A DNA stretch of 64,000 nucleotides from Acidobacteriota bacterium. Its GTDB lineage: Bacteria; Acidobacteriota; Terriglobia; Terriglobales; Acidobacteriaceae. Where the stretch lies: the NCBI GenBank assembly GCA_021780315.1, contig JAJXYY010000024.1, positions 1 through 64,000 of the forward strand. Reading direction: 5' to 3'. A model generated the notes under the pieces. The model ran no database searches. It was not told the origin of the DNA and saw nothing but the letters and a program-made list of their open reading frames with translations. The position numbers and the translations under genes are program-made. Shown here piece after piece: positions 1 to 64,000 of this stretch (the first letter of the stretch is position 1; each line of letters begins with the position of its first letter).

Positions 1-1
1 C

Positions 2-2695
2 GGAGTGACGGCGACGTTGCCAGCCGGGACTACAGGTACGGTGACGTTTACCAGTGGCGGTGTAGTGATTGGGTCGGGCACGGTGAGTTCGACGGGTACG
101 GTGACGATCACAACGACGAATCTACCTGTGGGCAGCGATCCGATCACGGCGAGCTATGGCGGTGACTCGAACAACAACCCAGTAAGCGGAACGGTGACTC
201 AGACTGTGTCGAAGCTGTCGCCGACGTCAACGCTGACGTCGTCGCTGAATCCTGCTGCACCTGGAAACTCAGTGACATTTACGGACACGTTACCTACCAG
301 TGTGACTGGGACAGTTACATTCAGCAGCAATGGAACGGTGATCGGTACTGGCACGGTTGTGAACGGTGTTGCGACCATCACGACCTCGACATTGCCTGGC
401 GGCAACAACGTGGTGACGGCAACCTATAACGGTGACACCAATAACAATTCCTCTGTGGCGACGTTGACGGAGGTCGTACAGAAGCTGACGCCTACGTTGA
501 GCGTGACGGCATCCGGTCCGGCTACTTACGGCACTCCGGTTACGATTACCGCAAGCGTTCCTCCCGGGACGACGGGTACGGTTACATTTACCAGTGGCGG
601 AGTAGTGATCGGGTCGGGCACGGTGAGTTCGACGGGCACGGTGACGATTACAACGAGCACGCTGCCAGTAGGAAGCGATCCGATTACGGCCAGCTATGGA
701 GGCGACAACAGCAATAATCCAGTGACGGGGACGACGACGCAGGTGATCACAAAGGTTACGCCAACGGTTTCGCTGACTTCTTCGGTGAATCCTTCGACGG
801 TGGGAAGTCCGGTGACGTTTACGGCCACTGTTCCTACCGGTGCAACTGGTACGGTGACGTTCCTGAATGGAACTACGGTATTGGGTACAGGCACGATTGC
901 AAATGGGGTTGCAACCTTGACAACCTCGACGTTGCTGGCTGGGTCGCAGACGATCACGGCGAGCTATGGTGGAGATTCGAATAATAATGCGGCTACGTCG
1001 GCTCCGCTGACGCAGACCGTGAACAAGCACAGCCCAGTACTTCCAGCGCCGGTAGTGTCATCGAGCAACGTGACTACGATCGATCCGGTGACGATCACCG
1101 AGACGGTTCCTGCTGGTGTGAGTGGTCCTGTGAGTTTCTACAGTGGCGGGAGTTTGCTGGGTACGGCGTCGATTGTGAACGGGGTTGCGGTTTTGACGGT
1201 GCCTTCGTTGCCTGCTGGAAGCGACCTGATAACCGCGACGACGCCGGCGGACGCGAATAATAACGCAGCGACTTCTCCAGCGACGCTAGTGACGGTGACG
1301 AAGATTACGCCGACATTGGGTGCCCCGACCGTATCGTCGACGAATCCGCCTGCCGGAACGCCGGTTACGATTACCGAGACGATTCCTCCAGGTGTGACCG
1401 GCACGATTACCTTTACCAGTGGTGGTACGGTGATTGGAACGGCACCGATTGTGAATGGAGTTGCTACTGTGACGGTTACGACATTGCCGGTGGGTCCACA
1501 TCCGATTGGAGTGGTTGCTTCTTCCGGCCCTACGAATAATCCTGCGAACTCTCCGACGACTCTGGTGACGGTGATACGAGCGACACCGACGGTGACGCTG
1601 AGTTCGTCGGCTAACCCAGCGGCTGTAGGACAGACGGTGGTGTTGAGTGCGTCGGTGGCAGTGAATGCAACTGGAACAGTTACGTTTAGCGATGGTTCGA
1701 CGATTCTGGGAACGGGAGTGCTGAACAGTGCTGGTGTGGCGACGTTTACGACTTCCAGTTTGACGATCGGCACGCACCCGATTACAGCGTCTTATGGAGG
1801 GGACACGAATTACTTCAATGCCGCATCCGCAGTGCTTCCGGAGGTGATCAGCAAGGCGGCGACGGCGGTGATGTTGAGTGAGAGCACTCCGGTTGAGTTA
1901 CTGGGGACGATGGTTACATTCACCGCGAACGTGACCTCTTCGTACCCTGCTACTTTGACCGGCACGGTGACGTTTATGAACGGGACGACGGTGATCGGCT
2001 CTGCACCGATGACGGCCAACGGTGGCGTGACGGTGACGTTTGCAGCGAGCGGGAACGCTACGTTTGCGACGAGCACCCTGACGGCTGGAGCACACCAGAT
2101 CAGCGCGGTATATTCGGGCGATGTGAACTTTGCATCGAGCAGCGCCGCTCCAGTCACGAATACGGTGGAGGACTTTACCAACACCAACAGTGGCGCTGCC
2201 AGTCAGAACGTGTTCCCTGGTGACAGCACGAGCTACACATTTACGCTGGCACCAGTTGGGGCGAAGACGTTTCTGGACGATGTATCGTTGACGATTACGG
2301 GACTTCCGGCAGGGAGCACGTATACCTTCTCGCCGGCTACGGTGGCGGCGGGTGGCGGTTCTGCGACGGTGACGTTGACGGTGAAGACGAGCAACACCCT
2401 GAGCGCTCAGAACCGCGCTCCTCGGGGTGGCAGCGAGTCGAGTGGCCGCGGGACGATCACACTGGGTATGCTGGGCCTGGCCGGGCTGGAAGCGATCCGC
2501 AGACGGCGGCGCCAGATTCCGCGGATTCTGCTGATGGTGCTGCTGGCGGCTGCGTCTCTGCTACCCATTGCAGCGATGAGCGGGTGCGCGGGAGGCGGCT
2601 ACTTTGCGCTGTCACCTACGACGTACTCGATTACCGTGACCGGTAGTGAGAGTTCGATACAACATGCTGCAACCGCAACCTTGATCGTGCAGTAG
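2..2695 (+). CDS. Ig-like domain repeat surface protein, 5'-truncated by the window edge
   Basis: The reading frame is open to the window edge, so the N-terminus is missing; the listed GTG at base 5 is not a real start. About eight Ig-like (Big_3-type) modules of 85-95 residues follow each other, each with a GTVTF strand, a TTSxLxxG turn and an ITAxYGGD strand. The C-terminus changes character: a hydrophobic helix (GMLGLAGL), an Arg cluster (RRRRR), a second hydrophobic helix ending in a lipobox-like MSGC, a Gly run, and a tail ending ITVTGSESSIQHAATATLIVQ. From memory, this tail architecture recurs in acidobacterial Ig-repeat proteins; its function is unknown to me. It is probably a secreted or surface-anchored adhesin-like protein. 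A beta-barrel gene follows 10 bp downstream and may be co-transcribed. Confidence 0.85.
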   Translation, partial: GVTATLPAGTTGTVTFTSGGVVIGSGTVSSTGTVTITTTNLPVGSDPITASYGGDSNNNPVSGTVTQTVSKLSPTSTLTSSLNPAAPGNSVTFTDTLPTSVTGTVTFSSNGTVIGTGTVVNGVATITTSTLPGGNNVVTATYNGDTNNNSSVATLTEVVQKLTPTLSVTASGPATYGTPVTITASVPPGTTGTVTFTSGGVVIGSGTVSSTGTVTITTSTLPVGSDPITASYGGDNSNNPVTGTTTQVITKVTPTVSLTSSVNPSTVGSPVTFTATVPTGATGTVTFLNGTTVLGTGTIANGVATLTTSTLLAGSQTITASYGGDSNNNAATSAPLTQTVNKHSPVLPAPVVSSSNVTTIDPVTITETVPAGVSGPVSFYSGGSLLGTASIVNGVAVLTVPSLPAGSDLITATTPADANNNAATSPATLVTVTKITPTLGAPTVSSTNPPAGTPVTITETIPPGVTGTITFTSGGTVIGTAPIVNGVATVTVTTLPVGPHPIGVVASSGPTNNPANSPTTLVTVIRATPTVTLSSSANPAAVGQTVVLSASVAVNATGTVTFSDGSTILGTGVLNSAGVATFTTSSLTIGTHPITASYGGDTNYFNAASAVLPEVISKAATAVMLSESTPVELLGTMVTFTANVTSSYPATLTGTVTFMNGTTVIGSAPMTANGGVTVTFAASGNATFATSTLTAGAHQISAVYSGDVNFASSSAAPVTNTVEDFTNTNSGAASQNVFPGDSTSYTFTLAPVGAKTFLDDVSLTITGLPAGSTYTFSPATVAAGGGSATVTLTVKTSNTLSAQNRAPRGGSESSGRGTITLGMLGLAGLEAIRRRRRQIPRILLMVLLAAASLLPIAAMSGCAGGGYFALSPTTYSITVTGSESSIQHAATATLIVQ

Positions 2696-2705
2696 GAGAC
2701 GAATA

Positions 2706-3296
2706 ATGCGCTTAGTGCGAAGAGTAGTCCTGATAATTCTGGCGGTAATGACGGTGGCGTTGCATGGGCAGGCGCGATCGAGCGGCACTGCAGGGTATGG
2801 ATTGGAAGCTGGAGATGTTCCGCGGATGGAGGCGGGACTGAACTACGATTACGTCCATGCGAATGCACCGCCGGGACAGTGCGGTTGCTTCTCGCTGAAT
2901 GGCGGAAGCGCTACGTTCACATACAACATCCGTCCTAGTTGGGCGGGGGTGGCGGACGTGATGGTTGCCCATGCCAGCAATGTAGGGGCTACACAGCAGA
3001 ACATCACGATTGTGAACTACTTGTTTGGGCCACGTTATTCGTACCGAAACCATACACGGTTTGTGCCATACGGACAGTTTCTGTTTGGTGGGGCGAAAGA
3101 GGATGTTAACTTTCAGTTCACGATCAATCGCAATGCCTTCGGGTTTGCCACCGGTGGCGGTGTGAATACGCGATTGAGCCGGAGGTGGGGAATGACGATT
3201 GTGCAGGGCGACTGGGTGTATACGCGGATTCCGAATGCGAAGAATGATCGTCAGAACGATGTTCGCATCAGCACTGGAGTGTTGTATCGGTTCTAG
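2706..3296 (+). CDS. Small outer-membrane beta-barrel protein
   Basis: This 196-residue protein has an N-terminal signal peptide (VVLIILAVMTVALHGQA). Alternating polar/hydrophobic strands follow, and the C-terminal residue is Phe (GVLYRF), the usual BAM recognition signal of outer-membrane barrels. Its size fits an eight-stranded OmpA/OmpW-like barrel. The start lies 10 bp after the Ig-repeat gene, and a strong terminator follows, so the two genes probably form one transcript. The substrate or partner is unknown; a role in outer-membrane presentation of the Ig-repeat protein is only inferred from adjacency. Confidence 0.75.
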   Translation: MRLVRRVVLIILAVMTVALHGQARSSGTAGYGLEAGDVPRMEAGLNYDYVHANAPPGQCGCFSLNGGSATFTYNIRPSWAGVADVMVAHASNVGATQQNITIVNYLFGPRYSYRNHTRFVPYGQFLFGGAKEDVNFQFTINRNAFGFATGGGVNTRLSRRWGMTIVQGDWVYTRIPNAKNDRQNDVRISTGVLYRF

Positions 3297-3350
3297 AGTT
3301 TTTCAATGTTGAGGGAACCGGATTTTCAGGTATCAAGCCCGGGAAAGGGT

Positions 3351-3384
3351 GCCGCTTATCCTGCGTGGATAAGCGGCTTTTTTT
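3351..3384 (+). terminator. Rho-independent terminator
   Basis: A perfect 11-bp stem GCCGCTTATCC / GGATAAGCGGC with a 5-nt loop is followed by seven T residues. It ends the Ig-repeat/beta-barrel unit, just before the converging minus-strand gene. Confidence 0.92.
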
Positions 3385-3386
3385 GT

Positions 3387-4775
3387 TTAGCTGAAGCTGG
3401 ATTCGAAGTTGTAAGGAGCTCGCTGAGGTCTTGAGAGCATGGCGTTGGCTTCATCGTCATTGTGGAAGCGCTCGCGTTCGGGATCCCAGTGGAGGCGGCG
3501 GTTGGTCTTCATGGCGATGTGGTGAAGGAGGCAGGTTGAGCAGGCGCGGTGGCCGATCTCGACGGGAGCGGTGGGTTGTTTACGGGAGCGGATGCACTCG
3601 ATCCAGTTGAGGTGCTGCTCGGTGCTGGTGTAGAGGTGGATTTCGTCGGGGCCGATAACAGAGTCGAGGATTTTGGGATCGCTGGCGATGAGGGGCTGGA
3701 TGTTGACCTTTTGTCCGGCAGCGGCGGTGGGGGAGGCTTGTTCGTCGCGGGTTACAAATAGCGAGCCTTTGGTGCCGTACCACTTGATGCCGTTGGGGAA
3801 GTCGCCGGAGATATCCATGGTGACGCCGTTGGCGTAGATGGCGTGGGTGAGGAATTTTCCGTGGACGTCCCAGAGGCCGTGGGTGGGGAACTCGGCGGTA
3901 CCCCAGATTTCGACGGGGCCGGTGTACTCGGTGTTCATGCCCCAGTGGGCGGTGTCGACGTGGTGTGCTCCCCAACCAGTGATCATGCCGGCGCCAAACT
4001 GCTCCATGCGGAGCCAGCCGGGACGGTCGTAGCCCTGGAGAGGCATGACGCGATCGAGGGTGTAGGGGACTTCGGGGGTGGAGCCGAGCCAGGCGTCGTA
4101 GTTGAAGCCATCGGGGATGGGCATGGGGGTGGGATCACCGCCGGCGGGGTCGCCGGGGAGGCCGATTTCGACATGCTTGACTTCGCCGATGCGGCCGTTG
4201 CGTACGAGTTCGCAGGCGCGATGGAACTGCTTCCAGGAGCGCTGCTGGCTGCCGATCTGGAGGATGCGTCCGGAGGCCTGTACGGCGTCTGAGAGGTAAC
4301 GGCCTTCGGCGATGGTGAGTGAGGCCGGTTTCTGGAGGTAGACGTCCTTGCCAGCGCGTACTGCTGCCGCGGCGAGGATGGCGTGCTGGTGGTCGGGGGT
4401 ACTGATGACGACGGCGTCGATGTCCTTGTTGGCGAGGAGGTCGCGGTAGTTTGCGTAGCCGGTGACGCCGTCGTAGGGGTTGCCGGACTGTTTGGCGTAG
4501 AAGTCGTTGACGAGTTTCTTGCCTTCGACGACGCGGTGTTCGGCCAGGTCGCAGACGGCGATGATGCGAGTGTTCTCGACCTTGAGGATGCTGGGCATGT
4601 CGTGGCCGCGGGAGATACGGCCAACCCCGATGGCTCCGATGTTGATGCGGTTGCTGGGGGCCATCTGGCCGAAGACGGACGAGGGAACAATGGTGGGGAA
4701 GCCAACCACGGCTGCAGCCGTCAAGGACGACTGCAGGAATTTACGCCGGGAAACGGGGGTGAGTCTGGTGGTCAT
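3387..4775 (-). CDS. Tat-exported Gfo/Idh/MocA family oxidoreductase
   Basis: This 462-residue protein opens with a twin-arginine signal (SRRKFLQS followed by a hydrophobic stretch). The Rossmann motif INIGAIGVGRISRGHD starts near residue 43, and the family EKP motif appears as LQKP in GKDVYLQKPASLTI. The C-terminal half is the alpha/beta substrate domain. Known members oxidise or reduce sugars, inositols or glycosides with NAD(P); Tat export implies that a folded, cofactor-loaded enzyme acts in the periplasm. The start is supported by GGAG upstream. It lies 27 bp after the second Gfo/Idh/MocA gene and is probably translated from the same mRNA. The substrate cannot be told from the sequence. 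Confidence 0.9.
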   Translation of the reverse strand: MTTRLTPVSRRKFLQSSLTAAAVVGFPTIVPSSVFGQMAPSNRINIGAIGVGRISRGHDMPSILKVENTRIIAVCDLAEHRVVEGKKLVNDFYAKQSGNPYDGVTGYANYRDLLANKDIDAVVISTPDHQHAILAAAAVRAGKDVYLQKPASLTIAEGRYLSDAVQASGRILQIGSQQRSWKQFHRACELVRNGRIGEVKHVEIGLPGDPAGGDPTPMPIPDGFNYDAWLGSTPEVPYTLDRVMPLQGYDRPGWLRMEQFGAGMITGWGAHHVDTAHWGMNTEYTGPVEIWGTAEFPTHGLWDVHGKFLTHAIYANGVTMDISGDFPNGIKWYGTKGSLFVTRDEQASPTAAAGQKVNIQPLIASDPKILDSVIGPDEIHLYTSTEQHLNWIECIRSRKQPTAPVEIGHRACSTCLLHHIAMKTNRRLHWDPERERFHNDDEANAMLSRPQRAPYNFESSFS

Positions 4776-4802
4776 GAGCGGGCACTCCGTTGAGGGTTGC
4801 GA

Positions 4803-6008
4803 TTAGCTTTTGAGGTGCACCATCGTGGCTTTGAGCTGGGCTTTGATGACGAGTTCTGCGGCGAGGAGACACTGGGCCTGGTCTTGTGCGATGTGGGTTC
4901 GGTTGACGATGTCGGCGACGAAGAGTGGGCCGAAGGGCAGGGTGACGTTGTTGCAGTCGATGTAACGCTGCTCGGTTTTGTTGACGAGGAAGAGATTGTT
5001 ACCGGATTTGCTGACGGCGACGTTGGTGTATTTCCGGACTTCGATGTAGCCTTCGGTGCCGAGGATGAAGAGGCGACCGTCGCCCCAGGTGCCGAGTGCG
5101 TCGGGGGTGAACCAGTCGAGGCGGACGTAGCCGAAGCCGCGGTCGCCGCGGAGCATCATGTCTCCGAAGTCCTGGAAGCGTGGGTGCTGCGGGTGCTGGA
5201 TGTTGGCGATCTGGGAGGCTACGACCTCGGCCTCGGTAGAGCCGGTGTAGTAGAGGAATTGATCTACCTGGTGGGAGCCGATGTCGCAGAGGATGCCGCC
5301 GTAGAGTTCGGGCTCCCAGAACCAGTCGGGGCGGGAGGAGGCTCCGCCGTTGTATTCCTGGCCGGGGCGGCGCGGCTGTTCGACCTGGTGGGGTGCAATG
5401 TTGATGGTCTGGATGACGCGGCCGATAGCTCCTGCATGGACGAGTTCGCCGGCTTTGACGGCACCTTTTACTTCGAGGCGCTCGCTGTACATGATGCCGT
5501 AGATGCGTTTGGTTTCGGCGATGGTTTTGCGGACATCGGCGAGTTGCTCCAGGGTGGTGATGCCGGGTTTGTCGCTGAGGAAGTCTTTGCCATGCTGCAT
5601 GACTCGGACGCCGAGGGGGGCGCGGTGGCTAGCGATGGTGGAACTGAGGACGAGTTGGATGGAGGGATCGTTGAGGATTTCTTCGTCGGAGTTGACTCGT
5701 TTGGCCTCTGGGAAGCGTTTGGCAAAGGCAGCTACTTTTTCAGGTTCTTCGCCTTTGAAGGCTACGAGGATGCCGCCGCCGCGTTGGATGGCACCGACCA
5801 TGCCGTAGATGTGGTCGTGGCTCATACCGCAGACGGCGAATTTGATGGGATGTTTCGGGAGGGCGTCGGCGTCCTGGGCTGGCGCTGCAACTTCGTGGAT
5901 GAGGGAGCTGGAGGGTTGGGCAAAGGCAAGCTCGGGGAGAGCGGAGATCATGCCGGTGGTGCCGATTGCCTTGAGAAAAGAACGTCTGTTGACTGCATCC
6001 ATGGTCAT
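4803..6008 (-). CDS. Second Tat-signal Gfo/Idh/MocA family oxidoreductase
   Basis: The track ORF begins at 6104, but I place the start at the ATG at 6008 (MTMDAVNRRSFLKAIG), which has a GAGGGGC ribosome site; this gives 401 residues with a Tat-type signal. The Rossmann region is degenerate (IKFAVCGMSHDHIYG rather than GxGxxG), and the EKP motif reads SDKPGITTL. It is the first gene of a two-gene unit with the paralogous 3387-4775 gene. The two are clearly different subfamilies, suggesting successive steps on one sugar-like substrate, but this is inference. Confidence 0.87.
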   Translation of the reverse strand: MTMDAVNRRSFLKAIGTTGMISALPELAFAQPSSSLIHEVAAPAQDADALPKHPIKFAVCGMSHDHIYGMVGAIQRGGGILVAFKGEEPEKVAAFAKRFPEAKRVNSDEEILNDPSIQLVLSSTIASHRAPLGVRVMQHGKDFLSDKPGITTLEQLADVRKTIAETKRIYGIMYSERLEVKGAVKAGELVHAGAIGRVIQTINIAPHQVEQPRRPGQEYNGGASSRPDWFWEPELYGGILCDIGSHQVDQFLYYTGSTEAEVVASQIANIQHPQHPRFQDFGDMMLRGDRGFGYVRLDWFTPDALGTWGDGRLFILGTEGYIEVRKYTNVAVSKSGNNLFLVNKTEQRYIDCNNVTLPFGPLFVADIVNRTHIAQDQAQCLLAAELVIKAQLKATMVHLKS

Positions 6009-6160
6009 TGTGAGCCCCTCGCCTGTAGTGTGATTCGTTTCGTTTTGGAATGGCCTGTTCGTTGGCGGAACACGAATAGGAGATTTTCCTTGCGTCGAAA
6101 TCATACTTTAGTTTCGAGTAAGAATTTATGTTGGGGCTGAAATTCATGTGGATGAAGGGG

Positions 6161-6201
6161 TGCAGGATACGGCGGGAGGATGAGGATCACCGCATCCTGC
6201 A
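6161..6201 (-). terminator. Stem-loop at the 3' end of the nitrate operon
   Basis: TGCAGGAT pairs with ATCCTGCA, with an inner CGG/CCG match, immediately 3' of narK. There is no clear U tract, so termination is only suggested. Confidence 0.4.
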
Positions 6202-6214
6202 GGAGTTGGGCGTG

Positions 6215-7453
6215 TTAGTCGGCGGCCATGGCTGGCTCTTCGATGGGGTTGCTAATGGCACGGCCGCCTTTTCCGACCCAGGTGCTGGTCCAGCCCCTGG
6301 AGACGATACGCAACATGATGAGGATGAGGAAGGCCAATGCTGCGTAGACGATAAAGCCCATGCGGTAGGAGCCGGTATGTTGTTTGGACTGGCCGAGGAG
6401 GTTGGGCAGGATGCCGCCGCCGAGTGCGCCGATTTCGCCGATCATACCGCCAGCGACGGCGGTGGTGATGGGCCAGCGGAGGGGGACGAGTTGGAAGGTG
6501 GCTCCGTTGCCAGCGCCCAGTGCGGCGAAGCAGAGCATGAAGAGCAAGGTGGTGGCGAGGAGCGAGGGGGCGGCCATGAGGCCGAAGAGTCCGGCGATGG
6601 CGATGAGGAAGATGACGGAGAGAGTGGTGATGCCGCCGATGCGATCAGCAAACCAGCCGCCGACGACGCGGGTGGCGGAGCCGGTAAGGGTAGCGAGGAC
6701 AGTAAGGCTGCCAGCCTGGATTTTTGTGACGTGGAACTGCTTGACGTAGAACGAGGGTAGGAAGGTGGCGAGGCCAATGAAGCCGCCGAACGTAATGATG
6801 TAGACGAAGTTGAAGGCCCAGCCATCTTTCTCCCAGAGGCACTTGAGGTGCTGGCTGAGGGACTGGTGCTCGATGTCTGGCGGCTCCTTGGCGAAGAGGA
6901 CCATGACGAGCAGGGGCAGGAGCATCATGGCGGCGGCGAATCCGTATACGTGCTGCCAGCCAAAGTGGGTGGCTAGTCGCGGGGCGAAGAGCGCGGCGAG
7001 GGCTGTGCCGCTGTTGCCTGCACCTGCGATACCCATGGCGAGGCCTTTGTATTTTGGTGGGAACCAGCCGGAGCCGAGGGAAAGGGCTACACCGAAGCTG
7101 GCTCCGGCGATGCCGAGGAGGACGCCCATGGCGAGTACGTCGTTGAAGGACTTGACGAAGTAGAAGCCGTAGAGGAGGGCGATGATGATGGCGGACATCT
7201 CGACGATGGCGGCTTTTTTTCTGCCGATGTACTGGGAGAGGACGCCGAGGGGGAAGCGCATGAAGGCACCGGCGAGGGTGGGGACGGAGACCATGAGCCC
7301 GACCTGACCCTGGGTGAGGTGGAACTGCTCGGTGATGAATGGTCCCATGGCGCCGTTGAGTACCCAGACTGCGAAGCTGAAGTCGAAGTACAGGAAGGCG
7401 GCGAACAGGGTGGGCGGGTGTCCCGACTTGAGAAAAGCCTTGTAGCTTGCCAT
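6215..7453 (-). CDS. narK: NarK-type nitrate/nitrite transporter (MFS, NNP family)
   Basis: This 412-residue, 12-helix major facilitator contains the nitrate/nitrite porter glycine-rich signatures: IAGASFGVALSLGSGWFPP, then GIAGAGNSGTALAALFAPR, and later ALGAGNGATFQLVPLRWP. It imports nitrate across the inner membrane (or exchanges nitrate and nitrite) for the reductases encoded upstream. It is the last gene of the minus-strand nitrate operon, 114 bp after nasA. The shorter N-terminus and cytoplasmic loop resemble assimilatory NasA/NrtP-like carriers more than fused denitrification NarK pairs. Confidence 0.9.
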   Translation of the reverse strand: MASYKAFLKSGHPPTLFAAFLYFDFSFAVWVLNGAMGPFITEQFHLTQGQVGLMVSVPTLAGAFMRFPLGVLSQYIGRKKAAIVEMSAIIIALLYGFYFVKSFNDVLAMGVLLGIAGASFGVALSLGSGWFPPKYKGLAMGIAGAGNSGTALAALFAPRLATHFGWQHVYGFAAAMMLLPLLVMVLFAKEPPDIEHQSLSQHLKCLWEKDGWAFNFVYIITFGGFIGLATFLPSFYVKQFHVTKIQAGSLTVLATLTGSATRVVGGWFADRIGGITTLSVIFLIAIAGLFGLMAAPSLLATTLLFMLCFAALGAGNGATFQLVPLRWPITTAVAGGMIGEIGALGGGILPNLLGQSKQHTGSYRMGFIVYAALAFLILIMLRIVSRGWTSTWVGKGGRAISNPIEEPAMAAD

Positions 7454-7567
7454 GATGAAGTCCCTCAGGAGGATGGATTTGCGAAACGGGGCTGGGGCGT
7501 GGAATGAACGTCGGGGTTCATGGGTGGAGCGGTGAAGCGAGCCTACGTCGGCGTGGACGGAGGCAGG

Positions 7568-9733
7568 TTAGTGCAAACTTGTTGGCAGTTTTTCGATGCG
7601 TACCGCGCATTGCTTGAAGTTGGGTTCGCGGGAGATAGGATCGAAGGCACCGAGGGTTACGAGATTGGAGTTGGTCTCGGAGAAGTGGAAGGGCATGAAG
7701 ACCTGGCCGGGAGCGACGATTCCGGTGATGCGGAGTTCGAGGTTTTTGACGGCGCTACGGCGGGAGACGACGTTGACGCGGTCGTGGGGGCGGAGTTCGA
7801 GGCGGGCGGCGTCGAGAGGGTTCATTTCGAGCCAGGCGTTGGGGACCATGGCGTCAAGCATCTCTACCTTGGCGGTTTTGGTGCGGGTGTGCCAGTGTTC
7901 GACGGTGCGTCCGGTGTTGAGGATGAAGGCGTATTCTTCGTTGGGCTGCTCGGTGAAGGGCAGGCAGGGGACGGTGTGAAGGATGGCTTTGCCATCGGGG
8001 GTGGGAAAGATGCCGTCGTTGTAGAGGCGCTCGCCACCCCATTGGACTCCGCCCTGATCTTCAATTTGCTGCCAGGTGAAGTTGCTGTAGTCGCACATAC
8101 GTCCGGCGGAGACGCGCTGCCACTCCTGGAAGGCGTCGTGGGTGGTCTTCCAGCCGGGGAAGAGTTGTTCGCGGACGCCGAGTTTTTCGGCGATGCTGAG
8201 GAAGATGTCGAAGTCGGGGCGGGCTTCCGCGGGTGGTGGAACGAAGGCGTTGACCTTGCTGATGCGTCGCTCGGAGTTGGTGTAGGTGCCTTCTTTTTCT
8301 CCCCAGATGGCTGCGGGTAGAACGAGGTGCGCGAAGTCGGAGGTGGGGGTGGGGTGGAAGCCGTCCTGCACGACGAGGAAGTCGACGTTGCGTAGGGCCT
8401 GCTCGAGGACGGAGTAGTTGGGGAAGGAGACGACCGGGTTGGTGGCGATGAACCAGAGGGCTTTGACTTTGCCGGCGACTGCGGCTTCGATGATGTCGGG
8501 ATAGGCGAGGCCACGGGCAGTGGGGATGGTATCGACGTCGATGTTCCAGAGGCGGGCGAGGTCTTCGCGGTCCTGATGGTTGTCGAATTTGCGATAGCCG
8601 GGGAGGCTGGAGGTGAAGCCGGTCTCGCGGGTGCCCATGGCGTTGCACTGGCCGGTGATGGAGAACGGCGCTGCTCCGGCGCGGCCGATATTGCCGGTGA
8701 TGAGAGCGAGATTGTTGATGGCGGTGACGGTAGCAGCGCCCTGAGTGGAGTGATTGACGCCCATGGTCCATCCGATGAAGGCTGCTTTGGCGCGGCCGTA
8801 GAGGTGGGCGGTGCGGAGGATCTGGGCCTCGGTGAGGCCGGTGACCTCGGCGACGTGTTCCGGGGTGAAGGTGGCGACGAAGGCTGCATACTCTGCGAAG
8901 CCGGTGGTGTGCTGGTCGATGTAGGTCTGGTCGATGAGGCGGTCGCGAATGAGGATGTGGGCGATGCCGTTGAGCAGGGCGATGTCGCTGCGGGGTTTGA
9001 CGGGGAGATGGAGGTCGGCCATCATGGCGGTCTTGGTGACGCGCGGGTCAGCGACGATGAGGGTACGAGTTTGGTCGCGTTCGAGGCGGTGGCAGAGGAT
9101 GGGGTGGTTGTCGGCGATGTTGGCTCCGATGAGGAGGACGACGTCGGCGTGCTGCATGTCCGCGTAGGAGCCGGGAGGGCCGTCGCTGCCGAAGGAGAGT
9201 TTGTATCCGGCGACGGCGGAGGCCATGCAGAGGGTGGTGTTGCCGTCGTTGTTGCGGGTGCGGAAGCCGAGTTGGACGAGTTTGCCGAGGGTGTAGCACT
9301 CTTCGGTGAGGAGTTGGCCGGTGCCAATGACACCGAGGGCGTCTTTGCCGTACTGGGTCTGTACGGCGCGGAATTTTTCGATCATGGTGTCGAGGGCTTC
9401 GTCCCAGGAGACGGGTACGAGTTTGCCGTCTTTACGGAGTAGAGGCAGGCGCGCGCGTCCGGGAGCGTCGAGGATGTGATGTTCGCTGAGACCTTTGGGG
9501 CAGAGTTTGCCGCGGTTGACGGGGTGGTCGGGATTGCCGCGGGCGGCGACGGCTTTGCCATCCTTGATGCCGATGAGCATTCCGCAGCCGACGGAGCAGT
9601 ATCCGCAGGTGGTCTTGACCCAGGAGTCTGCGACGCGGGCGGAGGCGATGTGTCCGAAGCGGGGATCGCGCTGGAAGGAATAGCTGGATTTGCGTGTGTC
9701 GATGCCGAGGGCGCGGCGGAGTCGGTTCCACAT
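7568..9733 (-). CDS. nasA: Assimilatory-type nitrate reductase catalytic subunit (Mo-bis-MGD)
   Basis: This 721-residue molybdopterin oxidoreductase has an N-terminal [4Fe-4S] motif (CGYCSVGC...KLCPKG, about residues 44-75), the NasA/NarB-like LCMASAVAGYKLSFGSDGPP segment carrying the probable Mo-ligand Cys, and a C-terminal molybdopterin-dinucleotide binding domain. It reduces nitrate to nitrite. There is no Tat signal, so it should be cytoplasmic. Its ATG shares one base with the stop of the upstream FeS/anchor gene (TAATG), indicating translational coupling and probably a physical complex. The NasA-type C-terminal [2Fe-2S] extension is absent. Confidence 0.9.
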   Translation of the reverse strand: MWNRLRRALGIDTRKSSYSFQRDPRFGHIASARVADSWVKTTCGYCSVGCGMLIGIKDGKAVAARGNPDHPVNRGKLCPKGLSEHHILDAPGRARLPLLRKDGKLVPVSWDEALDTMIEKFRAVQTQYGKDALGVIGTGQLLTEECYTLGKLVQLGFRTRNNDGNTTLCMASAVAGYKLSFGSDGPPGSYADMQHADVVLLIGANIADNHPILCHRLERDQTRTLIVADPRVTKTAMMADLHLPVKPRSDIALLNGIAHILIRDRLIDQTYIDQHTTGFAEYAAFVATFTPEHVAEVTGLTEAQILRTAHLYGRAKAAFIGWTMGVNHSTQGAATVTAINNLALITGNIGRAGAAPFSITGQCNAMGTRETGFTSSLPGYRKFDNHQDREDLARLWNIDVDTIPTARGLAYPDIIEAAVAGKVKALWFIATNPVVSFPNYSVLEQALRNVDFLVVQDGFHPTPTSDFAHLVLPAAIWGEKEGTYTNSERRISKVNAFVPPPAEARPDFDIFLSIAEKLGVREQLFPGWKTTHDAFQEWQRVSAGRMCDYSNFTWQQIEDQGGVQWGGERLYNDGIFPTPDGKAILHTVPCLPFTEQPNEEYAFILNTGRTVEHWHTRTKTAKVEMLDAMVPNAWLEMNPLDAARLELRPHDRVNVVSRRSAVKNLELRITGIVAPGQVFMPFHFSETNSNLVTLGAFDPISREPNFKQCAVRIEKLPTSLH

Positions 9734-11352
9734 TAGTGTGTTCCTCCGCGAGTGAAGGTGAGAGCCATGTTGAGGGGTACGACGGAGACGAAGAAGAGGT
9801 AGCGAGCGAGCAGGATTCCGAGGGTGGCTGCGACGCAGGCGAGGACGGGATTGCCGACGATGGTGAGGACGGTGGTGGCAGCGACGAGTCCGAAGCAGGC
9901 GATGAGTGCGGCGCGGAGGTCGGGCAGGTTGAGCAAGGTGGCTGATGCACGCTGCTCAAAGAGTGGTGAACGATGGAGACGGACGAGGCGGGTGATTTGG
10001 TTGGTGAGCCAGAGAAGAGTGGCTATGGCTACGGGCCAGGTGGAGTTGTGCTGGGAGGTCGCCGTGGTGAACTGCCACAGGAGTGGGAGATGGGTGATGA
10101 GGGCTTCGATGACGCTGCTGAGGACGGGGTGCAGCGTGGTGCCGAGGAGCAGGGCACTGAGGAGGAAGTCGATAGGAGTGTGGAGCATGTTCCAGGAGGG
10201 TCGAGCGGGAACCAGATAGATGTATGCGCTGGCCAGGATTCCGGCGATGCCGAGCAGGGTGGCGAGGGTACCGAGGGAGTTCTGCAGTACGGAGTTGGTG
10301 GCGAGGGGTTGGAGGCGCTGGAGCGCGGGGATGGGGAGAATGCCAGCCCATGCGATGAGGGTAGCGGTGGTGAGGGTGAGGAAGAAGAGACCGAAGAGGA
10401 GGACCTCGCGGCTGAGCCAAGAGCGCTTCCACATTTTGAGGGCCCGCCAGGCATAGGCAGGGCGGCCAAGATGGAAGACGGATATGTTGAGAGCGACGGC
10501 GGTGATGCCGAGGAGCAGGGTGAGGAACAGCGGAGATGCTGTGTGGCTGAGGAGGGTTACGGCGAGGGCTCCGGTGACGGCCTGCATGAGGGTGGTCATG
10601 AAGACGAGCGAGAGATGCGCGTGCTCGGGACGGATACGTCCGGTATCGACGCGCTCTAGTTGCGCAGAGGACTGGGAGGGCAGGGTGATACGGGTGGTGG
10701 AGATGGTGTGTCCGGCGGCGGGCATGCCGGGGGATTCTGCGGCGGCGTAGTCGACGCGCCATGCGGTCATGTTGACGACTTCGATCTCGATGGCGGCTTC
10801 GGGGCAGGCGTTGACGCAGGCGGGTTCGAGACCATCGGTGAGGCGGCCGTGGCACATATCGCATTTGCCGACGACGCCGCGCTCGGGGTTGAACTGGGGG
10901 ACGGAGTAGGGGCAGTTCCAGACACAGTACTGGCAGCCGATGCAGGCGTCGGCGGAGTGGAGGACGATGCCGGTGACGGGGTCTTTGGTGTAGGCGTCGA
11001 CGGGGCAGCCTTTGACGCACTCGGCATCGAGACAGTGGTTGCAACCCATGGAGAGATAGTGCCGCTGGGTGTCGGGGTAGGAGCCACCTTCGATCTCGCC
11101 GATGCGTCGCCAGCGGATGTCGGTGGGGTTACCGTTCTGCTCGTTGCAGGCGATCTCGCAGGAGCGGCAGCCGATGCACTTGGTCATGTTGAAGTGGAAG
11201 CGGAACTGCTCGTCGGGCAGGAGGGCGCGCTGGGGGATGAGGGAGTCTACTATCTGTGGACCGAAGGAAGGTTTGCCGAGATCATCGAGGGTCATGCGAA
11301 CGAGAGAGCCATCGCTACCGGCGAGTGCGCGATCATGAAGTGGAAGGGACAC
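9733..11352 (-). CDS. Fused DmsB-like four-cluster ferredoxin and DmsC-like membrane anchor
   Basis: Residues about 50-200 hold four cysteine clusters typical of DmsB/NrfC electron-transfer subunits: CIGCRSCEIACN, CNHCLDAECVKGCP, CIGCQYCVWNCP and CDMCHGRL...CVNACP. From about residue 245 to 539 there are around eight membrane helices of the DmsC anchor type. In DMSO reductase these are separate subunits; here they are one polypeptide. It starts at a GTG with AAGGAGAG four bases upstream. Position between the diflavin reductase and nasA with a one-base overlap to nasA implies that it delivers quinol electrons to NasA. No Tat signal is seen, so the FeS domain should face the cytoplasm. Confidence 0.87.
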   Translation of the reverse strand: MSLPLHDRALAGSDGSLVRMTLDDLGKPSFGPQIVDSLIPQRALLPDEQFRFHFNMTKCIGCRSCEIACNEQNGNPTDIRWRRIGEIEGGSYPDTQRHYLSMGCNHCLDAECVKGCPVDAYTKDPVTGIVLHSADACIGCQYCVWNCPYSVPQFNPERGVVGKCDMCHGRLTDGLEPACVNACPEAAIEIEVVNMTAWRVDYAAAESPGMPAAGHTISTTRITLPSQSSAQLERVDTGRIRPEHAHLSLVFMTTLMQAVTGALAVTLLSHTASPLFLTLLLGITAVALNISVFHLGRPAYAWRALKMWKRSWLSREVLLFGLFFLTLTTATLIAWAGILPIPALQRLQPLATNSVLQNSLGTLATLLGIAGILASAYIYLVPARPSWNMLHTPIDFLLSALLLGTTLHPVLSSVIEALITHLPLLWQFTTATSQHNSTWPVAIATLLWLTNQITRLVRLHRSPLFEQRASATLLNLPDLRAALIACFGLVAATTVLTIVGNPVLACVAATLGILLARYLFFVSVVPLNMALTFTRGGTH

Positions 11353-11425
11353 TGGACTCTCCTTTCGTTGGTGGGGCTACTGACCGTGGTGGTGGCTGAT
11401 CCGGGTTGCGTGGGACTGATCGGAG

Positions 11426-13222
11426 TTAGTAGACGTCGCGGTGATAGCGGTGCTGCTCCTTGAGGGAGTTGACGTACTCGCTGGCTGCGGCGGGGTCGAG
11501 GTGGCCTTGCTGCTCGACGATGCGGTGGAGGGTGGCATCGACGTCCTTGGCCATGCGGGCAGCGTCTCCGCAGACGTAGATGCTGGCACCTTCCTGAAGC
11601 CATTTCCAGAAGTGGGAGGCTTTTTCGAGCATCTTGTCCTGCACGTAGACCTTGTGCTCCTGGTCGCGGGAGAAGGCCAGGTCGAGGCGGGTGAGGTGTT
11701 GGTCGGTGACCATGGACTCGAGTTCATCGCGGTAGAGGAAGTCGGTGGTGGCGGAGCGCTCGCCGAAGAAGAGCCAGTTGCGGCCAGTTGCGGCGAGGGC
11801 GCGGCGCTCGTGAAGAAAGGAACGGAAGGGAGCGATGCCGGTGCCGGGACCGATCATGATGATGGGGGCGTCGGACTGTTTGGGTAGGCGGAATTTCTTG
11901 TTTGGTTGGATATAAATGGGCAGCGATTGCCCGGTGGGGGTGCGATCAGCGAAGAGGGTGGAGCAGACACCGCCGCGTTCGCGGTTGTGCGAGCGATAAC
12001 GGACGACGGCGACGGTGGTGTGGATTTCGCCTGCGTGCGCGACGGGACTGGAGGAGATGGAGTAGAGGCGCGGGGTGAGTTTGGGCAGCATGGCGACGAG
12101 GTCAGCGGGATCGTGGAGGACGCCAGGGTAATCGAGGAGGAGGTCAATGAGACCACGGTCCGAGGTGTAGGCGTCGAGGTGGGATTGCTGCTCCGGGATG
12201 AGGAGACCAAAGAGAGTGTGGCACTGGCCGATAGTGGCGTAAGCCTCAATCATTTTGCGAGTGAGACGGGTTATCTGGAGATGATTGAGGAGGGCATCGT
12301 GAAGGGTTGTTGCTCCGACCTTCAAGAGTTGCACAGGAGCGGAGCCGCTGAAGTTGAGCTTGTGCAGGATCTCCTCGACGAGGCGTGGATCATTCTGGGG
12401 GATGACGCCACAGGCATCTCCGGCCTCGTAGTGGATGGCGGAGTCCTGAATAGAGAAGGCCATGTGCAGGGTGAGTTTGCTGGAGACGTCGAGGGTGAGA
12501 GGACGCTTGTCGACGAGGGGTGCGAGGAAGGGATTTTCGCGATTGTGCAGGGGGGCGCTGGTGTTTGCACGGGCGGCGATGGGCAGGCTTGTGGCGATGG
12601 GGGTGGACGCGGGACGGGAGGCACGAGGAGCTACGATCTCATTGAGCTTGCCGAAGAGGGTGGACTTCCAGGTGGCGAGCGGGAGATCGAGATCGATGTC
12701 GCAGTCAACGCGGTCGGCGATGCGGGTGGCACCGAGGGCGGTGAGTTTATTGTCGAGGTCGACACCGAACTTGCAGAAGTGCTCGTAGTTGGAGTCTCCC
12801 AGGGCGAGGACCGCGTAGGAGAGGTTCTCGTAGCGGGGAAAGTGCTCGAGGCAGAGTTGCTCGTAAAAGGGCTGAACTGCGTCGGGAGCGTCGCCCTCGC
12901 CGTAGGTGCTGGCGATAAGGATGGCGTAACGCTCTGCGGCCAGGGCTGCGGGGGTATAGCCTTCGAGCGAGAGCAGGGAGGCGACGTGTCCTTTGGCTTT
13001 GAGCTCTTTGGCGAGCTTGCGGGCGATGCCTTCGGCGGTACCGGACTGCGAGGCGTAGAGTACGGCAATCTTGAGCGTGGGTGGTGCTTCCGGCGCAATT
13101 GCAGGTACGGCGGAGGAGTAGACACCGGCGAGGAACCCGTTGAGCCAGGCACGCTGGTCATCGGAGAAGGGTGCGTTGTCGGGGATGAAGGGCACGAGTG
13201 TGGGCTGGGGCGTGGAGGTCAT
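11426..13222 (-). CDS. NADPH diflavin reductase (CysJ-like sulfite/nitrite reductase flavoprotein)
   Basis: The track ORF starts too early; the ATG at 13222 (MTSTPQPTL), one base after the nirA stop, gives 598 residues. Domains are an N-terminal YLxGF-like tail, a flavodoxin domain (KIAVLYASQSGTAEGIARKL), an FAD-binding domain (RLYSISSSPV, GVCSTLFAD) and an NADPH domain (IGPGTGIAPFRSFL, IYVCGDAARMAKDV) ending HRYHRDVY, as in CysJ. It passes NADPH electrons through FAD and FMN to a siroheme enzyme. Tight coupling to nirA suggests the partner is NirA, though it could also serve sulfite reduction for the nearby cys genes. Confidence 0.88.
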   Translation of the reverse strand: MTSTPQPTLVPFIPDNAPFSDDQRAWLNGFLAGVYSSAVPAIAPEAPPTLKIAVLYASQSGTAEGIARKLAKELKAKGHVASLLSLEGYTPAALAAERYAILIASTYGEGDAPDAVQPFYEQLCLEHFPRYENLSYAVLALGDSNYEHFCKFGVDLDNKLTALGATRIADRVDCDIDLDLPLATWKSTLFGKLNEIVAPRASRPASTPIATSLPIAARANTSAPLHNRENPFLAPLVDKRPLTLDVSSKLTLHMAFSIQDSAIHYEAGDACGVIPQNDPRLVEEILHKLNFSGSAPVQLLKVGATTLHDALLNHLQITRLTRKMIEAYATIGQCHTLFGLLIPEQQSHLDAYTSDRGLIDLLLDYPGVLHDPADLVAMLPKLTPRLYSISSSPVAHAGEIHTTVAVVRYRSHNRERGGVCSTLFADRTPTGQSLPIYIQPNKKFRLPKQSDAPIIMIGPGTGIAPFRSFLHERRALAATGRNWLFFGERSATTDFLYRDELESMVTDQHLTRLDLAFSRDQEHKVYVQDKMLEKASHFWKWLQEGASIYVCGDAARMAKDVDATLHRIVEQQGHLDPAAASEYVNSLKEQHRYHRDVY

Positions 13223-13223
13223 G

Positions 13224-14987
13224 TCAGCGGGCCTCATGAGGAGAGCAGAATGATTTGAGTTGAGCGATGTCGTGGCGGCGGCTGAAGCTGAGGAACGACT
13301 CGTCTGGCAGGCGTTGGGTGGTGTAGGCGTGGAATAGCCGCTCCATGACAGGGGGTAGGTCTGCGAACTTGATGGCGGGGATGAGTTCGCGGGCGATGCT
13401 CTGATCCTGATCGGAGCCGCCGCCGATAACGACCTGGTAGCCTTCTTCGCCACCGATTTTGACGCCCATGAGGCCAAGGTCGCCGATGTAGTGCTGGGCG
13501 CAGGAGTGGCTGCAGCCGGTGACGTGGAGGTTTACGGGCTGGTCGATCGGGAAGCGTGCGTCGAGCAGGTTGGCGAGGGCAACGGCATGCTTTTTGGTAT
13601 CGCTGGCGGCGAAGCGACAACCCTGGTTGCCGGTGCAGGCTACGGTGCCGCGGAGCACGGCGCCGGCGGTGATGTTGAGGCCGGCGTCAATGACGGCTAG
13701 TTGCGCGGCTGCGAGGTGCTCGGTTGGGATGTTGGGGATGATGATGTTTTGCCAGACGGTGAGGCGAAGTTCGCTGGAGCCGAAGCGGTCGGCGATGTCG
13801 GCGAGGGCAAGCATTTGGGCGACAGGGAGTTGCCCGACAGGGATCGAGATGCCGATGTAGTGCAAGCCGGACTGGGATTGCGGATGAACGCCGAGGTGAG
13901 CGGCTCGGTCGATGTGGTTGCGCGGTTCGCAGTCTGCGAGGGGGAAACGGATGAGGGGAAAGTCGAGTCGGCTTTCGGTTTCGGCGAGAAAGCGTTCTAC
14001 ACCCCAGCGATCGACGAGGTACTTGAGGCGGGCTTTTTTCCGGTCGGTGCGGTCGCCGTTCTCGGAGAAGACACGGATCATGGCGGCGGTGACGGCTACG
14101 GTCTGGTCGGGGCGGAGGAGCAGGCCGCAGTCGGACGCGAACTGCTTGTGGCCGGTGATGCCGCAGAGGAGGACGCGGAAGTAGATGCCGGCGGGGATGC
14201 CGTGACCTTCGTTGACGCGTACGGCGATGAAGCCGATGTCGTTGGTGTCGGCGACGACGCTGATGGCTCCGCCGTTGTCGAAGGCGACGTTGAACTTACG
14301 GGGGAGGCCAAAGAGATCGCGAGAGTTGAGGATGTAGAGGTTGAGGGCTTCGGCGAGGTGGGCGACGTCGTAAAGTTCGGTAGGGTCGATGCCAGTGATG
14401 GGGGAGGCGGTGATGTTGCGGATATTGTCTGCGCCGGCACCACGGGAGGACATGCCAAGGGCCTGAATTCGAGCGAGGACACGGATGATGTCCTTGGGCT
14501 GGAACTGACGGATCTGGAGGTTGCCGCGGGTTGTGATGTCGCAGCGTCCCGAGCCCCAGTCCTGGGCCATCTGGGCGAGGCCTCGCATCTGGTAGGACGT
14601 GAGTTGGCTGCCGGGGACGCGCATCCTTAGCATGAATGAGTCCTGCGTTGGGGCGACGTAGAAGAGACCATGGAACTTGAAGCGGAAGAGATCGTCGGGG
14701 GTGGGGGGCTTGTTTTCGCTGGCGTGGGCGAGGAGTTTGTCCCAGATATCGAGGGGGTTTTCTTCAAACTTCCAACGTTCTTCTTTACAGAGGTCGGAGA
14801 CGGGGGTGCCGAGGTATGTTTCGTCAGAAGCTTCGTCGGTGTTGCTGGGGAGCGTAGCGGGGGATTGATTTTCAGGAGCGGCAACTGTCGGGAGAGCGAC
14901 CCGGTGAGCAACCCCTGCGAAGAAGCCCTGGAGGTACTGCTTCTGCTGTGAGTCGAAGTCGGCGTAGGTGGTGGATTGCGAATTCAT
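13224..14987 (-). CDS. nirA: Siroheme nitrite (or sulfite) reductase, NirA-type
   Basis: This 587-residue protein has two ferredoxin-like half domains and the siroheme/[4Fe-4S] ligand motifs ACTGNQGCRF and VTGCSHSCAQHYIGDLG. It reduces nitrite to ammonia by six electrons; sulfite reductases of the same family are close relatives and cannot be excluded, since no other cysI is in the window. The N-terminus has an extra tail containing QKQYLQGFFAGV, echoed in the diflavin reductase next door. It is the first gene of the operon, starting at 14987 with GAGGA upstream and a leader of about 245 nt. Confidence 0.88.
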   Translation of the reverse strand: MNSQSTTYADFDSQQKQYLQGFFAGVAHRVALPTVAAPENQSPATLPSNTDEASDETYLGTPVSDLCKEERWKFEENPLDIWDKLLAHASENKPPTPDDLFRFKFHGLFYVAPTQDSFMLRMRVPGSQLTSYQMRGLAQMAQDWGSGRCDITTRGNLQIRQFQPKDIIRVLARIQALGMSSRGAGADNIRNITASPITGIDPTELYDVAHLAEALNLYILNSRDLFGLPRKFNVAFDNGGAISVVADTNDIGFIAVRVNEGHGIPAGIYFRVLLCGITGHKQFASDCGLLLRPDQTVAVTAAMIRVFSENGDRTDRKKARLKYLVDRWGVERFLAETESRLDFPLIRFPLADCEPRNHIDRAAHLGVHPQSQSGLHYIGISIPVGQLPVAQMLALADIADRFGSSELRLTVWQNIIIPNIPTEHLAAAQLAVIDAGLNITAGAVLRGTVACTGNQGCRFAASDTKKHAVALANLLDARFPIDQPVNLHVTGCSHSCAQHYIGDLGLMGVKIGGEEGYQVVIGGGSDQDQSIARELIPAIKFADLPPVMERLFHAYTTQRLPDESFLSFSRRHDIAQLKSFCSPHEAR

Positions 14988-15239
14988 GCGGAAGATCCTC
15001 TTGGGAAAGCTTCAGAAGACTGAAGGTTGCCGTAAAGTTCGTGAACGCGTGGTGCGATGCTGGAGCAGCAAAGCCGACCATGCAGGGCCAGATCGGACAT
15101 CGATATCCTTGATGGAGTTCAAGGCGATGGATTCAGGGCTCTTCGCGGAGCATGAACTGTGATGTGTGAGGAAGTTGCCCGCTCCACGGCATGGTGAGGG
15201 GCGTGTCAGAGAGGCGTTATACGTGCCTACTATGGAGCA

Positions 15240-15267
15240 ACTATAACCTTGTCAGGATGCATGGCAA
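15240..15267 (-). promoter_or_regulatory. Probable sigma-70 promoter of the nitrate operon
   Basis: Read on the minus strand: TTGCCA, 16-bp spacer, TATAGT, each one mismatch from consensus. It would give a leader of about 245 nt before the nirA ATG. Confidence 0.5.
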
Positions 15268-15402
15268 ATCGGAATAGAAAAAAGCTATACGGCGTATTGG
15301 GGGAAATGAATATGCAGTGCGTCAAGCGGGTTTCGGGTCATAAAAAGGTTGCGTGGCACCTGTGCGCATGTTACAAACGCGTTACTGCTACGACCAAGCC
15401 AC

Positions 15403-15438
15403 GACACCTTGACGTGTCATAATCTGCACGTTGGCAGA
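15403..15438 (+). promoter_or_regulatory. Tandem hairpins with six-base loops (candidate ANTAR target)
   Basis: GACAC-CTTGAC-GTGTC, then four bases, then TCTGC-ACGTTG-GCAGA. Both stems are perfect 5-bp stems with hexaloops, the layout of ANTAR-protein RNA targets. The loops only partly fit the known A1/G4 rule (first has G4, second has A1), so the assignment is tentative. Confidence 0.3.
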
Positions 15439-15553
15439 GCGTCCGCCTGAAGATCTTGTGGATGTTTCCGCTGATGTTGAGCCTGGCCCTGATAGCCTGG
15501 CATACACCTCCCAATAGTTACTGAAGCAGCATCCTGCTGGCAAGATGACGGTT

Positions 15554-15565
15554 ACACCATGGTGT
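15554..15565. promoter_or_regulatory. 12-bp palindrome ACACCATGGTGT
   Basis: A perfect palindrome 154 bp upstream of the porin start. A related inverted repeat GGTGT-CGA-ACACC lies at 15670-15682, overlapping the alternative hairpin GTTCG-GTGT-CGAAC (15666-15679). They could be operator half-sites. Confidence 0.3.
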
Positions 15566-15718
15566 CTCTGTCGCTTGTTTGCGGATTTGTTGGTATCGAG
15601 TCCCTCGCTGGTTGCAGGAGATTTTCATCCATTCGGTGGATTCGACTCTTCATGGATTCCTGTAGGTTCGGTGTCGAACACCAACACAATTGAAAGTTAC
15701 TTTTTCCCCTGGAGAATT

Positions 15719-17206
15719 ATGAGAGTTTTTGTCGCCTCGCTATTTTTGACTACAGTTGCTTCGCTGGGACAAACGTCAGTTCCGTCTGCTCCCAAGCCTG
15801 CTGTAACGGGCAAATTGCCGTTTAGCGTGAGTGTGTACGACCGGACGCGTGTGGATACATGGCAGTGGTTTGCGGCGCCTCCGGAGACGGAGACGTACGG
15901 TTATGTCGAGTCGCTGGTGCGGCTGGGGATAGCGCAGCGGATCAAGCATGTGGACTGGCAGTTGGAGTTGTCGCAACCAGCGATGCTGGCGCTGCCGAGT
16001 GCGTCGATCTCACCGGTTGCCGCACAGGGACAGTTGGGGCTGGGAGGCACGTACTATGCCTCGAACGGGAACAACTCGTATCCTGCCGCGGCTTCGCTGA
16101 AGCAGGGATTTGTGCGGTACCACTTTCCGGGCGAGGACAAGTCGGTACGGTTGGGACGGTTTGAGTTCTTTGATGGTCAGGAGTTACAGCCGAAGAATGT
16201 TGCGATGAGTTGGTTGCAGACAAACCGGATTGCACAACGGTTGATCGGCAACTTTGGATTTTCCAATGCGCAGCGGAGTTTTGATGGAATCGACGCACAC
16301 TACGGTGGTAGCGACTGGGATGTCACTGGGATGGCGGCAAGGGCTGATCAGGGTGTGTTCAACATGAATGCAAATCCAGAGCTGAACGTGGATTTGCAGT
16401 ATCTGGCGTTGAGCCGGTTTGAATTAAAGCGGCATTTGCTGTGGCGTGTTTTTGGAATTGGATACCATGACGGTCGGACGGGAGTTTTAAAGACGGACAA
16501 TCGTCCATTGGCAGTGCGCACCGCAGACCATCACAATATTCGTGTGGGCAGCTACGGCGGGGATGTGTTGACTGTGGCACCTGCAGGTCGCGGGCAGTTT
16601 GATTTTCTGGCCTGGGGCGTATTGCAGAATGGCAACTGGGGCGTTCAGCATCATAGCGCGGGAGCGGTGGCGGTTGAAGGTGGGTACCAGTTTACTAAGG
16701 TCGCTTCGCAGCCGTGGGTACGTGGCGGATTCTATCGTGGGACGGGCGATAACAACCCGAATGACGATCAACACAATACGTTCTTCCAGGTGGCTCCGAC
16801 TCCTCGTGTGTATGCGCGGTTTCCATTCTTCAATTTGATGAACAACAAAGACCAGTTCGTCCAAGTGATTGATAAACCGACCAAGAAGCTTGAGTTGCGT
16901 GGCGATCTGCACTGGTTGCAACTGACCTCTGCCAACGATCTTTGGTACCAAGGCGGTGGTGCATTCGACAACAAGGTATTTGGCTTTGTGGGTCGGCCGG
17001 CGAATAGCCACTCGAGCTTTATTTCGTTGGCGGACATTAGCGCGGACTGGCAGGCTACTCATACTCTGGCGTTGAACTTTTACTATGGCCATGCGTGGGG
17101 AAAGTCGGTAGTACGCTCAATTTATCCGACCGGTAGTACAACCCAGTTTGGGTATGTTGAGATGGTTTACCGGTGGGGTGCTGCACAAAGGGCAGCGAGC
17201 AAGTAG
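15719..17206 (+). CDS. Alginate-export-type outer-membrane porin
   Basis: I place the start at ATG 15719 (MRVFVASLFLTTVASLGQ, a signal peptide) with GGAGA just upstream; the track ORF adds 58 improbable residues. The mature protein of about 475 residues is beta-rich with an alginate_exp-like pattern (RLGRFEFFDGQE, LQTNRIAQRLIGNFGF, WQATHTLALNFYYGHAWGKSVV) and ends FGYVEMVYRWGAAQRAASK. Such 16-18-stranded porins pass small anions or sugars. Its place between the nitrate operon and the HemD-GAF-ANTAR regulator suggests outer-membrane uptake of nitrate, but that is inference. Confidence 0.75.
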   Translation: MRVFVASLFLTTVASLGQTSVPSAPKPAVTGKLPFSVSVYDRTRVDTWQWFAAPPETETYGYVESLVRLGIAQRIKHVDWQLELSQPAMLALPSASISPVAAQGQLGLGGTYYASNGNNSYPAAASLKQGFVRYHFPGEDKSVRLGRFEFFDGQELQPKNVAMSWLQTNRIAQRLIGNFGFSNAQRSFDGIDAHYGGSDWDVTGMAARADQGVFNMNANPELNVDLQYLALSRFELKRHLLWRVFGIGYHDGRTGVLKTDNRPLAVRTADHHNIRVGSYGGDVLTVAPAGRGQFDFLAWGVLQNGNWGVQHHSAGAVAVEGGYQFTKVASQPWVRGGFYRGTGDNNPNDDQHNTFFQVAPTPRVYARFPFFNLMNNKDQFVQVIDKPTKKLELRGDLHWLQLTSANDLWYQGGGAFDNKVFGFVGRPANSHSSFISLADISADWQATHTLALNFYYGHAWGKSVVRSIYPTGSTTQFGYVEMVYRWGAAQRAASK

Positions 17207-17266
17207 GCGGAGTGGCGGCGAATATGTTGTTGAATTAGATGTTTTTGCGCAGGCTGTGCGGCGCGT

Positions 17267-17296
17267 CAGAACCGGTACTGCAAGGTGCCGGTTCTG
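17267..17296 (+). terminator. 12-bp stem-loop after the porin gene
   Basis: CAGAACCGGTAC pairs with GTGCCGGTTCTG (one G-U) around the loop TGCAAG. No U tract follows (TCGTGC), so it may be a 3'-end stabiliser, a terminator, or a leader element of the next gene. Confidence 0.5.
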
Positions 17297-17509
17297 TCGT
17301 GCGTCCAGCGGCAATGAAGTGTGGGTTGGGCGAGACGATTTTGTCTGGAGCGCACTTAGCCGCTAGTATCGTGAACAACAGATGAATCGACAGATGCCTG
17401 GGATTGATTGGAAGTGCAACAGGGACGACTGCAGAGCAGGTTTGGCTGCTGTCCGAATAGATTGCGCGCTGAGATTTGACGTTTTATAGATTGTCTTTTG
17501 GGAGAATGT

Positions 17510-19192
17510 ATGGCTCACGCGAGCTTCGACGGACTACGAGTTTTGTCACTGGAGTCACGTCGAGCAAAAGAAGTTGCGAAGTTAATTCGCACATATGGCG
17601 GAGAGGCCTTTGTTGTGCCTTCAATGCGTGAGGTTGGGCTGGAGTCGAATCATCAGGCGTTAGAGTTTTCGGATCGTTTAGTGGCTGGTGATTTTGATCT
17701 GGTACTTTTTTTTACGGGTGTTGGGGTGCGTGCGTTGGTGGACATAGCCGCGACGCGACATCCGCGGGAAGAGTTTCTGGATGCGTTGCGCAAAGTTAAG
17801 GTCGGTGCACGCGGACCGAAGCCTGTGGCGGCGTTGCGGGAGTTGAAGATTCCAGTGACGGCGACGGCATCGGAACCTGCGACCTGGCGCGAGATGATGG
17901 CGGCGTTGGAGATGGAGTTTGGAAGTTCTCTGAGCGAGTTTCGGGTGGCCGTGCAGGAGTATGGGGCTTCGAATCCCGAGTTTTTAGCGGAGTTGACGGA
18001 CCGTTGTGCCGAAGTGACGAAGGTTCCGGTGTACCAGTGGGCGTTGCCTGAAGACCTTCGTCCGCTGCGGGAGTGTGTTCTGGGAATTGCGAACGGTAGC
18101 ATCGATGTGGTGCTGTTTATGACGGCGGTGCAGGTGATCCATCTATTTCAGGTTGCGGAAGAGATGGGGTTTCGGGAGGAGTTGCGAGCGGGGTTGTTGT
18201 CCACTGTGGTGGTGTCCATTGGTCCGACGACCACGGAGGAGTTGGCGCAGTATCAGATTGTCCCTGATTTTGAGCCTTCGAGGCCGAAGATGGGTTTTAT
18301 CGTGAATGAAGCGGCCCAGTACTCGGCCAAGATATTGAAGGAGAAGCGAAGTGGGATTGCGAGTATTGCAATCAAGCCTGCGGCTACGACGACGTTGAAT
18401 GTGACTGCGGCCAAGAGTGCCAGAGGCGTTCCGCGGGTGGCTGCTTCTTCGCCGACGATGGCTGGTTTCCGGGATGGGCTGACGTCGATCGATTTTCTGC
18501 ATGAGGTGAGCAGCCGGATTGCTGCGGCTGACTCGTTTCACGTAGTGCTGGCCAGCATTGTCGATTTTGTGACGACTGTGATCCCTTGTGATTCATGTTT
18601 TATCTATGTGCAGGAGCATGACAAGCTCGTGCTGCGCGCGTCGAAGAATCCGCATGCGGATCTAGTGGATCAGTTGGGCGTGCAGGTTGGGCAGGGAATC
18701 ACTGGCTGGGTTGCCGAGCATCGTGAGCCTGTGGCGATTGCTTCTGGTGCGTCGAATGATTCTCGGTTTGTGATCTTTCGAAATTTACCAGAGGACCATT
18801 TTGAGGCGATTCTGTGTACGCCGATTCTGTGTGCGAACCGCGTGGTTGGGGTGATCAATCTACAGCATCGGTTGACCTATGCGCATACGTCGGAGCAGGT
18901 ACGCTTGCTGTCGATGTTGGGATTTCTGGTGGGTGCGGAGATTGAACGCACGCGACTGGAGACGGAAAACGTGCAGTTGGCAGGCCGCTTGGAGGCACGC
19001 AAGGTGCTGGATCGGGCGAAGGGAATTCTGCAGCGCGATCTGGGGATCAGCGAGGAGGAGGCGTATCGCACGATGCAGCGGGAGAGCCGGCAGCGGCGCA
19101 AGTCGATGCGTGAGATTGCAGATGCGATTGTGCTGGGGGATGACCTAAAGAAGGGGCAGCAGGATGATGAGCACAAGCGTGCTCGCGTGTAA
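17510..19192 (+). CDS. HemD-like / GAF / ANTAR fusion regulator
   Basis: The ATG at 17510 with GGGAGA upstream is preferred over the listed TTG at 17498; 560 residues. Residues about 8-275 form a uroporphyrinogen-III synthase (HemD) fold of the type found in NnaR-like regulators (RGPKPVAALREL, VPVYQWALPEDLRPL, SIGPTTTEELAQY, PSRPKMGFIVNEAA). Residues about 325-475 are a GAF domain (VQVGQGITGWVAEHREPVAI, ILCTPILCANRVVGVINLQ). Residues about 485-545 are an ANTAR RNA-binding domain (EARKVLDRAKGILQRDLGISEEEAYRTMQ, MREIADAIVL). ANTAR proteins bind paired hairpins in mRNA leaders and prevent termination. Neighbours are nitrate and sulfate assimilation genes, so a siroheme/nitrate-linked regulator is likely; it may or may not retain synthase activity. 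Confidence 0.88.
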   Translation: MAHASFDGLRVLSLESRRAKEVAKLIRTYGGEAFVVPSMREVGLESNHQALEFSDRLVAGDFDLVLFFTGVGVRALVDIAATRHPREEFLDALRKVKVGARGPKPVAALRELKIPVTATASEPATWREMMAALEMEFGSSLSEFRVAVQEYGASNPEFLAELTDRCAEVTKVPVYQWALPEDLRPLRECVLGIANGSIDVVLFMTAVQVIHLFQVAEEMGFREELRAGLLSTVVVSIGPTTTEELAQYQIVPDFEPSRPKMGFIVNEAAQYSAKILKEKRSGIASIAIKPAATTTLNVTAAKSARGVPRVAASSPTMAGFRDGLTSIDFLHEVSSRIAAADSFHVVLASIVDFVTTVIPCDSCFIYVQEHDKLVLRASKNPHADLVDQLGVQVGQGITGWVAEHREPVAIASGASNDSRFVIFRNLPEDHFEAILCTPILCANRVVGVINLQHRLTYAHTSEQVRLLSMLGFLVGAEIERTRLETENVQLAGRLEARKVLDRAKGILQRDLGISEEEAYRTMQRESRQRRKSMREIADAIVLGDDLKKGQQDDEHKRARV

Positions 19193-19230
19193 TGCAACGA
19201 TATCGTCCGCCCGTCGCACTTAGTTCAATG

Positions 19231-19236
19231 TTGACA
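19231..19236 (+). promoter_or_regulatory. TTGACA -35-like element upstream of cysD
   Basis: A perfect TTGACA lies 246 bp before cysD, but the -10 candidate at 18-bp spacing (AGGCTA) is weak. It would produce a long leader carrying the 19393-19431 hairpin. Confidence 0.3.
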
Positions 19237-19392
19237 AAGTATCTGTAGTCGTTCAGGCTAGTAAGCAATGGTTATCACTTCCACCACGATGGCATGTTGC
19301 ATGTACGGCACGATGTGTTGCTGTATGGCATGTGCACGTGGGTGTGAGTGTTGTTGATAGCTATCTAAATCTATCTCGATAACTCGAAACAC

Positions 19393-19431
19393 AAGCCCCC
19401 ACACTCTGCAGTTCAGGAATGTGGGCTTTTT
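19393..19431 (+). terminator. Terminator/attenuator hairpin before cysD
   Basis: AAGCCC(CC)ACA pairs with TGTGGGCTT, two C residues bulged, followed by TTTTT. It sits between the regulator stop (19192) and cysD (19477). It could simply end the regulator transcript or act as an attenuator in the cys leader. Confidence 0.65.
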
Positions 19432-19476
19432 GTTTTGTGCTACTCCGCTTTCTCACTACTTTAGACAGGATTGATT

Positions 19477-20415
19477 ATGGGATCTTCCGCAACGCTGGAA
19501 ATGGTCGTGCCGAGTGCCGCGAAGCTGAGTCATCTGCAGATGCTGGAGGCGGAGAGTATTCATATCTTCCGCGAGGTGGCATCGGAGTTTCAGAAGCCGG
19601 TGATGTTGTATTCGATCGGCAAGGACTCGTCGGTGATGTTGCGCCTGGCGCAGAAGGCATTTTTCCCTGGACCGATACCGTTTCCTCTGTTGCATGTGGA
19701 CACGGGATACAAGTTCAACGAGATGATTACGTTTCGCGATGAGCAGGCGGCCTCGCTGGGGCTGGATCTGCGGGTGTGGCGAAATGAGCAGGCACTGGCG
19801 GATGGAGCGAATCCGGTACGACTGGGGACGCAGCGGTGCTGCGGTCTGCTGAAGACGACCGCTTTGCTGGATGGCTTGCGGGCGCATGGCTTCGATGCTG
19901 CGTTTGGCGGTGCACGGCGCGATGAAGAGAAGTCCCGTGCGAAGGAGCGGATCTTTTCGTTCCGCGACCGGGCGGGCCAGTGGGATCCGAAGAACCAGCG
20001 TCCGGAGGTTTGGAACCACTACAACGGGCGGATCTCACCGGGGGAGAGCATTCGTGTGTTTCCTTTATCGAACTGGACGGAGTTGGACATCTGGCACTAC
20101 ATCCTGCTGGAGGAGATACCGATTGTGCCGCTGTACTTCGCGAAGGAGCGACGGATGATTGTGCGGGCGGACAGCCTGATTCCGGTGGAGCAGACGTTTG
20201 TACATGGCCTGCCGGGTGAGGAGCAATGGGTGCGTTCGCGGCTGCGTTCGCTGGGGTGCAGTCCTTGCACGGGCGCCATACGGTCGGATGCGGATACGAT
20301 TCCGAAGATCATTGCCGAGTTGGTTTCGTTTCGATCATCGGAGCGTGCGAATCGAGTGATTGACCACGACCAAGACGGATCGATGGAGATCAAGAAACGC
20401 GAGGGGTATTTCTAA
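19477..20415 (+). CDS. cysD: Sulfate adenylyltransferase subunit 2
   Basis: The start is the ATG at 19477 (MGSSATLEM) with ACAGGA upstream; 312 residues. The PP-loop ATP-binding motif is [14 protein letters not shown], followed by [31 protein letters not shown] and the C-terminal [13 protein letters not shown] typical of CysD. With CysN it adenylates sulfate to APS. Its stop abuts the cysN ATG without a gap, giving the coupled order cysD-cysN-cysH. Confidence 0.96.
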
Positions 20416-22077
20416 ATGACGACTACCGGTGGAATGTTGGATAGCGAGCAGAGTGAGTTTGCGATCGAAGAGTTTTTGGCGCTGGAACAGACGAAAGACC
20501 TGCTGCGTTTTAGTACAGCGGGTAGCGTGGATGATGGAAAGTCGACTTTGATTGGGCGACTGTTGTACGACTCGCGCAATGTTTACGAAGACCAAGTACG
20601 AGCGGTTACGGGCACGCGGGTCGGACAGAAACATGGCGTGATCGACTTTGCACAATTGACCGATGGACTGCGTGCGGAGCGCGAGCAGGGTATTACGATC
20701 GACGTTGCATATCGCTATTTCTCGACGCAGCGGCGAAAGTTCATTATTGCGGATACCCCGGGCCATGAGCAGTACACGCGAAATATGGCGACTGGCGCGT
20801 CTACGGCGGACCTGGCGATCATCCTTATTGATGCGCGGAAGGGGATTCTTACGCAGTCGCGGAGGCATGCGTATATTGCGTCGCTGCTGGGGATTCGTCA
20901 TCTGGTGGCAGCGGTGAACAAGATGGATCTGGTTGAGTTTTCCGAGGAGGTATACCGGAGTATTGAAGGGGAGCTGGAGGAGCTGGTTGCTAGCTTCGGA
21001 CGGGCCAAGCTCGTGACGATTCCGGTGAGTGCACTGGACGGCGACAACGTAGTTGAAGCCAGCGAGCGTATGCCGTGGTATACGGGGCCGACGCTGTTGG
21101 AGCATCTGGAGGCTGTACCGGTGTGGAAGGAAGAGGCCAGCCAGGCGTTGCGCCTGCCGGTGCAGCGGGTGATTCGGCCGGACCAGAATTATCGCGGATT
21201 TGCCGGGCAGATAGCCGCAGGCACGGTGCGTAAGGGAGATGTTGTGGCGGTGTTGCCGTCGGGACAGTCAAGCCGGATTGCATCGATCACTACGTTTCAT
21301 GGGGATTTGGACGAGGCCAGTGCGCCACTTTCGATTGCGGTGACGCTGGAGGATGAGTTGGATATCAGTCGCGGCGATGTGCTCGTTGACGCAACGCGAT
21401 TACCGCAGCAATCAAGTTCGCTGGAGGCGTCGCTGGTATGGTTCGACGGGGATCGGCTGGAGACGCATAAGCCTTATCTGCTGAAGCATGGAGCGCAGAC
21501 GGTGAGTGCGCGCGTGAGTCGGGTACTGCATCGCACCAACATCCAGACTGTGACAGCGGAGGCGGTAAGTTCGCTGGCGATGAATGATATTGGCGTGGTT
21601 CAGGTTGAGCTGATTCGCCCGATTTTTTTCGACGCTTACGAGGAAAACCGTGCGAGCGGGAGTTTTATCCTGATCGATCCGGTGACGAATGCGACTGTGG
21701 CTGCGGGGATGATTCGCGGCGGGCTGCAGGCTGCAGGGAGTGGAGATGTGGCGCGGCAGAAGGCGGGGGTGATCTTCGCTGAGGATGATTCGATGGCTGC
21801 TGCCGTGGAGTCGATTTTGTTGGCGGAGGGATGGCCGGTAGTTACGACGTGTGTGCAGGATGAGCAACTGTTGCGAGCTTTGCTGAGCCTGAGAGTGGCG
21901 GTGATCGTCCGTGCTACCGGGGGAGATGGATTGAACCTGAACGGCTTGAACGTACTGCATGTGAGCGATTTTGTTGGTCAAGACGGCGCAGTCGAAGACG
22001 GTGACGCTGCGGCTGCCGTGGTCGATGCGCTACGAAACTGGAGCGGAGTTGCCGGTCAAAAAGGAGATGGACGATGA
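20416..22077 (+). CDS. cysN: Sulfate adenylyltransferase subunit 1 (GTPase) with an unusual C-terminal extension
   Basis: EF-Tu-like GTPase with G1 GSVDDGKST, G3 DTPGHEQY, G4 NKMD and the following beta-barrel domains; it drives the CysD reaction by GTP hydrolysis. At 553 residues it is about 80-100 longer than ordinary CysN. The extra part (roughly residue 440 onward: AEDDSMAAAVESILLAEGW, LLRALLSLRVAVIVRATGG) has no P-loop, so it is not a working APS kinase; it may be a decayed CysC-like domain or something new. It overlaps the cysH start by four bases (ATGA). Confidence 0.93.
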   Translation: MTTTGGMLDSEQSEFAIEEFLALEQTKDLLRFSTAGSVDDGKSTLIGRLLYDSRNVYEDQVRAVTGTRVGQKHGVIDFAQLTDGLRAEREQGITIDVAYRYFSTQRRKFIIADTPGHEQYTRNMATGASTADLAIILIDARKGILTQSRRHAYIASLLGIRHLVAAVNKMDLVEFSEEVYRSIEGELEELVASFGRAKLVTIPVSALDGDNVVEASERMPWYTGPTLLEHLEAVPVWKEEASQALRLPVQRVIRPDQNYRGFAGQIAAGTVRKGDVVAVLPSGQSSRIASITTFHGDLDEASAPLSIAVTLEDELDISRGDVLVDATRLPQQSSSLEASLVWFDGDRLETHKPYLLKHGAQTVSARVSRVLHRTNIQTVTAEAVSSLAMNDIGVVQVELIRPIFFDAYEENRASGSFILIDPVTNATVAAGMIRGGLQAAGSGDVARQKAGVIFAEDDSMAAAVESILLAEGWPVVTTCVQDEQLLRALLSLRVAVIVRATGGDGLNLNGLNVLHVSDFVGQDGAVEDGDAAAAVVDALRNWSGVAGQKGDGR

Positions 22078-22784
22078 GTGAATTCGCTTTGACGTATCAG
22101 CAGAAAGTTGCTGCAGCCCATGCACTTGTGGAACTCGAGTTAGAGCGTGGGGGAACAGATGTTTGCGTGACGAGCAGCTTCCAAGCTGAGGACGTGGTGG
22201 TGCTGCAGATGGTTCGGCAGATACTGCCAGAGGTGCCGGTGATCTTTCTTGACACGGGTTATCACTTTGCTGAGGTTTATTCGTATCGGGATGCAATGGC
22301 GCGAACGTGGTCGCTGAACCTGACGAGTCTGCAACCGGAGTTGACGGTAGCAGAGCAGGAGAGCAAGTTCGGGATTCTGAACCAAAGTGATCCGGGGCGT
22401 TGCTGCGGGATGCGGAAGGTGACGCCGTTATTTGCGGCACTGGATCAGTACCGATTGTGGTTTACGGGACTGCGACGAGAGCAGGCCAAGAGCCGTGCCG
22501 CACTGCAGATCGTGGAAGATTTTCGGTTGCCAACGGGGCGGGATATTCGCAAGATCAGTCCGTTGACGGATTGGACGACGAAGGATGTGTGGAGCTTTGC
22601 GGCTGAGCAGGGTATTCCACTTCTGAGTTTGTATGACAAGGGCTATTCGAGCATTGGGTGTGAGCCGTGTACGAGCCTGCCAATGGACCCGAACGATCCG
22701 CGTTCCGGACGTTGGGGCGGGCAGAAACAGGAGTGTGGGATTCATCTACAGCCAAGCCGGAGTAGCGAACAAGAAAGCGTGTGA
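22074..22784 (+). CDS. cysH: Assimilatory adenylyl-sulfate (APS) reductase, [4Fe-4S] type
   Basis: This 236-residue PP-loop reductase contains both cysteine pairs that bind a [4Fe-4S] cluster (GRCCGMRK and GCEPCT) plus the catalytic ECGIH near the C-terminus. These pairs mark enzymes that use APS directly rather than PAPS, consistent with no APS kinase gene nearby. It makes sulfite, with electrons from thioredoxin. It overlaps cysN by four bases and the downstream TauE gene by four bases (GTGA). Confidence 0.94.
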   Translation: MSEFALTYQQKVAAAHALVELELERGGTDVCVTSSFQAEDVVVLQMVRQILPEVPVIFLDTGYHFAEVYSYRDAMARTWSLNLTSLQPELTVAEQESKFGILNQSDPGRCCGMRKVTPLFAALDQYRLWFTGLRREQAKSRAALQIVEDFRLPTGRDIRKISPLTDWTTKDVWSFAAEQGIPLLSLYDKGYSSIGCEPCTSLPMDPNDPRSGRWGGQKQECGIHLQPSRSSEQESV

Positions 22785-23539
22785 TTGTGGACTTTTTGAT
22801 TGGATTTGTTATTGCGGTGGTGATTGCATTGACCGGAGTGGGGGCGGGTGTGATTACCGCTCCGCTGCTGATCCTGTTCCTGGGGGTTCCGGTAGAGGTA
22901 GCGGTGAGCACGGCGCTGGCCTACTCGGCGATTGTGAAGTTGATTGTGGTTCCGGTGCAGGTGGTTCGTAAGCAGGTGTCGTACCGTGTGCTGGGGATGA
23001 TGCTAATGGGGGGCTTGCCGGGAGTGGTGGCCGGTTCGCTTCTGTTTAAGCATGTTGCGATGCACGGACCACGAACGGTGCTGTACTTTGTGCTGGGCGC
23101 GATCATTATGTTTACTTCGGGATGGCATTTGTTTCGGCACTTTCGTCCGGCGGGAATTGCGCGGCCGGTGGTGGAGCGACCAAGATGGATTGCGGCGATC
23201 ATGCTGCCAATTGGGGCTGAGGTTGGATTTTCTTCGTCTGGGGCCGGGGCTTTGGGTACGGTTGCGTTGCTGAGTTTGACGTCATTGACGGCCGCGCAGG
23301 TGGTGGGGACGGACCTGGCGTTTGGGTTGTGCATTGCGTTGGCTGGAACGGGAGTTCACCTGATTGGTGGGACTTACGCCGGGCCGCTGTTATTGAAGAT
23401 GGCGATGGGTGGTGTGGCGGGCGGAGTTGTAGGAAGTACTGCGGCACCGAAGATTCCAAACCGTAAGCTGCGGTTTGCGTTGTCGGTGTGGCTGATGATG
23501 ATTGGGCTGCAGTTCTGCTACCAGGCGGCGATGAAGTAG
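22781..23539 (+). CDS. TauE/SafE family sulfite/sulfur-anion permease
   Basis: This 252-residue integral membrane protein has about eight helices and the family motifs GVGAGVITAPLLILFLGVP near the N-terminus and VGFSSSGAGALGTVALLSLT in the second half. TauE/SafE proteins move sulfite, sulfoacetate or related anions. The GTG start overlaps the cysH stop, so it belongs to the cys operon, where it may import sulfate or relieve sulfite excess. No CysTWA or SulP sulfate transporter is in the window. Confidence 0.88.
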   Translation: MIVDFLIGFVIAVVIALTGVGAGVITAPLLILFLGVPVEVAVSTALAYSAIVKLIVVPVQVVRKQVSYRVLGMMLMGGLPGVVAGSLLFKHVAMHGPRTVLYFVLGAIIMFTSGWHLFRHFRPAGIARPVVERPRWIAAIMLPIGAEVGFSSSGAGALGTVALLSLTSLTAAQVVGTDLAFGLCIALAGTGVHLIGGTYAGPLLLKMAMGGVAGGVVGSTAAPKIPNRKLRFALSVWLMMIGLQFCYQAAMK

Positions 23540-23638
23540 CGATATTAGCGCCCGGATATTTCGACAGCAGGTGATGCGCTGTAGTAGAACGGCATATATC
23601 TGATTTTCAGAGATGCTGGTTGAGAGCGAAGGATTTCC

Positions 23639-24400
23639 ATGTTGAGCCTTGCTGGTAAATGTGCGGTGGTGATTGGCGGGACCTCGGGAATAGGACGAGC
23701 GATTGCGCTGGGGTTGGCTGGAGCGGGTGCGAACGTGGTTGCGAGTTCGCGGTTGGCGCAGGGGGTGGAGTCCACGGCTCATGCGATTGAGGCCGAAGGT
23801 CGTAAGACGCTGCGGGTGACGTCGGATGTTTTGGACCGGAGTTCACTGGAGGAGTTGGAGCGTGCGGTGGTGGGAGAGTTTGGGCGGGTTGATATTCTGG
23901 TGAATTCTGCGGGCATTACCAAGCGCATATCGACACTGGAGTGTCCGGAGGCGCTGTGGGAAGGGATTATGGCAGTGAACCTGAAGGGAACCTTGCGGGG
24001 CTGCCAGGTGTTTGGGCAGCGGATGCTTGAGCAGGGGTACGGACGGATTATCAATATTGCTTCGCTATCGACCTTTGTTGCGTTTCGGGAGGTTGCGGCG
24101 TACGGAGCGAGTAAGGCTGCTGTGGGTGCTTTGACGCGATCGCTGGCAGTGGAGTGGGCGTCACAGGGGGTGTGCGTGAATGCAATTGCGCCAGGGATAT
24201 TCCCGACAGATCTAAATCGTGATCTGCTGAATTCTCCTCGTGGACGAGAGTTATTGCAGCGGACGCCGATGCAGCGTTTTGGAGCGGTGGAGGAGTTGGC
24301 GGGGACCGCTGTGTTTCTAGCGTCGGATGAGGCATCATTTGTAACTGGCCAAATATTTTCAGTGGATGGTGGTTATTTGGCCAGTGGGGTGAATCAGTAG
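23639..24400 (+). CDS. Short-chain dehydrogenase/reductase (gluconate/mannonate dehydrogenase-like)
   Basis: This 253-residue classical SDR has TSGIGRAI (cofactor glycines), NSAGI (NNAG variant) and active-site YGASK. The C-terminal DGGYLASG is typical of KduD/gluconate 5-dehydrogenase-like enzymes. AAGGA precedes the ATG. It is co-oriented with the GH3 and ManD genes; a role as mannonate or deoxyuronate oxidoreductase feeding ManD is plausible, but substrate cannot be read from sequence. Confidence 0.85.
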   Translation: MLSLAGKCAVVIGGTSGIGRAIALGLAGAGANVVASSRLAQGVESTAHAIEAEGRKTLRVTSDVLDRSSLEELERAVVGEFGRVDILVNSAGITKRISTLECPEALWEGIMAVNLKGTLRGCQVFGQRMLEQGYGRIINIASLSTFVAFREVAAYGASKAAVGALTRSLAVEWASQGVCVNAIAPGIFPTDLNRDLLNSPRGRELLQRTPMQRFGAVEELAGTAVFLASDEASFVTGQIFSVDGGYLASGVNQ

Positions 24401-24547
24401 GTGTAGGAGGCTTGCAGTTGCCGGTCTCGCGGCAGCTCTGCTGATTATTTTTGCGATGACGTGGGATGAAATCGGGAAGCAGAGTATCTTGATCAGGTGC
24501 CGATTTATCGGAATTCTGTAGTCTCTACGAACTATAAGGAGTTGCCT

Positions 24548-27238
24548 GTGCGGGGTCTTCGTTTCCGAAGCAGTTTTGCCGAAGCGATTGTTATCAGCCT
24601 TACGATTTTGATGATGCAGGGTGGGCTTGGTGTGGCGCAGGTGCATACGGTTTATGAAGACCCAACGCAGCCGATGGATCGACGTGTTGATGACCTGGTA
24701 AGTCGGATGACGCTGGAGGAAAAGGTATCGCAGATGATCAACACTTCGGTGGGGATTGCGCGACTGGGGGTGCCGGCGTACGACTGGTGGAGTGAAGGTT
24801 TGCATGGGATTGCGCGGTCGGGTTATGCGACGACATTTCCGCAGGCGATCGGATTGGCTGCGACCTGGGATCCGGGGCTGATGGGGCAGGTGGCAACGAC
24901 TATCTCGATGGAGGCGCGCGCGAAATATAACGAGGCAGTACGGCATGATGTTCATTCGATCTATTACGGATTGACGATATGGTCGCCAAACGTCAATATC
25001 TTCCGCGACCCACGGTGGGGCAGGGGGCAGGAGACGTATGGAGAAGATCCTTATTTGACTAGCAGGCTGGGCGTGGCGTTCGTTGAAGGGCTGCAGGGGG
25101 ATGATCCCAAGTACTTCAAGACGATTGCCACACCGAAGCACTATGCGGTGCATAGTGGACCGGAGTCGGAGCGGCACCGGTTCAATATAGATCCGTCGGC
25201 TCACGATCTGTGGGATACGTATCTGCCGGCGTTTCGGGCAACGATCACAGAGGCGAAGGCTTACTCGATTATGTGTGCGTACAACGCCGTGGATATGACT
25301 CCAGCGTGTGCGAACAAGGAGTTGCTGCAGACTATTCTGCGGGACGAGTGGGGCTTCCAAGGCTTCGTGACGTCGGACTGCGGCGCTGTCGATGATTTCT
25401 ATGAAATGGCGGCGCATAAGTACTCTGCGGATAAGGACAGTGCTGCGGTTGCGGGAGTTGAGGCGGGAACAGATACGAACTGCGGTACGACCTATCTGGC
25501 GCTGACAGATGCGGTGCATCGGGGACTGATAAGCGAAGAGCAGATCGATGTTTCGCTGAGGCGCCTCTTTTTGGCGCGATACCGGTTGGGATTGTTTGAC
25601 CCAGAGGAAGAGGTTGCGTACGCGAGGTTGCCGTTCGGCGAGGTGAACTCCGCAGAGCACCAGGCACTGGCGTTAGAGACTGCGAACAAGTCGATGGTGT
25701 TGTTGAAGAACGACCATGGATATCTGCCCTTGTCGCGGAACGTAGGCACGATTGCGGTGATTGGACCGAATGCGGCTACGCTGGCGGGGCTGGAAGGAAA
25801 CTACAACGCAGTGCCGCAACATCCAGTGTTGCCGGTGGATGGGATTGCGGCGGAGTTCAAGCATTCGCGGGTGTTGTATGCGCAAGGCTCGCCGTATGCT
25901 GCTGGGGTGGCTCTGCCGGTTCCTCGGAGTATGTTTCGGACGGAAGGGGCGAAGGTGGAGGAGGGCTTGAAGGCGGAGTATTTTGCCGATGACAGCCTGG
26001 ATGGGAAGCCTGTGCTGACACGGGTGGATAAGCAGATAGATTTTGACTGGAACTCGGCGAGTCCGGTGGCAGGTGCTCCGGCGGAGCATTTTGCAGTGCG
26101 TTGGAGTGGAACGATCACGGCACCGAAGGCTGGGAGCTACGATTTTATGATTCGGCTGGCACACTGCTATCCATGTGCTGACCACGAACGGTTTGCAGTG
26201 TATCTGGATGGCAAGGCGGTCGCGGGATTTGCTACGAAGCAGGATGCGGCAACGCGATCGAGTACGACGCCACAGTTTACGATGACGTTTGCGGATACGC
26301 GGCCGCACCAGTTCCGGTTGGAATATCTGCACAAGGCTACGCTGTTTGGTGCAGGACTCTCGCTGGAGTGGACGCCTGATCCGGCTGCATTGTTACCGGA
26401 GGCAGTGACAACAGCGAAGCAGGCGGATGTGGTGGTGGCGTTTGTGGGACTGTCTCCGGAGCTTGAGGGCGAGGAGATGAAGATTAATGTGGAAGGATTT
26501 TCCGGTGGAGACCGTACCGACATCAAGCTGCCCGCTGCGCAGGAGGCGATGCTGGAGGCAGTGGCAGCTACGGGCAAGCCACTGGTGGTAGTGCTGGTGA
26601 ATGGAAGTGCGTTAGCGACGAATTGGGCGCAGGAGCATGCGAAGGCGATTGTGGAGGCGTGGTATCCGGGGCAGTCGGGTGGCGAGTCGATTGCGCAGAC
26701 GTTGAGCGGGAGAAACAATCCGGGTGGTCGATTGCCGGTGACGTTCTATAGCTCACTGGAGCAGTTGCCTGCGTTTGAGGATTATTCCATGAGCAACCGC
26801 ACGTATCGCTACTTCCAAGGCAAGCCTCTCTATGGCTTCGGTTATGGACTCAGCTATACGACTTTTGTTTATTCGGGATTGAAGCTTTCGACGGAGCATT
26901 TGCGTGCTGGTGATCCGCTGGTAGTGGAGGCAGACGTAAAGAACAGCGGGACCCTTGAGGGTGACGAGGTTGCGGAGTTGTACCTGACACCGCCGCATAC
27001 GGAGGTGTCACCGGCTTTGGCGCTGGCGGGTTTTCAACGCATTCATCTGGAGGCGGGGGAGACGCGGCACGTACGGTTCAACCTGGATGCACGTGTGCTG
27101 TCGCAGGTAGATGCCCAGGGCGTCCGGGCAGTTACTCCTGGGGAGTATGGCATCTTTGTTGGTGGTGGACAACCGACGGAGGCTGGCGGGCAGAGGGGTG
27201 CGTTTGCGATTGAAGGCATGAAAGAGATGGCGCGTTGA
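24548..27238 (+). CDS. GH3 beta-glycosidase with PA14 insertion (beta-xylosidase/beta-glucosidase)
   Basis: I choose the GTG at 24548, which has TAAGGAG upstream; it begins a signal peptide (FAEAIVISLTILMMQGGLGVAQ). About 896 residues. The GH3 barrel includes PRWGRGQETYGEDPYLT, KHYAVHSGPE and nucleophile Asp in FVTSDCGAVDD (about residue 277). A PA14 domain (LKAEYFADDSL, about residues 475-620) interrupts the second domain, and a fibronectin-III-like domain closes the protein. These enzymes remove terminal xylose, arabinose or glucose from plant oligosaccharides in the periplasm. SDR upstream and ManD downstream suggest glucuronoxylan use. Confidence 0.92.
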   Translation: MRGLRFRSSFAEAIVISLTILMMQGGLGVAQVHTVYEDPTQPMDRRVDDLVSRMTLEEKVSQMINTSVGIARLGVPAYDWWSEGLHGIARSGYATTFPQAIGLAATWDPGLMGQVATTISMEARAKYNEAVRHDVHSIYYGLTIWSPNVNIFRDPRWGRGQETYGEDPYLTSRLGVAFVEGLQGDDPKYFKTIATPKHYAVHSGPESERHRFNIDPSAHDLWDTYLPAFRATITEAKAYSIMCAYNAVDMTPACANKELLQTILRDEWGFQGFVTSDCGAVDDFYEMAAHKYSADKDSAAVAGVEAGTDTNCGTTYLALTDAVHRGLISEEQIDVSLRRLFLARYRLGLFDPEEEVAYARLPFGEVNSAEHQALALETANKSMVLLKNDHGYLPLSRNVGTIAVIGPNAATLAGLEGNYNAVPQHPVLPVDGIAAEFKHSRVLYAQGSPYAAGVALPVPRSMFRTEGAKVEEGLKAEYFADDSLDGKPVLTRVDKQIDFDWNSASPVAGAPAEHFAVRWSGTITAPKAGSYDFMIRLAHCYPCADHERFAVYLDGKAVAGFATKQDAATRSSTTPQFTMTFADTRPHQFRLEYLHKATLFGAGLSLEWTPDPAALLPEAVTTAKQADVVVAFVGLSPELEGEEMKINVEGFSGGDRTDIKLPAAQEAMLEAVAATGKPLVVVLVNGSALATNWAQEHAKAIVEAWYPGQSGGESIAQTLSGRNNPGGRLPVTFYSSLEQLPAFEDYSMSNRTYRYFQGKPLYGFGYGLSYTTFVYSGLKLSTEHLRAGDPLVVEADVKNSGTLEGDEVAELYLTPPHTEVSPALALAGFQRIHLEAGETRHVRFNLDARVLSQVDAQGVRAVTPGEYGIFVGGGQPTEAGGQRGAFAIEGMKEMAR

Positions 27239-27295
27239 GGGTTGCGGGTTTGCTGAAAGAGACTAGTGAATTGTATGAGTTGAGGTGAGGAAGGC

Positions 27296-28504
27296 ATGAA
27301 GATAACTGCAGCGCGATTGATCGTGTGTTCGCCGGACCGCAATTTTGTGACACTTAAGATTGAGACGGACAGCGGGTTGTATGGATTGGGTGATGCGACG
27401 TTGAATGGACGTGAGCTTGCCGTGGCAAGTTATCTAACGGAGCATGTGCTGCCTTGCCTGATCGGCCGAGATCCGTTTGATACGGAAGATGTGTGGCAGT
27501 ATCTGTACCGCGGAGCGTACTGGCGGCGTGGCCCGGTGACGATGACTGCGATTGCTGCAGTGGATGTGGCGCTGTGGGACATCAAGGGCAAGGCTTTGAA
27601 TACGCCGGTTTATAACCTGCTAGGCGGTAAGAGTCGCGGCGGTGTGATGGTGTACACGCATGCGAATGGGCGGGATATCGCGGAGGCAATTGACTCGGTG
27701 CAGCAGCATATTTCAGAGGGCTATCTGGCGGTGCGGGCACAGTGTGGGGTTCCAGGAGTTGAGAGCAGCTACGGCGTACCCAAGGGTGGAAAGCCATACG
27801 AGCCAGCGGAGCGAGGATTGCCCTCGGAGAGTCTTTGGTCGACCGAGAAGTATCTGAATTTTGTACCGTCGTTGTTTGAGCAGGTACGGATGGCGGTGGG
27901 AAAAGATGTGCATCTGTTGCATGACGTTCATCATCGGTTGACGCCGATCGAAGCGGCGCGCCTAGGGAAGTCGCTGGAGCCGTATCACTTGTTCTGGATG
28001 GAAGATCCTTGCCCTGCCGAGTTGCAGGAGGGGTTTGAGTTGATACGCCGGCACACGACGACTCCGATTGCGACCGGGGAGGTCTTCAACTCGGTGTGGG
28101 ACGCGCACGACCTGATTCGTCGGCAGTGGATCGACTACATCCGCATGACGATAGTGCATGGCGGTGGGATTACTCATGCAAAGAAGACAGCAGACTTTGC
28201 GGCTCTGTATCAGGTGAAGACGGGATTCCATGGAGCGACGGATCTCTCGCCGGTAACGATGGCAGCCGCGTTACACCTGGGGATTGCGATCCATAACTTT
28301 GGGATTCAGGAGCATATGGCGCATAGTGCGCTGACGGATGAAGTGTTTCCGCACCAGTATCGGTTTGATGGAGGCTATATGCATCCAGGTGATGCGCCTG
28401 GACTGGGCGTGGATATTGATGAGGCGCTGGCGGCCAAGTTCCCGTACCAGCGGGCGTATTTGCCGATTGCACGGAAGTTGGACGGGACGCTGACGGACTG
28501 GTGA
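27296..28504 (+). CDS. manD: D-mannonate dehydratase, enolase superfamily
   Basis: This 402-residue enolase-superfamily protein is close to ManD/Rsp[87 protein letters not shown] and C-terminal [20 protein letters not shown]. Asp/Glu Mg ligands sit in HDVH, MEDP and TGEV. It dehydrates D-mannonate (some members D-gluconate) to 2-keto-3-deoxygluconate. GAGG precedes the ATG, 57 bp after the GH3 gene. Confidence 0.9.
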
Positions 28505-28523
28505 AGTTAGGATATGCGGCGCG

Positions 28524-29339
28524 CTAGTAGTGTTGGTATGCCTGGTTGAAGACTGGTCGCGGCTGTGCGTGTATGAAGGCAGAGACGTCGTAGGCTTGCT
28601 GGGCAGAGAGAATGCCCATGCGGTTTTGTGGCATGTTGTGCTTGACGAACGCGGCCATTTTGGCGACGTTGTTCATGCCGGCACCGTCGTTGAAAGAGTA
28701 CGGACCCCAGAGCGGCGGGAAGAGCGGCGCTCGGCCTTGTCCGTGTGAGCCATGACAGCCAGCACATTGTTCTTTGTAGATTTGCTCGCCATGGACAGGG
28801 TCAGGCTTGAGATCGGGCAGTTTGATGAGGCCTCGCCCGACGAAGGGTCTGCGGTCGGGTTGGGGAAGTGAAAGCCATTGGATGTACGCGACGATGTCCT
28901 GCATTTCCGTACCTTGGTAGTCGACGGGCTTTCCGTTTTCGCTGCGGACGAAGCACTCTTCGACTCGGTCCTGCAGGGAGATTTTACGTCCAGCGCGCTG
29001 GTTGAACATAGGAAAGAGAGCAGGAAGGCCGACCATGGGTGAGGCATAAGGCTGGATGCCACCTTCGGCGTGGCAGTTGGAGCAACTTACTTTGGACGAG
29101 GTGTATTTTGAGGCGTAGTGAGGGGTCTCATTGAAGAGGAGTTCACCGCGGCGGACGTTGTCTCCTTGTGGGCCGGGGGGAATGTTGCCGTGGCGTGGCG
29201 CCACCCATGCCATGGCGTGACGCGGCGGGTGAGGGGGATAGAAGAGCGACAGATGATGCAGGTGGAGTCCCCAAGCGATGATGCCAAGATACAGGAGAGC
29301 CGTCAGCAGGACGGTAACGATGGCCCAGTTTCTCTGCAT
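28524..29339 (-). CDS. Membrane-anchored diheme cytochrome c (thiosulfate dehydrogenase/TsdA-like)
   Basis: The start is the ATG at 29339 (MQRNWAIVTVLLTALLYLGII), overlapping the stop of the upstream gene as TGATG; 271 residues. An uncleaved N-terminal helix anchors two cytochrome c domains with CSNCH (about residue 107) and CAGCH (about residue 190). Domain order and motifs such as ECFVRSENGKP and QDIVAYIQWLS recall TsdA-type enzymes and related diheme cytochromes. It is the last gene of a three-gene periplasmic operon with a ModA-like and a DsrE-like protein, pointing to sulfur-compound electron transfer. Confidence 0.82.
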   Translation of the reverse strand: MQRNWAIVTVLLTALLYLGIIAWGLHLHHLSLFYPPHPPRHAMAWVAPRHGNIPPGPQGDNVRRGELLFNETPHYASKYTSSKVSCSNCHAEGGIQPYASPMVGLPALFPMFNQRAGRKISLQDRVEECFVRSENGKPVDYQGTEMQDIVAYIQWLSLPQPDRRPFVGRGLIKLPDLKPDPVHGEQIYKEQCAGCHGSHGQGRAPLFPPLWGPYSFNDGAGMNNVAKMAAFVKHNMPQNRMGILSAQQAYDVSAFIHAQPRPVFNQAYQHY

Positions 29340-30280
29340 CAATGATCTCGACTGGCGGTGATGTGCTTGAAGCCAAACTCGGCGTAGGCCGCTTGCGCTT
29401 GATCGGATTGGAGGTAGGCGATCCATGCGGCAGCGGCGGCGGAGTGCGGGGCGCTATGGACCACACCGGCGGCGTAGATGGCTGTGGTGTTGACATCGTC
29501 GGGAATCGCTACGCCAGAGATTGGATTCCCAATCTTCTGTTGGAAGCGAACCTCCGAGGCCCAGACGACGCCGGCATCGGCTTTGCCCTGCAGGATGCGC
29601 ATGGGAGTCTGGCGGTGGTGAATCTGAGTGAGCGATGTGGTGCCGTCGTGTACCTTTTGCGTGTAGACCGTATCCACCAGGGACTGCCCGCCGGCTTTAC
29701 GGAGTGAGTCGGATACCTGGCGCGCAACACCTTCGGTTTCAGGATTGGGCATCGCGAGGCGCAGGGTAGGGGCAGCGAGATCCTTGAGCCCAGTGATGTG
29801 CTTTGGATTTCCTGCGGCGACCATGATTTCAAGGTTGTTCGTGGCGTAGCGAACGACGTTGTCGACGATGCCTTGCTGGTGCAGGTCGTCGAGGACGCGG
29901 GCACCTGCCTCATAGACATCGGGGACGACGTGGAGGGTGAGATTGCCAACGGTGATGGTGTTGTCCTGCTGCATCTGCTTGCGCAGGATGCCGGGAGGGA
30001 GGGTCTCGTAAAAGATGTGGCCTGCCAGTTCCGGATGTTGCTTTTCAAAACCTGCGATGAGCCGGGGCAGGACGAAGAACTGATTGCCGCCAATGAAGAG
30101 CACCAGTTTAGCGTCCTGAGGGTTGCCGTGCAGGTCGGGTATGTTGTCCACGTCATCTACGTGAAAGACGAGCCCTTTGCTTGGGGCTGGATTGTTAGCG
30201 CCGGCACTCCATGGTGGCGCGGTCTGAGCGATGGCGCAGACCGGGAGCAGCAGTGTAGTTGCCAGAGTGATTTTACGCAT
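29339..30280 (-). CDS. ModA-like periplasmic substrate-binding protein
   Basis: This 313-residue protein has a signal peptide (MRKITLATTLLLPVCAIAQ) and a type-2 periplasmic binding fold similar to molybdate-binding ModA (VLPRLIAGFEKQHPELAG, LEIMVAAGNPKHITGLKDL, ILQGKADAGVVWASEV, AAAWIAYLQSDQAQAAYAEFGF). No ABC permease or ATPase is adjacent. Instead it is coupled by a one-base overlap to a diheme cytochrome, which suggests presentation of an oxyanion to a redox enzyme rather than import. The ligand is unknown. Confidence 0.8.
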   Translation of the reverse strand: MRKITLATTLLLPVCAIAQTAPPWSAGANNPAPSKGLVFHVDDVDNIPDLHGNPQDAKLVLFIGGNQFFVLPRLIAGFEKQHPELAGHIFYETLPPGILRKQMQQDNTITVGNLTLHVVPDVYEAGARVLDDLHQQGIVDNVVRYATNNLEIMVAAGNPKHITGLKDLAAPTLRLAMPNPETEGVARQVSDSLRKAGGQSLVDTVYTQKVHDGTTSLTQIHHRQTPMRILQGKADAGVVWASEVRFQQKIGNPISGVAIPDDVNTTAIYAAGVVHSAPHSAAAAAWIAYLQSDQAQAAYAEFGFKHITASRDH

Positions 30281-30304
30281 CTTGGTAGAGTCCTTCAGTG
30301 ATGG

Positions 30305-30997
30305 CTAAATGGTGATGTAGGTGAAGTGACCATCGGACTGGAGCAGGGAGACTGCGGCGACCATGGCAGGTACGATAAGAACGCCTGGGATGAGGTGTGC
30401 CTGCAGGTCTTGCACAATCTCTTCGACTGAGCTTTTGATTGCGTATTTGGCGACGAGTGCGTGTGCCTGTTCTTCGGTTGCGGTGTGGCAACTGAGGAAG
30501 AGGACGCCACGAGCCTGAAGGGCTTCGATGCTGGTGTCCTGCAGGGGGGAGTCAGCCTCGTTGGGGTTGGTCGAGGTGCCGCTGGATTTACGTAGATAGA
30601 TGTTGCGTGTGGCTGGCTTGCCGGTTTTAGGATCGGTGACCTGGAGCCACTCGCCGAGGCGATACTTCTCCCACATGGCGTCGTCGAAGTTGAGCATGTT
30701 GGATGGGCCGTGGAGGGCAGCGGCGAGCTTGATCTGGTTGGCGGGGATGTTGAAGCCGTAGTGAAAGCCGTTCAAGGAATTCTTGATGTTACTGAGAAAT
30801 TTGCCTTCGCCGATGGCGCGGATGTCAAAGACCTGTTTTGCGCGTGCGGGGTGTTTGATGAGTTGATCAAACTCCGCAAACTTCCAGTCGGAGTGCTGGT
30901 AGACCAGTTGAGCCTGAGCCGAGGGAAGAGCAAGGCTGGCGAAGGCAGCCATACCGGTGGAGATGGTTCCTACGAAGGATCTGCGTGAAAGGCTCAT
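30305..30997 (-). CDS. Tat-exported DsrE/F-like protein
   Basis: I use the ATG at 30997 (MSLSRRSFVGTISTG), which opens a twin-arginine signal; 230 residues. The mature part has the DsrE/F fold pattern: LAAALHGPSNMLNFDD, ARGVLFLSCHTATEEQA and the C-terminal PGVLIVPAMVAAVSLLQSDGHFTYI. Cys in FLSCHTA aligns with the region holding the active cysteine in sulfur-carrier relatives. DsrE-type proteins carry or transfer sulfane sulfur, though a periplasmic Tat-exported form is unusual. First gene of the DsrE/ModA-like/cytochrome operon. Confidence 0.72.
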   Translation of the reverse strand: MSLSRRSFVGTISTGMAAFASLALPSAQAQLVYQHSDWKFAEFDQLIKHPARAKQVFDIRAIGEGKFLSNIKNSLNGFHYGFNIPANQIKLAAALHGPSNMLNFDDAMWEKYRLGEWLQVTDPKTGKPATRNIYLRKSSGTSTNPNEADSPLQDTSIEALQARGVLFLSCHTATEEQAHALVAKYAIKSSVEEIVQDLQAHLIPGVLIVPAMVAAVSLLQSDGHFTYITI

Positions 30998-32189
30998 GGA
31001 GGCCAATCTTACCAAAGTGCAAGGTGATTCGACCTGAGGTTCGCCGTGTTTAATTTTCGTGATCTGGGAGGGAAAAATGGAGTCGGATGCAGTCCGGTGC
31101 GAAGCGTACTCTGCGTGACACGCCTGCTAAAGGGGAAAATGCAACCAACTCCGTGTTTTAGCTCTTGATTTCGGCACAAAATTCCAATGAATATGGGCAC
31201 CTATGCGGTGTAGACGTTTTACTTAAACAGGGAAGAGTATGGAGCTATCCAGAGACCAGTTTCCTCCGCCGCCGAATCTTCCTCCGACGGCTCCCATCCC
31301 TGCCCCCAAAATTAGCTGATTCGAATGCTAAGAGGGTATTCGAATCGTGCCTCTCGCTCGACCAAGCGTCCTAGATGACGACAAGTGCATTGTTCAGGAC
31401 AGATCCGGTAGCTTCGGCCTTTGGATGAGTGCATGTAGTTGTTCTCGCCAACTGGGAATCAAAGTTACCGATAGTCAAAAACTTACGGATGGTTGGGCGC
31501 CTCGGAACCATAGTCAATATACCCAATGACCTCATGCTGCATGCTGGGTAGTCTAAGCCGGGCGTGACCGAGCACACCGTGATCAACTGATGCCAACGTT
31601 ATTGGAGCGACCGGAAAGTGGACTCTCTGCGTCCTCGCCCTGGTATTGCCATGCCTTCAGCCACTCCGGCCAGGCGGGGACTCTGGAGGAATGGTTCGAC
31701 GCGGCGCGTCTGGAGGTGGGTATGTTGCGAAGGGCTTCCACACGAGGCCGGGCCCAATCGAAGGGCACGAGAAAGGACTGGACTTGACGTCAGAGGAGAA
31801 GCGGGATCTGAGGCAATGATGCGGATGTCCATGCTTTACACGTGACGATCCCTGATCAGACCAGTTTTCGGTAAGGTGACAGGTCCGAGCCGTTCTTTGC
31901 GGATCCCAGAAACTAACGCTCAATGATTTTTAGCGTTACATTGGTTTGGCGTTCCAGGAGTTGGAATGCTGTCGAAGACCTGTTCTCCATCAGTCTGAGT
32001 CTGGGGCATTGGAGTGGAGAGGCTGATGCCGCTAGATACGAGCACTATCTAGTATTTCGTATTTCGAGGCGATGCTGCGGGACAGCTCTTCAACTTCGAT
32101 CATAGGAAGTTCAGGGAAAAAGGCGCCAAGCAGCCGACATCGTGAAAGTCCGAAGGCGTTTATGGCAGCCTTAGGCAAAAGGGGATGGA
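30998..32189. other. 1.2-kb stretch without an intact gene
   Basis: It holds the presumed promoter of the DsrE operon, an inverted repeat GATTCGAAT-N11-ATTCGAATC near 31318-31347, a decayed cytochrome c fragment (31650-31819) and the leader of the GH31 gene. Short track ORFs on both strands look non-coding. Confidence 0.6.
31650..31819 (+). pseudogene. Decayed C-terminal fragment of a cytochrome c family protein
   Basis: One frame reads SHSGQAGTLEEWFDAARL; after a frame change the same strand continues GGYVAKGFHTRPGPIEGHEKGLDLTSEEKRDL and stops. This matches, from memory, the closing block of diheme cytochrome c peroxidase-like proteins (TLEdWFdpaRL ... GHefGLdLs.edk..L). No heme motif or intact start remains. 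The frame break and the missing N-terminus mark it as a relic. Confidence 0.45.
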
Positions 32190-34625
32190 ATGGGTTCTCA
32201 GATTGATCGTTATCCGGATTGGAAAATACCAGTTTTGAGGATGGGACAGATTCTCATAGGGGTTGTGTCACTGGGAGCGATGGCCATGGCCCAAAGTGGG
32301 TCGCTGGTGTTGGCACGGGATGGCCGGGTGATTTCTTTGGAACCCTACGCCCCAAACATAGTGCGTGTGACGATGAGCACCGACAGGGCCAGAGCCACAG
32401 GCCGCCCTGGCTACGGGTTCGTAGCCCAGCCTTCGGCTCAGGGATGGATACACGAACGTGATTCTGAAGGCTACGACGTATTTCGATCTGCTCGGATGGT
32501 TGTGCGTGTGTCGCCCGAGAATCTTCGCAGGGAGAAACTATCGCAGCCCATGCCGCTCGACGCGTTGAATCTTAAACTACGGGATCCTTACTTCGGAGGC
32601 GGGGGTGGGCACGGACCTCAAGATGATGGTCTACAAGTGACCACGACGAGCGGCAAGATGTTGCTGCACATGCGCAACTGGGGGATGCTGTCGGAAAGTG
32701 ATGCGATGGCGGCGGATGCAGGGAAGAAGAGCTACAAGGTTACGGCTGCATTCGATTCACCTCAGGGAGAACACTACTACGGATTAGGACAGCAGCAAAA
32801 AGGCTGGATGGACCTCCGAGACCACGAAATACGCTGCTGGCATGACTACGGCGCACTTGGAGGCGAGAACGTTTGTGTGCCCTTTATGGTGTCAAGCCGT
32901 GGCTATGGTCTGGTATGGGACAATCCTTCCAAGACAACGATCAATCTGGGATTCAATGGAAACAATTCGTGGTCGTCCGAGATAGGAGAGCGCGTTTCGT
33001 ATTTCGTCATTGCAGGAGAGAGCAGTGACGAAATCTATGAAGGTTACCGCTTGCTCACGGGAGCGACACAAATGCTGCCAAAGGCGGCTTATGGATATAT
33101 CCAGAGTAAGGCGATCTATCCGACTCAGGCTCAGATTCTCGATGTGGCCAAGGAATATCGTCAGAAGAAGTTGCCGCTGGACGTGCTCGTGGTGGACTTT
33201 CTCAATATGACCAAACAGGGGGAACTTGACCTCGATCCAAAGCGGTGGCCGGACCCGGCTGCGATGAATCGTGAACTGCACTCGATGGGAGTGAAGACGA
33301 TGTTGAGCGTCTGGCCACACTTTGCAGCCGGAACGCAGTTCTATGACGAGCTACTCAGCAAAGGCTGGTTGATTCTTGATCGGAACGGAGCCCCGGATTC
33401 TGGCGGCTACAAAAAGAATATTGGGCCGAATATTGATACCACGAACCCGGAAGCCGCGAAGTGGTTTTGGGAGAAGATACGCGACAGGTACGTAAAACCT
33501 TATGGTTTCGATTACATCTGGCTGGATGAGACGGAGCCGGACGTCGATCCTGCGAATGATAGGTTTACGATCGGTTCGGGGACGCGGTACTACAACGTGT
33601 ATCCTCTGTTTCACACTGCCGCGGTGTATGAGGGCTTTCGGCGTGACTTTGGAGACAGCCGTCGGGTGCTGATCCTAGCCAGGGCTGCCTATCTCGGGGC
33701 GCAGCGTAACGGCACGTTATTTTGGTCGAGCGACATTGTCTCGACATGGGATATGCTCAAGCGCTCAATCCCTGCGGGGTTGAACTTCACCGCTACCGGT
33801 CTCCCTTACTGGGACACTGATATTGCTGGGTTCTTCTCGCCATCGGTTCCAGCGGACTACCACGCCGAACACAAACCGCTCATAGATGGATCCGATGTTC
33901 GTGCCACGATTGGCAACTATGAGGACTATCCCGAACTGTTCGTCCGATGGTTCGAATGGGGTGCCTTTCAACCAGTGATGCGTACCCATGGAGAAAGAAA
34001 TCACAACGAAGTATGGTCCTACGGCAAGCAGGCCGAACCGATTCTCGCGAAGTATCTGAAGCTGCGTTACCAGCTCCTGCCGTACACCTATTCGGTTGCC
34101 TATCGGAGCTACCAGACCGGTGCTCCATATATGAGGGCTTTGTTCATGGATTTTCCTTCAGATCCGAAGGCCGCCGATATCCCGGATGAATATATGTACG
34201 GTCCTGCATTCCTGGTAGCTCCAGTAGTGGATCAGGGCGCGACATCCCGAACTGTTTATTTGCCCGCTGGCTGCGACTGGTACAACTACTGGACGAACGA
34301 ACGGCTTCACGGCGGACAGACCATTGAGGTGGATGCACCCATCGATACGCTGCCGCTGTTTGTGAGAGCGGGAAGCATTGTGCCTGTTGGGTCCGAGATC
34401 GGGAGCACCGAGCAGGCGCAGACGATTGCATCCGTGCGGATATATCCGGGAGCGGACGTCAGCTTTACTCTGTTTCAGGATGACGGCAGAACCTATGGTT
34501 ACGAGAAAGGCGCTGGGTCGGTAACGAAGCTGACATGGGATGACAAAACTCAACGGCTGAATCATGAAGGTGCCCCAGCATGGCCAGGGCGGGACAAGCC
34601 AGTAGTAACAGTGGTAAGCAAGTAG
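32190..34625 (+). CDS. GH31 alpha-glycosidase (alpha-xylosidase/alpha-glucosidase type)
   Basis: This 811-residue protein has a signal-like N-terminus (LIGVVSLGAMAMAQ), an N-terminal beta-sandwich, and the GH31 barrel with nucleophile Asp in YIWLDETEPD (about residue 446) and general acid/base region FWSSDIVSTWD (about residue 514), then GLPYWDTDIAGFF and YELLPYTYS-like RYQLLPYTYSVAYRS. It removes alpha-linked xylose or glucose from plant oligosaccharides in the periplasm. The next gene downstream is a GH3 beta-glycosidase, consistent with xyloglucan or xylan side-chain trimming. The exact linkage cannot be decided. Confidence 0.9.
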   Translation: MGSQIDRYPDWKIPVLRMGQILIGVVSLGAMAMAQSGSLVLARDGRVISLEPYAPNIVRVTMSTDRARATGRPGYGFVAQPSAQGWIHERDSEGYDVFRSARMVVRVSPENLRREKLSQPMPLDALNLKLRDPYFGGGGGHGPQDDGLQVTTTSGKMLLHMRNWGMLSESDAMAADAGKKSYKVTAAFDSPQGEHYYGLGQQQKGWMDLRDHEIRCWHDYGALGGENVCVPFMVSSRGYGLVWDNPSKTTINLGFNGNNSWSSEIGERVSYFVIAGESSDEIYEGYRLLTGATQMLPKAAYGYIQSKAIYPTQAQILDVAKEYRQKKLPLDVLVVDFLNMTKQGELDLDPKRWPDPAAMNRELHSMGVKTMLSVWPHFAAGTQFYDELLSKGWLILDRNGAPDSGGYKKNIGPNIDTTNPEAAKWFWEKIRDRYVKPYGFDYIWLDETEPDVDPANDRFTIGSGTRYYNVYPLFHTAAVYEGFRRDFGDSRRVLILARAAYLGAQRNGTLFWSSDIVSTWDMLKRSIPAGLNFTATGLPYWDTDIAGFFSPSVPADYHAEHKPLIDGSDVRATIGNYEDYPELFVRWFEWGAFQPVMRTHGERNHNEVWSYGKQAEPILAKYLKLRYQLLPYTYSVAYRSYQTGAPYMRALFMDFPSDPKAADIPDEYMYGPAFLVAPVVDQGATSRTVYLPAGCDWYNYWTNERLHGGQTIEVDAPIDTLPLFVRAGSIVPVGSEIGSTEQAQTIASVRIYPGADVSFTLFQDDGRTYGYEKGAGSVTKLTWDDKTQRLNHEGAPAWPGRDKPVVTVVSK

Positions 34626-34814
34626 CTGAAAAGCAGCCCCGTAATTCCTTGGCGCCTCTGGAACTGGTATTTTGTTTTCGCTCGACGACTAGCCCGAAAG
34701 ACTGGTAGCACTGTTGTATCGGGTCGCCTAGTGTCGGCATTTTCCTGCTTCCTGTCGCGGTCGCTGCCAAGCTCACTGCCGGATGGCCCGCTTGCCTTGT
34801 GGACTAGTACGTCG

Positions 34815-35033
34815 TCAATCTAAAGCAGTACTGTGCAATCGCGATGAACGTGGGCGACCAGAATGGACTGCGCTTCGATGCGATCCAACTACATGAGGTA
34901 CTGGACTGTCATTCATTCTCAATATTTTTGCGATTTACCCGGCACACACTCCAGCTCTGTTACGGACCGCTACCAAAATGTTATTCTGCCGTTCTACAAC
35001 AAGAGCCTTAGCATCACGGCCGTCTGCTACTAG
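34815..35033 (+). pseudogene. Remnant of an esterase/alpha-beta hydrolase C-terminus
   Basis: One frame reads CAIAMNVGDQNGLRFDAIQLHEVLD; a second frame on the same strand reads PGTHSSSVTDRYQNVILPFYNKSLSITAVCY followed by TAG. Together they resemble the end of putative esterase-D-type hydrolases (VGDQDGLRxDAxxLHxxLD ... YPGTHxSxVxxRxQxxxxPFF). The catalytic-His block PGTH survives but the frame is broken between the halves and no upstream part remains. Located in the 434-bp gap between the GH31 and GH3 genes. Confidence 0.6.
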
Positions 35034-35059
35034 AGTTAAGCAACACCTTGGAGAATGCC

Positions 35060-37711
35060 ATGTCGCTTCGTCTGAAACTCTCACTCGCCTTCGGCGCCTT
35101 GTTCTCAGCGATGCTCCTGCCAGCTGCGGCGCAGCAGGACACGGCGCATATGCCGTTTATGAATCCACAACTTGCTCCGGAGCAGCGCGCCACGGATCTG
35201 GTGCATCGCATGACGCTCGCAGAGAAGGCGTCGGAGATGCAGAACAACTCCGCAGCCGTACCGCGCCTGAACATTCCGGCCTATCAGTGGTGGAGCGAGG
35301 CTCTTCACGGAGTGATCAACGAGGGTGTCACCGAGTACCCGGAACCGGTAGGCCTGGCCGCGACTTTTGACCCAGCAGGCATCCACACCATGGCCGCAGA
35401 GATCGGTGTGGAAGGCCGCATCAAGCATGTGCAGAACCTGCGCGAGGGCCACATCGGCATCATGGGTGGGCTGGATTTCTGGTCACCCAACCTGAACATC
35501 TTTCGCGATCCACGCTGGGGCCGCGGGCAGGAGACCTACGGCGAGGATCCGTTCCTGACCGGCCGCATGGGCGTTGCCTATGTGACAGGGTTGCAGGGTG
35601 ACAACCCCAAGTACTACTTAGGCATTGCGACTCCCAAGCACTTCGCCGTTCACAGCGGCCCCGAGCCGACTCGTCACTTTGCTGATGTCGACGTGAGCAG
35701 GCACGACGAGGTGGACACTTATGAGCCGGCTTTTCGCGCGGCCATTGTCGAGGGTAAGGCTGGTTCGGTGATGTGTGCCTACAACGCCATAAACGGCGAA
35801 CCGGCCTGCGCCAACCAGTACTTACTGCAGGATCAACTGCGGGGCAAGTGGGACTTCCATGGCTATGTTGTTTCTGACTGCGACGCTGTGCGCGATGTTG
35901 CCGCGAATCATCGCTATCGGCCCACGCAGGCACAGGGGGTAGCCATCTCGGTGATACGTGGCATGGACAACGAGTGCGTGACCTTCAACAAGCGCTTTGG
36001 CGAGCCGGTAGACAAGGCCTACATCGATGCCGTGCAGCAGGGCTATCTGCAAGAAAGTACACTCGATACTGCGCTCATCCGCCTGTTCACCGCTCGCATC
36101 AAGCTCGGCATGTTTGATCCGCCCGCCATGGTGCCGTACTCGAACATCGACGAGAAGGAACTGGACAGCGCTGAGCATCGCGCCCACGCACGCAAGCTGG
36201 CGGAGGAGTCGATGGTGCTGCTCAAGAATGATGGACTGCTGCCGCTCAAGTCGCAGATCCGCAAGATCGCGGTTGTCGGCCCGTTGGCGGAGCAGACCCG
36301 GCCGCTGATCGGCAACTATGCGGGCCACCCCACGCACATCGTCTCGATCCTTGATGGGCTGCACGCGCAGTTTCCCGGTGTCTCCATCACATATGTGCCG
36401 GGTACACAGTTTCTTAATCCTGATGGAACCCCCGTACCAAACGACGTACTGACCACTCCAGACGGCAAACCAGGATTGCATGCCGAGTACAACGAGGGCC
36501 GGCGTGGCTTCGACGATGTGCCTAAGAAGCTCGTAGAGCGCACTGAGCCCAATATCAATCTCACCAGAGCTACGTTGCCCAAAGAAGTCGCGGACAGGAA
36601 GCGCTTTGGCGTGCAGTGGACGGGCTTTCTCACGCCCTCGACGACAGGGGAGTACCTGCTCGGTGTGCGTAGCCAAGGCTTTGCTCACGTGAGCGTCGAC
36701 GGCAAGCAGGTGGCGTCGGACGGCGGCGGTGGCGACCTTGAACCTGTCATGGGCCGAGTGAAGCTTGAGAAAGGCCACAAGGTTGCACTCCTGATCACAG
36801 GTGGCACGCAGGACGGCAATGCGCATACCGAACTGATCTGGAGCAGATACGATCCCACAGTTTCGCCCGAAGCAGTTGCCGCTGCGCGCAGTGCGGACGC
36901 GATCATTGCCGTCGTAGGCATCACCAGCCAGCTCGAAGGGGAAGAGATGCCCGTGAGCGAACCGGGTTTTCTGGGCGGCGACCGCACCAGCATTGACCTG
37001 CCGCGGCCTGAAGAAGACCTGGTGGAAGCGGTGGCAGCGACAGGCAAGCCCCTCGCAGTAGTGCTGATCAACGGCAGCGCGCTAGCCGTTAACTGGATCA
37101 ACGACCACGCCAACGCCGTGCTTGAGGCCTGGTACCCCGGAGAAGAAGGCGGTGCGGCCGTGGCGGAGACGCTGAGCGGGAAGAACAACCCCGCGGGCCG
37201 GCTTCCGGTTACCTTTTATAAAGGTCTGGAAGGGCTGCCGAACTTTGAAGACTACGGCATGGCGAACCGCACATATCGCTACTTCACCGGAAAGCCGCTT
37301 TATGGCTTCGGCTACGGTCTCAGCTACACCACATTCCGCTATAGCAACCTGGCGATTTCTTCCACTGCCGTTGTCGCCGGGCAGCCCGTGGAAGCCGACG
37401 TCCTCGTGACCAATTCTGGCAAGCTCGCAGGTGATGAGGTTGTGCAGCTCTACCTCAAGTTCCCTGATGTCAAGGGAGCGCCGATAGTGGCTCTTCGTAG
37501 CTTCGAACGCATCCACCTTGATCCGGGTGCGAGCCAGAAGGTTCACTTCCATCTCAACCCGCGTGATCTGGGTATGGTGACCGACTTCGGCTCACCCATC
37601 ATCGCCGAAGGGGACTATACCCTCAGCTTGGGCGGCGGGCAGCCGGAAGGCAACAGCCCGGGAGTTACCGGCAAGTTTCACGTCGATGGTACCTACACGC
37701 TTCCTGAGTAG
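35060..37711 (+). CDS. GH3 beta-glycosidase with PA14 insertion (second copy)
   Basis: The ATG at 35060 (signal LKLSLAFGALFSAMLLPAAAQQ) has TTGGAG upstream; 883 residues. PRWGRGQETYGEDPFLT, KHFAVHSGPEPTRHF and nucleophile Asp in YVVSDCDAVRD (about residue 273) define GH3; a PA14 segment (LHAEYNEGRRGFDDVP) and a C-terminal FnIII-like domain follow. Similar to the 24548 gene but clearly divergent: its codons favour C-ending forms (GCC, CTC, ATC) compared with the G-ending style of most window genes, suggesting separate acquisition. Likely beta-xylosidase or beta-glucosidase working with the neighbouring GH31. Confidence 0.92.
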   Translation: MSLRLKLSLAFGALFSAMLLPAAAQQDTAHMPFMNPQLAPEQRATDLVHRMTLAEKASEMQNNSAAVPRLNIPAYQWWSEALHGVINEGVTEYPEPVGLAATFDPAGIHTMAAEIGVEGRIKHVQNLREGHIGIMGGLDFWSPNLNIFRDPRWGRGQETYGEDPFLTGRMGVAYVTGLQGDNPKYYLGIATPKHFAVHSGPEPTRHFADVDVSRHDEVDTYEPAFRAAIVEGKAGSVMCAYNAINGEPACANQYLLQDQLRGKWDFHGYVVSDCDAVRDVAANHRYRPTQAQGVAISVIRGMDNECVTFNKRFGEPVDKAYIDAVQQGYLQESTLDTALIRLFTARIKLGMFDPPAMVPYSNIDEKELDSAEHRAHARKLAEESMVLLKNDGLLPLKSQIRKIAVVGPLAEQTRPLIGNYAGHPTHIVSILDGLHAQFPGVSITYVPGTQFLNPDGTPVPNDVLTTPDGKPGLHAEYNEGRRGFDDVPKKLVERTEPNINLTRATLPKEVADRKRFGVQWTGFLTPSTTGEYLLGVRSQGFAHVSVDGKQVASDGGGGDLEPVMGRVKLEKGHKVALLITGGTQDGNAHTELIWSRYDPTVSPEAVAAARSADAIIAVVGITSQLEGEEMPVSEPGFLGGDRTSIDLPRPEEDLVEAVAATGKPLAVVLINGSALAVNWINDHANAVLEAWYPGEEGGAAVAETLSGKNNPAGRLPVTFYKGLEGLPNFEDYGMANRTYRYFTGKPLYGFGYGLSYTTFRYSNLAISSTAVVAGQPVEADVLVTNSGKLAGDEVVQLYLKFPDVKGAPIVALRSFERIHLDPGASQKVHFHLNPRDLGMVTDFGSPIIAEGDYTLSLGGGQPEGNSPGVTGKFHVDGTYTLPE

Positions 37712-38296
37712 CTCAACACCTCCAGAAAGAAACTCTATCCCTAGGCCCAGTATGTCCGTTGATCTGGCCTGATCACATAAACACGATCGGTTGCGTCTTG
37801 CAGCATTATCTTCCAAGGAGAGTGGCCTCCGTGGGTCAGCGAGCGTGGCGCTGTTCTGAATATCTCTCTCATGACGCGTAAGCTTCGTTCGATATATCAA
37901 GTCGCATTCTTCTTGCTCGGCTGAGAGAATGTGAGCAGTCGCTGAATTCCATCGACACCCGAGTCAGATCAGAAGTTTGTCTGCTTCGGAGCTGCTATTG
38001 AGTGGTTCCGCTTTCTGCGCATCCAAAGCGCCTCGTTGGGAATGAACCATCTCTAAAACTGATGATCTCCACAGTTTTTACTGACTTCTGGAACAAGTCC
38101 GTAAGTCAGAGGGAGGATTTCGCTATCTTCGTGACAGCTTCGGCAAGACTGGTTTTGCCGAAGCCAGGTATCTACCTCTTCTTTGAGAAAGGTGAGAGCC
38201 GAGACAGGTCGTATGCCCCTTGCTTGGCAAAGGCGGATTGTTGGCCAAACAGAAAGATGCGGTAGGTGCACCATTAGGATTTGTATTTCAAGTCAT
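37712..38296. other. 585-bp gap without a recognisable gene
   Basis: Contains a perfect 10-bp stem-loop GCTTCGGCAA / TTGCCGAAGC at 38137-38164. A short minus-strand frame near 38160-38274 (LTFLKEEVDTWLRQN) vaguely recalls excisionase-type helix-turn-helix ends, too weak to call. Confidence 0.5.
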
Positions 38297-39178
38297 TTAC
38301 CTGGTGGCGATACTGATAGCGTTGAGTTCGGTGAGTACTTCAGGTGCGAGCTGAAGTTTGGCTACGCTCAGGTTCTCGCGCAGGTGAGTACGCCTGGATG
38401 TTCCGGCAATAAGCAGGATGTTGGGTGAGCGATGCAGGAGCCAGGCTTGTGCAAGCTGCATGGGCGTGATGCCGAGTGAGGCTGCGACGGTGTCTAAGAC
38501 CGAGGACTGCAGCGGTGTGAAGCCGCCGAGAGGGAAGTACGGGACGTAGGCAATACCCTGTTCGGCAAGCCCGTCGACGAAGGCGTCATCGCCGCGGTTG
38601 GCGAGGTTGTAAAAGTTCTGGATGCAGACGACTTCAGTAAGGGCTTGGGCCTCGGCGAGCTGGTGCGGCGTGACGGTGCTGAGGCCGATATGGCGAATGA
38701 GCCCCTGCTGCTTGAGTTCGATGAGCACTTTCAGAGGTTCCGCTATGGATCCCGGTTCAGGCGCAGTAAAACCACCCATGCGGAGGTTCACGATATCAAG
38801 AGCTTCGACGCCGAGATTGCGCAGGTTATCGTGGATGCTCTCCACCAGAGTTTCACGAGAACGGTCGAGAATCCAAGATCCATCATTACCACGGCGCGCG
38901 CCGACCTTGGTGACCAGGATGAGGTCTTTCGGGTAAGGGTACAGGGCTTCCTTGATGATCTGGTTAGTGATGTGCGGTCCGTAGAAGTCGCTGGTATCTA
39001 TGTGATTTACGCCGGAAGCGATAGCCTCACGCAGAACGGCGATGGCCTCGGAGCGGTCGCGGGGCGGCCCGAAGACATGAGGGCCTGCGAGCTGCATGGC
39101 GCCGTAGCCGACGCGGTGGACGGAGAGCGCAGTGCGGGGAAAGGTGAAGGTGTCGCCGAGCTTGGTCTGTTTCGTCAT
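38297..39178 (-). CDS. Aldo/keto reductase
   Basis: The start is the ATG at 39178 (MTKQTKLGDTF) with GGGAG nine bases upstream; 293 residues. The TIM-barrel AKR motifs are GYGAMQLAGP, NHIDTSDFYGPH (catalytic Asp and Tyr), ILVTKVGARR (catalytic Lys), and the NADPH-binding end LLIAGTSRRTHLRENL. Similar to the YdbC-type oxidoreductases acting on small carbonyls with NADPH. A TetR regulator is transcribed divergently 83 bp away and probably controls it. Confidence 0.9.
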   Translation of the reverse strand: MTKQTKLGDTFTFPRTALSVHRVGYGAMQLAGPHVFGPPRDRSEAIAVLREAIASGVNHIDTSDFYGPHITNQIIKEALYPYPKDLILVTKVGARRGNDGSWILDRSRETLVESIHDNLRNLGVEALDIVNLRMGGFTAPEPGSIAEPLKVLIELKQQGLIRHIGLSTVTPHQLAEAQALTEVVCIQNFYNLANRGDDAFVDGLAEQGIAYVPYFPLGGFTPLQSSVLDTVAASLGITPMQLAQAWLLHRSPNILLIAGTSRRTHLRENLSVAKLQLAPEVLTELNAISIATR

Positions 39179-39261
39179 GTTTATGTCTCCCATTGTGAGT
39201 GACTGGCTGCAACGTCTGGTATGTGTTTAGATGAAGAAAGCTTCAGGTTAGGACTTCGCAT

Positions 39262-39900
39262 TTGGCGCAACGGACAGCAACCCGCTCGGAACCAAGAAAG
39301 ACGCCGGTTCAGGCGCGTTCCACCGCAAGTGTAGGCGCGATCCTGGAGGCGACTGTTCAGCTTTTACTGAGGGTCGGCAAAGAGAAACTAACGACGACAC
39401 TTGTGGCAAAACGCGCTGGGGTATCCGTGGGAACGCTGTACCAGTACTTCCCGAACAAGAGCGCTTTGCTACAGGCTGCTCTGAGGCTCCATGTGAAGGA
39501 GATCGTCGCAGAGGTGGATAAGGTTTGCGTGGCGCAGCGGGGACAGCCGGTGGAGCAGATGGCTGAGGCGCTGGCTGTGGCATTCTTAGCTGTGAAGATG
39601 CGCGACCCGAGGAAGAGTCGCGCGCTGTATGCAGTCAGTTCAGATGTCGATGGCATGAAGATTACCGCCGCTGCTGAGGCGCGTGTAAAGCAGGAAATTG
39701 TTGGACTGTTGGAGAGTGCGCCCGAGTTGTTGACGACGGATTTGGTGTTGATGGCGACGGTGCTGCAGAGCACCATTGCGGGGGTGAAACGGCAGTTGTT
39801 GGAGTCCGATATGCCTGAGGCGCAGTTTGAGGTGATGCAGCGCGAGCTGGTTTTGGTAGTGCGAGGTTATGCCCAGGCCTGCGTGGCACAGTCCCGATAG
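39262..39900 (+). CDS. TetR family transcriptional regulator
   Basis: 212 residues, beginning at TTG 39262, the only plausible start in an otherwise short open frame. The N-terminal helix-turn-helix is typical: AILEATVQLLLRVGKEKLTTTLVAKRAGVSVGTLYQYFPNKSALLQAAL. The ligand domain is unremarkable. Divergent from the aldo/keto reductase, with 83 bp between, where its operator should lie. Confidence 0.88.
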   Translation: MAQRTATRSEPRKTPVQARSTASVGAILEATVQLLLRVGKEKLTTTLVAKRAGVSVGTLYQYFPNKSALLQAALRLHVKEIVAEVDKVCVAQRGQPVEQMAEALAVAFLAVKMRDPRKSRALYAVSSDVDGMKITAAAEARVKQEIVGLLESAPELLTTDLVLMATVLQSTIAGVKRQLLESDMPEAQFEVMQRELVLVVRGYAQACVAQSR

Positions 39901-40008
39901 GGTGCTAACGTTTATCGTTGCTGAGCGCAAATGGAGGGGATTATCCCCATCCTCCCACGTTGAGACCGCGGAAGGATGGGGCCCTGTGATCTTCCCCGCA
40001 AAGGTCTC

Positions 40009-40839
40009 TCAATTCAATGTGCCTTGAGCAGAGTTTGAAACGGACTCCCACTCTTCCCATGTGGCCAGTCGCTCGGCATAGGCAGCACGCACCCAGGATA
40101 GATTATGACTACCGAGAAAGAATCTTAGTGGTGGATTCTCTGCATCCACTATTTTGAAAAGGGCTTCTGGCGTCGCATTGGGATCTCCTCGTTCCGAGTT
40201 TTTCAGTCGCTCAAAAATCTGTGCTTTAAGTTCTGCGTAGATATCAAGACCTGCTGCAAACTTCAAAGACGCCTGGCTCCCGAACTCGGTGGCATAGGCG
40301 CCAGGTTCAATAATCGTGACATTAATCCCAAAAGGCTTCACTTCGATAGCCAGACTTTCGTGAATCGCCTCGAACGCCCATTTTGAGGAACAGTAATAGC
40401 CAATCAAGGGCATTGTGGCATGACCAAGGCTGCTTGATGTACCCAGAATGTGCCCCCTACCCTGCTTTCGCAGTAGCGGCAATACTGCTTGAATAACAGA
40501 AAGTGTGCCGAAGATGTTGGTCTCATACAGAGCTCGAACTTCGTCTGCGCTGGCTTCTTCGATCGTGCCGACAAGAGAGTAGCCGGCATTATTGAGAACA
40601 ATATCGAGCTTCCCAAAGTGATTGTGGGCCTGCGTCACAGCTGTCTTCACTTGATCAGGCCTGGTCACATCAAGTTCCAACGTCAGAGTGTTTGCGCCGT
40701 ACTTGTCTTTGAGATCGGCAATGCTTGCCAAGGTTCGTGCTGTAGCTGCGACTTTGTCGCCACGCTTCAGCGCGGCATCGGCCCAAACGCGACCAAAACC
40801 TCGCGAAGCGCCCGTGATGAACCAAACTTTTTCAGACAT
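40009..40839 (-). CDS. Short-chain dehydrogenase/reductase
   Basis: 276-residue classical SDR: FITGASRGFGRVWADAAL (cofactor loop), LNNAGYSLVG, active-site Ser in TSSSLGH and YYCSSK. A strong AAAGGAG precedes the ATG. A LysR regulator is divergent 139 bp away, the usual arrangement for control of a single target gene. The substrate is unknown. Confidence 0.9.
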   Translation of the reverse strand: MSEKVWFITGASRGFGRVWADAALKRGDKVAATARTLASIADLKDKYGANTLTLELDVTRPDQVKTAVTQAHNHFGKLDIVLNNAGYSLVGTIEEASADEVRALYETNIFGTLSVIQAVLPLLRKQGRGHILGTSSSLGHATMPLIGYYCSSKWAFEAIHESLAIEVKPFGINVTIIEPGAYATEFGSQASLKFAAGLDIYAELKAQIFERLKNSERGDPNATPEALFKIVDAENPPLRFFLGSHNLSWVRAAYAERLATWEEWESVSNSAQGTLN

Positions 40840-40978
40840 GTGATTCTCCTTTGGTGACTTTGCTATATCGGCATAACCGTCGCATCATGGATGCGCAAGA
40901 GCCTGATTTATCCATTGGAGTATTCTGGGAAAGTAGTCGCACCATGCATTATTGGAATAGAAAGTATGTGTAGGAAGC

Positions 40979-41890
40979 ATGACAAAAATTCAATTCCGAA
41001 ACATTGACCTGAACCTCTTGATCCCACTCAAGGCTCTGCTGCATGAGCGCAATGTTACCCGGGCCGCAGAGCGCATCCATCTCAGCCAATCCGCTATGAG
41101 CCGCGCCCTGGACCGTCTGCGTTCGGAGTTAGAAGACGAACTGTTGGTTCGAGTGGGGCGCAACTACGAATTGACTCCTCGCGGGAGCGTACTGCTAGAG
41201 GAACTGGGGCAAGTCATGCCTCGTCTGGCTCGGCTTTGGGCAGGCGAACCTTTCACTCCGGCGCAAAGCGAAGCGCGCATCCGCCTGGCGATGACCGACT
41301 ATGCCAGCAGTGTCGTCCTGCCTCCACTCGCGGAGGTCTGTGGCCGAATTGCACCGGGGATCACGCTTGAGGTTGTTCCTTGGCATGAACGGACTCATGA
41401 AGAGGCCGGACTTGTGACAACCCACCTAATTCTCAGCCCAATGGCCGTGCCCTCCACGTTCCGCGTCGAGCCTCTCTTTGATGACGTCTTCCTTTGCGTT
41501 CTGGGCCGCAAACTAAAGCATGGCAAAAGCTCCCTCACGATGAAGGAGTATCTGAGCTTTCGCCATATTTCCGTGGAAACGCAGCCAACACTGCCGAACC
41601 TGATTGACCGTTCTCTTAGCGACGCTGGTCTCCAGCGTCGTGTTGCTGTTCATCTGCCGTATTTCCTCGCCGCGACTCGCATGCTGGAAGCCACTGACCT
41701 GGTGCTGACGATGCCCACTCGCATCGCAGACCCGGTGCTAGCTTCACTCGACCTGCCCCGCCTGAAAGCACCGAAAGAGATCCCCCCGATACGATACTCG
41801 ATGGTCTGGCATCCACGGTTCGACAGTGATTTACTACACGTTTGGCTACGGGAAACGGTACGCGAGATCTTTCGGCGTCGTCATCACTAG
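40979..41890 (+). CDS. LysR family transcriptional regulator
   Basis: 303 residues. The N-terminal winged helix (LLIPLKALLHERNVTRAAERIHLSQSAMSRALDRLRSELED) is canonical, and the C-terminal effector domain resembles the NodD/NahR subgroup (LAMTDYASSVVLPPL, WHPRFDSDLLHVWLRETV). TAGGAAG precedes the ATG. It probably regulates the divergent SDR. Confidence 0.92.
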   Translation: MTKIQFRNIDLNLLIPLKALLHERNVTRAAERIHLSQSAMSRALDRLRSELEDELLVRVGRNYELTPRGSVLLEELGQVMPRLARLWAGEPFTPAQSEARIRLAMTDYASSVVLPPLAEVCGRIAPGITLEVVPWHERTHEEAGLVTTHLILSPMAVPSTFRVEPLFDDVFLCVLGRKLKHGKSSLTMKEYLSFRHISVETQPTLPNLIDRSLSDAGLQRRVAVHLPYFLAATRMLEATDLVLTMPTRIADPVLASLDLPRLKAPKEIPPIRYSMVWHPRFDSDLLHVWLRETVREIFRRRHH

Positions 41891-42003
41891 CCAGTTGGAA
41901 CAGAGAAGTCAGCATGGCGAATGTGATCGGCTCCGGTATTTTCGTGCCGGTTGAAATGTATGTCTTCGACCAAAAACTGACCTGAGAGGGTGGAGGCTTT
42001 TGC

Positions 42004-42290
42004 AAGAAGAAGCGCTTTTCTGTGGAGCAGTTAGTAGGTGTATCAAAGCAAGCGAAGGTGGGAGTTTCTGTGGCTGTGGTGATCCTTAGGGTTGGGATCA
42101 GCGAGCGGATATTCTACGGATGAAAGACGAAGTATGCTGCACGCTTGCGCGAAGAGAAGGTCAAGCAGCCCACTGTTTCATGAACCTGAAAGAGGCAAAG
42201 CAGGTGATCAAAGCATGGAGGGAGTAATGCAATGTAAGCCGACCTTACGTATCGCTCGCGGCAGATCGCGGAAATACTTCCAGAGACGGA
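42004..42290 (+). mobile_element. Decayed IS3-family transposase remnant
   Basis: One frame gives KKKRFSVEQLVGVSKQAKVGVSVAVVILRVGISERIFYG then a stop, recognisable as the start of an IS3 OrfA (KKRFsvEQIvavLKqAE.GvpvaelirrvGISeqtfYrWk). Further on, FMNLKEAKQVIKAWRE, a stop, then CNVSRPYVSLA corresponds to the end of OrfB (W..dYN..RPH.sLg). Most of both genes is deleted. It lies directly beside tRNA-Ser. It is part of the 446-bp gap after the LysR gene, which shows nothing else. Confidence 0.7.
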
Positions 42291-42333
42291 ATGACCTGTG
42301 CCAGTGACTCTTGTATTTTTTGATTCTAGGCAA

Positions 42334-42428
<95 letters not shown>

Positions 42429-42648
42429 GTTTTGTGGGCCGTTCGGATCATCTCTGCGGAGCATGGCTTGCGTCTTGTTGACAGCGTTTTGGGCCAGTTT
42501 TCTGCGGAGAGTTTTACAGTGCGTAAAGAACGGTGGCGCAGCGTCTTTAGAATGAATCGAAATTGCGTGTGCCACAGTTAGTTTACTGGGGAAAGCCACT
42601 TGATTGCAATGCCTGCACGACGGTTATCGATTTGCTTGACGCGTGTGG

Positions 42649-44901
42649 TTAGCGGACCTGCCATTTGTTGCTGAGTTGGGCTAATTTGTCGTTGAGCGAG
42701 ATGGGTGCGGCAGTTGATGGCGCGGTGCGGGGCTGGCGTTGGGCTGGGGCCTGCAGGGCTTTGATGGAGAGTGCGATGCGTTTGGTTTTCGTATCTGCGG
42801 AGAGGACTTTGACGCGGACGATCTGGCCGGCTTTGACGGCTTCCGATGGTTCTTTGATGAAGCGGTTGGAGAGTTCGCTGATATGGACGAGGCCGTCCTG
42901 ATGGACGCCTATATCTACGAAGGCGCCGAATTTAGTGACGTTGGTGACGACGCCTTCGAGGACCATGCCGGGTTGAACGTCGGCCAGTTCGCGGACCTGC
43001 TCGTTGAAGCTGGGTGCGACAAACTGTTCGCGGGGGTCGCGTCCGGGTTTGCGGAGCTCTTCGATGATGTCATTGACGGTGAAGGTGCCGGCGGTGAGTT
43101 GGCTGCGGTTGAGCTTGGCGAGGAGTTGGGGGTTGCGAATGATCTCCGGGATGGGGGCATCGATGGATTGGGCGATTTGCTGGACGACCGGATAGGACTC
43201 AGGATGTACGGCGGTGGCGTCGAGGGGCTCTTCGCCGTTACGAATGCGGAGGAATCCGGCGGCCTGCTCGAATGTTTTGGCGCCGATGCCGGGGACCTGC
43301 TTGAGCTGGGTGCGGGAGCGGAAGCGTCCGTTCTGATCTCGGAAGGTGACGATGTTGAGGGCGGTGCGCTCAGTGATGCCGGCGACGTAGCGGAGCAAGG
43401 TCCAAGACGAGGTGTTGAGATCCACGCCGACGCGGTTGACGCAGGTCTCGATGGCGGCTTCGAGGGAGCTTTGGAGCTGGCGCTGATCGACGTCGTGCTG
43501 GTACTGGCCAACGCCGATGGCCTTGGGGTCTACCTTGACGAGCTCGGAGAGTGGGTCCTGGAGGCGGCGGGCGATGGAGATAGCACCGCGCACGGTGAGG
43601 TCGAGGTCCGGGAACTCCTGGCGGGCGATGTCGGAGGCAGAGTAGACGCTGGCGCCTGACTCGCTGACAGTGACGCGGAAGATTTCTCCCAGAGATTTCT
43701 CTTGGAGGAAGTCGCGGACGAAGGCGTCGGTCTCGCGCGAGGCAGTGCCGTTACCGATGGCGATGGCGCGGACTTTGTGAGTGCTGATGAGAGTGGCGAG
43801 GGTTTGGGCGGCGAGAGTGGTTTTGCCGGTGTGGGGGTAGATCACGTCGTGAGCGAGGAACTTGCCGGTCTCATCGACGATGGCGATCTTACAACCGGTG
43901 CGCAGGCCGGGGTCGATGCCGAGGACCGAGATGGGGCCAGCTGGCGCGCTGAGGAGAAGGTTGAAGAGGTTGTCGCGGAAGACCTGAATTGCGTCGGTAT
44001 CGGAGCGTTTCTTGAGCTCGAGGCGGAGCTCGGACTGGATGGAGGAGCTGAGCAGGCGTTGCCAGCAGTCTTCGATAGCCAGGAGGAGGTGCGGGGTCCA
44101 GTCGCCTTCTGCGCGGAGGATGTGAGCGCGGAGGAGGGAGGTTGCACGGAGCGGCTCCAGTTCGATGAGGAAGTAGAGGATGCCCTCGCTTTCACCGCGG
44201 CGTATGGCGAGCATGCGGTGGGAGGGGATGGTTTTGGCAGCCTCGCGGTAGTCGTAGTACATCTTGAATTTTGCCTGCTCGTCGACGGCGTCGAGAGACT
44301 TGCGGCTGACGACGATGCCCTCGTCGTACATGAGTTGGCGGGCAATTTTGCGGAGGTCAGCGGTCTCGCTGATGATTTCGGCCACGATGTGGCGGGCTCC
44401 TTCGAGTGCATCCTCGGGGGAGAGGACGGATTTTTCGGGATCGACGAAGGTGGCGGCGAAGGCACTGAGGGGAGTTCCGGTGGGTTGCTGGTTCCACAGG
44501 TAGAGGGCAAGCGGCTCCAGGCCCTTTTCGCGGGCGATGGTGGCTTTGGTGCGGCGCTTGGGCCGGTAGGGCAGGTAAAGGTCCTCCAGCTCGCTCTTGT
44601 CGAGGGTAGATTCGATGCGGAGCTTGAGGTCGTCGGTAAGCTTACCCTGTTCTGCGATGGAGGCAAGTATGGATTCACGTCGTGTGGCGAGGTCGCGGAA
44701 GTAGGCGAGCTGCTCCTCGATGGTGCGGATCTGGACCTCGTCGAGGTTGCCGGTTGCTTCCTTACGATAGCGTGCGATGAAGGGGACTGTGCCGCCTTCG
44801 TCCAGCAGAGTGATGACGGCAACAAGGCCTTGCAGGGGGAGGTTGAAGGTGGTGGAAAGGTGCTGGAGGATGGCGGGGGAGAGAGCTTTTGCGTCAGTCA
44901 T
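42649..44901 (-). CDS. tex: Tex family S1 RNA-binding protein
   Basis: The ATG at 44901 (MTDAKALSPAIL) is the true start; the listed ORF runs 74 residues further through the promoter. 750 residues: N-terminal Tex helices (VPFIARYRKEATGNLDEVQIRTIEEQL), a YqgF-like RNase-H fold (VLGIDPGLRTGCKIAIVD), helix-hairpin-helix segments (YVAGITERTALNIV, LKQVPGIGAKTFEQAAGFLRI) and a C-terminal S1 domain (GMVLEGVVTNVTKFGAFVDIGVHQDGLVHIS). It binds nucleic acid and affects transcription. Divergent from the GH5 gene. Confidence 0.95.
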   Translation of the reverse strand: MTDAKALSPAILQHLSTTFNLPLQGLVAVITLLDEGGTVPFIARYRKEATGNLDEVQIRTIEEQLAYFRDLATRRESILASIAEQGKLTDDLKLRIESTLDKSELEDLYLPYRPKRRTKATIAREKGLEPLALYLWNQQPTGTPLSAFAATFVDPEKSVLSPEDALEGARHIVAEIISETADLRKIARQLMYDEGIVVSRKSLDAVDEQAKFKMYYDYREAAKTIPSHRMLAIRRGESEGILYFLIELEPLRATSLLRAHILRAEGDWTPHLLLAIEDCWQRLLSSSIQSELRLELKKRSDTDAIQVFRDNLFNLLLSAPAGPISVLGIDPGLRTGCKIAIVDETGKFLAHDVIYPHTGKTTLAAQTLATLISTHKVRAIAIGNGTASRETDAFVRDFLQEKSLGEIFRVTVSESGASVYSASDIARQEFPDLDLTVRGAISIARRLQDPLSELVKVDPKAIGVGQYQHDVDQRQLQSSLEAAIETCVNRVGVDLNTSSWTLLRYVAGITERTALNIVTFRDQNGRFRSRTQLKQVPGIGAKTFEQAAGFLRIRNGEEPLDATAVHPESYPVVQQIAQSIDAPIPEIIRNPQLLAKLNRSQLTAGTFTVNDIIEELRKPGRDPREQFVAPSFNEQVRELADVQPGMVLEGVVTNVTKFGAFVDIGVHQDGLVHISELSNRFIKEPSEAVKAGQIVRVKVLSADTKTKRIALSIKALQAPAQRQPRTAPSTAAPISLNDKLAQLSNKWQVR

Positions 44902-44983
44902 GTTCACTCTCGATGGTATCTGGATTTGGCGAGGAAAAGCAGACACGGTCGGGGCTATGATGAGTTGTCTGACGAGGTAAGCG

Positions 44984-46180
44984 ATGCTGAGAAATTTGTG
45001 GCTGTTTGTGCTTCTGTGTGTGGTGGTGACGAGTGCGGAGGGCCAATTTGTCCATGCCAAGGGTAAATTGATCATGGATGCTTCTGGTAAGGAACTGCAT
45101 TTGCATGGGACTAATCTGGGCAACTGGATGGTTCCTGAAGGCTATATGTTTCGGTTTGATGGTGGACCGCAGTCTCCGCGCGAGATCGAGGCGTTAGTGA
45201 ATGACCTGCTTGGCCCGTTGCAGGCGGCTGAGTTTTGGCAACAGTACCGGGCGAACTACGTGACGCAACGTGATGTTGCCGAACTGGGCCGTGCCGGAGT
45301 GAATGTTTTGCGGGTTCCGCTGCACTACAAGTTTTTTGTAGAGGGCGATGACGAGGGGTTTCGATTGGTCGATCGTCTGTCGGAATGGGCGAAGCATGCT
45401 GGAATCTATTTGATCTTGGATATGCATTGCGCGCCGGGTGGACAGACGGGAACCAATATCGATGATAGTTGGGGATACCCGTGGCTTTATGAGAGTGAAA
45501 GTGAGCAGCAGCAGACGGTGAAGATCTGGCGCCGTATTGCGGCGCACTATCGTGATAATCCAACCGTATTGGGGTATGACCTGCTGAATGAGCCGATTCC
45601 TCATTTTCCCCAGCTTCAGCGGCTAAATCCTTATCTGGAGCCTTTGTACAAGCGGTTGACGGCTGCTGTGCGAGAGGTTGACCGCAACCATATGGTGATC
45701 TTTGGAGGTGCCCAGTGGGATTCAAACTTCAAGGTGTTTGGGGCGCCCTTCGATACCAACTCGATGTACACGTTTCACAAGTATTGGACTCCCCCTACGC
45801 AGAATGTGATTCAGGAGTATCTGGATTTTCGGGACAAGTATGACGTTCCGATTTACATGGGGGAGTCGGGCGAGAATACTGACGAATGGATTAGCAGTTT
45901 TCGTATGGTGCTAGACAAGAACGACATTGCGTGGACATTCTGGCCGTACAAGAAGATGGAAGCACCCTCTGCAGTGATGTCCTTTGACAAGCCGATTTAC
46001 TGGGATGAAGTGGTGGCGTATGCCAAGCTCAGCAGGAGGAGCGGTGAGGCTGAGAAGTCCGTTGCGGCGCGTCCGAGTCGAGAGCATATTCAGGCGGCCT
46101 TCGCGGATCTTCTGCAGAAGATTCAATTGGACGAGTGTCATCGCAATGCGGGTTATATGGCCGCGCTTGGCCTGAAGTGA
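44984..46180 (+). CDS. GH5 family cellulase/endoglycosidase-like protein
   Basis: 398 residues with signal peptide (LWLFVLLCVVVTSAEGQ) and a TIM barrel carrying GTNLGNWMVPEGYMF, acid/base Glu in DLLNEPIP (about residue 203) and nucleophile Glu in YMGESGEN (about residue 294). GH5 members cleave beta-glucans or mannans; the subfamily is not decidable here. Its stop touches the queG start directly. Confidence 0.88.
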   Translation: MLRNLWLFVLLCVVVTSAEGQFVHAKGKLIMDASGKELHLHGTNLGNWMVPEGYMFRFDGGPQSPREIEALVNDLLGPLQAAEFWQQYRANYVTQRDVAELGRAGVNVLRVPLHYKFFVEGDDEGFRLVDRLSEWAKHAGIYLILDMHCAPGGQTGTNIDDSWGYPWLYESESEQQQTVKIWRRIAAHYRDNPTVLGYDLLNEPIPHFPQLQRLNPYLEPLYKRLTAAVREVDRNHMVIFGGAQWDSNFKVFGAPFDTNSMYTFHKYWTPPTQNVIQEYLDFRDKYDVPIYMGESGENTDEWISSFRMVLDKNDIAWTFWPYKKMEAPSAVMSFDKPIYWDEVVAYAKLSRRSGEAEKSVAARPSREHIQAAFADLLQKIQLDECHRNAGYMAALGLK

Positions 46181-47353
46181 ATGAGGCGGGAAGGTGTGGA
46201 GATGCAGACTGATGGATGGACGCCAGAGCTTGAGGCGTGGGTGAGAGAAACGGCTCTGTCGGTTGGGTTTGATGCAGTGGGCGTGGCCGATGTTTCTGAG
46301 GAGTCGGCGGAGAGCAGCGATGCGGAACGGTTTGCTGCGTGGGTTGCCGCGGGACGCGCCGGAGAGATGGAGTATCTGAAACGACGCGATGATGTGGGCA
46401 CATTGCTGCGCAGTCGAGTGCAGGTGGCGATACCCTGGGCTGAGTCAGTGGTGGTTTGTGCCCTGAACTACAACGCAGGTGGGCCGAAGTCAATAACGGA
46501 GGCTGAGCCGGGTACAGGGTGGATTGCACGCTACGCCTGGAGTGGTCGACGTGCAGACGATGAGAGTGGTGACTCAGGGAGCCTGATGCCGACCGATTAT
46601 CACGAGGAGTTGTTGCGGCGATTGCGGGCCGTGGAGGGCGGACTGAAGGAGCGTGCGGCGTGCGGAACGCGCTGCTATGTAGATACCGGACCGATTGTGG
46701 AGCGGACGGTTGCTGCTCGCGCAGGGATTGGTTGGGTGGGTAAAAATACGTGTGTCATCAACCAGGGGTTGGGTTCGTGGCTGCTGCTGGGCGTGGTGGT
46801 GACTTCGCTGCGGGTTGCACCGAGGGCAGCGATCAAGGTGGTGTCGGACCGTTGCGGGAGCTGCACGCGGTGCATCGATGCTTGTCCTACAGGGGCTTTG
46901 GTCGCTCCGCGGGAGATGGATGCTTCGCGGTGTATTGCCTATCTGACGATCGAGAAGAAAGGGACGATTGCGGAGGAGTTGCGCGAGGCGATGGGGCGGC
47001 AGGTGTTTGGATGCGATATCTGCCAGGATGTGTGTCCGTGGAATCGGCGGTCGCCGATCGCGGTGAAGGAAGGCAGCGCGGCGCGGTTGGAGTTGATGAA
47101 TCCTGACCTTGGGTGGTTGGCGGAGATGGATGCTGGCGCTTTCCGGAGGTGGTTCAAGGGATCGCCGCTGGAGCGGACACGGCGGAAGCGGCTGCATCGG
47201 AATGTGGCGATTGCCATGGGCAACAGCGGAGAGCGAAGATTTTTAGAGCAGTTGCAGAAGTGGCGTGCGGGTGACGATGAGGTCTTGGCGGAGAGTGCTA
47301 GCTGGGCGATGGCACGGATCGAGCAACAAACTGGTAGGCAGGGGATGGTGTAG
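46181..47353 (+). CDS. queG: Epoxyqueuosine reductase
   Basis: About 390 residues. QueG features: AYGWLARYAW-like WIARYAWSGRR..DYH, CYVDTGPIVERTVAARAGIGWVGKNTCVINQGLGSWLLLG, then two [4Fe-4S] motifs CGSCTRCIDACPTGAL and CDICQDVCPWN, with a C-terminal HEAT-like part (RRKRLHRNVAIAMGNSG). It performs the last step of queuosine synthesis in tRNA using cobalamin. The ATG at 46181 abuts the GH5 stop; ATG 46202 (MQTDGW) with AAGG upstream is an alternative start. Confidence 0.93.
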   Translation: MRREGVEMQTDGWTPELEAWVRETALSVGFDAVGVADVSEESAESSDAERFAAWVAAGRAGEMEYLKRRDDVGTLLRSRVQVAIPWAESVVVCALNYNAGGPKSITEAEPGTGWIARYAWSGRRADDESGDSGSLMPTDYHEELLRRLRAVEGGLKERAACGTRCYVDTGPIVERTVAARAGIGWVGKNTCVINQGLGSWLLLGVVVTSLRVAPRAAIKVVSDRCGSCTRCIDACPTGALVAPREMDASRCIAYLTIEKKGTIAEELREAMGRQVFGCDICQDVCPWNRRSPIAVKEGSAARLELMNPDLGWLAEMDAGAFRRWFKGSPLERTRRKRLHRNVAIAMGNSGERRFLEQLQKWRAGDDEVLAESASWAMARIEQQTGRQGMV

Positions 47354-47461
47354 CTGCGATGAGAGTGGTAGGTAACGGTTAGGGATCTCCGGGCTCTGCT
47401 AGCATCGTTGCAAGGCGACCGTGGTTGTGGCGCATGAGCTTGTTACGAGCTAATTTCATTT

Positions 47462-48397
47462 ATGGATTCGATACTTCCAGATAAGCAGGACACTACCGTT
47501 ACGGGCAGTACTTCCGCTAATGCTGTGTCGATTGCCGAGGTTAGACCGGTCGTAGTCGCAGATGGATTCTGGCTACAGATGATGGCGTTGTTACGCTACC
47601 TTGCGAAGACCGAAGTCCATACCTATGCGTTCAGCGTAGCGGCGAATGCGATTCTCTCGTTGTTTCCGTTTATTGTTCTGTTGCTGACTCTGTCGCGGCG
47701 GGTGTTTCGGTCGCGGTCGATGGAGGATGTCGTTGGGGATTTGATGCGAAGCTTTCTACCGACTGGGCAGGACTTTGTGATGCGAAATATGCAGATGTTG
47801 GCACATCCTCACAAGCAGACGCAGATTTTTTCACTGCTAATGTTGTTGGTCACTTCCACGGGAGTGTTTTTGCCGCTGGAAGTTGCGCTCAACAATGTAT
47901 GGGGCGTGAAGCAGAATAGGACTTATGTGCGAAACCAGTTGGTTTCGTTCGGTTTGGCATTTGCCGTCGGTGCTCTGGCGATGGCTTCTGCGGCATTTAC
48001 TTCGGAACAACAGCGCTTGTTGACCTGGATATTCTGGGGGCATACAGATAACTTCGCGTTTGCCTTTGCTGCGCATGGGGTGTTGAAGTTTTTCGGTGTG
48101 ACATCGAGTATTCTGCTCTTCTTCCTGATTTATTGGATATTGCCAAATCGGGCGGTTCCTGCTCGAGCGGTGGTGCCGACGGCGATTGTGGTTGGACTGC
48201 TGTGGGAAGTTGCGAAGTATTTGTATATGCTGGCACTGCCGTGGCTGGATTTTCAGGCGGTTTATGGACCGTTCTACATTTCGGTTGGGTTGATGATGTG
48301 GGCTTTTCTTTCTGGACTGCTTCTGTTGGCAGGAGCACATTTTTCCGCGACACGGTATACGCTGCGTCTGGCGCGGAAGGCGGAGTTAGACCAATAG
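47462..48397 (+). CDS. YihY/BrkB family inner-membrane protein
   Basis: 311 residues with about six membrane helices and family motifs AFSVAANAILSLFPFIVLLLTL, YWILPNRAVPARAVVPTAIVVGLLWEVAKYLY and FQAVYGPFYISVGLMMWAFLSGLLLLAGAHFSA. The function of this widespread family is not settled; it was once mislabelled ribonuclease BN. The next gene (RsbU-like) begins immediately after its stop. Confidence 0.9.
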   Translation: MDSILPDKQDTTVTGSTSANAVSIAEVRPVVVADGFWLQMMALLRYLAKTEVHTYAFSVAANAILSLFPFIVLLLTLSRRVFRSRSMEDVVGDLMRSFLPTGQDFVMRNMQMLAHPHKQTQIFSLLMLLVTSTGVFLPLEVALNNVWGVKQNRTYVRNQLVSFGLAFAVGALAMASAAFTSEQQRLLTWIFWGHTDNFAFAFAAHGVLKFFGVTSSILLFFLIYWILPNRAVPARAVVPTAIVVGLLWEVAKYLYMLALPWLDFQAVYGPFYISVGLMMWAFLSGLLLLAGAHFSATRYTLRLARKAELDQ

Positions 48398-50599
48398 ATG
48401 ATGACAGGGACCGAGATAGGAACAAAGATTCGAAACTGGGTGCAGTTGCGTCCTCGTCAAGGGTTGGCGGGTGCTGCATTCTGGCTGGTGTTGTGGTTTG
48501 GGGTGTTGTGGCTGTTGCGCCAGTTGCCGGGAGCACTGGGTAGTTTTTGTGCGGTACTTCAGGTGATGGTTGGGGTTGCACTGGTAGGGGTGGGGGTTCC
48601 TTTGCTGGGACGCCTGGTGCGTCGGCGGATGCTATGGAGCTTGCGGAACAAGCTGGTGTTGACGTATCTGCTGATCGGGTTAGCTCCGGTGGTGCTATTC
48701 GTGACGCTAGTGTTGATCTCGGCCTACATTGCGGCGGGGCAGTTTGCGATCCATCTGGCGGACACGCGATTGCAGGGTGAGTTGACGCAGATGGGGGCGG
48801 AGAGTGGACACCGGACGGAGGTAATGCGTCGGATGCTGGAGAGCTCACCGACGGGTGTGTTGCCAATGGAGCCATCTGCGGATGTACAGAGAGCTGCGAC
48901 GGATGTGCCTCGTTTGCGGCTGGCGCGACAGACGACTGCGTTCCTGAACGGTGCGCCATTAGCAGTGCGTGTTGGACAGGGTAAGACCCCATTGGGTTTG
49001 CCAGCCTGGGCGGCGCAGTTGCCGGGTGGGGAGTTTCATGGGTTGGTGCTGGATGGCGGAGACCTGTACCTGGTAGCGATGCATCAACAGCGTATGGCTG
49101 ATGGGCGGATGTTCAGCCTGGTGAGCAGCCTTCCGGTAGATTCGGCTGTGATGGAGATGATTGCCGATGGGCTGGGTCGTGCCCGGCTTCTACCGCAAAG
49201 GACGGGCAACACGACCAACGAGGCTAATGCGGGGTCGAATCTGGTGCCGGATACGGTGCGCAGCGGGACCCCGGAACGGATCGACCGGACGACGGTTACG
49301 AGTAAGGATTGGGTTTCGGGTGGAGTTGAGCCTGATGCCGTGAATGTAGCTGATATCAAGGTGCGGTTCCTGTCTACGATGGCGATGACGGATTGGGAGA
49401 CTGGTGAGCGGGACAATATACCGATCGCGGTGGATTCTCGTCCCTCGTTGTTGTACCGGCAGTTATTTGGTGGATCGCTGGGCGGGATTGTTACGAGTGT
49501 GATCCGGATTGGGCTGATTGCTTTGTGCCTGGTGTTTGCGCTGATCGAGGCGCTGGCGCTGGTGATGGCGTATCGGCTGAGCCGGACGATTACGGCGTCG
49601 GTGACGGATCTGTACGATGCGACGCAGAAGATAGATCGGGGAGAGTTGAGCCATCGGATTGGGGTGGTGCGAGAGGATCAGTTGGCGGAGTTGAGCCGGT
49701 CGTTCAACCGGATGACGGGATCATTGCAGCGCTTGCTGGTGGAGCAGCAGGAGAAGGAACGGCTGCAGAATGAGTTGTCGATTGCGCAGGAGGTACAGGC
49801 GAATCTGTTTCCTCGGCATGCGAGCCATCTGCCTACGCTGGAGTTGCATGGAATCTGTCGTCCTGCGCGGTCGGTCAGCGGCGATTACTATGATTTTCTG
49901 ATGTTTCATGAGGAGGTTTTACAGGGGGGTGGGGGGGGGCGTGAGACTGGGGTAGGGATTGCATTGGGGGATATCAGTGGGAAGGGGATCTCGGCTGCGC
50001 TGCTGATGGCTACGCTGCACTCGGCGGTACGGGCGTACCGGTTTGCCAGTGAGGAGTTGGTGTTCAGTGAGTCCAGTGTGGCGGGGTTGACTGTTAGCCG
50101 GGAGGGGCGGGGCGGTGATGGCCATGAGCTGTTCCAGTCGCCTGGGCGGATACTGTCGCTGCTGAACCGGCATCTGTATCGGAGTACGCAGCCGGAGAAG
50201 TATGCGACGTTGTTCCTGGCGCACTATGACGTGGCGTCGTCGGTGTTGACGTACTCGAACGCGGGTCAGCTGCCACCGCTGGTGTTGAGCCGGGATGGGC
50301 GGATTCGGCGGTTGGATAAGGGTGGGACGGTGGTGGGCCTGATGGATGGGATGCAGTATGAGGAGGACCGGTTCACGATGGCTTCGGGGGATATTCTGGT
50401 GGCGTATTCAGACGGGGTGACAGAGCCTGAGAACGACTTTGGCGACTTTGGCGAGGAACGGTTGATGGAGGTGGTCAGCCGGTATCGGGACCAGCCTTTG
50501 CATGTAATTTCGACGCAGGTGATGCTGGCGCTGGATGCGTGGATTGGTGCTGAAGAGCAGCCGGACGACATTACCCTGGTGCTGGCTCGACAGATTTGA
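48398..50599 (+). CDS. Membrane PP2C-type (RsbU/SpoIIE) serine phosphatase with HAMP domain
   Basis: 733 residues: N-terminal helices, a periplasmic sensor segment (about residues 115-345), a second membrane helix (IRIGLIALCLVFALIEALALVM), a HAMP domain (YRLSRTITASVTDLYDATQKIDRGELSHRIGV...LSRSFNRMTGSL), a coiled coil (LLVEQQEKERLQNELSIAQEVQANLFP) and the SpoIIE/PP2C domain (SGDYYDFL, GIALGDISGKGISAALLMATLHSAVRAY, YSNAGQLPPLVL, YSDGVTEPEN, DDITLVLARQ). It probably dephosphorylates an anti-anti-sigma factor. A G6-T-G9 tract (49924-49939) encodes a poly-Gly linker within the phosphatase domain. Confidence 0.92.
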   Translation: MMTGTEIGTKIRNWVQLRPRQGLAGAAFWLVLWFGVLWLLRQLPGALGSFCAVLQVMVGVALVGVGVPLLGRLVRRRMLWSLRNKLVLTYLLIGLAPVVLFVTLVLISAYIAAGQFAIHLADTRLQGELTQMGAESGHRTEVMRRMLESSPTGVLPMEPSADVQRAATDVPRLRLARQTTAFLNGAPLAVRVGQGKTPLGLPAWAAQLPGGEFHGLVLDGGDLYLVAMHQQRMADGRMFSLVSSLPVDSAVMEMIADGLGRARLLPQRTGNTTNEANAGSNLVPDTVRSGTPERIDRTTVTSKDWVSGGVEPDAVNVADIKVRFLSTMAMTDWETGERDNIPIAVDSRPSLLYRQLFGGSLGGIVTSVIRIGLIALCLVFALIEALALVMAYRLSRTITASVTDLYDATQKIDRGELSHRIGVVREDQLAELSRSFNRMTGSLQRLLVEQQEKERLQNELSIAQEVQANLFPRHASHLPTLELHGICRPARSVSGDYYDFLMFHEEVLQGGGGGRETGVGIALGDISGKGISAALLMATLHSAVRAYRFASEELVFSESSVAGLTVSREGRGGDGHELFQSPGRILSLLNRHLYRSTQPEKYATLFLAHYDVASSVLTYSNAGQLPPLVLSRDGRIRRLDKGGTVVGLMDGMQYEEDRFTMASGDILVAYSDGVTEPENDFGDFGEERLMEVVSRYRDQPLHVISTQVMLALDAWIGAEEQPDDITLVLARQI

Positions 50600-50620
50600 A
50601 TAAGGGGCAGGGGGACCGGT

Positions 50621-51895
50621 TCAGGGGGTTGGGTGGATGGCTTTGACAACGATGGCGTTGGGGCTGCTTCCGGCGGGCAGGATGGTGAAGAGTGCGGGGC
50701 CAGCTTTGCCGTTGGTGCGGATGACGGAGACGTCACCGGAGTGGGCATCGGCGGCGAGGAGCAGGTGTTCGTCGGCAGAGAAGGCGAGGGCATCGGGTGC
50801 GGAGCCGGTGTGGATGCTGGCGACTAGCTTTCCGTCGTCGATGCTGTAGAGGCTTACGGAGTCGGCACCGAAGTTGGAGACCCAGAGCGAGGTGTTGTCG
50901 GCGCTGACGACGGCGTGGACTGGCTTGTTGCCGATGGTGTAGGTGCCGCTGACCTCGTTGGTCCAGGTGGAGACTTCGGAGATGGAGTCAGAAGCGAAGT
51001 TGGAGACGAAGAGCTCGCCGCCGTCGGGTTTAAGGGCGAGGTGTACGGGGGTTTGGCCTACGTCGAGGAAGGTGAGCAGGTGGTCGGTGGTGAGACTGGG
51101 GTCCTGGCGGGCGGCCCAGGAGTCGGGGGCTGCGGCGAGGTTGATGGCCATGATCTGGTGTCCACCGGAGCAGGCGACGAAGGCCTTGGAGGAGTCGGGG
51201 AGGATGACGGCGTCGGTGGCTCCGGGGCAGCCGGGGATGGCTGCGCGGAGGGTCAGGATCTGTCCGTAGGGCGGGGATGGCTTGTATGGTGCGACGTTGA
51301 AGATGGAGATGCTGCCGCTGGCGCGGTTGGTGACGACGAGGCTACGGGAGTCAGGGGCGATGCGGGCGACGCCGGGCTGCTCACCGGTGCCGGCGACGAA
51401 GATCTCGCGGTGATGTTCGAGGTCGAGGACGCTGACGGTATTGGAGCCGGAGTTGGCGACGTAGCCGCGGCGGCCTGCGGGATCGACGCTGATGAAGTAA
51501 GGCTGGCGATGGACGGGGATGGTGGCGGTGACGACATTGCTTTCGGCGTCGATGACGGAGACCGACCCGGACTGGTTGGCGGCGCCGGTGTTGACGACAT
51601 AAATCTCGTTACGGATGGGGTTTGCGGTGAGGCCGGTAGGGTTGATGCCTACCTGGAGGGTGCGGTCGGGGCGGAGATAGACGAGGTCGAGGACGCTGAC
51701 GGTGTTGGAGGCTCCGTTGGCGACGTAGGCAAACTCACGGTAGCCAGCAGGGACGTCGGGAAAGGCGTTGCGGCGGCAACCTGCGGTGAGGGCGAGGAGA
51801 GCGAGGGCACAGGTTGCTGGAACAGATCGGCTTGGCACTGATGCGAGTGTAGCGGGGCGGGTTGATGTGGTGCAAGGACTGGATGTTTGGCGCAT
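50621..51895 (-). CDS. YVTN-type beta-propeller lipoprotein
   Basis: 424 residues; lipobox LTAGC with Cys near residue 39 follows a hydrophobic stretch, so a GTG start at 51838 (VPSRSVPATCALALLALTAGC) may be more realistic than the annotated ATG. Repeated YVANxxSNTVSVLDL and DxAEVxxTIPVG-like blocks form a seven-bladed YVTN/YncE propeller (FAYVANGASNTVSVLDLVY, GYVANSGSNTVSVLDLEHHRE, LWVSNFGADSVSLYSI). Such proteins bind or display on the outer membrane; the ligand is unknown. Converges with the phosphatase gene. Confidence 0.85.
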   Translation of the reverse strand: MRQTSSPCTTSTRPATLASVPSRSVPATCALALLALTAGCRRNAFPDVPAGYREFAYVANGASNTVSVLDLVYLRPDRTLQVGINPTGLTANPIRNEIYVVNTGAANQSGSVSVIDAESNVVTATIPVHRQPYFISVDPAGRRGYVANSGSNTVSVLDLEHHREIFVAGTGEQPGVARIAPDSRSLVVTNRASGSISIFNVAPYKPSPPYGQILTLRAAIPGCPGATDAVILPDSSKAFVACSGGHQIMAINLAAAPDSWAARQDPSLTTDHLLTFLDVGQTPVHLALKPDGGELFVSNFASDSISEVSTWTNEVSGTYTIGNKPVHAVVSADNTSLWVSNFGADSVSLYSIDDGKLVASIHTGSAPDALAFSADEHLLLAADAHSGDVSVIRTNGKAGPALFTILPAGSSPNAIVVKAIHPTP

Positions 51896-51973
51896 GGTTG
51901 ATGCCTGTTGGTCTGGATTCGTTCCTTTGCGGGGTGGGCGAGTGGTGACACCCCCCTCCTCCCCCTTATTTAT

Positions 51974-52065
51974 GCAAAGTCTTCATTCGATAGACGTTAG
52001 CTGGTTCTTAGCTGGTAAAGTATTCGAACGAAAAGGGTTACGGGTAAAGTCTTCGAACGAAAGGA
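51974..52065. repeat. Three imperfect copies of an AAAGTCTTCGAACGAAAGG unit
   Basis: GCAAAGTCTTCATTCGATAG, GGTAAAGTATTCGAACGAAAAGG and GGGTAAAGTCTTCGAACGAAAGG occur in series. The motif looks like the intergenic repeats I recall from Acidobacteriaceae genomes; function unknown. It lies in a 517-bp gap (51896-52412) that otherwise holds only the TACTCCC repeat and a hairpin. Confidence 0.7.
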
Positions 52066-52189
52066 GATAGCGGTTTGGTGGTGATTTTGTGTCTACTTCT
52101 ATTGTATGGGAATGGAGGGAGGAGATTGTTCATGTGGATGTGTTCTGTTTTGAATGGGTTAGGTTGGTTTGGGGGTTGACACAGAGCAG

Positions 52190-52252
52190 GGTGTAGGGAA
52201 GAGGGAGTAGGGGCGAAGCAGGGAAGAGGGAGTAGGGAGTAGGGAGTAGAAG
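52190..52252. repeat. GGGAGTA (TACTCCC) short tandem repeat
   Basis: GGGAAGAGGGAGTAGGGGCGAAGCA and GGGAAGAGGGAGTAGGGAGTAGGGAGTAG form repeated heptamer-based units. A related AAGCAGGGAGTAGGGAGTAG occurs at 57874-57893, so it is dispersed. Confidence 0.75.
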
Positions 52253-52357
52253 GCAGAAACAGGGGGTGGGGAATCGGGCTCATTTGGGGTTGGTTTGGTT
52301 TGATGTGGAGGAGTTAGGGATGAAGTTGGATGAGTGGGGTGCCTGGCTGCAGTTGCG

Positions 52358-52384
52358 AATACCTCACCGTTTCGGTGAGGTATT
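52358..52384 (-). terminator. 11-bp stem-loop after ccmD
   Basis: AATACCTCACC / GGTGAGGTATT with loop GTTTC, perfect, 29 bp past the ccmD stop. It has no U tract on the minus strand. Confidence 0.5.
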
Positions 52385-52412
52385 GGGGGAGGGAGTGGTG
52401 AGGTTGATTGAT

Positions 52413-52556
52413 TCAGGGTTTGGGGGATTTGGGGTGTTTCCAGGCCCAGACTATGCGGGCGAAGTAGGCTGCCTGGAGGAAGAGGACGAAGGCGTAGGAG
52501 GCGAGGAGATGACGGTTCTCCATGGAGTGGAGGTCGAAGAAGGTGGACCAGGTCAT
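52413..52556 (-). CDS. ccmD: CcmD, small heme exporter subunit
   Basis: Too short for the track. The 47-residue product MTWSTFFDLHSMENRHLL... continues with a single membrane helix (SYAFVLFLQAAYFARIVWAW) and a basic tail, matching CcmD, which stabilises CcmC-heme-CcmE interaction in cytochrome c maturation. Its ATG overlaps the ccmC stop by four bases (ATGA). Confidence 0.82.
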   Translation of the reverse strand: MTWSTFFDLHSMENRHLLASYAFVLFLQAAYFARIVWAWKHPKSPKP

Positions 52557-53290
52557 TGGGGTATCTCCAGAGAGGCTTCCATGGCGCGGAGAGCGTCATC
52601 CTGCTCGGCGAGTTGGTTACGGCGTTCGAGGACGAAACGGGTGACGAGGAGGAAGATGCCCCAGAGGGCCCAGGCGGCGAGGTTCCAGAAGAATGCCGGG
52701 AGCATGGATTTGTCCATGCCGGAGTCGGGGCCTCCGCCGAAGACGGGGGACGGGTGTTGGGTGCGCCACCAGCGGATGGACATGTAGACGATGGGGACGT
52801 CTACGGCAGCGAAGACGGAGAGGACCGCGGCCAGGGAGTGAGTTTGTCCGGTGGCGGAGAAGCGGCGGAGCATGAGGTAGCTGACGTAGAGGAGCCAGAG
52901 GATCAACATGCTGGTGAGTCGCTCGTCCCAGGTCCACCAGATGCCCCAGGCGGCGCGACCCCAGAGGCTGCCGGTGACGAGGCAGATGGTGGTGTAGACG
53001 ACGGTGACTTCGGCTGAGGCGAGGGCGAGGGCGTCTGCGGCGAGAGCCTTGAGGGGGTCGCGGCGCTTCCAGTAGAGGAAGGCGAGGGAGGCTGCGAAGT
53101 TGATGTAGGGGAAGAGCAGGCTGAGCATGGCGATGGGGACGTGGTAGTAGAAGATTCGTCCTACATCACCTTGGGCTGCGTCGGAGGGTACGAGGAAGAT
53201 AGCTTCGCGGAAGCCAACGACCAGAACCACGAGCGTGGCCAGAAACCAGGGCCAGCCGATGAAGCGGAGTGTGCGCATGGTTGTCTGCAT
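52553..53290 (-). CDS. ccmC: CcmC heme exporter/cytochrome c maturation protein
   Basis: 245 residues with six membrane helices and the heme-handling WWD motif seen as GIWWTWDERLTSMLILWLLYVSYL, with flanking His residues in FYYHVPIAMLS and SVFAAVDVPIVYMSIRWWRTQHP. CcmC loads heme onto CcmE at the periplasmic face. Part of the ccmE-A-ybaK-B-C-D operon, 53 bp after ccmB. Confidence 0.94.
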   Translation of the reverse strand: MQTTMRTLRFIGWPWFLATLVVLVVGFREAIFLVPSDAAQGDVGRIFYYHVPIAMLSLLFPYINFAASLAFLYWKRRDPLKALAADALALASAEVTVVYTTICLVTGSLWGRAAWGIWWTWDERLTSMLILWLLYVSYLMLRRFSATGQTHSLAAVLSVFAAVDVPIVYMSIRWWRTQHPSPVFGGGPDSGMDKSMLPAFFWNLAAWALWGIFLLVTRFVLERRNQLAEQDDALRAMEASLEIPQ

Positions 53291-53343
53291 ATCGAAATAA
53301 GTTTACTGCAAGTTGGGCTGGTTAGGGTGGCAGGGGTTGGGTG

Positions 53344-54030
53344 CTACTCGGCGTGGAGGACGGTTTCGAAGAGCAGGAGGCAGACGATGGTGAAGATGAT
53401 GTCGTAGCCGGTGAGCATGCGAATCCAGAGGTCGGGGTTGAGCATATCGTCGCCGGTGAGGATGCCGGTGGTGGACTGGATCATGGCGAGGAGTGCGGGG
53501 ATGGCGATGGGGAAGAGGATAAGTGGGAGGAGGAGTTCGCGGTTTCTGGCGCGGAGGCCGAGTGCCGCGAAGAAGGTGCCGTTGAGGACGAGGGCCCAGG
53601 TACCGAGGGGGACGACGAGGGCGAGGAGCCAGGTGCTTCCGAGGGGGTGCAGGTTGAAGAAGACGATGAAGATGGGTGCGAGGACTAGTTCGACGACGGA
53701 GACAAAGACCATGTTGGCGAGGGCTTTGCCGAGGAAGAGGGCGGAGGCGGGGGAGGGGGCCATGCGCTGTGCGTCGAGGACCTGGTTGCGCTGCTCGCGG
53801 GTCCAGGACTGGTTGAGGGCGGTGACGGAGGCGAAGAGGACGGCGACCCAGAGGACTCCGCCGGAGATCTGGCGGGCGGTGGTGGGGTAGCCGGTGGGAT
53901 CGAAGGCGAGGGAGAAGACGACGACGATAAGGAGGGAGAAGAAGAGCATTCCGTTGATGGAGTCGCGGGAGCGCCATTCGAGGCGGAGGTCTTTGCGGAG
54001 GTGGTTCAGGACGTGGTGGAGGTAGATCAT
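53344..54030 (-). CDS. ccmB: CcmB ABC-type heme exporter permease subunit
   Basis: The true start is the ATG at 54030 (MIYLHHVLNHLRKDLRLEWRS), not the listed 54606; 228 residues with six helices and CcmB motifs LRKDLRLEWRSRDSINGMLFFSLLIVVVFSL and RMAPSPASALFLGKALAN. It forms the CcmAB transporter that releases holo-CcmE. Overlaps the ybaK stop by four bases (ATGA). Confidence 0.92.
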   Translation of the reverse strand: MIYLHHVLNHLRKDLRLEWRSRDSINGMLFFSLLIVVVFSLAFDPTGYPTTARQISGGVLWVAVLFASVTALNQSWTREQRNQVLDAQRMAPSPASALFLGKALANMVFVSVVELVLAPIFIVFFNLHPLGSTWLLALVVPLGTWALVLNGTFFAALGLRARNRELLLPLILFPIAIPALLAMIQSTTGILTGDDMLNPDLWIRMLTGYDIIFTIVCLLLFETVLHAE

Positions 54031-54563
54031 GCGCCGTAGACCGCCGAGGTGGTTTGGATGGAGGGTTTGGTGATTGGCTTGGTGAGATCGGCGAGGAGGG
54101 CTTCGGTGGCGCGGAGGTAGTCTGCGGGTGCGAGGAGGATTTGGAGGCCTCGCTGGCCGGCGGAGATGGAGATGAGGTCGAAGAGTTCGATGGTCTCGTC
54201 GGCGAATGCGGGAAAGGGTTTGCGTGCGGCCATGACGGTGACGCCTCCACGGATATAGCCGGTGAGGGGCTCGACGTCTTTGAGGTAGGCGAGTTCGACT
54301 TTTTTGGAATTGGCGGCGTGGGCGAGTTTTTTGAGGTCGAGTTCGGCGTCGCCGGGGATGACGGCAAAGAGATGCTGTCCTTCGCTGGTGTGGGTGAGGA
54401 GGGTTTTGAAGACTTGTTCGGGGGGCAGGCCGATTTTTTTGGCGACGGAGATGGCGGTGAGGTCGTCTGGATCGACCTGGTAAGCGCGTAGTTCGTAGGT
54501 GATGCCGAGGGCGTCGAGCAGGCGTGCTGCGTTGGTCTTCGGGAGGGGGGTGTTGGGCTTCAC
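54027..54563 (-). CDS. ybaK: YbaK/EbsC-type aminoacyl-tRNA deacylase (Cys-tRNA(Pro) deacylase)
   Basis: 178 residues with the YbaK fold: TNAARLLDALGITYELRAYQVD, VFKTLLTHTSEGQHLFAVIPGDAELDLKKLAHAANSKKVELA, GYIRGGVTVMAARKPFPAFADETI, SAGQRGLQILLAPADYL. It hydrolyses mischarged Cys-tRNA(Pro). GTG start overlapping ccmA by four bases, and ATGA overlap with ccmB, so it is embedded inside the ccm operon, an unusual place for it. Confidence 0.92.
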   Translation of the reverse strand: MKPNTPLPKTNAARLLDALGITYELRAYQVDPDDLTAISVAKKIGLPPEQVFKTLLTHTSEGQHLFAVIPGDAELDLKKLAHAANSKKVELAYLKDVEPLTGYIRGGVTVMAARKPFPAFADETIELFDLISISAGQRGLQILLAPADYLRATEALLADLTKPITKPSIQTTSAVYGA

Positions 54564-55285
54564 AGGCTGGCCTCTGGAGTGCGTGGGGTGCGGGCGACGA
54601 TCTCACCGTTGCGCATGGTGAGGGTGAGGTCGGCGAGGGATTCGGCGAGGTGGGCCTGGTGGGTTGTGAGGATGATGGTGCGTGCCCGGGGAATTCCGTT
54701 GAGGGGTGCGACGGGCCAGGTGCGGAAGTCGGCGAGGAGTTCGACCATGTGTTGGGCGGAGAGGACGTCGAGGTTGGAGAAGGGCTCGTCGAGGAGGAGG
54801 AGTTCGGGGCTGGTGAGGAGGACGCGGGCGAGGGAGGCTCGCTGTCGCATGCCCTGAGAGTACTGTCCGACGGTGCGGGTGAGGTGGGGATCGAGGCCTA
54901 CTGCGCGGAGAGCCATCTCGGGACTGCTGACGCAGGGGCAGGTGGAGTCAAGATGGAGGCTGGCGAAGTAGGTGAGGTTTTCCATGGCGGTAAGCTCGTC
55001 GTAGAGCATGGGGGCGTGGCTCATGTAGGCGATGCGTCCGCGGTGTTGATGGGGTGATCCTGCGAGGACGGTGAGGGTGCCGCGGGTGGGGGTGATAAGT
55101 CCGGCGAGGATGCGGAGGAGGGTGGATTTTCCGGCGCCGTTTTCGCCGAGGATGACGGTGCAGGAGCCTGCGGCGAAGGTGGTGGAGACGTTGCGGAGTG
55201 CGGCGAAGGTGCCGTAGATGCGTGAGACGGATTGGAGTTCGGCGGCGGGCTGGAGGGAGCCCGAGAGGTGTGGCGCGGTTTGCAT
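54560..55285 (-). CDS. ccmA: CcmA ABC transporter ATP-binding protein
   Basis: 241 residues with Walker A GENGAGKS, signature YSQGMRQRASLAR, Walker B LLLLDEPFSNLD and H-loop TTHQAHL. Sits 18 bp after ccmE and pairs with CcmB to free heme-loaded CcmE. Typical CcmA is about 200-240 residues. Confidence 0.9.
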   Translation of the reverse strand: MQTAPHLSGSLQPAAELQSVSRIYGTFAALRNVSTTFAAGSCTVILGENGAGKSTLLRILAGLITPTRGTLTVLAGSPHQHRGRIAYMSHAPMLYDELTAMENLTYFASLHLDSTCPCVSSPEMALRAVGLDPHLTRTVGQYSQGMRQRASLARVLLTSPELLLLDEPFSNLDVLSAQHMVELLADFRTWPVAPLNGIPRARTIILTTHQAHLAESLADLTLTMRNGEIVARTPRTPEASL

Positions 55286-55303
55286 CAGGGCTGGTCCGGA
55301 GAG

Positions 55304-55753
55304 CTATTGCTGGGTGGGAAGAGCCGAGGCGGTGGTGGTGGGTTTGGCGTTGGCTGCTGGCGCGTATTTGGAGGCGCACTTGGCCTGGAGCTGGGTGGCG
55401 TGGAAGACTCCGTCGCGACCGTAGGTTCCGATGGCGAGGGCCTGGGCGTCGTCCTTGAAGGTGTCAGGTGGGGGCTCGGTGCCTTGATAGCTGACGTGGA
55501 GGGAGCGTCCCTGCTCAAGGAGTTCGAAGTCTGCGCTGGTGCCGGTGCGATGGATGCTGCCGGGAGCGACGTTGCCGGCTACGCGGAGATGACGGACGTA
55601 AGCCTTGTTGCCCATAGCGTTGAGCTCGGAGATGGTGACGTAGTAGCTCTTGTTATCGCGGACACCGGTGAAGGTGAGCCAGCCGATGGTGGCGAGAATG
55701 ACGACAACGGCGAGGATGATTTTGACGGGGCTTTTGGACGCGATATTTGTCAT
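55304..55753 (-). CDS. ccmE: CcmE heme chaperone, CXXXY variant
   Basis: 149 residues: N-terminal membrane anchor (KIILAVVVILATIGWLTFTGV) and an OB-fold beta-barrel (RVAGNVAPGSIHR, GRSLHVSYQG, ALAIGTYGRDGVFHATQLQAKC). The usual heme-binding His of HXXXY is replaced: the sequence is KCASKY, i.e. CXXXY, as described for some Desulfovibrio and archaeal CcmE proteins. First gene of the ccm operon, divergent from thiC. Confidence 0.9.
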   Translation of the reverse strand: MTNIASKSPVKIILAVVVILATIGWLTFTGVRDNKSYYVTISELNAMGNKAYVRHLRVAGNVAPGSIHRTGTSADFELLEQGRSLHVSYQGTEPPPDTFKDDAQALAIGTYGRDGVFHATQLQAKCASKYAPAANAKPTTTASALPTQQ

Positions 55754-55823
55754 GGTCTTCTAGAAATAGCTTACGCCGGTTTGGAGGAAGATGGGAGAGG
55801 GGAGTGGTGGCGGTGGATACTGA

Positions 55824-57356
<1,533 letters not shown>

Positions 57357-57380
57357 GGTGTTGCTGGAAGGATAGAAGGC

Positions 57381-57411
57381 AAAAGGGCGCTCCGGATGGG
57401 AGCGCCCTTTG
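57381..57411 (+). terminator. Terminator-like hairpin after thiC
   Basis: AAAGGGCGCTCC-GGAT-GGGAGCGCCCTTT. A strong GC stem with flanking A/T runs, usable in both directions. Confidence 0.8.
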
Positions 57412-57657
57412 CTTCGTCTGGATACTTAGGAGTAGAGCGAACGTACGGCTCGACTCGGGGCCGGTGGTGCTGCATATGTGCTTCGCCGGGAGCGGACGGG
57501 GCTCCGGTGTGCATCCTTGGGGGCGGTGTTGGGCTTTTGTCCGAAGTACCGGTCGAGACGAACGGCGCTGAAGTTGAAAGCCATACCGGCGACGCGCACC
57601 AGGATGAGGCGTGGTCTGGGGAGGCAGCAACAGTCTTCGGGGTAAGCCTCGGTTGGC

Positions 57658-57759
57658 TTAGAGGGAATCTTTCTCCTCCTTGCCAGAACGCATGGCGAGG
57701 AGAGCGGGGGCGATGATCATACCGAGAAATACGAAGGCGAGAACGAGATCGTGGACCAT
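57658..57759 (-). CDS. Small single-helix membrane protein
   Basis: The listed ORF (57906) is mostly artefact; the ATG at 57759 has an excellent AGGAG seven bases upstream and encodes 33 residues MVHDLVLAFVFLGMIIAPAL... ending RSGKEEKDSL. It has one hydrophobic helix and a charged cytoplasmic tail. No homologue recognised. The 300-bp gap before it (57357-57657) shows only the thiC hairpin. Confidence 0.5.
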   Translation of the reverse strand: MVHDLVLAFVFLGMIIAPALLAMRSGKEEKDSL

Positions 57760-57918
57760 GGGGATGCTCCTTTGGAGAGCTCTGGGAGCCCTCTCTGGAG
57801 TCATCATCGGCTGGGTATCGAGTGGGGTACATAGCACTTTGGCAGGGGAGGGTGGTACGAAAGTTGTACTGCCAAGCAGGGAGTAGGGAGTAGAGAGCTC
57901 GTGCAACGGCGAGGGGCG

Positions 57919-57952
57919 CAGCAGGTCCCCGAGGTTAGTTGGGGACCTGCTG
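57919..57952. terminator. 12-bp perfect stem-loop between small ORF and M28 gene
   Basis: CAGCAGGTCCCC / GGGGACCTGCTG, 10-nt loop, no T tract on either strand. It lies 16 bp past the stop of the minus-strand peptidase gene, so it probably marks that mRNA's 3' end. Confidence 0.5.
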
Positions 57953-57967
57953 GAGGTTGTAGTTGGG

Positions 57968-60136
57968 TTATTTGGTGGCGGACTCGAGGGTGATGGCGGC
58001 TCGGTTGAGGGCTTCAGCCAGACTGGCGAGCTGGGCCTGGGCGCGGAGCATGTCGTTGGCTTCTATGCCTTCGTTGACACCTGGGATGACGACTGCGGCG
58101 TATCCGGTGAACTCACCGGGGGCGTATATGGCGTGTTTGTACCAGGGACGGTGGGGAAGACCTTCGGGGTTGAGGAGTGCGGTTTCGGCATCGCGGAGGG
58201 AGTGATTGAGGGCGGTGGGGTCGGTGGGCGGGGCGAGTTGGAGGTTGCGGATGACGGTACCGGCAGAGGCGAAACGCTGTGAGGCGGCGATGGCGGCGGT
58301 GAAGTCGAGGTGGAGGTGGATGGCGGCAGCGTGCTTCTGGGCTTCGACGAGGTAAGAGAATATCTCGCGTCCGTAGAGTTGATAGTCGTAGGGGAGGACG
58401 TCGGTGTCGGCCATGTGGAGGATCTCGAGGCCGAAGACGCGTGCTTGCTGCTGCTCGTAGACGAAGGTGGGGTCGGCGAATTTGATGAACCAGTTGTAGT
58501 CGTCGAAGGTGGAGTGGTAGACGCCGTAGGGTCCGTCGGAGCCTATGTCGGTGGAGGGGACGCCGAGGTGCTGGATGAAGGGTGTGTAGTCTGATCCGGA
58601 GCCGAGGTCGCCTACGCGGACGTCGTTTTCAGTGTGGGTGGAGTTGGAGGCGGCGGAGAAGGGATTGGCGTTGCGCCGGCGACCGGAGCCTTCGCTCTGG
58701 GCTTTTTTCCATTGGTCGTAGACGGTGCCACCGGCGGGACTGGGAACCTGGCGGGTGACTTCGCGGACGAACTGCTTGAGGGATGGGACTGCGGCGGCGT
58801 TGAAGTTGGGCCCGGAGACGCCGACGTCGGTGTTGAAGTATGCGACGGCGTGGGCGAGTTGTGCGGCGTGCTGCTCAGTCCACTCGGTGGAGCCGATGAG
58901 GCCTTCTTCTTCTGCGTCCCAACTGGCGATGATGATGGTTCGGCGGGGCTTCCAGCCTTGTTTGAGGAGGTCTCCTAGGCCGTGGACGGATTCGAGCATG
59001 GCGGCGGTGCCGGAGTTGGGATCGACGGCTCCGTAGACCCATGCGTCGCGATGGTTTCCGGCGACGACGGCATCGTCGGAGTGGTCGGTGCCGGGGATGG
59101 TTCCGATGACATCCCAGATGGTGCGCAGGGCGATGTCCTGCTCGAGGTGCATGTGTACAGTGACTTTGCCGGGGCCGAGGTGGTAGGTGAAGGGGAGGGC
59201 GCCTTGCCATTCGCGGGGCGAATCGAGGCCAGTAAGGGCGCGCAGGATGGGGGTAGCGTCTTTGTAGGACAGCGGGTTGACGGGGATGTGGGGCTGGTTG
59301 TTCTGGGCGAAGCCGCGGGTCTGGTCGGCGGGGATGCGTTTGGAGTCGGGGAGGTCGGGGGTGGAGGCAATGCCGGGGGTTTCAGGGTCTCCGGGATAGA
59401 TGGGGAGGAACTGGACGGAGCCACGCTGGACGGCGGACTCGGGCCGGAATGGGCCTTTGGGATACATGTCTCCGCGGAAGTATCCGTCGTCGGCGGGGTC
59501 GGAGTAGATGAGGACGCCTTTTGCACCGTACTGCTGGGCGAGATAAGCTTTGACGCCGCGGAAGTTCTCGCCGTAGCGGACGAGGACGATTTTGTCTTTG
59601 ACGGAGATGCCGAGGTCAGCGAGTTTTTTGAAGTCGGCAAGGTTTCCGTAGTTGGCGTAGACGACCTCTGCGGTGACATCACCGGAGGGCGAGGAGCCAT
59701 TGAAGGCGGGGAGGATGCGTGGGTCGTTCTGGAAGGGATCGCCGCCGTCGAGGTAGGGGTCTACATGTTCAGGGGTGGGGCCGGACATGATTTTTTTGCC
59801 GTCTGCATTGAAGGCTTCGATGAGGATTTTGACGGGCTTGTTGAGGAGGACGCGGTAGGGGACGATCTGGGTTTGGAGGCCTGCGGCTTTGAACTGTTCG
59901 GCGACGTAGAGGGCGGTGGCGTAGTCCTCGGGGGAGCTGGCCCAGTGGGGGGCAGCGGTGAGGGTTTTGAGGTGTTGACCGGCGAGGCTGGCATCGGGAA
60001 TGGCCATGAAAGCAGCGTCCCACCTGGCTTGCTGGGTGAAATCGCGGTATCCGAAGACCTGAGGAGCGGGGGGCTGAGCGAAGGAGAGGAGAGAGGAGAG
60101 CGGCAGCAGAAGAGCAATCGAGCGAAGATGGGTCAA
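57968..60136 (-). CDS. M28 peptidase, glutamate carboxypeptidase II-like
   Basis: 722 residues with signal peptide (SIALLLPLSSLLSFAQ), a PA domain (NYGNLADFKKLADLGISVKDKIVLVRYGENFRGVK), the M28 zinc site (GNHRDAWVYGAVDPNSGTA, SWDAEEEGLIGSTEW, FNTDVGVSG, YHSTFDDYNWF) and a C-terminal TFR-dimerisation-like helical domain. The overall order equals human GCPII/PSMA. Likely a periplasmic carboxypeptidase that releases amino acids from peptides. Confidence 0.93.
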   Translation of the reverse strand: MTHLRSIALLLPLSSLLSFAQPPAPQVFGYRDFTQQARWDAAFMAIPDASLAGQHLKTLTAAPHWASSPEDYATALYVAEQFKAAGLQTQIVPYRVLLNKPVKILIEAFNADGKKIMSGPTPEHVDPYLDGGDPFQNDPRILPAFNGSSPSGDVTAEVVYANYGNLADFKKLADLGISVKDKIVLVRYGENFRGVKAYLAQQYGAKGVLIYSDPADDGYFRGDMYPKGPFRPESAVQRGSVQFLPIYPGDPETPGIASTPDLPDSKRIPADQTRGFAQNNQPHIPVNPLSYKDATPILRALTGLDSPREWQGALPFTYHLGPGKVTVHMHLEQDIALRTIWDVIGTIPGTDHSDDAVVAGNHRDAWVYGAVDPNSGTAAMLESVHGLGDLLKQGWKPRRTIIIASWDAEEEGLIGSTEWTEQHAAQLAHAVAYFNTDVGVSGPNFNAAAVPSLKQFVREVTRQVPSPAGGTVYDQWKKAQSEGSGRRRNANPFSAASNSTHTENDVRVGDLGSGSDYTPFIQHLGVPSTDIGSDGPYGVYHSTFDDYNWFIKFADPTFVYEQQQARVFGLEILHMADTDVLPYDYQLYGREIFSYLVEAQKHAAAIHLHLDFTAAIAASQRFASAGTVIRNLQLAPPTDPTALNHSLRDAETALLNPEGLPHRPWYKHAIYAPGEFTGYAAVVIPGVNEGIEANDMLRAQAQLASLAEALNRAAITLESATK

Positions 60137-60296
60137 GGAGTAGGCCTAAGGGATCTGCGGTGCAGGCAGCGGGAGATCCGATCACAATCTGGATGAGCTA
60201 TCCGGAGTCAGGAGCGTTGTGAAATCCACTGTAATGAGGCTGGGTGGGATGCGCAAGTATGGAGCAGCATGGTGAGGTTGGGCGCGGGGCAAAGAC

Positions 60297-60330
60297 AAAA
60301 AGACCGGCAGGCGATTGCCTGACGGTCCTT
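60297..60330 (-). terminator. Terminator of the PEP-CTERM gene
   Basis: On the minus strand: GACCGTCAGGC-AATC-GCCTGCCGGTC followed by TTTTT. One internal mismatch in an 11-bp stem. Confidence 0.85.
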
Positions 60331-60380
60331 TGCTGCGATCTGGTGAATGGATAAGCCAGATCGCGTTGTTGCTGGTGGAT

Positions 60381-61019
60381 CTAGGCGATGAAGCGACGAC
60401 GGATGGCGCCCGCGACGCCGAGGATACCGGAACCGAGCAGGACGAAGGAAGACGGCTCGGGGGTTACGCCGACGGAGTCTCCGTTGACCTTGAAGATGAG
60501 ATCAGCGGGTGCTCCGCAGCACTCGGTGTAGTTGAGGGTGAAGGCGTACATGCCGGAGGTGGGAGCAGTCACGGGGAAGGTGGATTTGACTTCGCTGGTG
60601 GGTCCGGGCTGGTTGAGAACGTTTCCAATACCACCCATGAAGGAGAGCACTGCACCGTCGTCGTGGGCGAGCTCGAGGTTGTTGACGCCTGCATTGAGGA
60701 AGGTGGAACCGGAGATGACGAGCTCAATGTTGTTGGCTGAGTTGGCAGCGTTCGGGGTGAATGTGCCGGTGATATTGGAGAAGGTGGGGTTATTGAGGAA
60801 GCCCGCGAGGGTGTATCCGCCAACCTGGCTCTGGAAGTCGATGCCTAGCGATCCGAGGGTGAAGGTGGCGCTGCCTTTGCTCTTGCTGATGTTCAAGGGA
60901 TCGATGGCGTTATTGGGATCGGGAATGCCGGTATAGACGGTTGCTGTCATCTGGGCGAATGCAGTGGTGGCTGCGAGGGCGAGAGTACCAATAGAAACGA
61001 GCTTCATGAGTTTGTTCAT
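60381..61019 (-). CDS. PEP-CTERM sorting-domain protein
   Basis: 212 residues: signal peptide (LVSIGTLALAATTAFAQ), a low-complexity beta-rich body with few charges, and C-terminal TPEPSSFVLLGSGILGVAGAIRRRFIA, the PEP motif, hydrophobic helix and Arg cluster cut by exosortase. It is therefore exported and surface-sorted in an exosortase/EPS system; exosortase itself is not in the window. A terminator follows. Confidence 0.9.
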   Translation of the reverse strand: MNKLMKLVSIGTLALAATTAFAQMTATVYTGIPDPNNAIDPLNISKSKGSATFTLGSLGIDFQSQVGGYTLAGFLNNPTFSNITGTFTPNAANSANNIELVISGSTFLNAGVNNLELAHDDGAVLSFMGGIGNVLNQPGPTSEVKSTFPVTAPTSGMYAFTLNYTECCGAPADLIFKVNGDSVGVTPEPSSFVLLGSGILGVAGAIRRRFIA

Positions 61020-61302
61020 GTGCAGTTCTCCGGTGCGATGTGAACGTTTGGTGCCGCACTACTCGAAAAGCATGTAGATGGCCGAAGCGGGTTGTTTTTT
61101 TATCAAGGAGTTAGGGGTAAGGCGAAGATGGGAAGTGCAAATAATTGCAGTGCCGAGGAGATGGAAGTACTTATTGTTTAGGGATTTTTGGGCAGGCAGG
61201 TGGAGATAGGCCGCGTGGGATTGGATGATGGATGGAGTTGCGGGAGAGGTTTTTTGGGGTGGCGGGGTGTGGACGATAGCACCCCGCCGGTTGGCGCTTA
61301 TG

Positions 61303-61704
61303 TTAGACGGGTTGGGAGCAGAATTTGCAGCGGGAGGCGGCAACCGGAATGTCGCTGAGGCACTGGGGGCAGGGCTTGGTGGTGACAGGTTCGGCTGCTG
61401 CCGGTCCCTTGAGTTTGGCGAGGAGGTGATTGGCCGGGGCGACGATGAAGAAGTAGACGACGGCGGCCAACATGAGAAAGGAGACAAGGGCGTTGAGGAA
61501 GTTGCCGTAGGTGATGGCACCGCCGTTGATGTGGAGGATGAGGGCGGAGAAGTCCGGTTTGCCGACTACGGCTGCGATGAGTGGGGTGATGATGTCTTTG
61601 ACGAGCGAGTTGACGATGGCGCTGAAGGCAGCTCCGATGATGACGGCGACTGCGAGGTCGAGGACGTTGCCGCGGAGGATGAAATCGCGAAAGCCTTTGA
61701 TCAC
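61303..61704 (-). CDS. mscL: Large-conductance mechanosensitive channel with zinc-ribbon tail
   Basis: 133 residues. MscL core: MIKGFRDFILRGNVLDLAVAVIIGAAFSAIVNSLVKDIITP, GNFLNALVSFLMLAAVVYFFIV. GTG start with AGGAG. It opens under membrane tension to release solutes. The C-terminal tail differs from E. coli MscL: CPQCLSDIPVAASRCKFCSQPV carries two CXXC pairs, likely a zinc ribbon. 283 bp upstream (61020-61302) holds nothing recognisable. Confidence 0.93.
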   Translation of the reverse strand: MIKGFRDFILRGNVLDLAVAVIIGAAFSAIVNSLVKDIITPLIAAVVGKPDFSALILHINGGAITYGNFLNALVSFLMLAAVVYFFIVAPANHLLAKLKGPAAAEPVTTKPCPQCLSDIPVAASRCKFCSQPV

Positions 61705-61791
61705 GGGATTGCTCCTGAAGAGAGTAGGTTAGATGCGGGAACCAGAGGATTATAGCGGTGGCGAGCGATATCCGCTAATGGATTGTTTGGG

Positions 61792-63378
61792 CTATTTGGG
61801 AGCGTTGGGGCTGGAGGTTAGCCAGGCTGGACGGGTGGGGTTGTTGGCGATAGCAGTGGCGAGGGCGGAGTAGAAGCGATTGAAGGTTACGGCTGCGTCC
61901 CAGACGATGGGGGTGTCGAGATCGTCCTGGGGTTTGTGGTAGCGGCGGTTGTACCAGTCGCGGTAGACGACCTCTTCGGGGGAGCCGGGGTTGTAGCCAA
62001 AGATGAAGCTGGCGATGGGGACTCCGATGCGGACGAAGTTGTAGTTGTCAGCGCGGCGATAAAGTTGGCGCTCGGGCTCGAGGTCGGGCCGGACTTCGAT
62101 GTGAAAGGTGGAGGCGAGGGTGCGGACGGTGGAGCCGAGGGTAGAGTCGTCGAGGCCTTCCATGGTGAGGATGTGGAGGGGGAAGATGGGGCGGAGTTGG
62201 TCGAGGTTGAGATCGGCGACGATGTTTTTGGCTGGGACGGTGGGGTGGGCGGTGAAGTAGGCGGAGCCGAGGAGACCTTTCTCCTCGCCGGTGAAGATGC
62301 AGAAGAGCAGGGAGCGGCGTGGGCGGGATTTGAGGGGGAGGGCGGCTTGCGTTTGGGCGAGTTCGAGGAGAGTGGAGACGTAGGCTGCGTCGTCGAGGGC
62401 TCCGTTGTAGAGACTGTCGCCTAAGACGGGGGTTCCGAAGCCGTAGCCGTCGAGGTGGGCGGAGAGGGCGACGTATTGGGGGGCGAGGGAGGGATCGGAG
62501 CCGGGGAGGATGGCGAGGATGTTGGGGGAGGAGATGTCCTTGGTTTCGGTGGTGAGGTGGAGATGGAGCGCGGCCTGCATGGAGAAGGTGGCGAGGGGCT
62601 GGCCGGTGGTGCCGAGGGTGAGGATGTCGGCGAAGGAGTGGCCGCAGGCAGAGAAGAGCAGGGGTGCGGCTTGGGCACTGATGCGGAGGAGTATGGGTGC
62701 GTTAGGGGGTGGGGCTGGGGTGGAGGCGAGGGTGACGGTGCGGGCGTAGGCGGCGGGCCAGTGGAAGGTTTCTATGGCGGCGGGGTTGTCGATGGCGAGG
62801 AGTGCGATGGCGCCGGATTTGGAGAGGGCGGCCATGCGTCGGGCGGCGAAGCTGAGGCGGTCGGCGGGAGCGAGGGAGGCGGGAGAGTTGCTGAAGAATA
62901 CGGCTATTTTGCCGTGAAGGTCGGTGATGGAGTCAGGGAGGCCGTAGCCGAGGAAGACGAGTGGAGCGGTGGTGAGGGCGGGAAGACCGTCGCGAGGAAC
63001 GAGGGTGATCTGCTGGAGGAACTGGATGGGAGTGGATTGGGTGGGGTTGGAGTCGGGGAGGAGTTCGACGGAGGATTTTTCGGTGAGGAGTGCGACCTGG
63101 TGCATGGGGACAGACTGGAAGTAGGTGGGCTTGGCGGGGTTGGTGAGGGGTTCTCCGGCGGGTTGGAGGCCGAAGGCGGCGAACTGATGGGCGACGTAGT
63201 CGGCGGCGCGCTGGTAGGCTGCGGTGCCGGTGTCGCGACCCTGCATGGAGTCGTTGGCGAGTGCGGTGGTATAGGCCCACCAGGTGGCTGCGGCGGGGGT
63301 GGGTTTCTGGTGAGTTTGGGCGGCGCAGGGGAGGGCGATGAGCAGGGTGATGCAGGCGAGGCGTTGGAGGGATTTCAC
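61792..63378 (-). CDS. M28 family peptidase (aminopeptidase-like)
   Basis: 528 residues with signal peptide (LACITLLIALPCAAQ), a PA-like insert (about residues 125-270) and the M28 zinc ligands in ALSAHLDGYG, NGALDDAAYVSTLLE, IFTGEEKGLLGSAYF, ADLNLDQLRP and YHKPQDDLDTP. Secreted aminopeptidase/Zn-exopeptidase. It is unrelated in arrangement to the GCPII-like gene nearby except for the fold. Confidence 0.9.
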   Translation of the reverse strand: MKSLQRLACITLLIALPCAAQTHQKPTPAAATWWAYTTALANDSMQGRDTGTAAYQRAADYVAHQFAAFGLQPAGEPLTNPAKPTYFQSVPMHQVALLTEKSSVELLPDSNPTQSTPIQFLQQITLVPRDGLPALTTAPLVFLGYGLPDSITDLHGKIAVFFSNSPASLAPADRLSFAARRMAALSKSGAIALLAIDNPAAIETFHWPAAYARTVTLASTPAPPPNAPILLRISAQAAPLLFSACGHSFADILTLGTTGQPLATFSMQAALHLHLTTETKDISSPNILAILPGSDPSLAPQYVALSAHLDGYGFGTPVLGDSLYNGALDDAAYVSTLLELAQTQAALPLKSRPRRSLLFCIFTGEEKGLLGSAYFTAHPTVPAKNIVADLNLDQLRPIFPLHILTMEGLDDSTLGSTVRTLASTFHIEVRPDLEPERQLYRRADNYNFVRIGVPIASFIFGYNPGSPEEVVYRDWYNRRYHKPQDDLDTPIVWDAAVTFNRFYSALATAIANNPTRPAWLTSSPNAPK

Positions 63379-63445
63379 CGCGGAGAGCTCCTGAGGTATC
63401 GCGAGGTAGATGCTGGTGTGGGGTGAGTATAGCGCGGGCAGGGAG

Positions 63446-63751
63446 TTAGTGGGATTGATCGAGCCAGTTGGCGTAGGGGTAGAGGAAGAAGAAGAGGATC
63501 ATGCTGACGGCCATGAGGTCCATGTAGATGAGCAGGAGGATTCCTCCATGGTAGAGGCTCCAGCGGCGTTGCATGCAGCGGACGGTGTCGGCGGTGCCGA
63601 TGGCGGCGAGGAGGGAGGGGATGGAGAGAAGGAGGGTGGCGCGGCTGTGGGGGAAGTCGGAGAGGAAGAGCGCGGCGACAAGGCTGAGGAGGACGATCAG
63701 GCTGCCGCGGAGGGGAGAGCGGAGGCGCGGATTGAAGAAAGGGGAGGTCAC
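63446..63751 (-). CDS. Small membrane protein of unknown function
   Basis: 101 residues, three hydrophobic segments (LIVLLSLVAALFLSDF, TLLLSIPSLLAAIGTA, GILLLIYMDLMAVSMILFFFLYPYA). GTG start without an obvious ribosome site, so the start is uncertain. No family recognised. Confidence 0.55.
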   Translation of the reverse strand: MTSPFFNPRLRSPLRGSLIVLLSLVAALFLSDFPHSRATLLLSIPSLLAAIGTADTVRCMQRRWSLYHGGILLLIYMDLMAVSMILFFFLYPYANWLDQSH

Positions 63752-63882
63752 GGGGTTGGATACTGGCGCTGAGATAAGGATAGAAGGGTGGGAGTGGAGG
63801 TGTCTTGGGAGGATGGACGAGATAGAGGTTTGTGGCTGGATTTTTGACGGGAGAGGATTTTGAGGGAGTTTGGGTGGGGGTG

Positions 63883-63919
63883 GGCTGCTGCCGAGCGGGT
63901 GGACAGGTCGGCAGCAGCC
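63883..63919 (-). terminator. 12-bp perfect stem-loop after the edge gene
   Basis: GGCTGCTGCCGA / TCGGCAGCAGCC, 13-nt loop, 14 bp past the stop of the partial gene at the window end; no U tract. Confidence 0.5.
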
Positions 63920-63933
63920 GGGTAGAGGGGAGC

Positions 63934-64000
63934 TTAGGCAGTGGCGAGTTCGGGGGTGGCGGCGTCCATGCGCTGAATGGATTCGGCGAAGGACGGGTAG
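63934..64000 (-). CDS. 3' end of an unidentified gene (partial)
   Basis: The minus strand reads YPSFAESIQRMDAATPELATA then TAA. Too short to identify; only the last 21 codons are inside the window. Confidence 0.5.
   Translation of the reverse strand, partial: YPSFAESIQRMDAATPELATA

Follow-up and report, generated by a model that had tools for sequence, protein, structure and literature searches.

The analysed stretch of acidobacterial DNA (64,000 nucleotides, hereafter the window) carries three minus-strand genes in a row, read from the sequence at positions 30997–30305, 30280–29339, and 29339–28524. They encode a homologue of the thiosulfate dehydrogenase TSD, a periplasmic binding protein (SBP), and a diheme cytochrome c of the TsdA type. 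The TSD-like gene starts with the ATG at 30997 and stops at 30305. A gap of 24 bp separates it from the SBP gene, and the ATG of the cytochrome gene at 29339 overlaps the TGA of the SBP gene by one base (TGATG); the cytochrome gene stops at 28524. The first-pass annotation had described this tight row, a 24-bp gap followed by a one-base overlap, and had noted the lack of transporter subunits. On re-reading, the coordinates and gene calls were found to be correct, and no gene for a transporter subunit is present within the operon. The features are as follows:

30305–30997, minus strand: Tat-exported DsrE-fold protein, homologue of the Acidithiobacillus TSD, 230 aa (NF052225, AF2/Foldseek, tree)
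30488–30490, minus strand: the only Cys codon of the TSD-like protein (invariant in 49/49 homologues)
29339–30280, minus strand: 313-aa SBP of the ModA/sulfate-binding type, with no partner genes of an ABC transporter (PF13531; AF2/Foldseek)
28524–29339, minus strand: 271-aa diheme cytochrome c of the TsdA type, with a hydrophobic anchor at its N-terminus (PF21342, Cytochrom_C, AvTsdA structures)
29070–29084, minus strand: heme 1 motif CSNCH, the active-site heme by homology (aligned with CRHCH of AvTsdA)
28953–28955, minus strand: Cys129 codon, predicted axial ligand of heme 1 (Cys96 of AvTsdA; present in 73/73 sequences)
28752–28766, minus strand: heme 2 motif CAGCH (aligned with CLACH of AvTsdA)
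28632–28634, minus strand: Met236 codon, predicted ligand of heme 2 (Met209 of AvTsdA, by alignment)

One flank of the operon is occupied by a GH3 hydrolase and an MR/MLE enolase-superfamily enzyme, and the other by a GH31 hydrolase. As these flanking genes are sugar-degrading, the trio stands alone at its place in the window. At 0.58, the GC content of the operon matches that of the window (0.585); base composition therefore neither supports nor excludes horizontal transfer. No tandem repeats were found. Elsewhere in the window, a stretch of sulfur/nitrogen assimilation-like genes (13224–23539) ends ~5 kb from the operon; it includes a sulfite/nitrite reductase (NIR_SIR), a TauE/SafE sulfite exporter, and a PAPS-reductase-domain protein directly followed by a GTP-binding EF-Tu/eEF1A-like protein (CysD/CysN-like). 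A 564-aa protein encoded at 17498–19192 joins a uroporphyrinogen-III synthase domain with GAF and ANTAR domains, a combination that is perhaps notable. At 9733–11352, near the NIR_SIR gene, a 4Fe-4S protein and a DmsC-like membrane anchor share one reading frame.

The N-terminus of the TSD-like protein, MSLSRRSFVG, is a Tat signal (motif SRRSF), further followed by ...PSAQA. The protein matched the NCBIfam profile NF052225 (thiosulfate dehydrogenase TSD) with an E-value of 7.5e-31 and 107 bits over profile positions 66–257 of 259, the first ~65 positions being missing from it. As the curated cut-off of NF052225 is 300 bits, the protein is a homologue and not a filed member of this family. The true TSDs score 353–416 bits and are ~24–31% identical to the proteins of the window kind. 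The two TSDs of Acidithiobacillus ferruginosus, both encoded in a tsd–sbp–doxDA cluster, reached 407 and 416 bits; these scores, together with the name of the profile, suggest that NF052225 models the TSD of A. ferrooxidans. The latter protein (AFE_0042, ~25 kDa) is described in a review as probably periplasmic and tetrathionate-forming, with no observed reduction of either ubiquinone or horse cytochrome c (PMC6335251).

The search of the TSD-like protein against Pfam matched no family, DsrE/DsrF (PF02635) included, and a weak line for HlyE (0.14) was judged to be due to chance; a sequence search of the PDB also gave no match. The AlphaFold model, based on an alignment with 49 homologues, had a mean pLDDT of 89.5. 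Its best Foldseek match was the DsrE-like protein 2pd2 (probability 1.00, TM-score 0.69 by target length), and it also matched 3pnx, a putative DsrE sulfurtransferase (probability 0.95). The name DsrE-like, given to this protein by the first-pass annotation, therefore stands for the fold but not for the Pfam family. The single Cys (Cys170 counted from the ATG, 171 in the translated frame) is kept in all 49 homologues. The first-pass annotation had proposed a check for a conserved Cys and had named a fold other than DsrE-like as a refutation; the Cys is there, and the modelled structure has the DsrE-like fold. Like the exported DsrE-family sulfur proteins (PF02635), the protein combines this fold with a conserved Cys located where a strand ends; it differs from them in the missing PF02635 match and in its place within a larger TSD-related group.

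The residues His97, Cys171, His172, and His202 are common to the window protein and the true TSDs. Each of the six true-TSD rows has the three His residues, as do nearly all of the TSD-like proteins from acidobacteria, the exceptions being two rows that differ at His202 and the tandem second copies of loci L078 and L080, in which His97 is Arg. These His residues are missing from the remaining DsrE-like proteins with Tat export in the class. In the midpoint-rooted tree, the acidobacterial TSD-like proteins and the true TSDs form one branch apart from the other Tat-exported DsrE-like proteins (support 98/99). Kinship with TSD is thus evident at the level of sequence, and the chemistry of the protein would find its best parallel in DsrE3A of Metallosphaera, which is reported to form a Cys-S-thiosulfonate on reaction with tetrathionate (PMC4175335). 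The tandem pairs of TSD-like genes precede the SBP gene at L078 (5200–6914) and L080 (5338–6891).

The second protein matched PF13531 (SBP_bac_11) with an E-value of 2.1e-46. Its score with the modA equivalog TIGR01256 was 44.4 bits, under the curated cut-off of 62.5, and no modBC genes accompany it in the operon; the earlier description of a ModA-like binding protein is sound at the level of the wider family. The AF2 model (pLDDT 89.7) was closest to ModA, SubI, and sulfate-binding proteins in Foldseek. The SBP occurs in a single copy in the host genome and is the most conserved member of the trio, with a mean identity of 64% in 51 complete loci (TSD 55%, TsdA 50%).

The third protein scored 46 bits with PF21342 (SoxA/TsdA cytochrome domain; cut-off 27) and was also above the cut-off of Cytochrom_C. 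It aligned over its length with the TsdA of A. vinosum (AvTsdA; 4wqc, E-value 4.7e-50; 4wq7 and 4v2k, ~1e-49) and keeps both CXXCH motifs as well as Arg82, Arg92, Cys96, Ser100, and Met209 in the AvTsdA numbering. Both motifs, Arg92, Cys96, and Ser100 are invariant in 73 aligned sequences, Arg82 is present in 70 of them, and Met209 in all except one contig-truncated row. The Pfam and AvTsdA structure matches and the intact predicted active site confirmed that the gene encodes a membrane-anchored TsdA-like diheme cytochrome, as first annotated. The two hemes, the Cys-ligated heme 1, the active-site residues, and the heme 2 Met are shared with the A. vinosum and Campylobacter jejuni enzymes; the membrane anchor and the fixed company of TSD and SBP set the window protein apart.

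The three proteins could also have been re-targeted to another sulfur substrate, such as sulfite, an organic thiosulfonate, or polysulfide. The low identity between the TSD-like proteins and the true TSDs would allow this, but the active-site residues of TsdA are nearly unchanged in the 73 sequences and the Cys and three His residues are common to the true TSDs, and we consider such a change of substrate improbable.

In the window protein, Asn precedes the heme 2 Met, as in C. jejuni TsdA, in contrast to the Lys of AvTsdA. Asn is found here in 58 of the 73 sequences, which makes it by far the commonest residue at this site. TsdA enzymes are bidirectional, and that of C. jejuni is a physiological tetrathionate reductase (PMC5146829). 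The system might thus run in reverse: the SBP would capture tetrathionate and the TsdA-like cytochrome would reduce it to thiosulfate, serving as an electron sink or for detoxification. We hold this to be rather unlikely. The exchange Asn254Lys in C. jejuni TsdA did not simply reverse the direction and did not convert the enzyme into a thiosulfate oxidiser (PMC5146829), which means that this residue alone does not fix the direction, and the homology of the first protein to the tetrathionate-forming TSD also speaks against the reductive direction.

For the analysis of the gene order, the SBP alignment was scanned over ~85,000 species genomes. This gave 337 relatives, and the best 80 of the 337 loci were kept; TSD and TsdA played no part in choosing them. 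The kept loci are mostly from Acidobacteria, with others from Acidithiobacillus, Sideroxydans, other Proteobacteria, and one Gemmatimonadota record. As this set leans to close relatives, the fractions given here are valid for the best 80 loci and do not extend to the whole 337. The denominator is the 66 SBPs that have enough sequence on either side. TSD lies directly upstream and TsdA directly downstream of the SBP in 49 of these 66 loci from the best 80 of 337. Another eight have TSD and no separate adjacent TsdA match; these include both DoxDA copies of A. ferruginosus, a locus whose SBP and TsdA share a reading frame, and a locus in which TsdA comes one gene later, after a diheme cytochrome. 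A ~680-aa multiheme–TsdA fusion is found upstream of the SBP in 7/66, and TsdA follows the SBP with no TSD in 2/66. The intergenic distances across the loci are operon-like.

Within these best 80 of 337 loci, each of the 66 SBPs with readable flanks adjoins TSD or TsdA, and none is without both. This bears on the view that the SBP is an orphan that binds molybdate or sulfate for a distant ABC transporter and is merely a neighbour of the other two genes, a view that its ModA/sulfate-binding fold and the weak modA match would favour. We judge it very unlikely in the face of these fixed neighbours, the score below the modA cut-off, and the single copy in the genome. Moreover, the clustering of neighbours revealed no generally kept ABC partner; the one ABC ATPase cluster came from four near-identical loci.

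Among 151 genomes of the class, five genomes besides that of the window contain the SBP, and TsdA comes just after it in all five. TSD stands just before it in G083, G084, and G096, the end of a TSD is visible at the contig edge in G148, and the contig of G020 ends just before the SBP. TSDs above the NCBIfam cut-off also occur in such loci: the order is tsd–sbp–tsdA in L025/L109, from an acidobacterium of a different family, and tsd–sbp–diheme cytochrome–tsdA in L107, a proteobacterial record. The distance matrices of the three proteins correlate with r of 0.74–0.84 (permutation maxima 0.21–0.40), a correlation that may partly reflect the shared descent of the hosts. The carriers include the cultured Acidipila rosea and Edaphobacter aggregans. 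Within the genus of the window, the SBP is patchy (5 of 62 genomes), a pattern compatible with gain and loss, whether or not transfer was involved. One of the same-genus copies (L132, G320:C108:31156–31899) has three in-frame TGA codons and is probably decayed. A patchy distribution is what chance neighbours without a joint function might show, but we give this explanation hardly any credit, because the order is kept across families in 49/66 loci of the best 80 of 337 and is also found in the true-TSD loci of another family. The survey of gene neighbourhoods suggested by the first-pass annotation thus revealed conservation of the three-gene order far beyond chance, and the refuting outcome named there, a lack of such conservation in other genomes, did not occur.

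A fused cbb3-type oxidase gene (COX1, FixO, and cytochrome c domains) lies directly upstream of TSD in 22 loci, on the same strand and at a distance of 4 to 207 bp. This neighbour makes it plausible that a chain runs from thiosulfate via TsdA to oxygen, and it favours the oxidative direction over tetrathionate reduction. The fused gene is neither beside the operon of the window nor found in the host genome, which has three heme-copper oxidases. Two other routes were considered for the host and rejected: the Sox system (SoxAX/SoxB), since the SoxA profile match of 33.7 bits is under the cut-off of 110 and no SoxB match was found in the host genome, and the S4I pathway with DoxDA, since the best DoxD match was 21.2 bits (cut-off 22.7). 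The operon of the window contains no doxDA, rhd, or resA.

The SBP is also found in other company. In seven proteobacterial loci without TSD (L097, L093, L098, L101, L103, L104, and L110), the ~680-aa protein, in which TsdA is fused to the C-terminus of a multiheme cytochrome (L097:4774–6819), is followed by the same SBP and then by an exported DsrE protein (PF02635). A YeeE/YedE sulfur transporter lies near the SBP in six loci, namely five of these seven and that of A. ferruginosus. In the genus of the window, TsdA without TSD or SBP occurs near a small exported DsrE protein (PF02635) at L112 (4052–6730), L113 (3873–5386), and L114 (3507–4984), in the first case together with a TauE/SafE exporter. 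The SBP/DsrE and lone-TsdA/DsrE loci point to a recurring theme, in which an exported DsrE-fold protein accompanies a redox enzyme that oxidises thiosulfate, whether the SBP is present or not.

The first-pass annotation could not match the operon to a named pathway. This holds only in part, as the tsd–sbp–doxDA cluster of A. ferrooxidans (AFE_0042–AFE_0044; PMC6335251 Fig. 6, PMC2754497 table) agrees with it in the TSD homology and the adjacent sbp, but has DoxDA where the window has TsdA. In both cases the gene of a Tat-exported TSD comes first, that of a periplasmic binding protein second, and that of a thiosulfate-oxidising electron-transfer enzyme third. The third gene encodes the quinone-linked DoxDA in the Acidithiobacillus cluster and a TsdA-type diheme cytochrome c in the window, and the TSD of the window is a diverged, shorter homologue. 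A. ferruginosus (L099) has TSD and SBP followed by DoxDA twice, with SBPs 48–52% identical to that of the window, which demonstrates the exchange of TsdA for DoxDA in Acidithiobacillus. DoxDA is a thiosulfate:quinone oxidoreductase, and its presence in the place of TsdA is a further argument against the reductive direction. As the tsd–sbp–doxDA cluster is already known, TSD beside SBP is not new. Our search of open papers found no description of a tsd–sbp–tsdA operon or of TSD in Acidobacteria, and we could not find there an earlier account of the union of TSD and SBP with TsdA, its breadth, or its link to the cbb3-type oxidase.

The periplasmic sulfur redox module proposed by the first-pass annotation is thus well supported by the conserved order, the DsrE-like fold, and the invariant Cys. 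The identity of the parts, the intact catalytic residues, the conserved order, and the cbb3 neighbour are established as far as sequence comparison goes. On these grounds, we consider that the operon probably encodes a periplasmic thiosulfate-oxidation module forming tetrathionate (probability about 0.75). Thiosulfate as the substrate, tetrathionate as the product, the oxidative direction, delivery by the SBP, and the role of TsdA as the electron outlet for TSD are what we infer from them. The SBP would catch periplasmic thiosulfate and hand it to the enzymes and not to an importer, and the Cys of the TSD-like protein would carry a thiosulfonate group. Via its Cys-ligated heme 1, the TsdA cytochrome would join two thiosulfates to tetrathionate, and the two electrons would leave through heme 2 for a c-type cytochrome and finally a terminal oxidase. 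TsdA would thereby combine the role of an oxidoreductase with that of an outlet for the electrons of the TSD-like protein, in the place taken by DoxDA in Acidithiobacillus.

Earlier descriptions treat TSD and TsdA as distinct kinds of thiosulfate dehydrogenase, and the two were thought to be alternatives. More tentatively, TSD, SBP, and TsdA might even form one three-part thiosulfate dehydrogenase. In such an enzyme, the SBP would be a soluble substrate-delivery subunit and not part of a transporter, the single-Cys TSD would carry the thiosulfonate intermediate, and TsdA would be the missing electron acceptor of the TSD-type enzymes, with DoxDA as an exchangeable substitute in Acidithiobacillus.

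The presence of TSD and TsdA in one operon makes the electron acceptor of TSD testable. The widespread TSD–SBP–TsdA operon, often located behind a cbb3-type oxidase, provides a direct candidate for this acceptor and suggests what the so far unexplained binding protein may do. Acidobacteria are usually regarded as polymer-degrading heterotrophs, and the operon points to a possible lithotrophic energy source for them.
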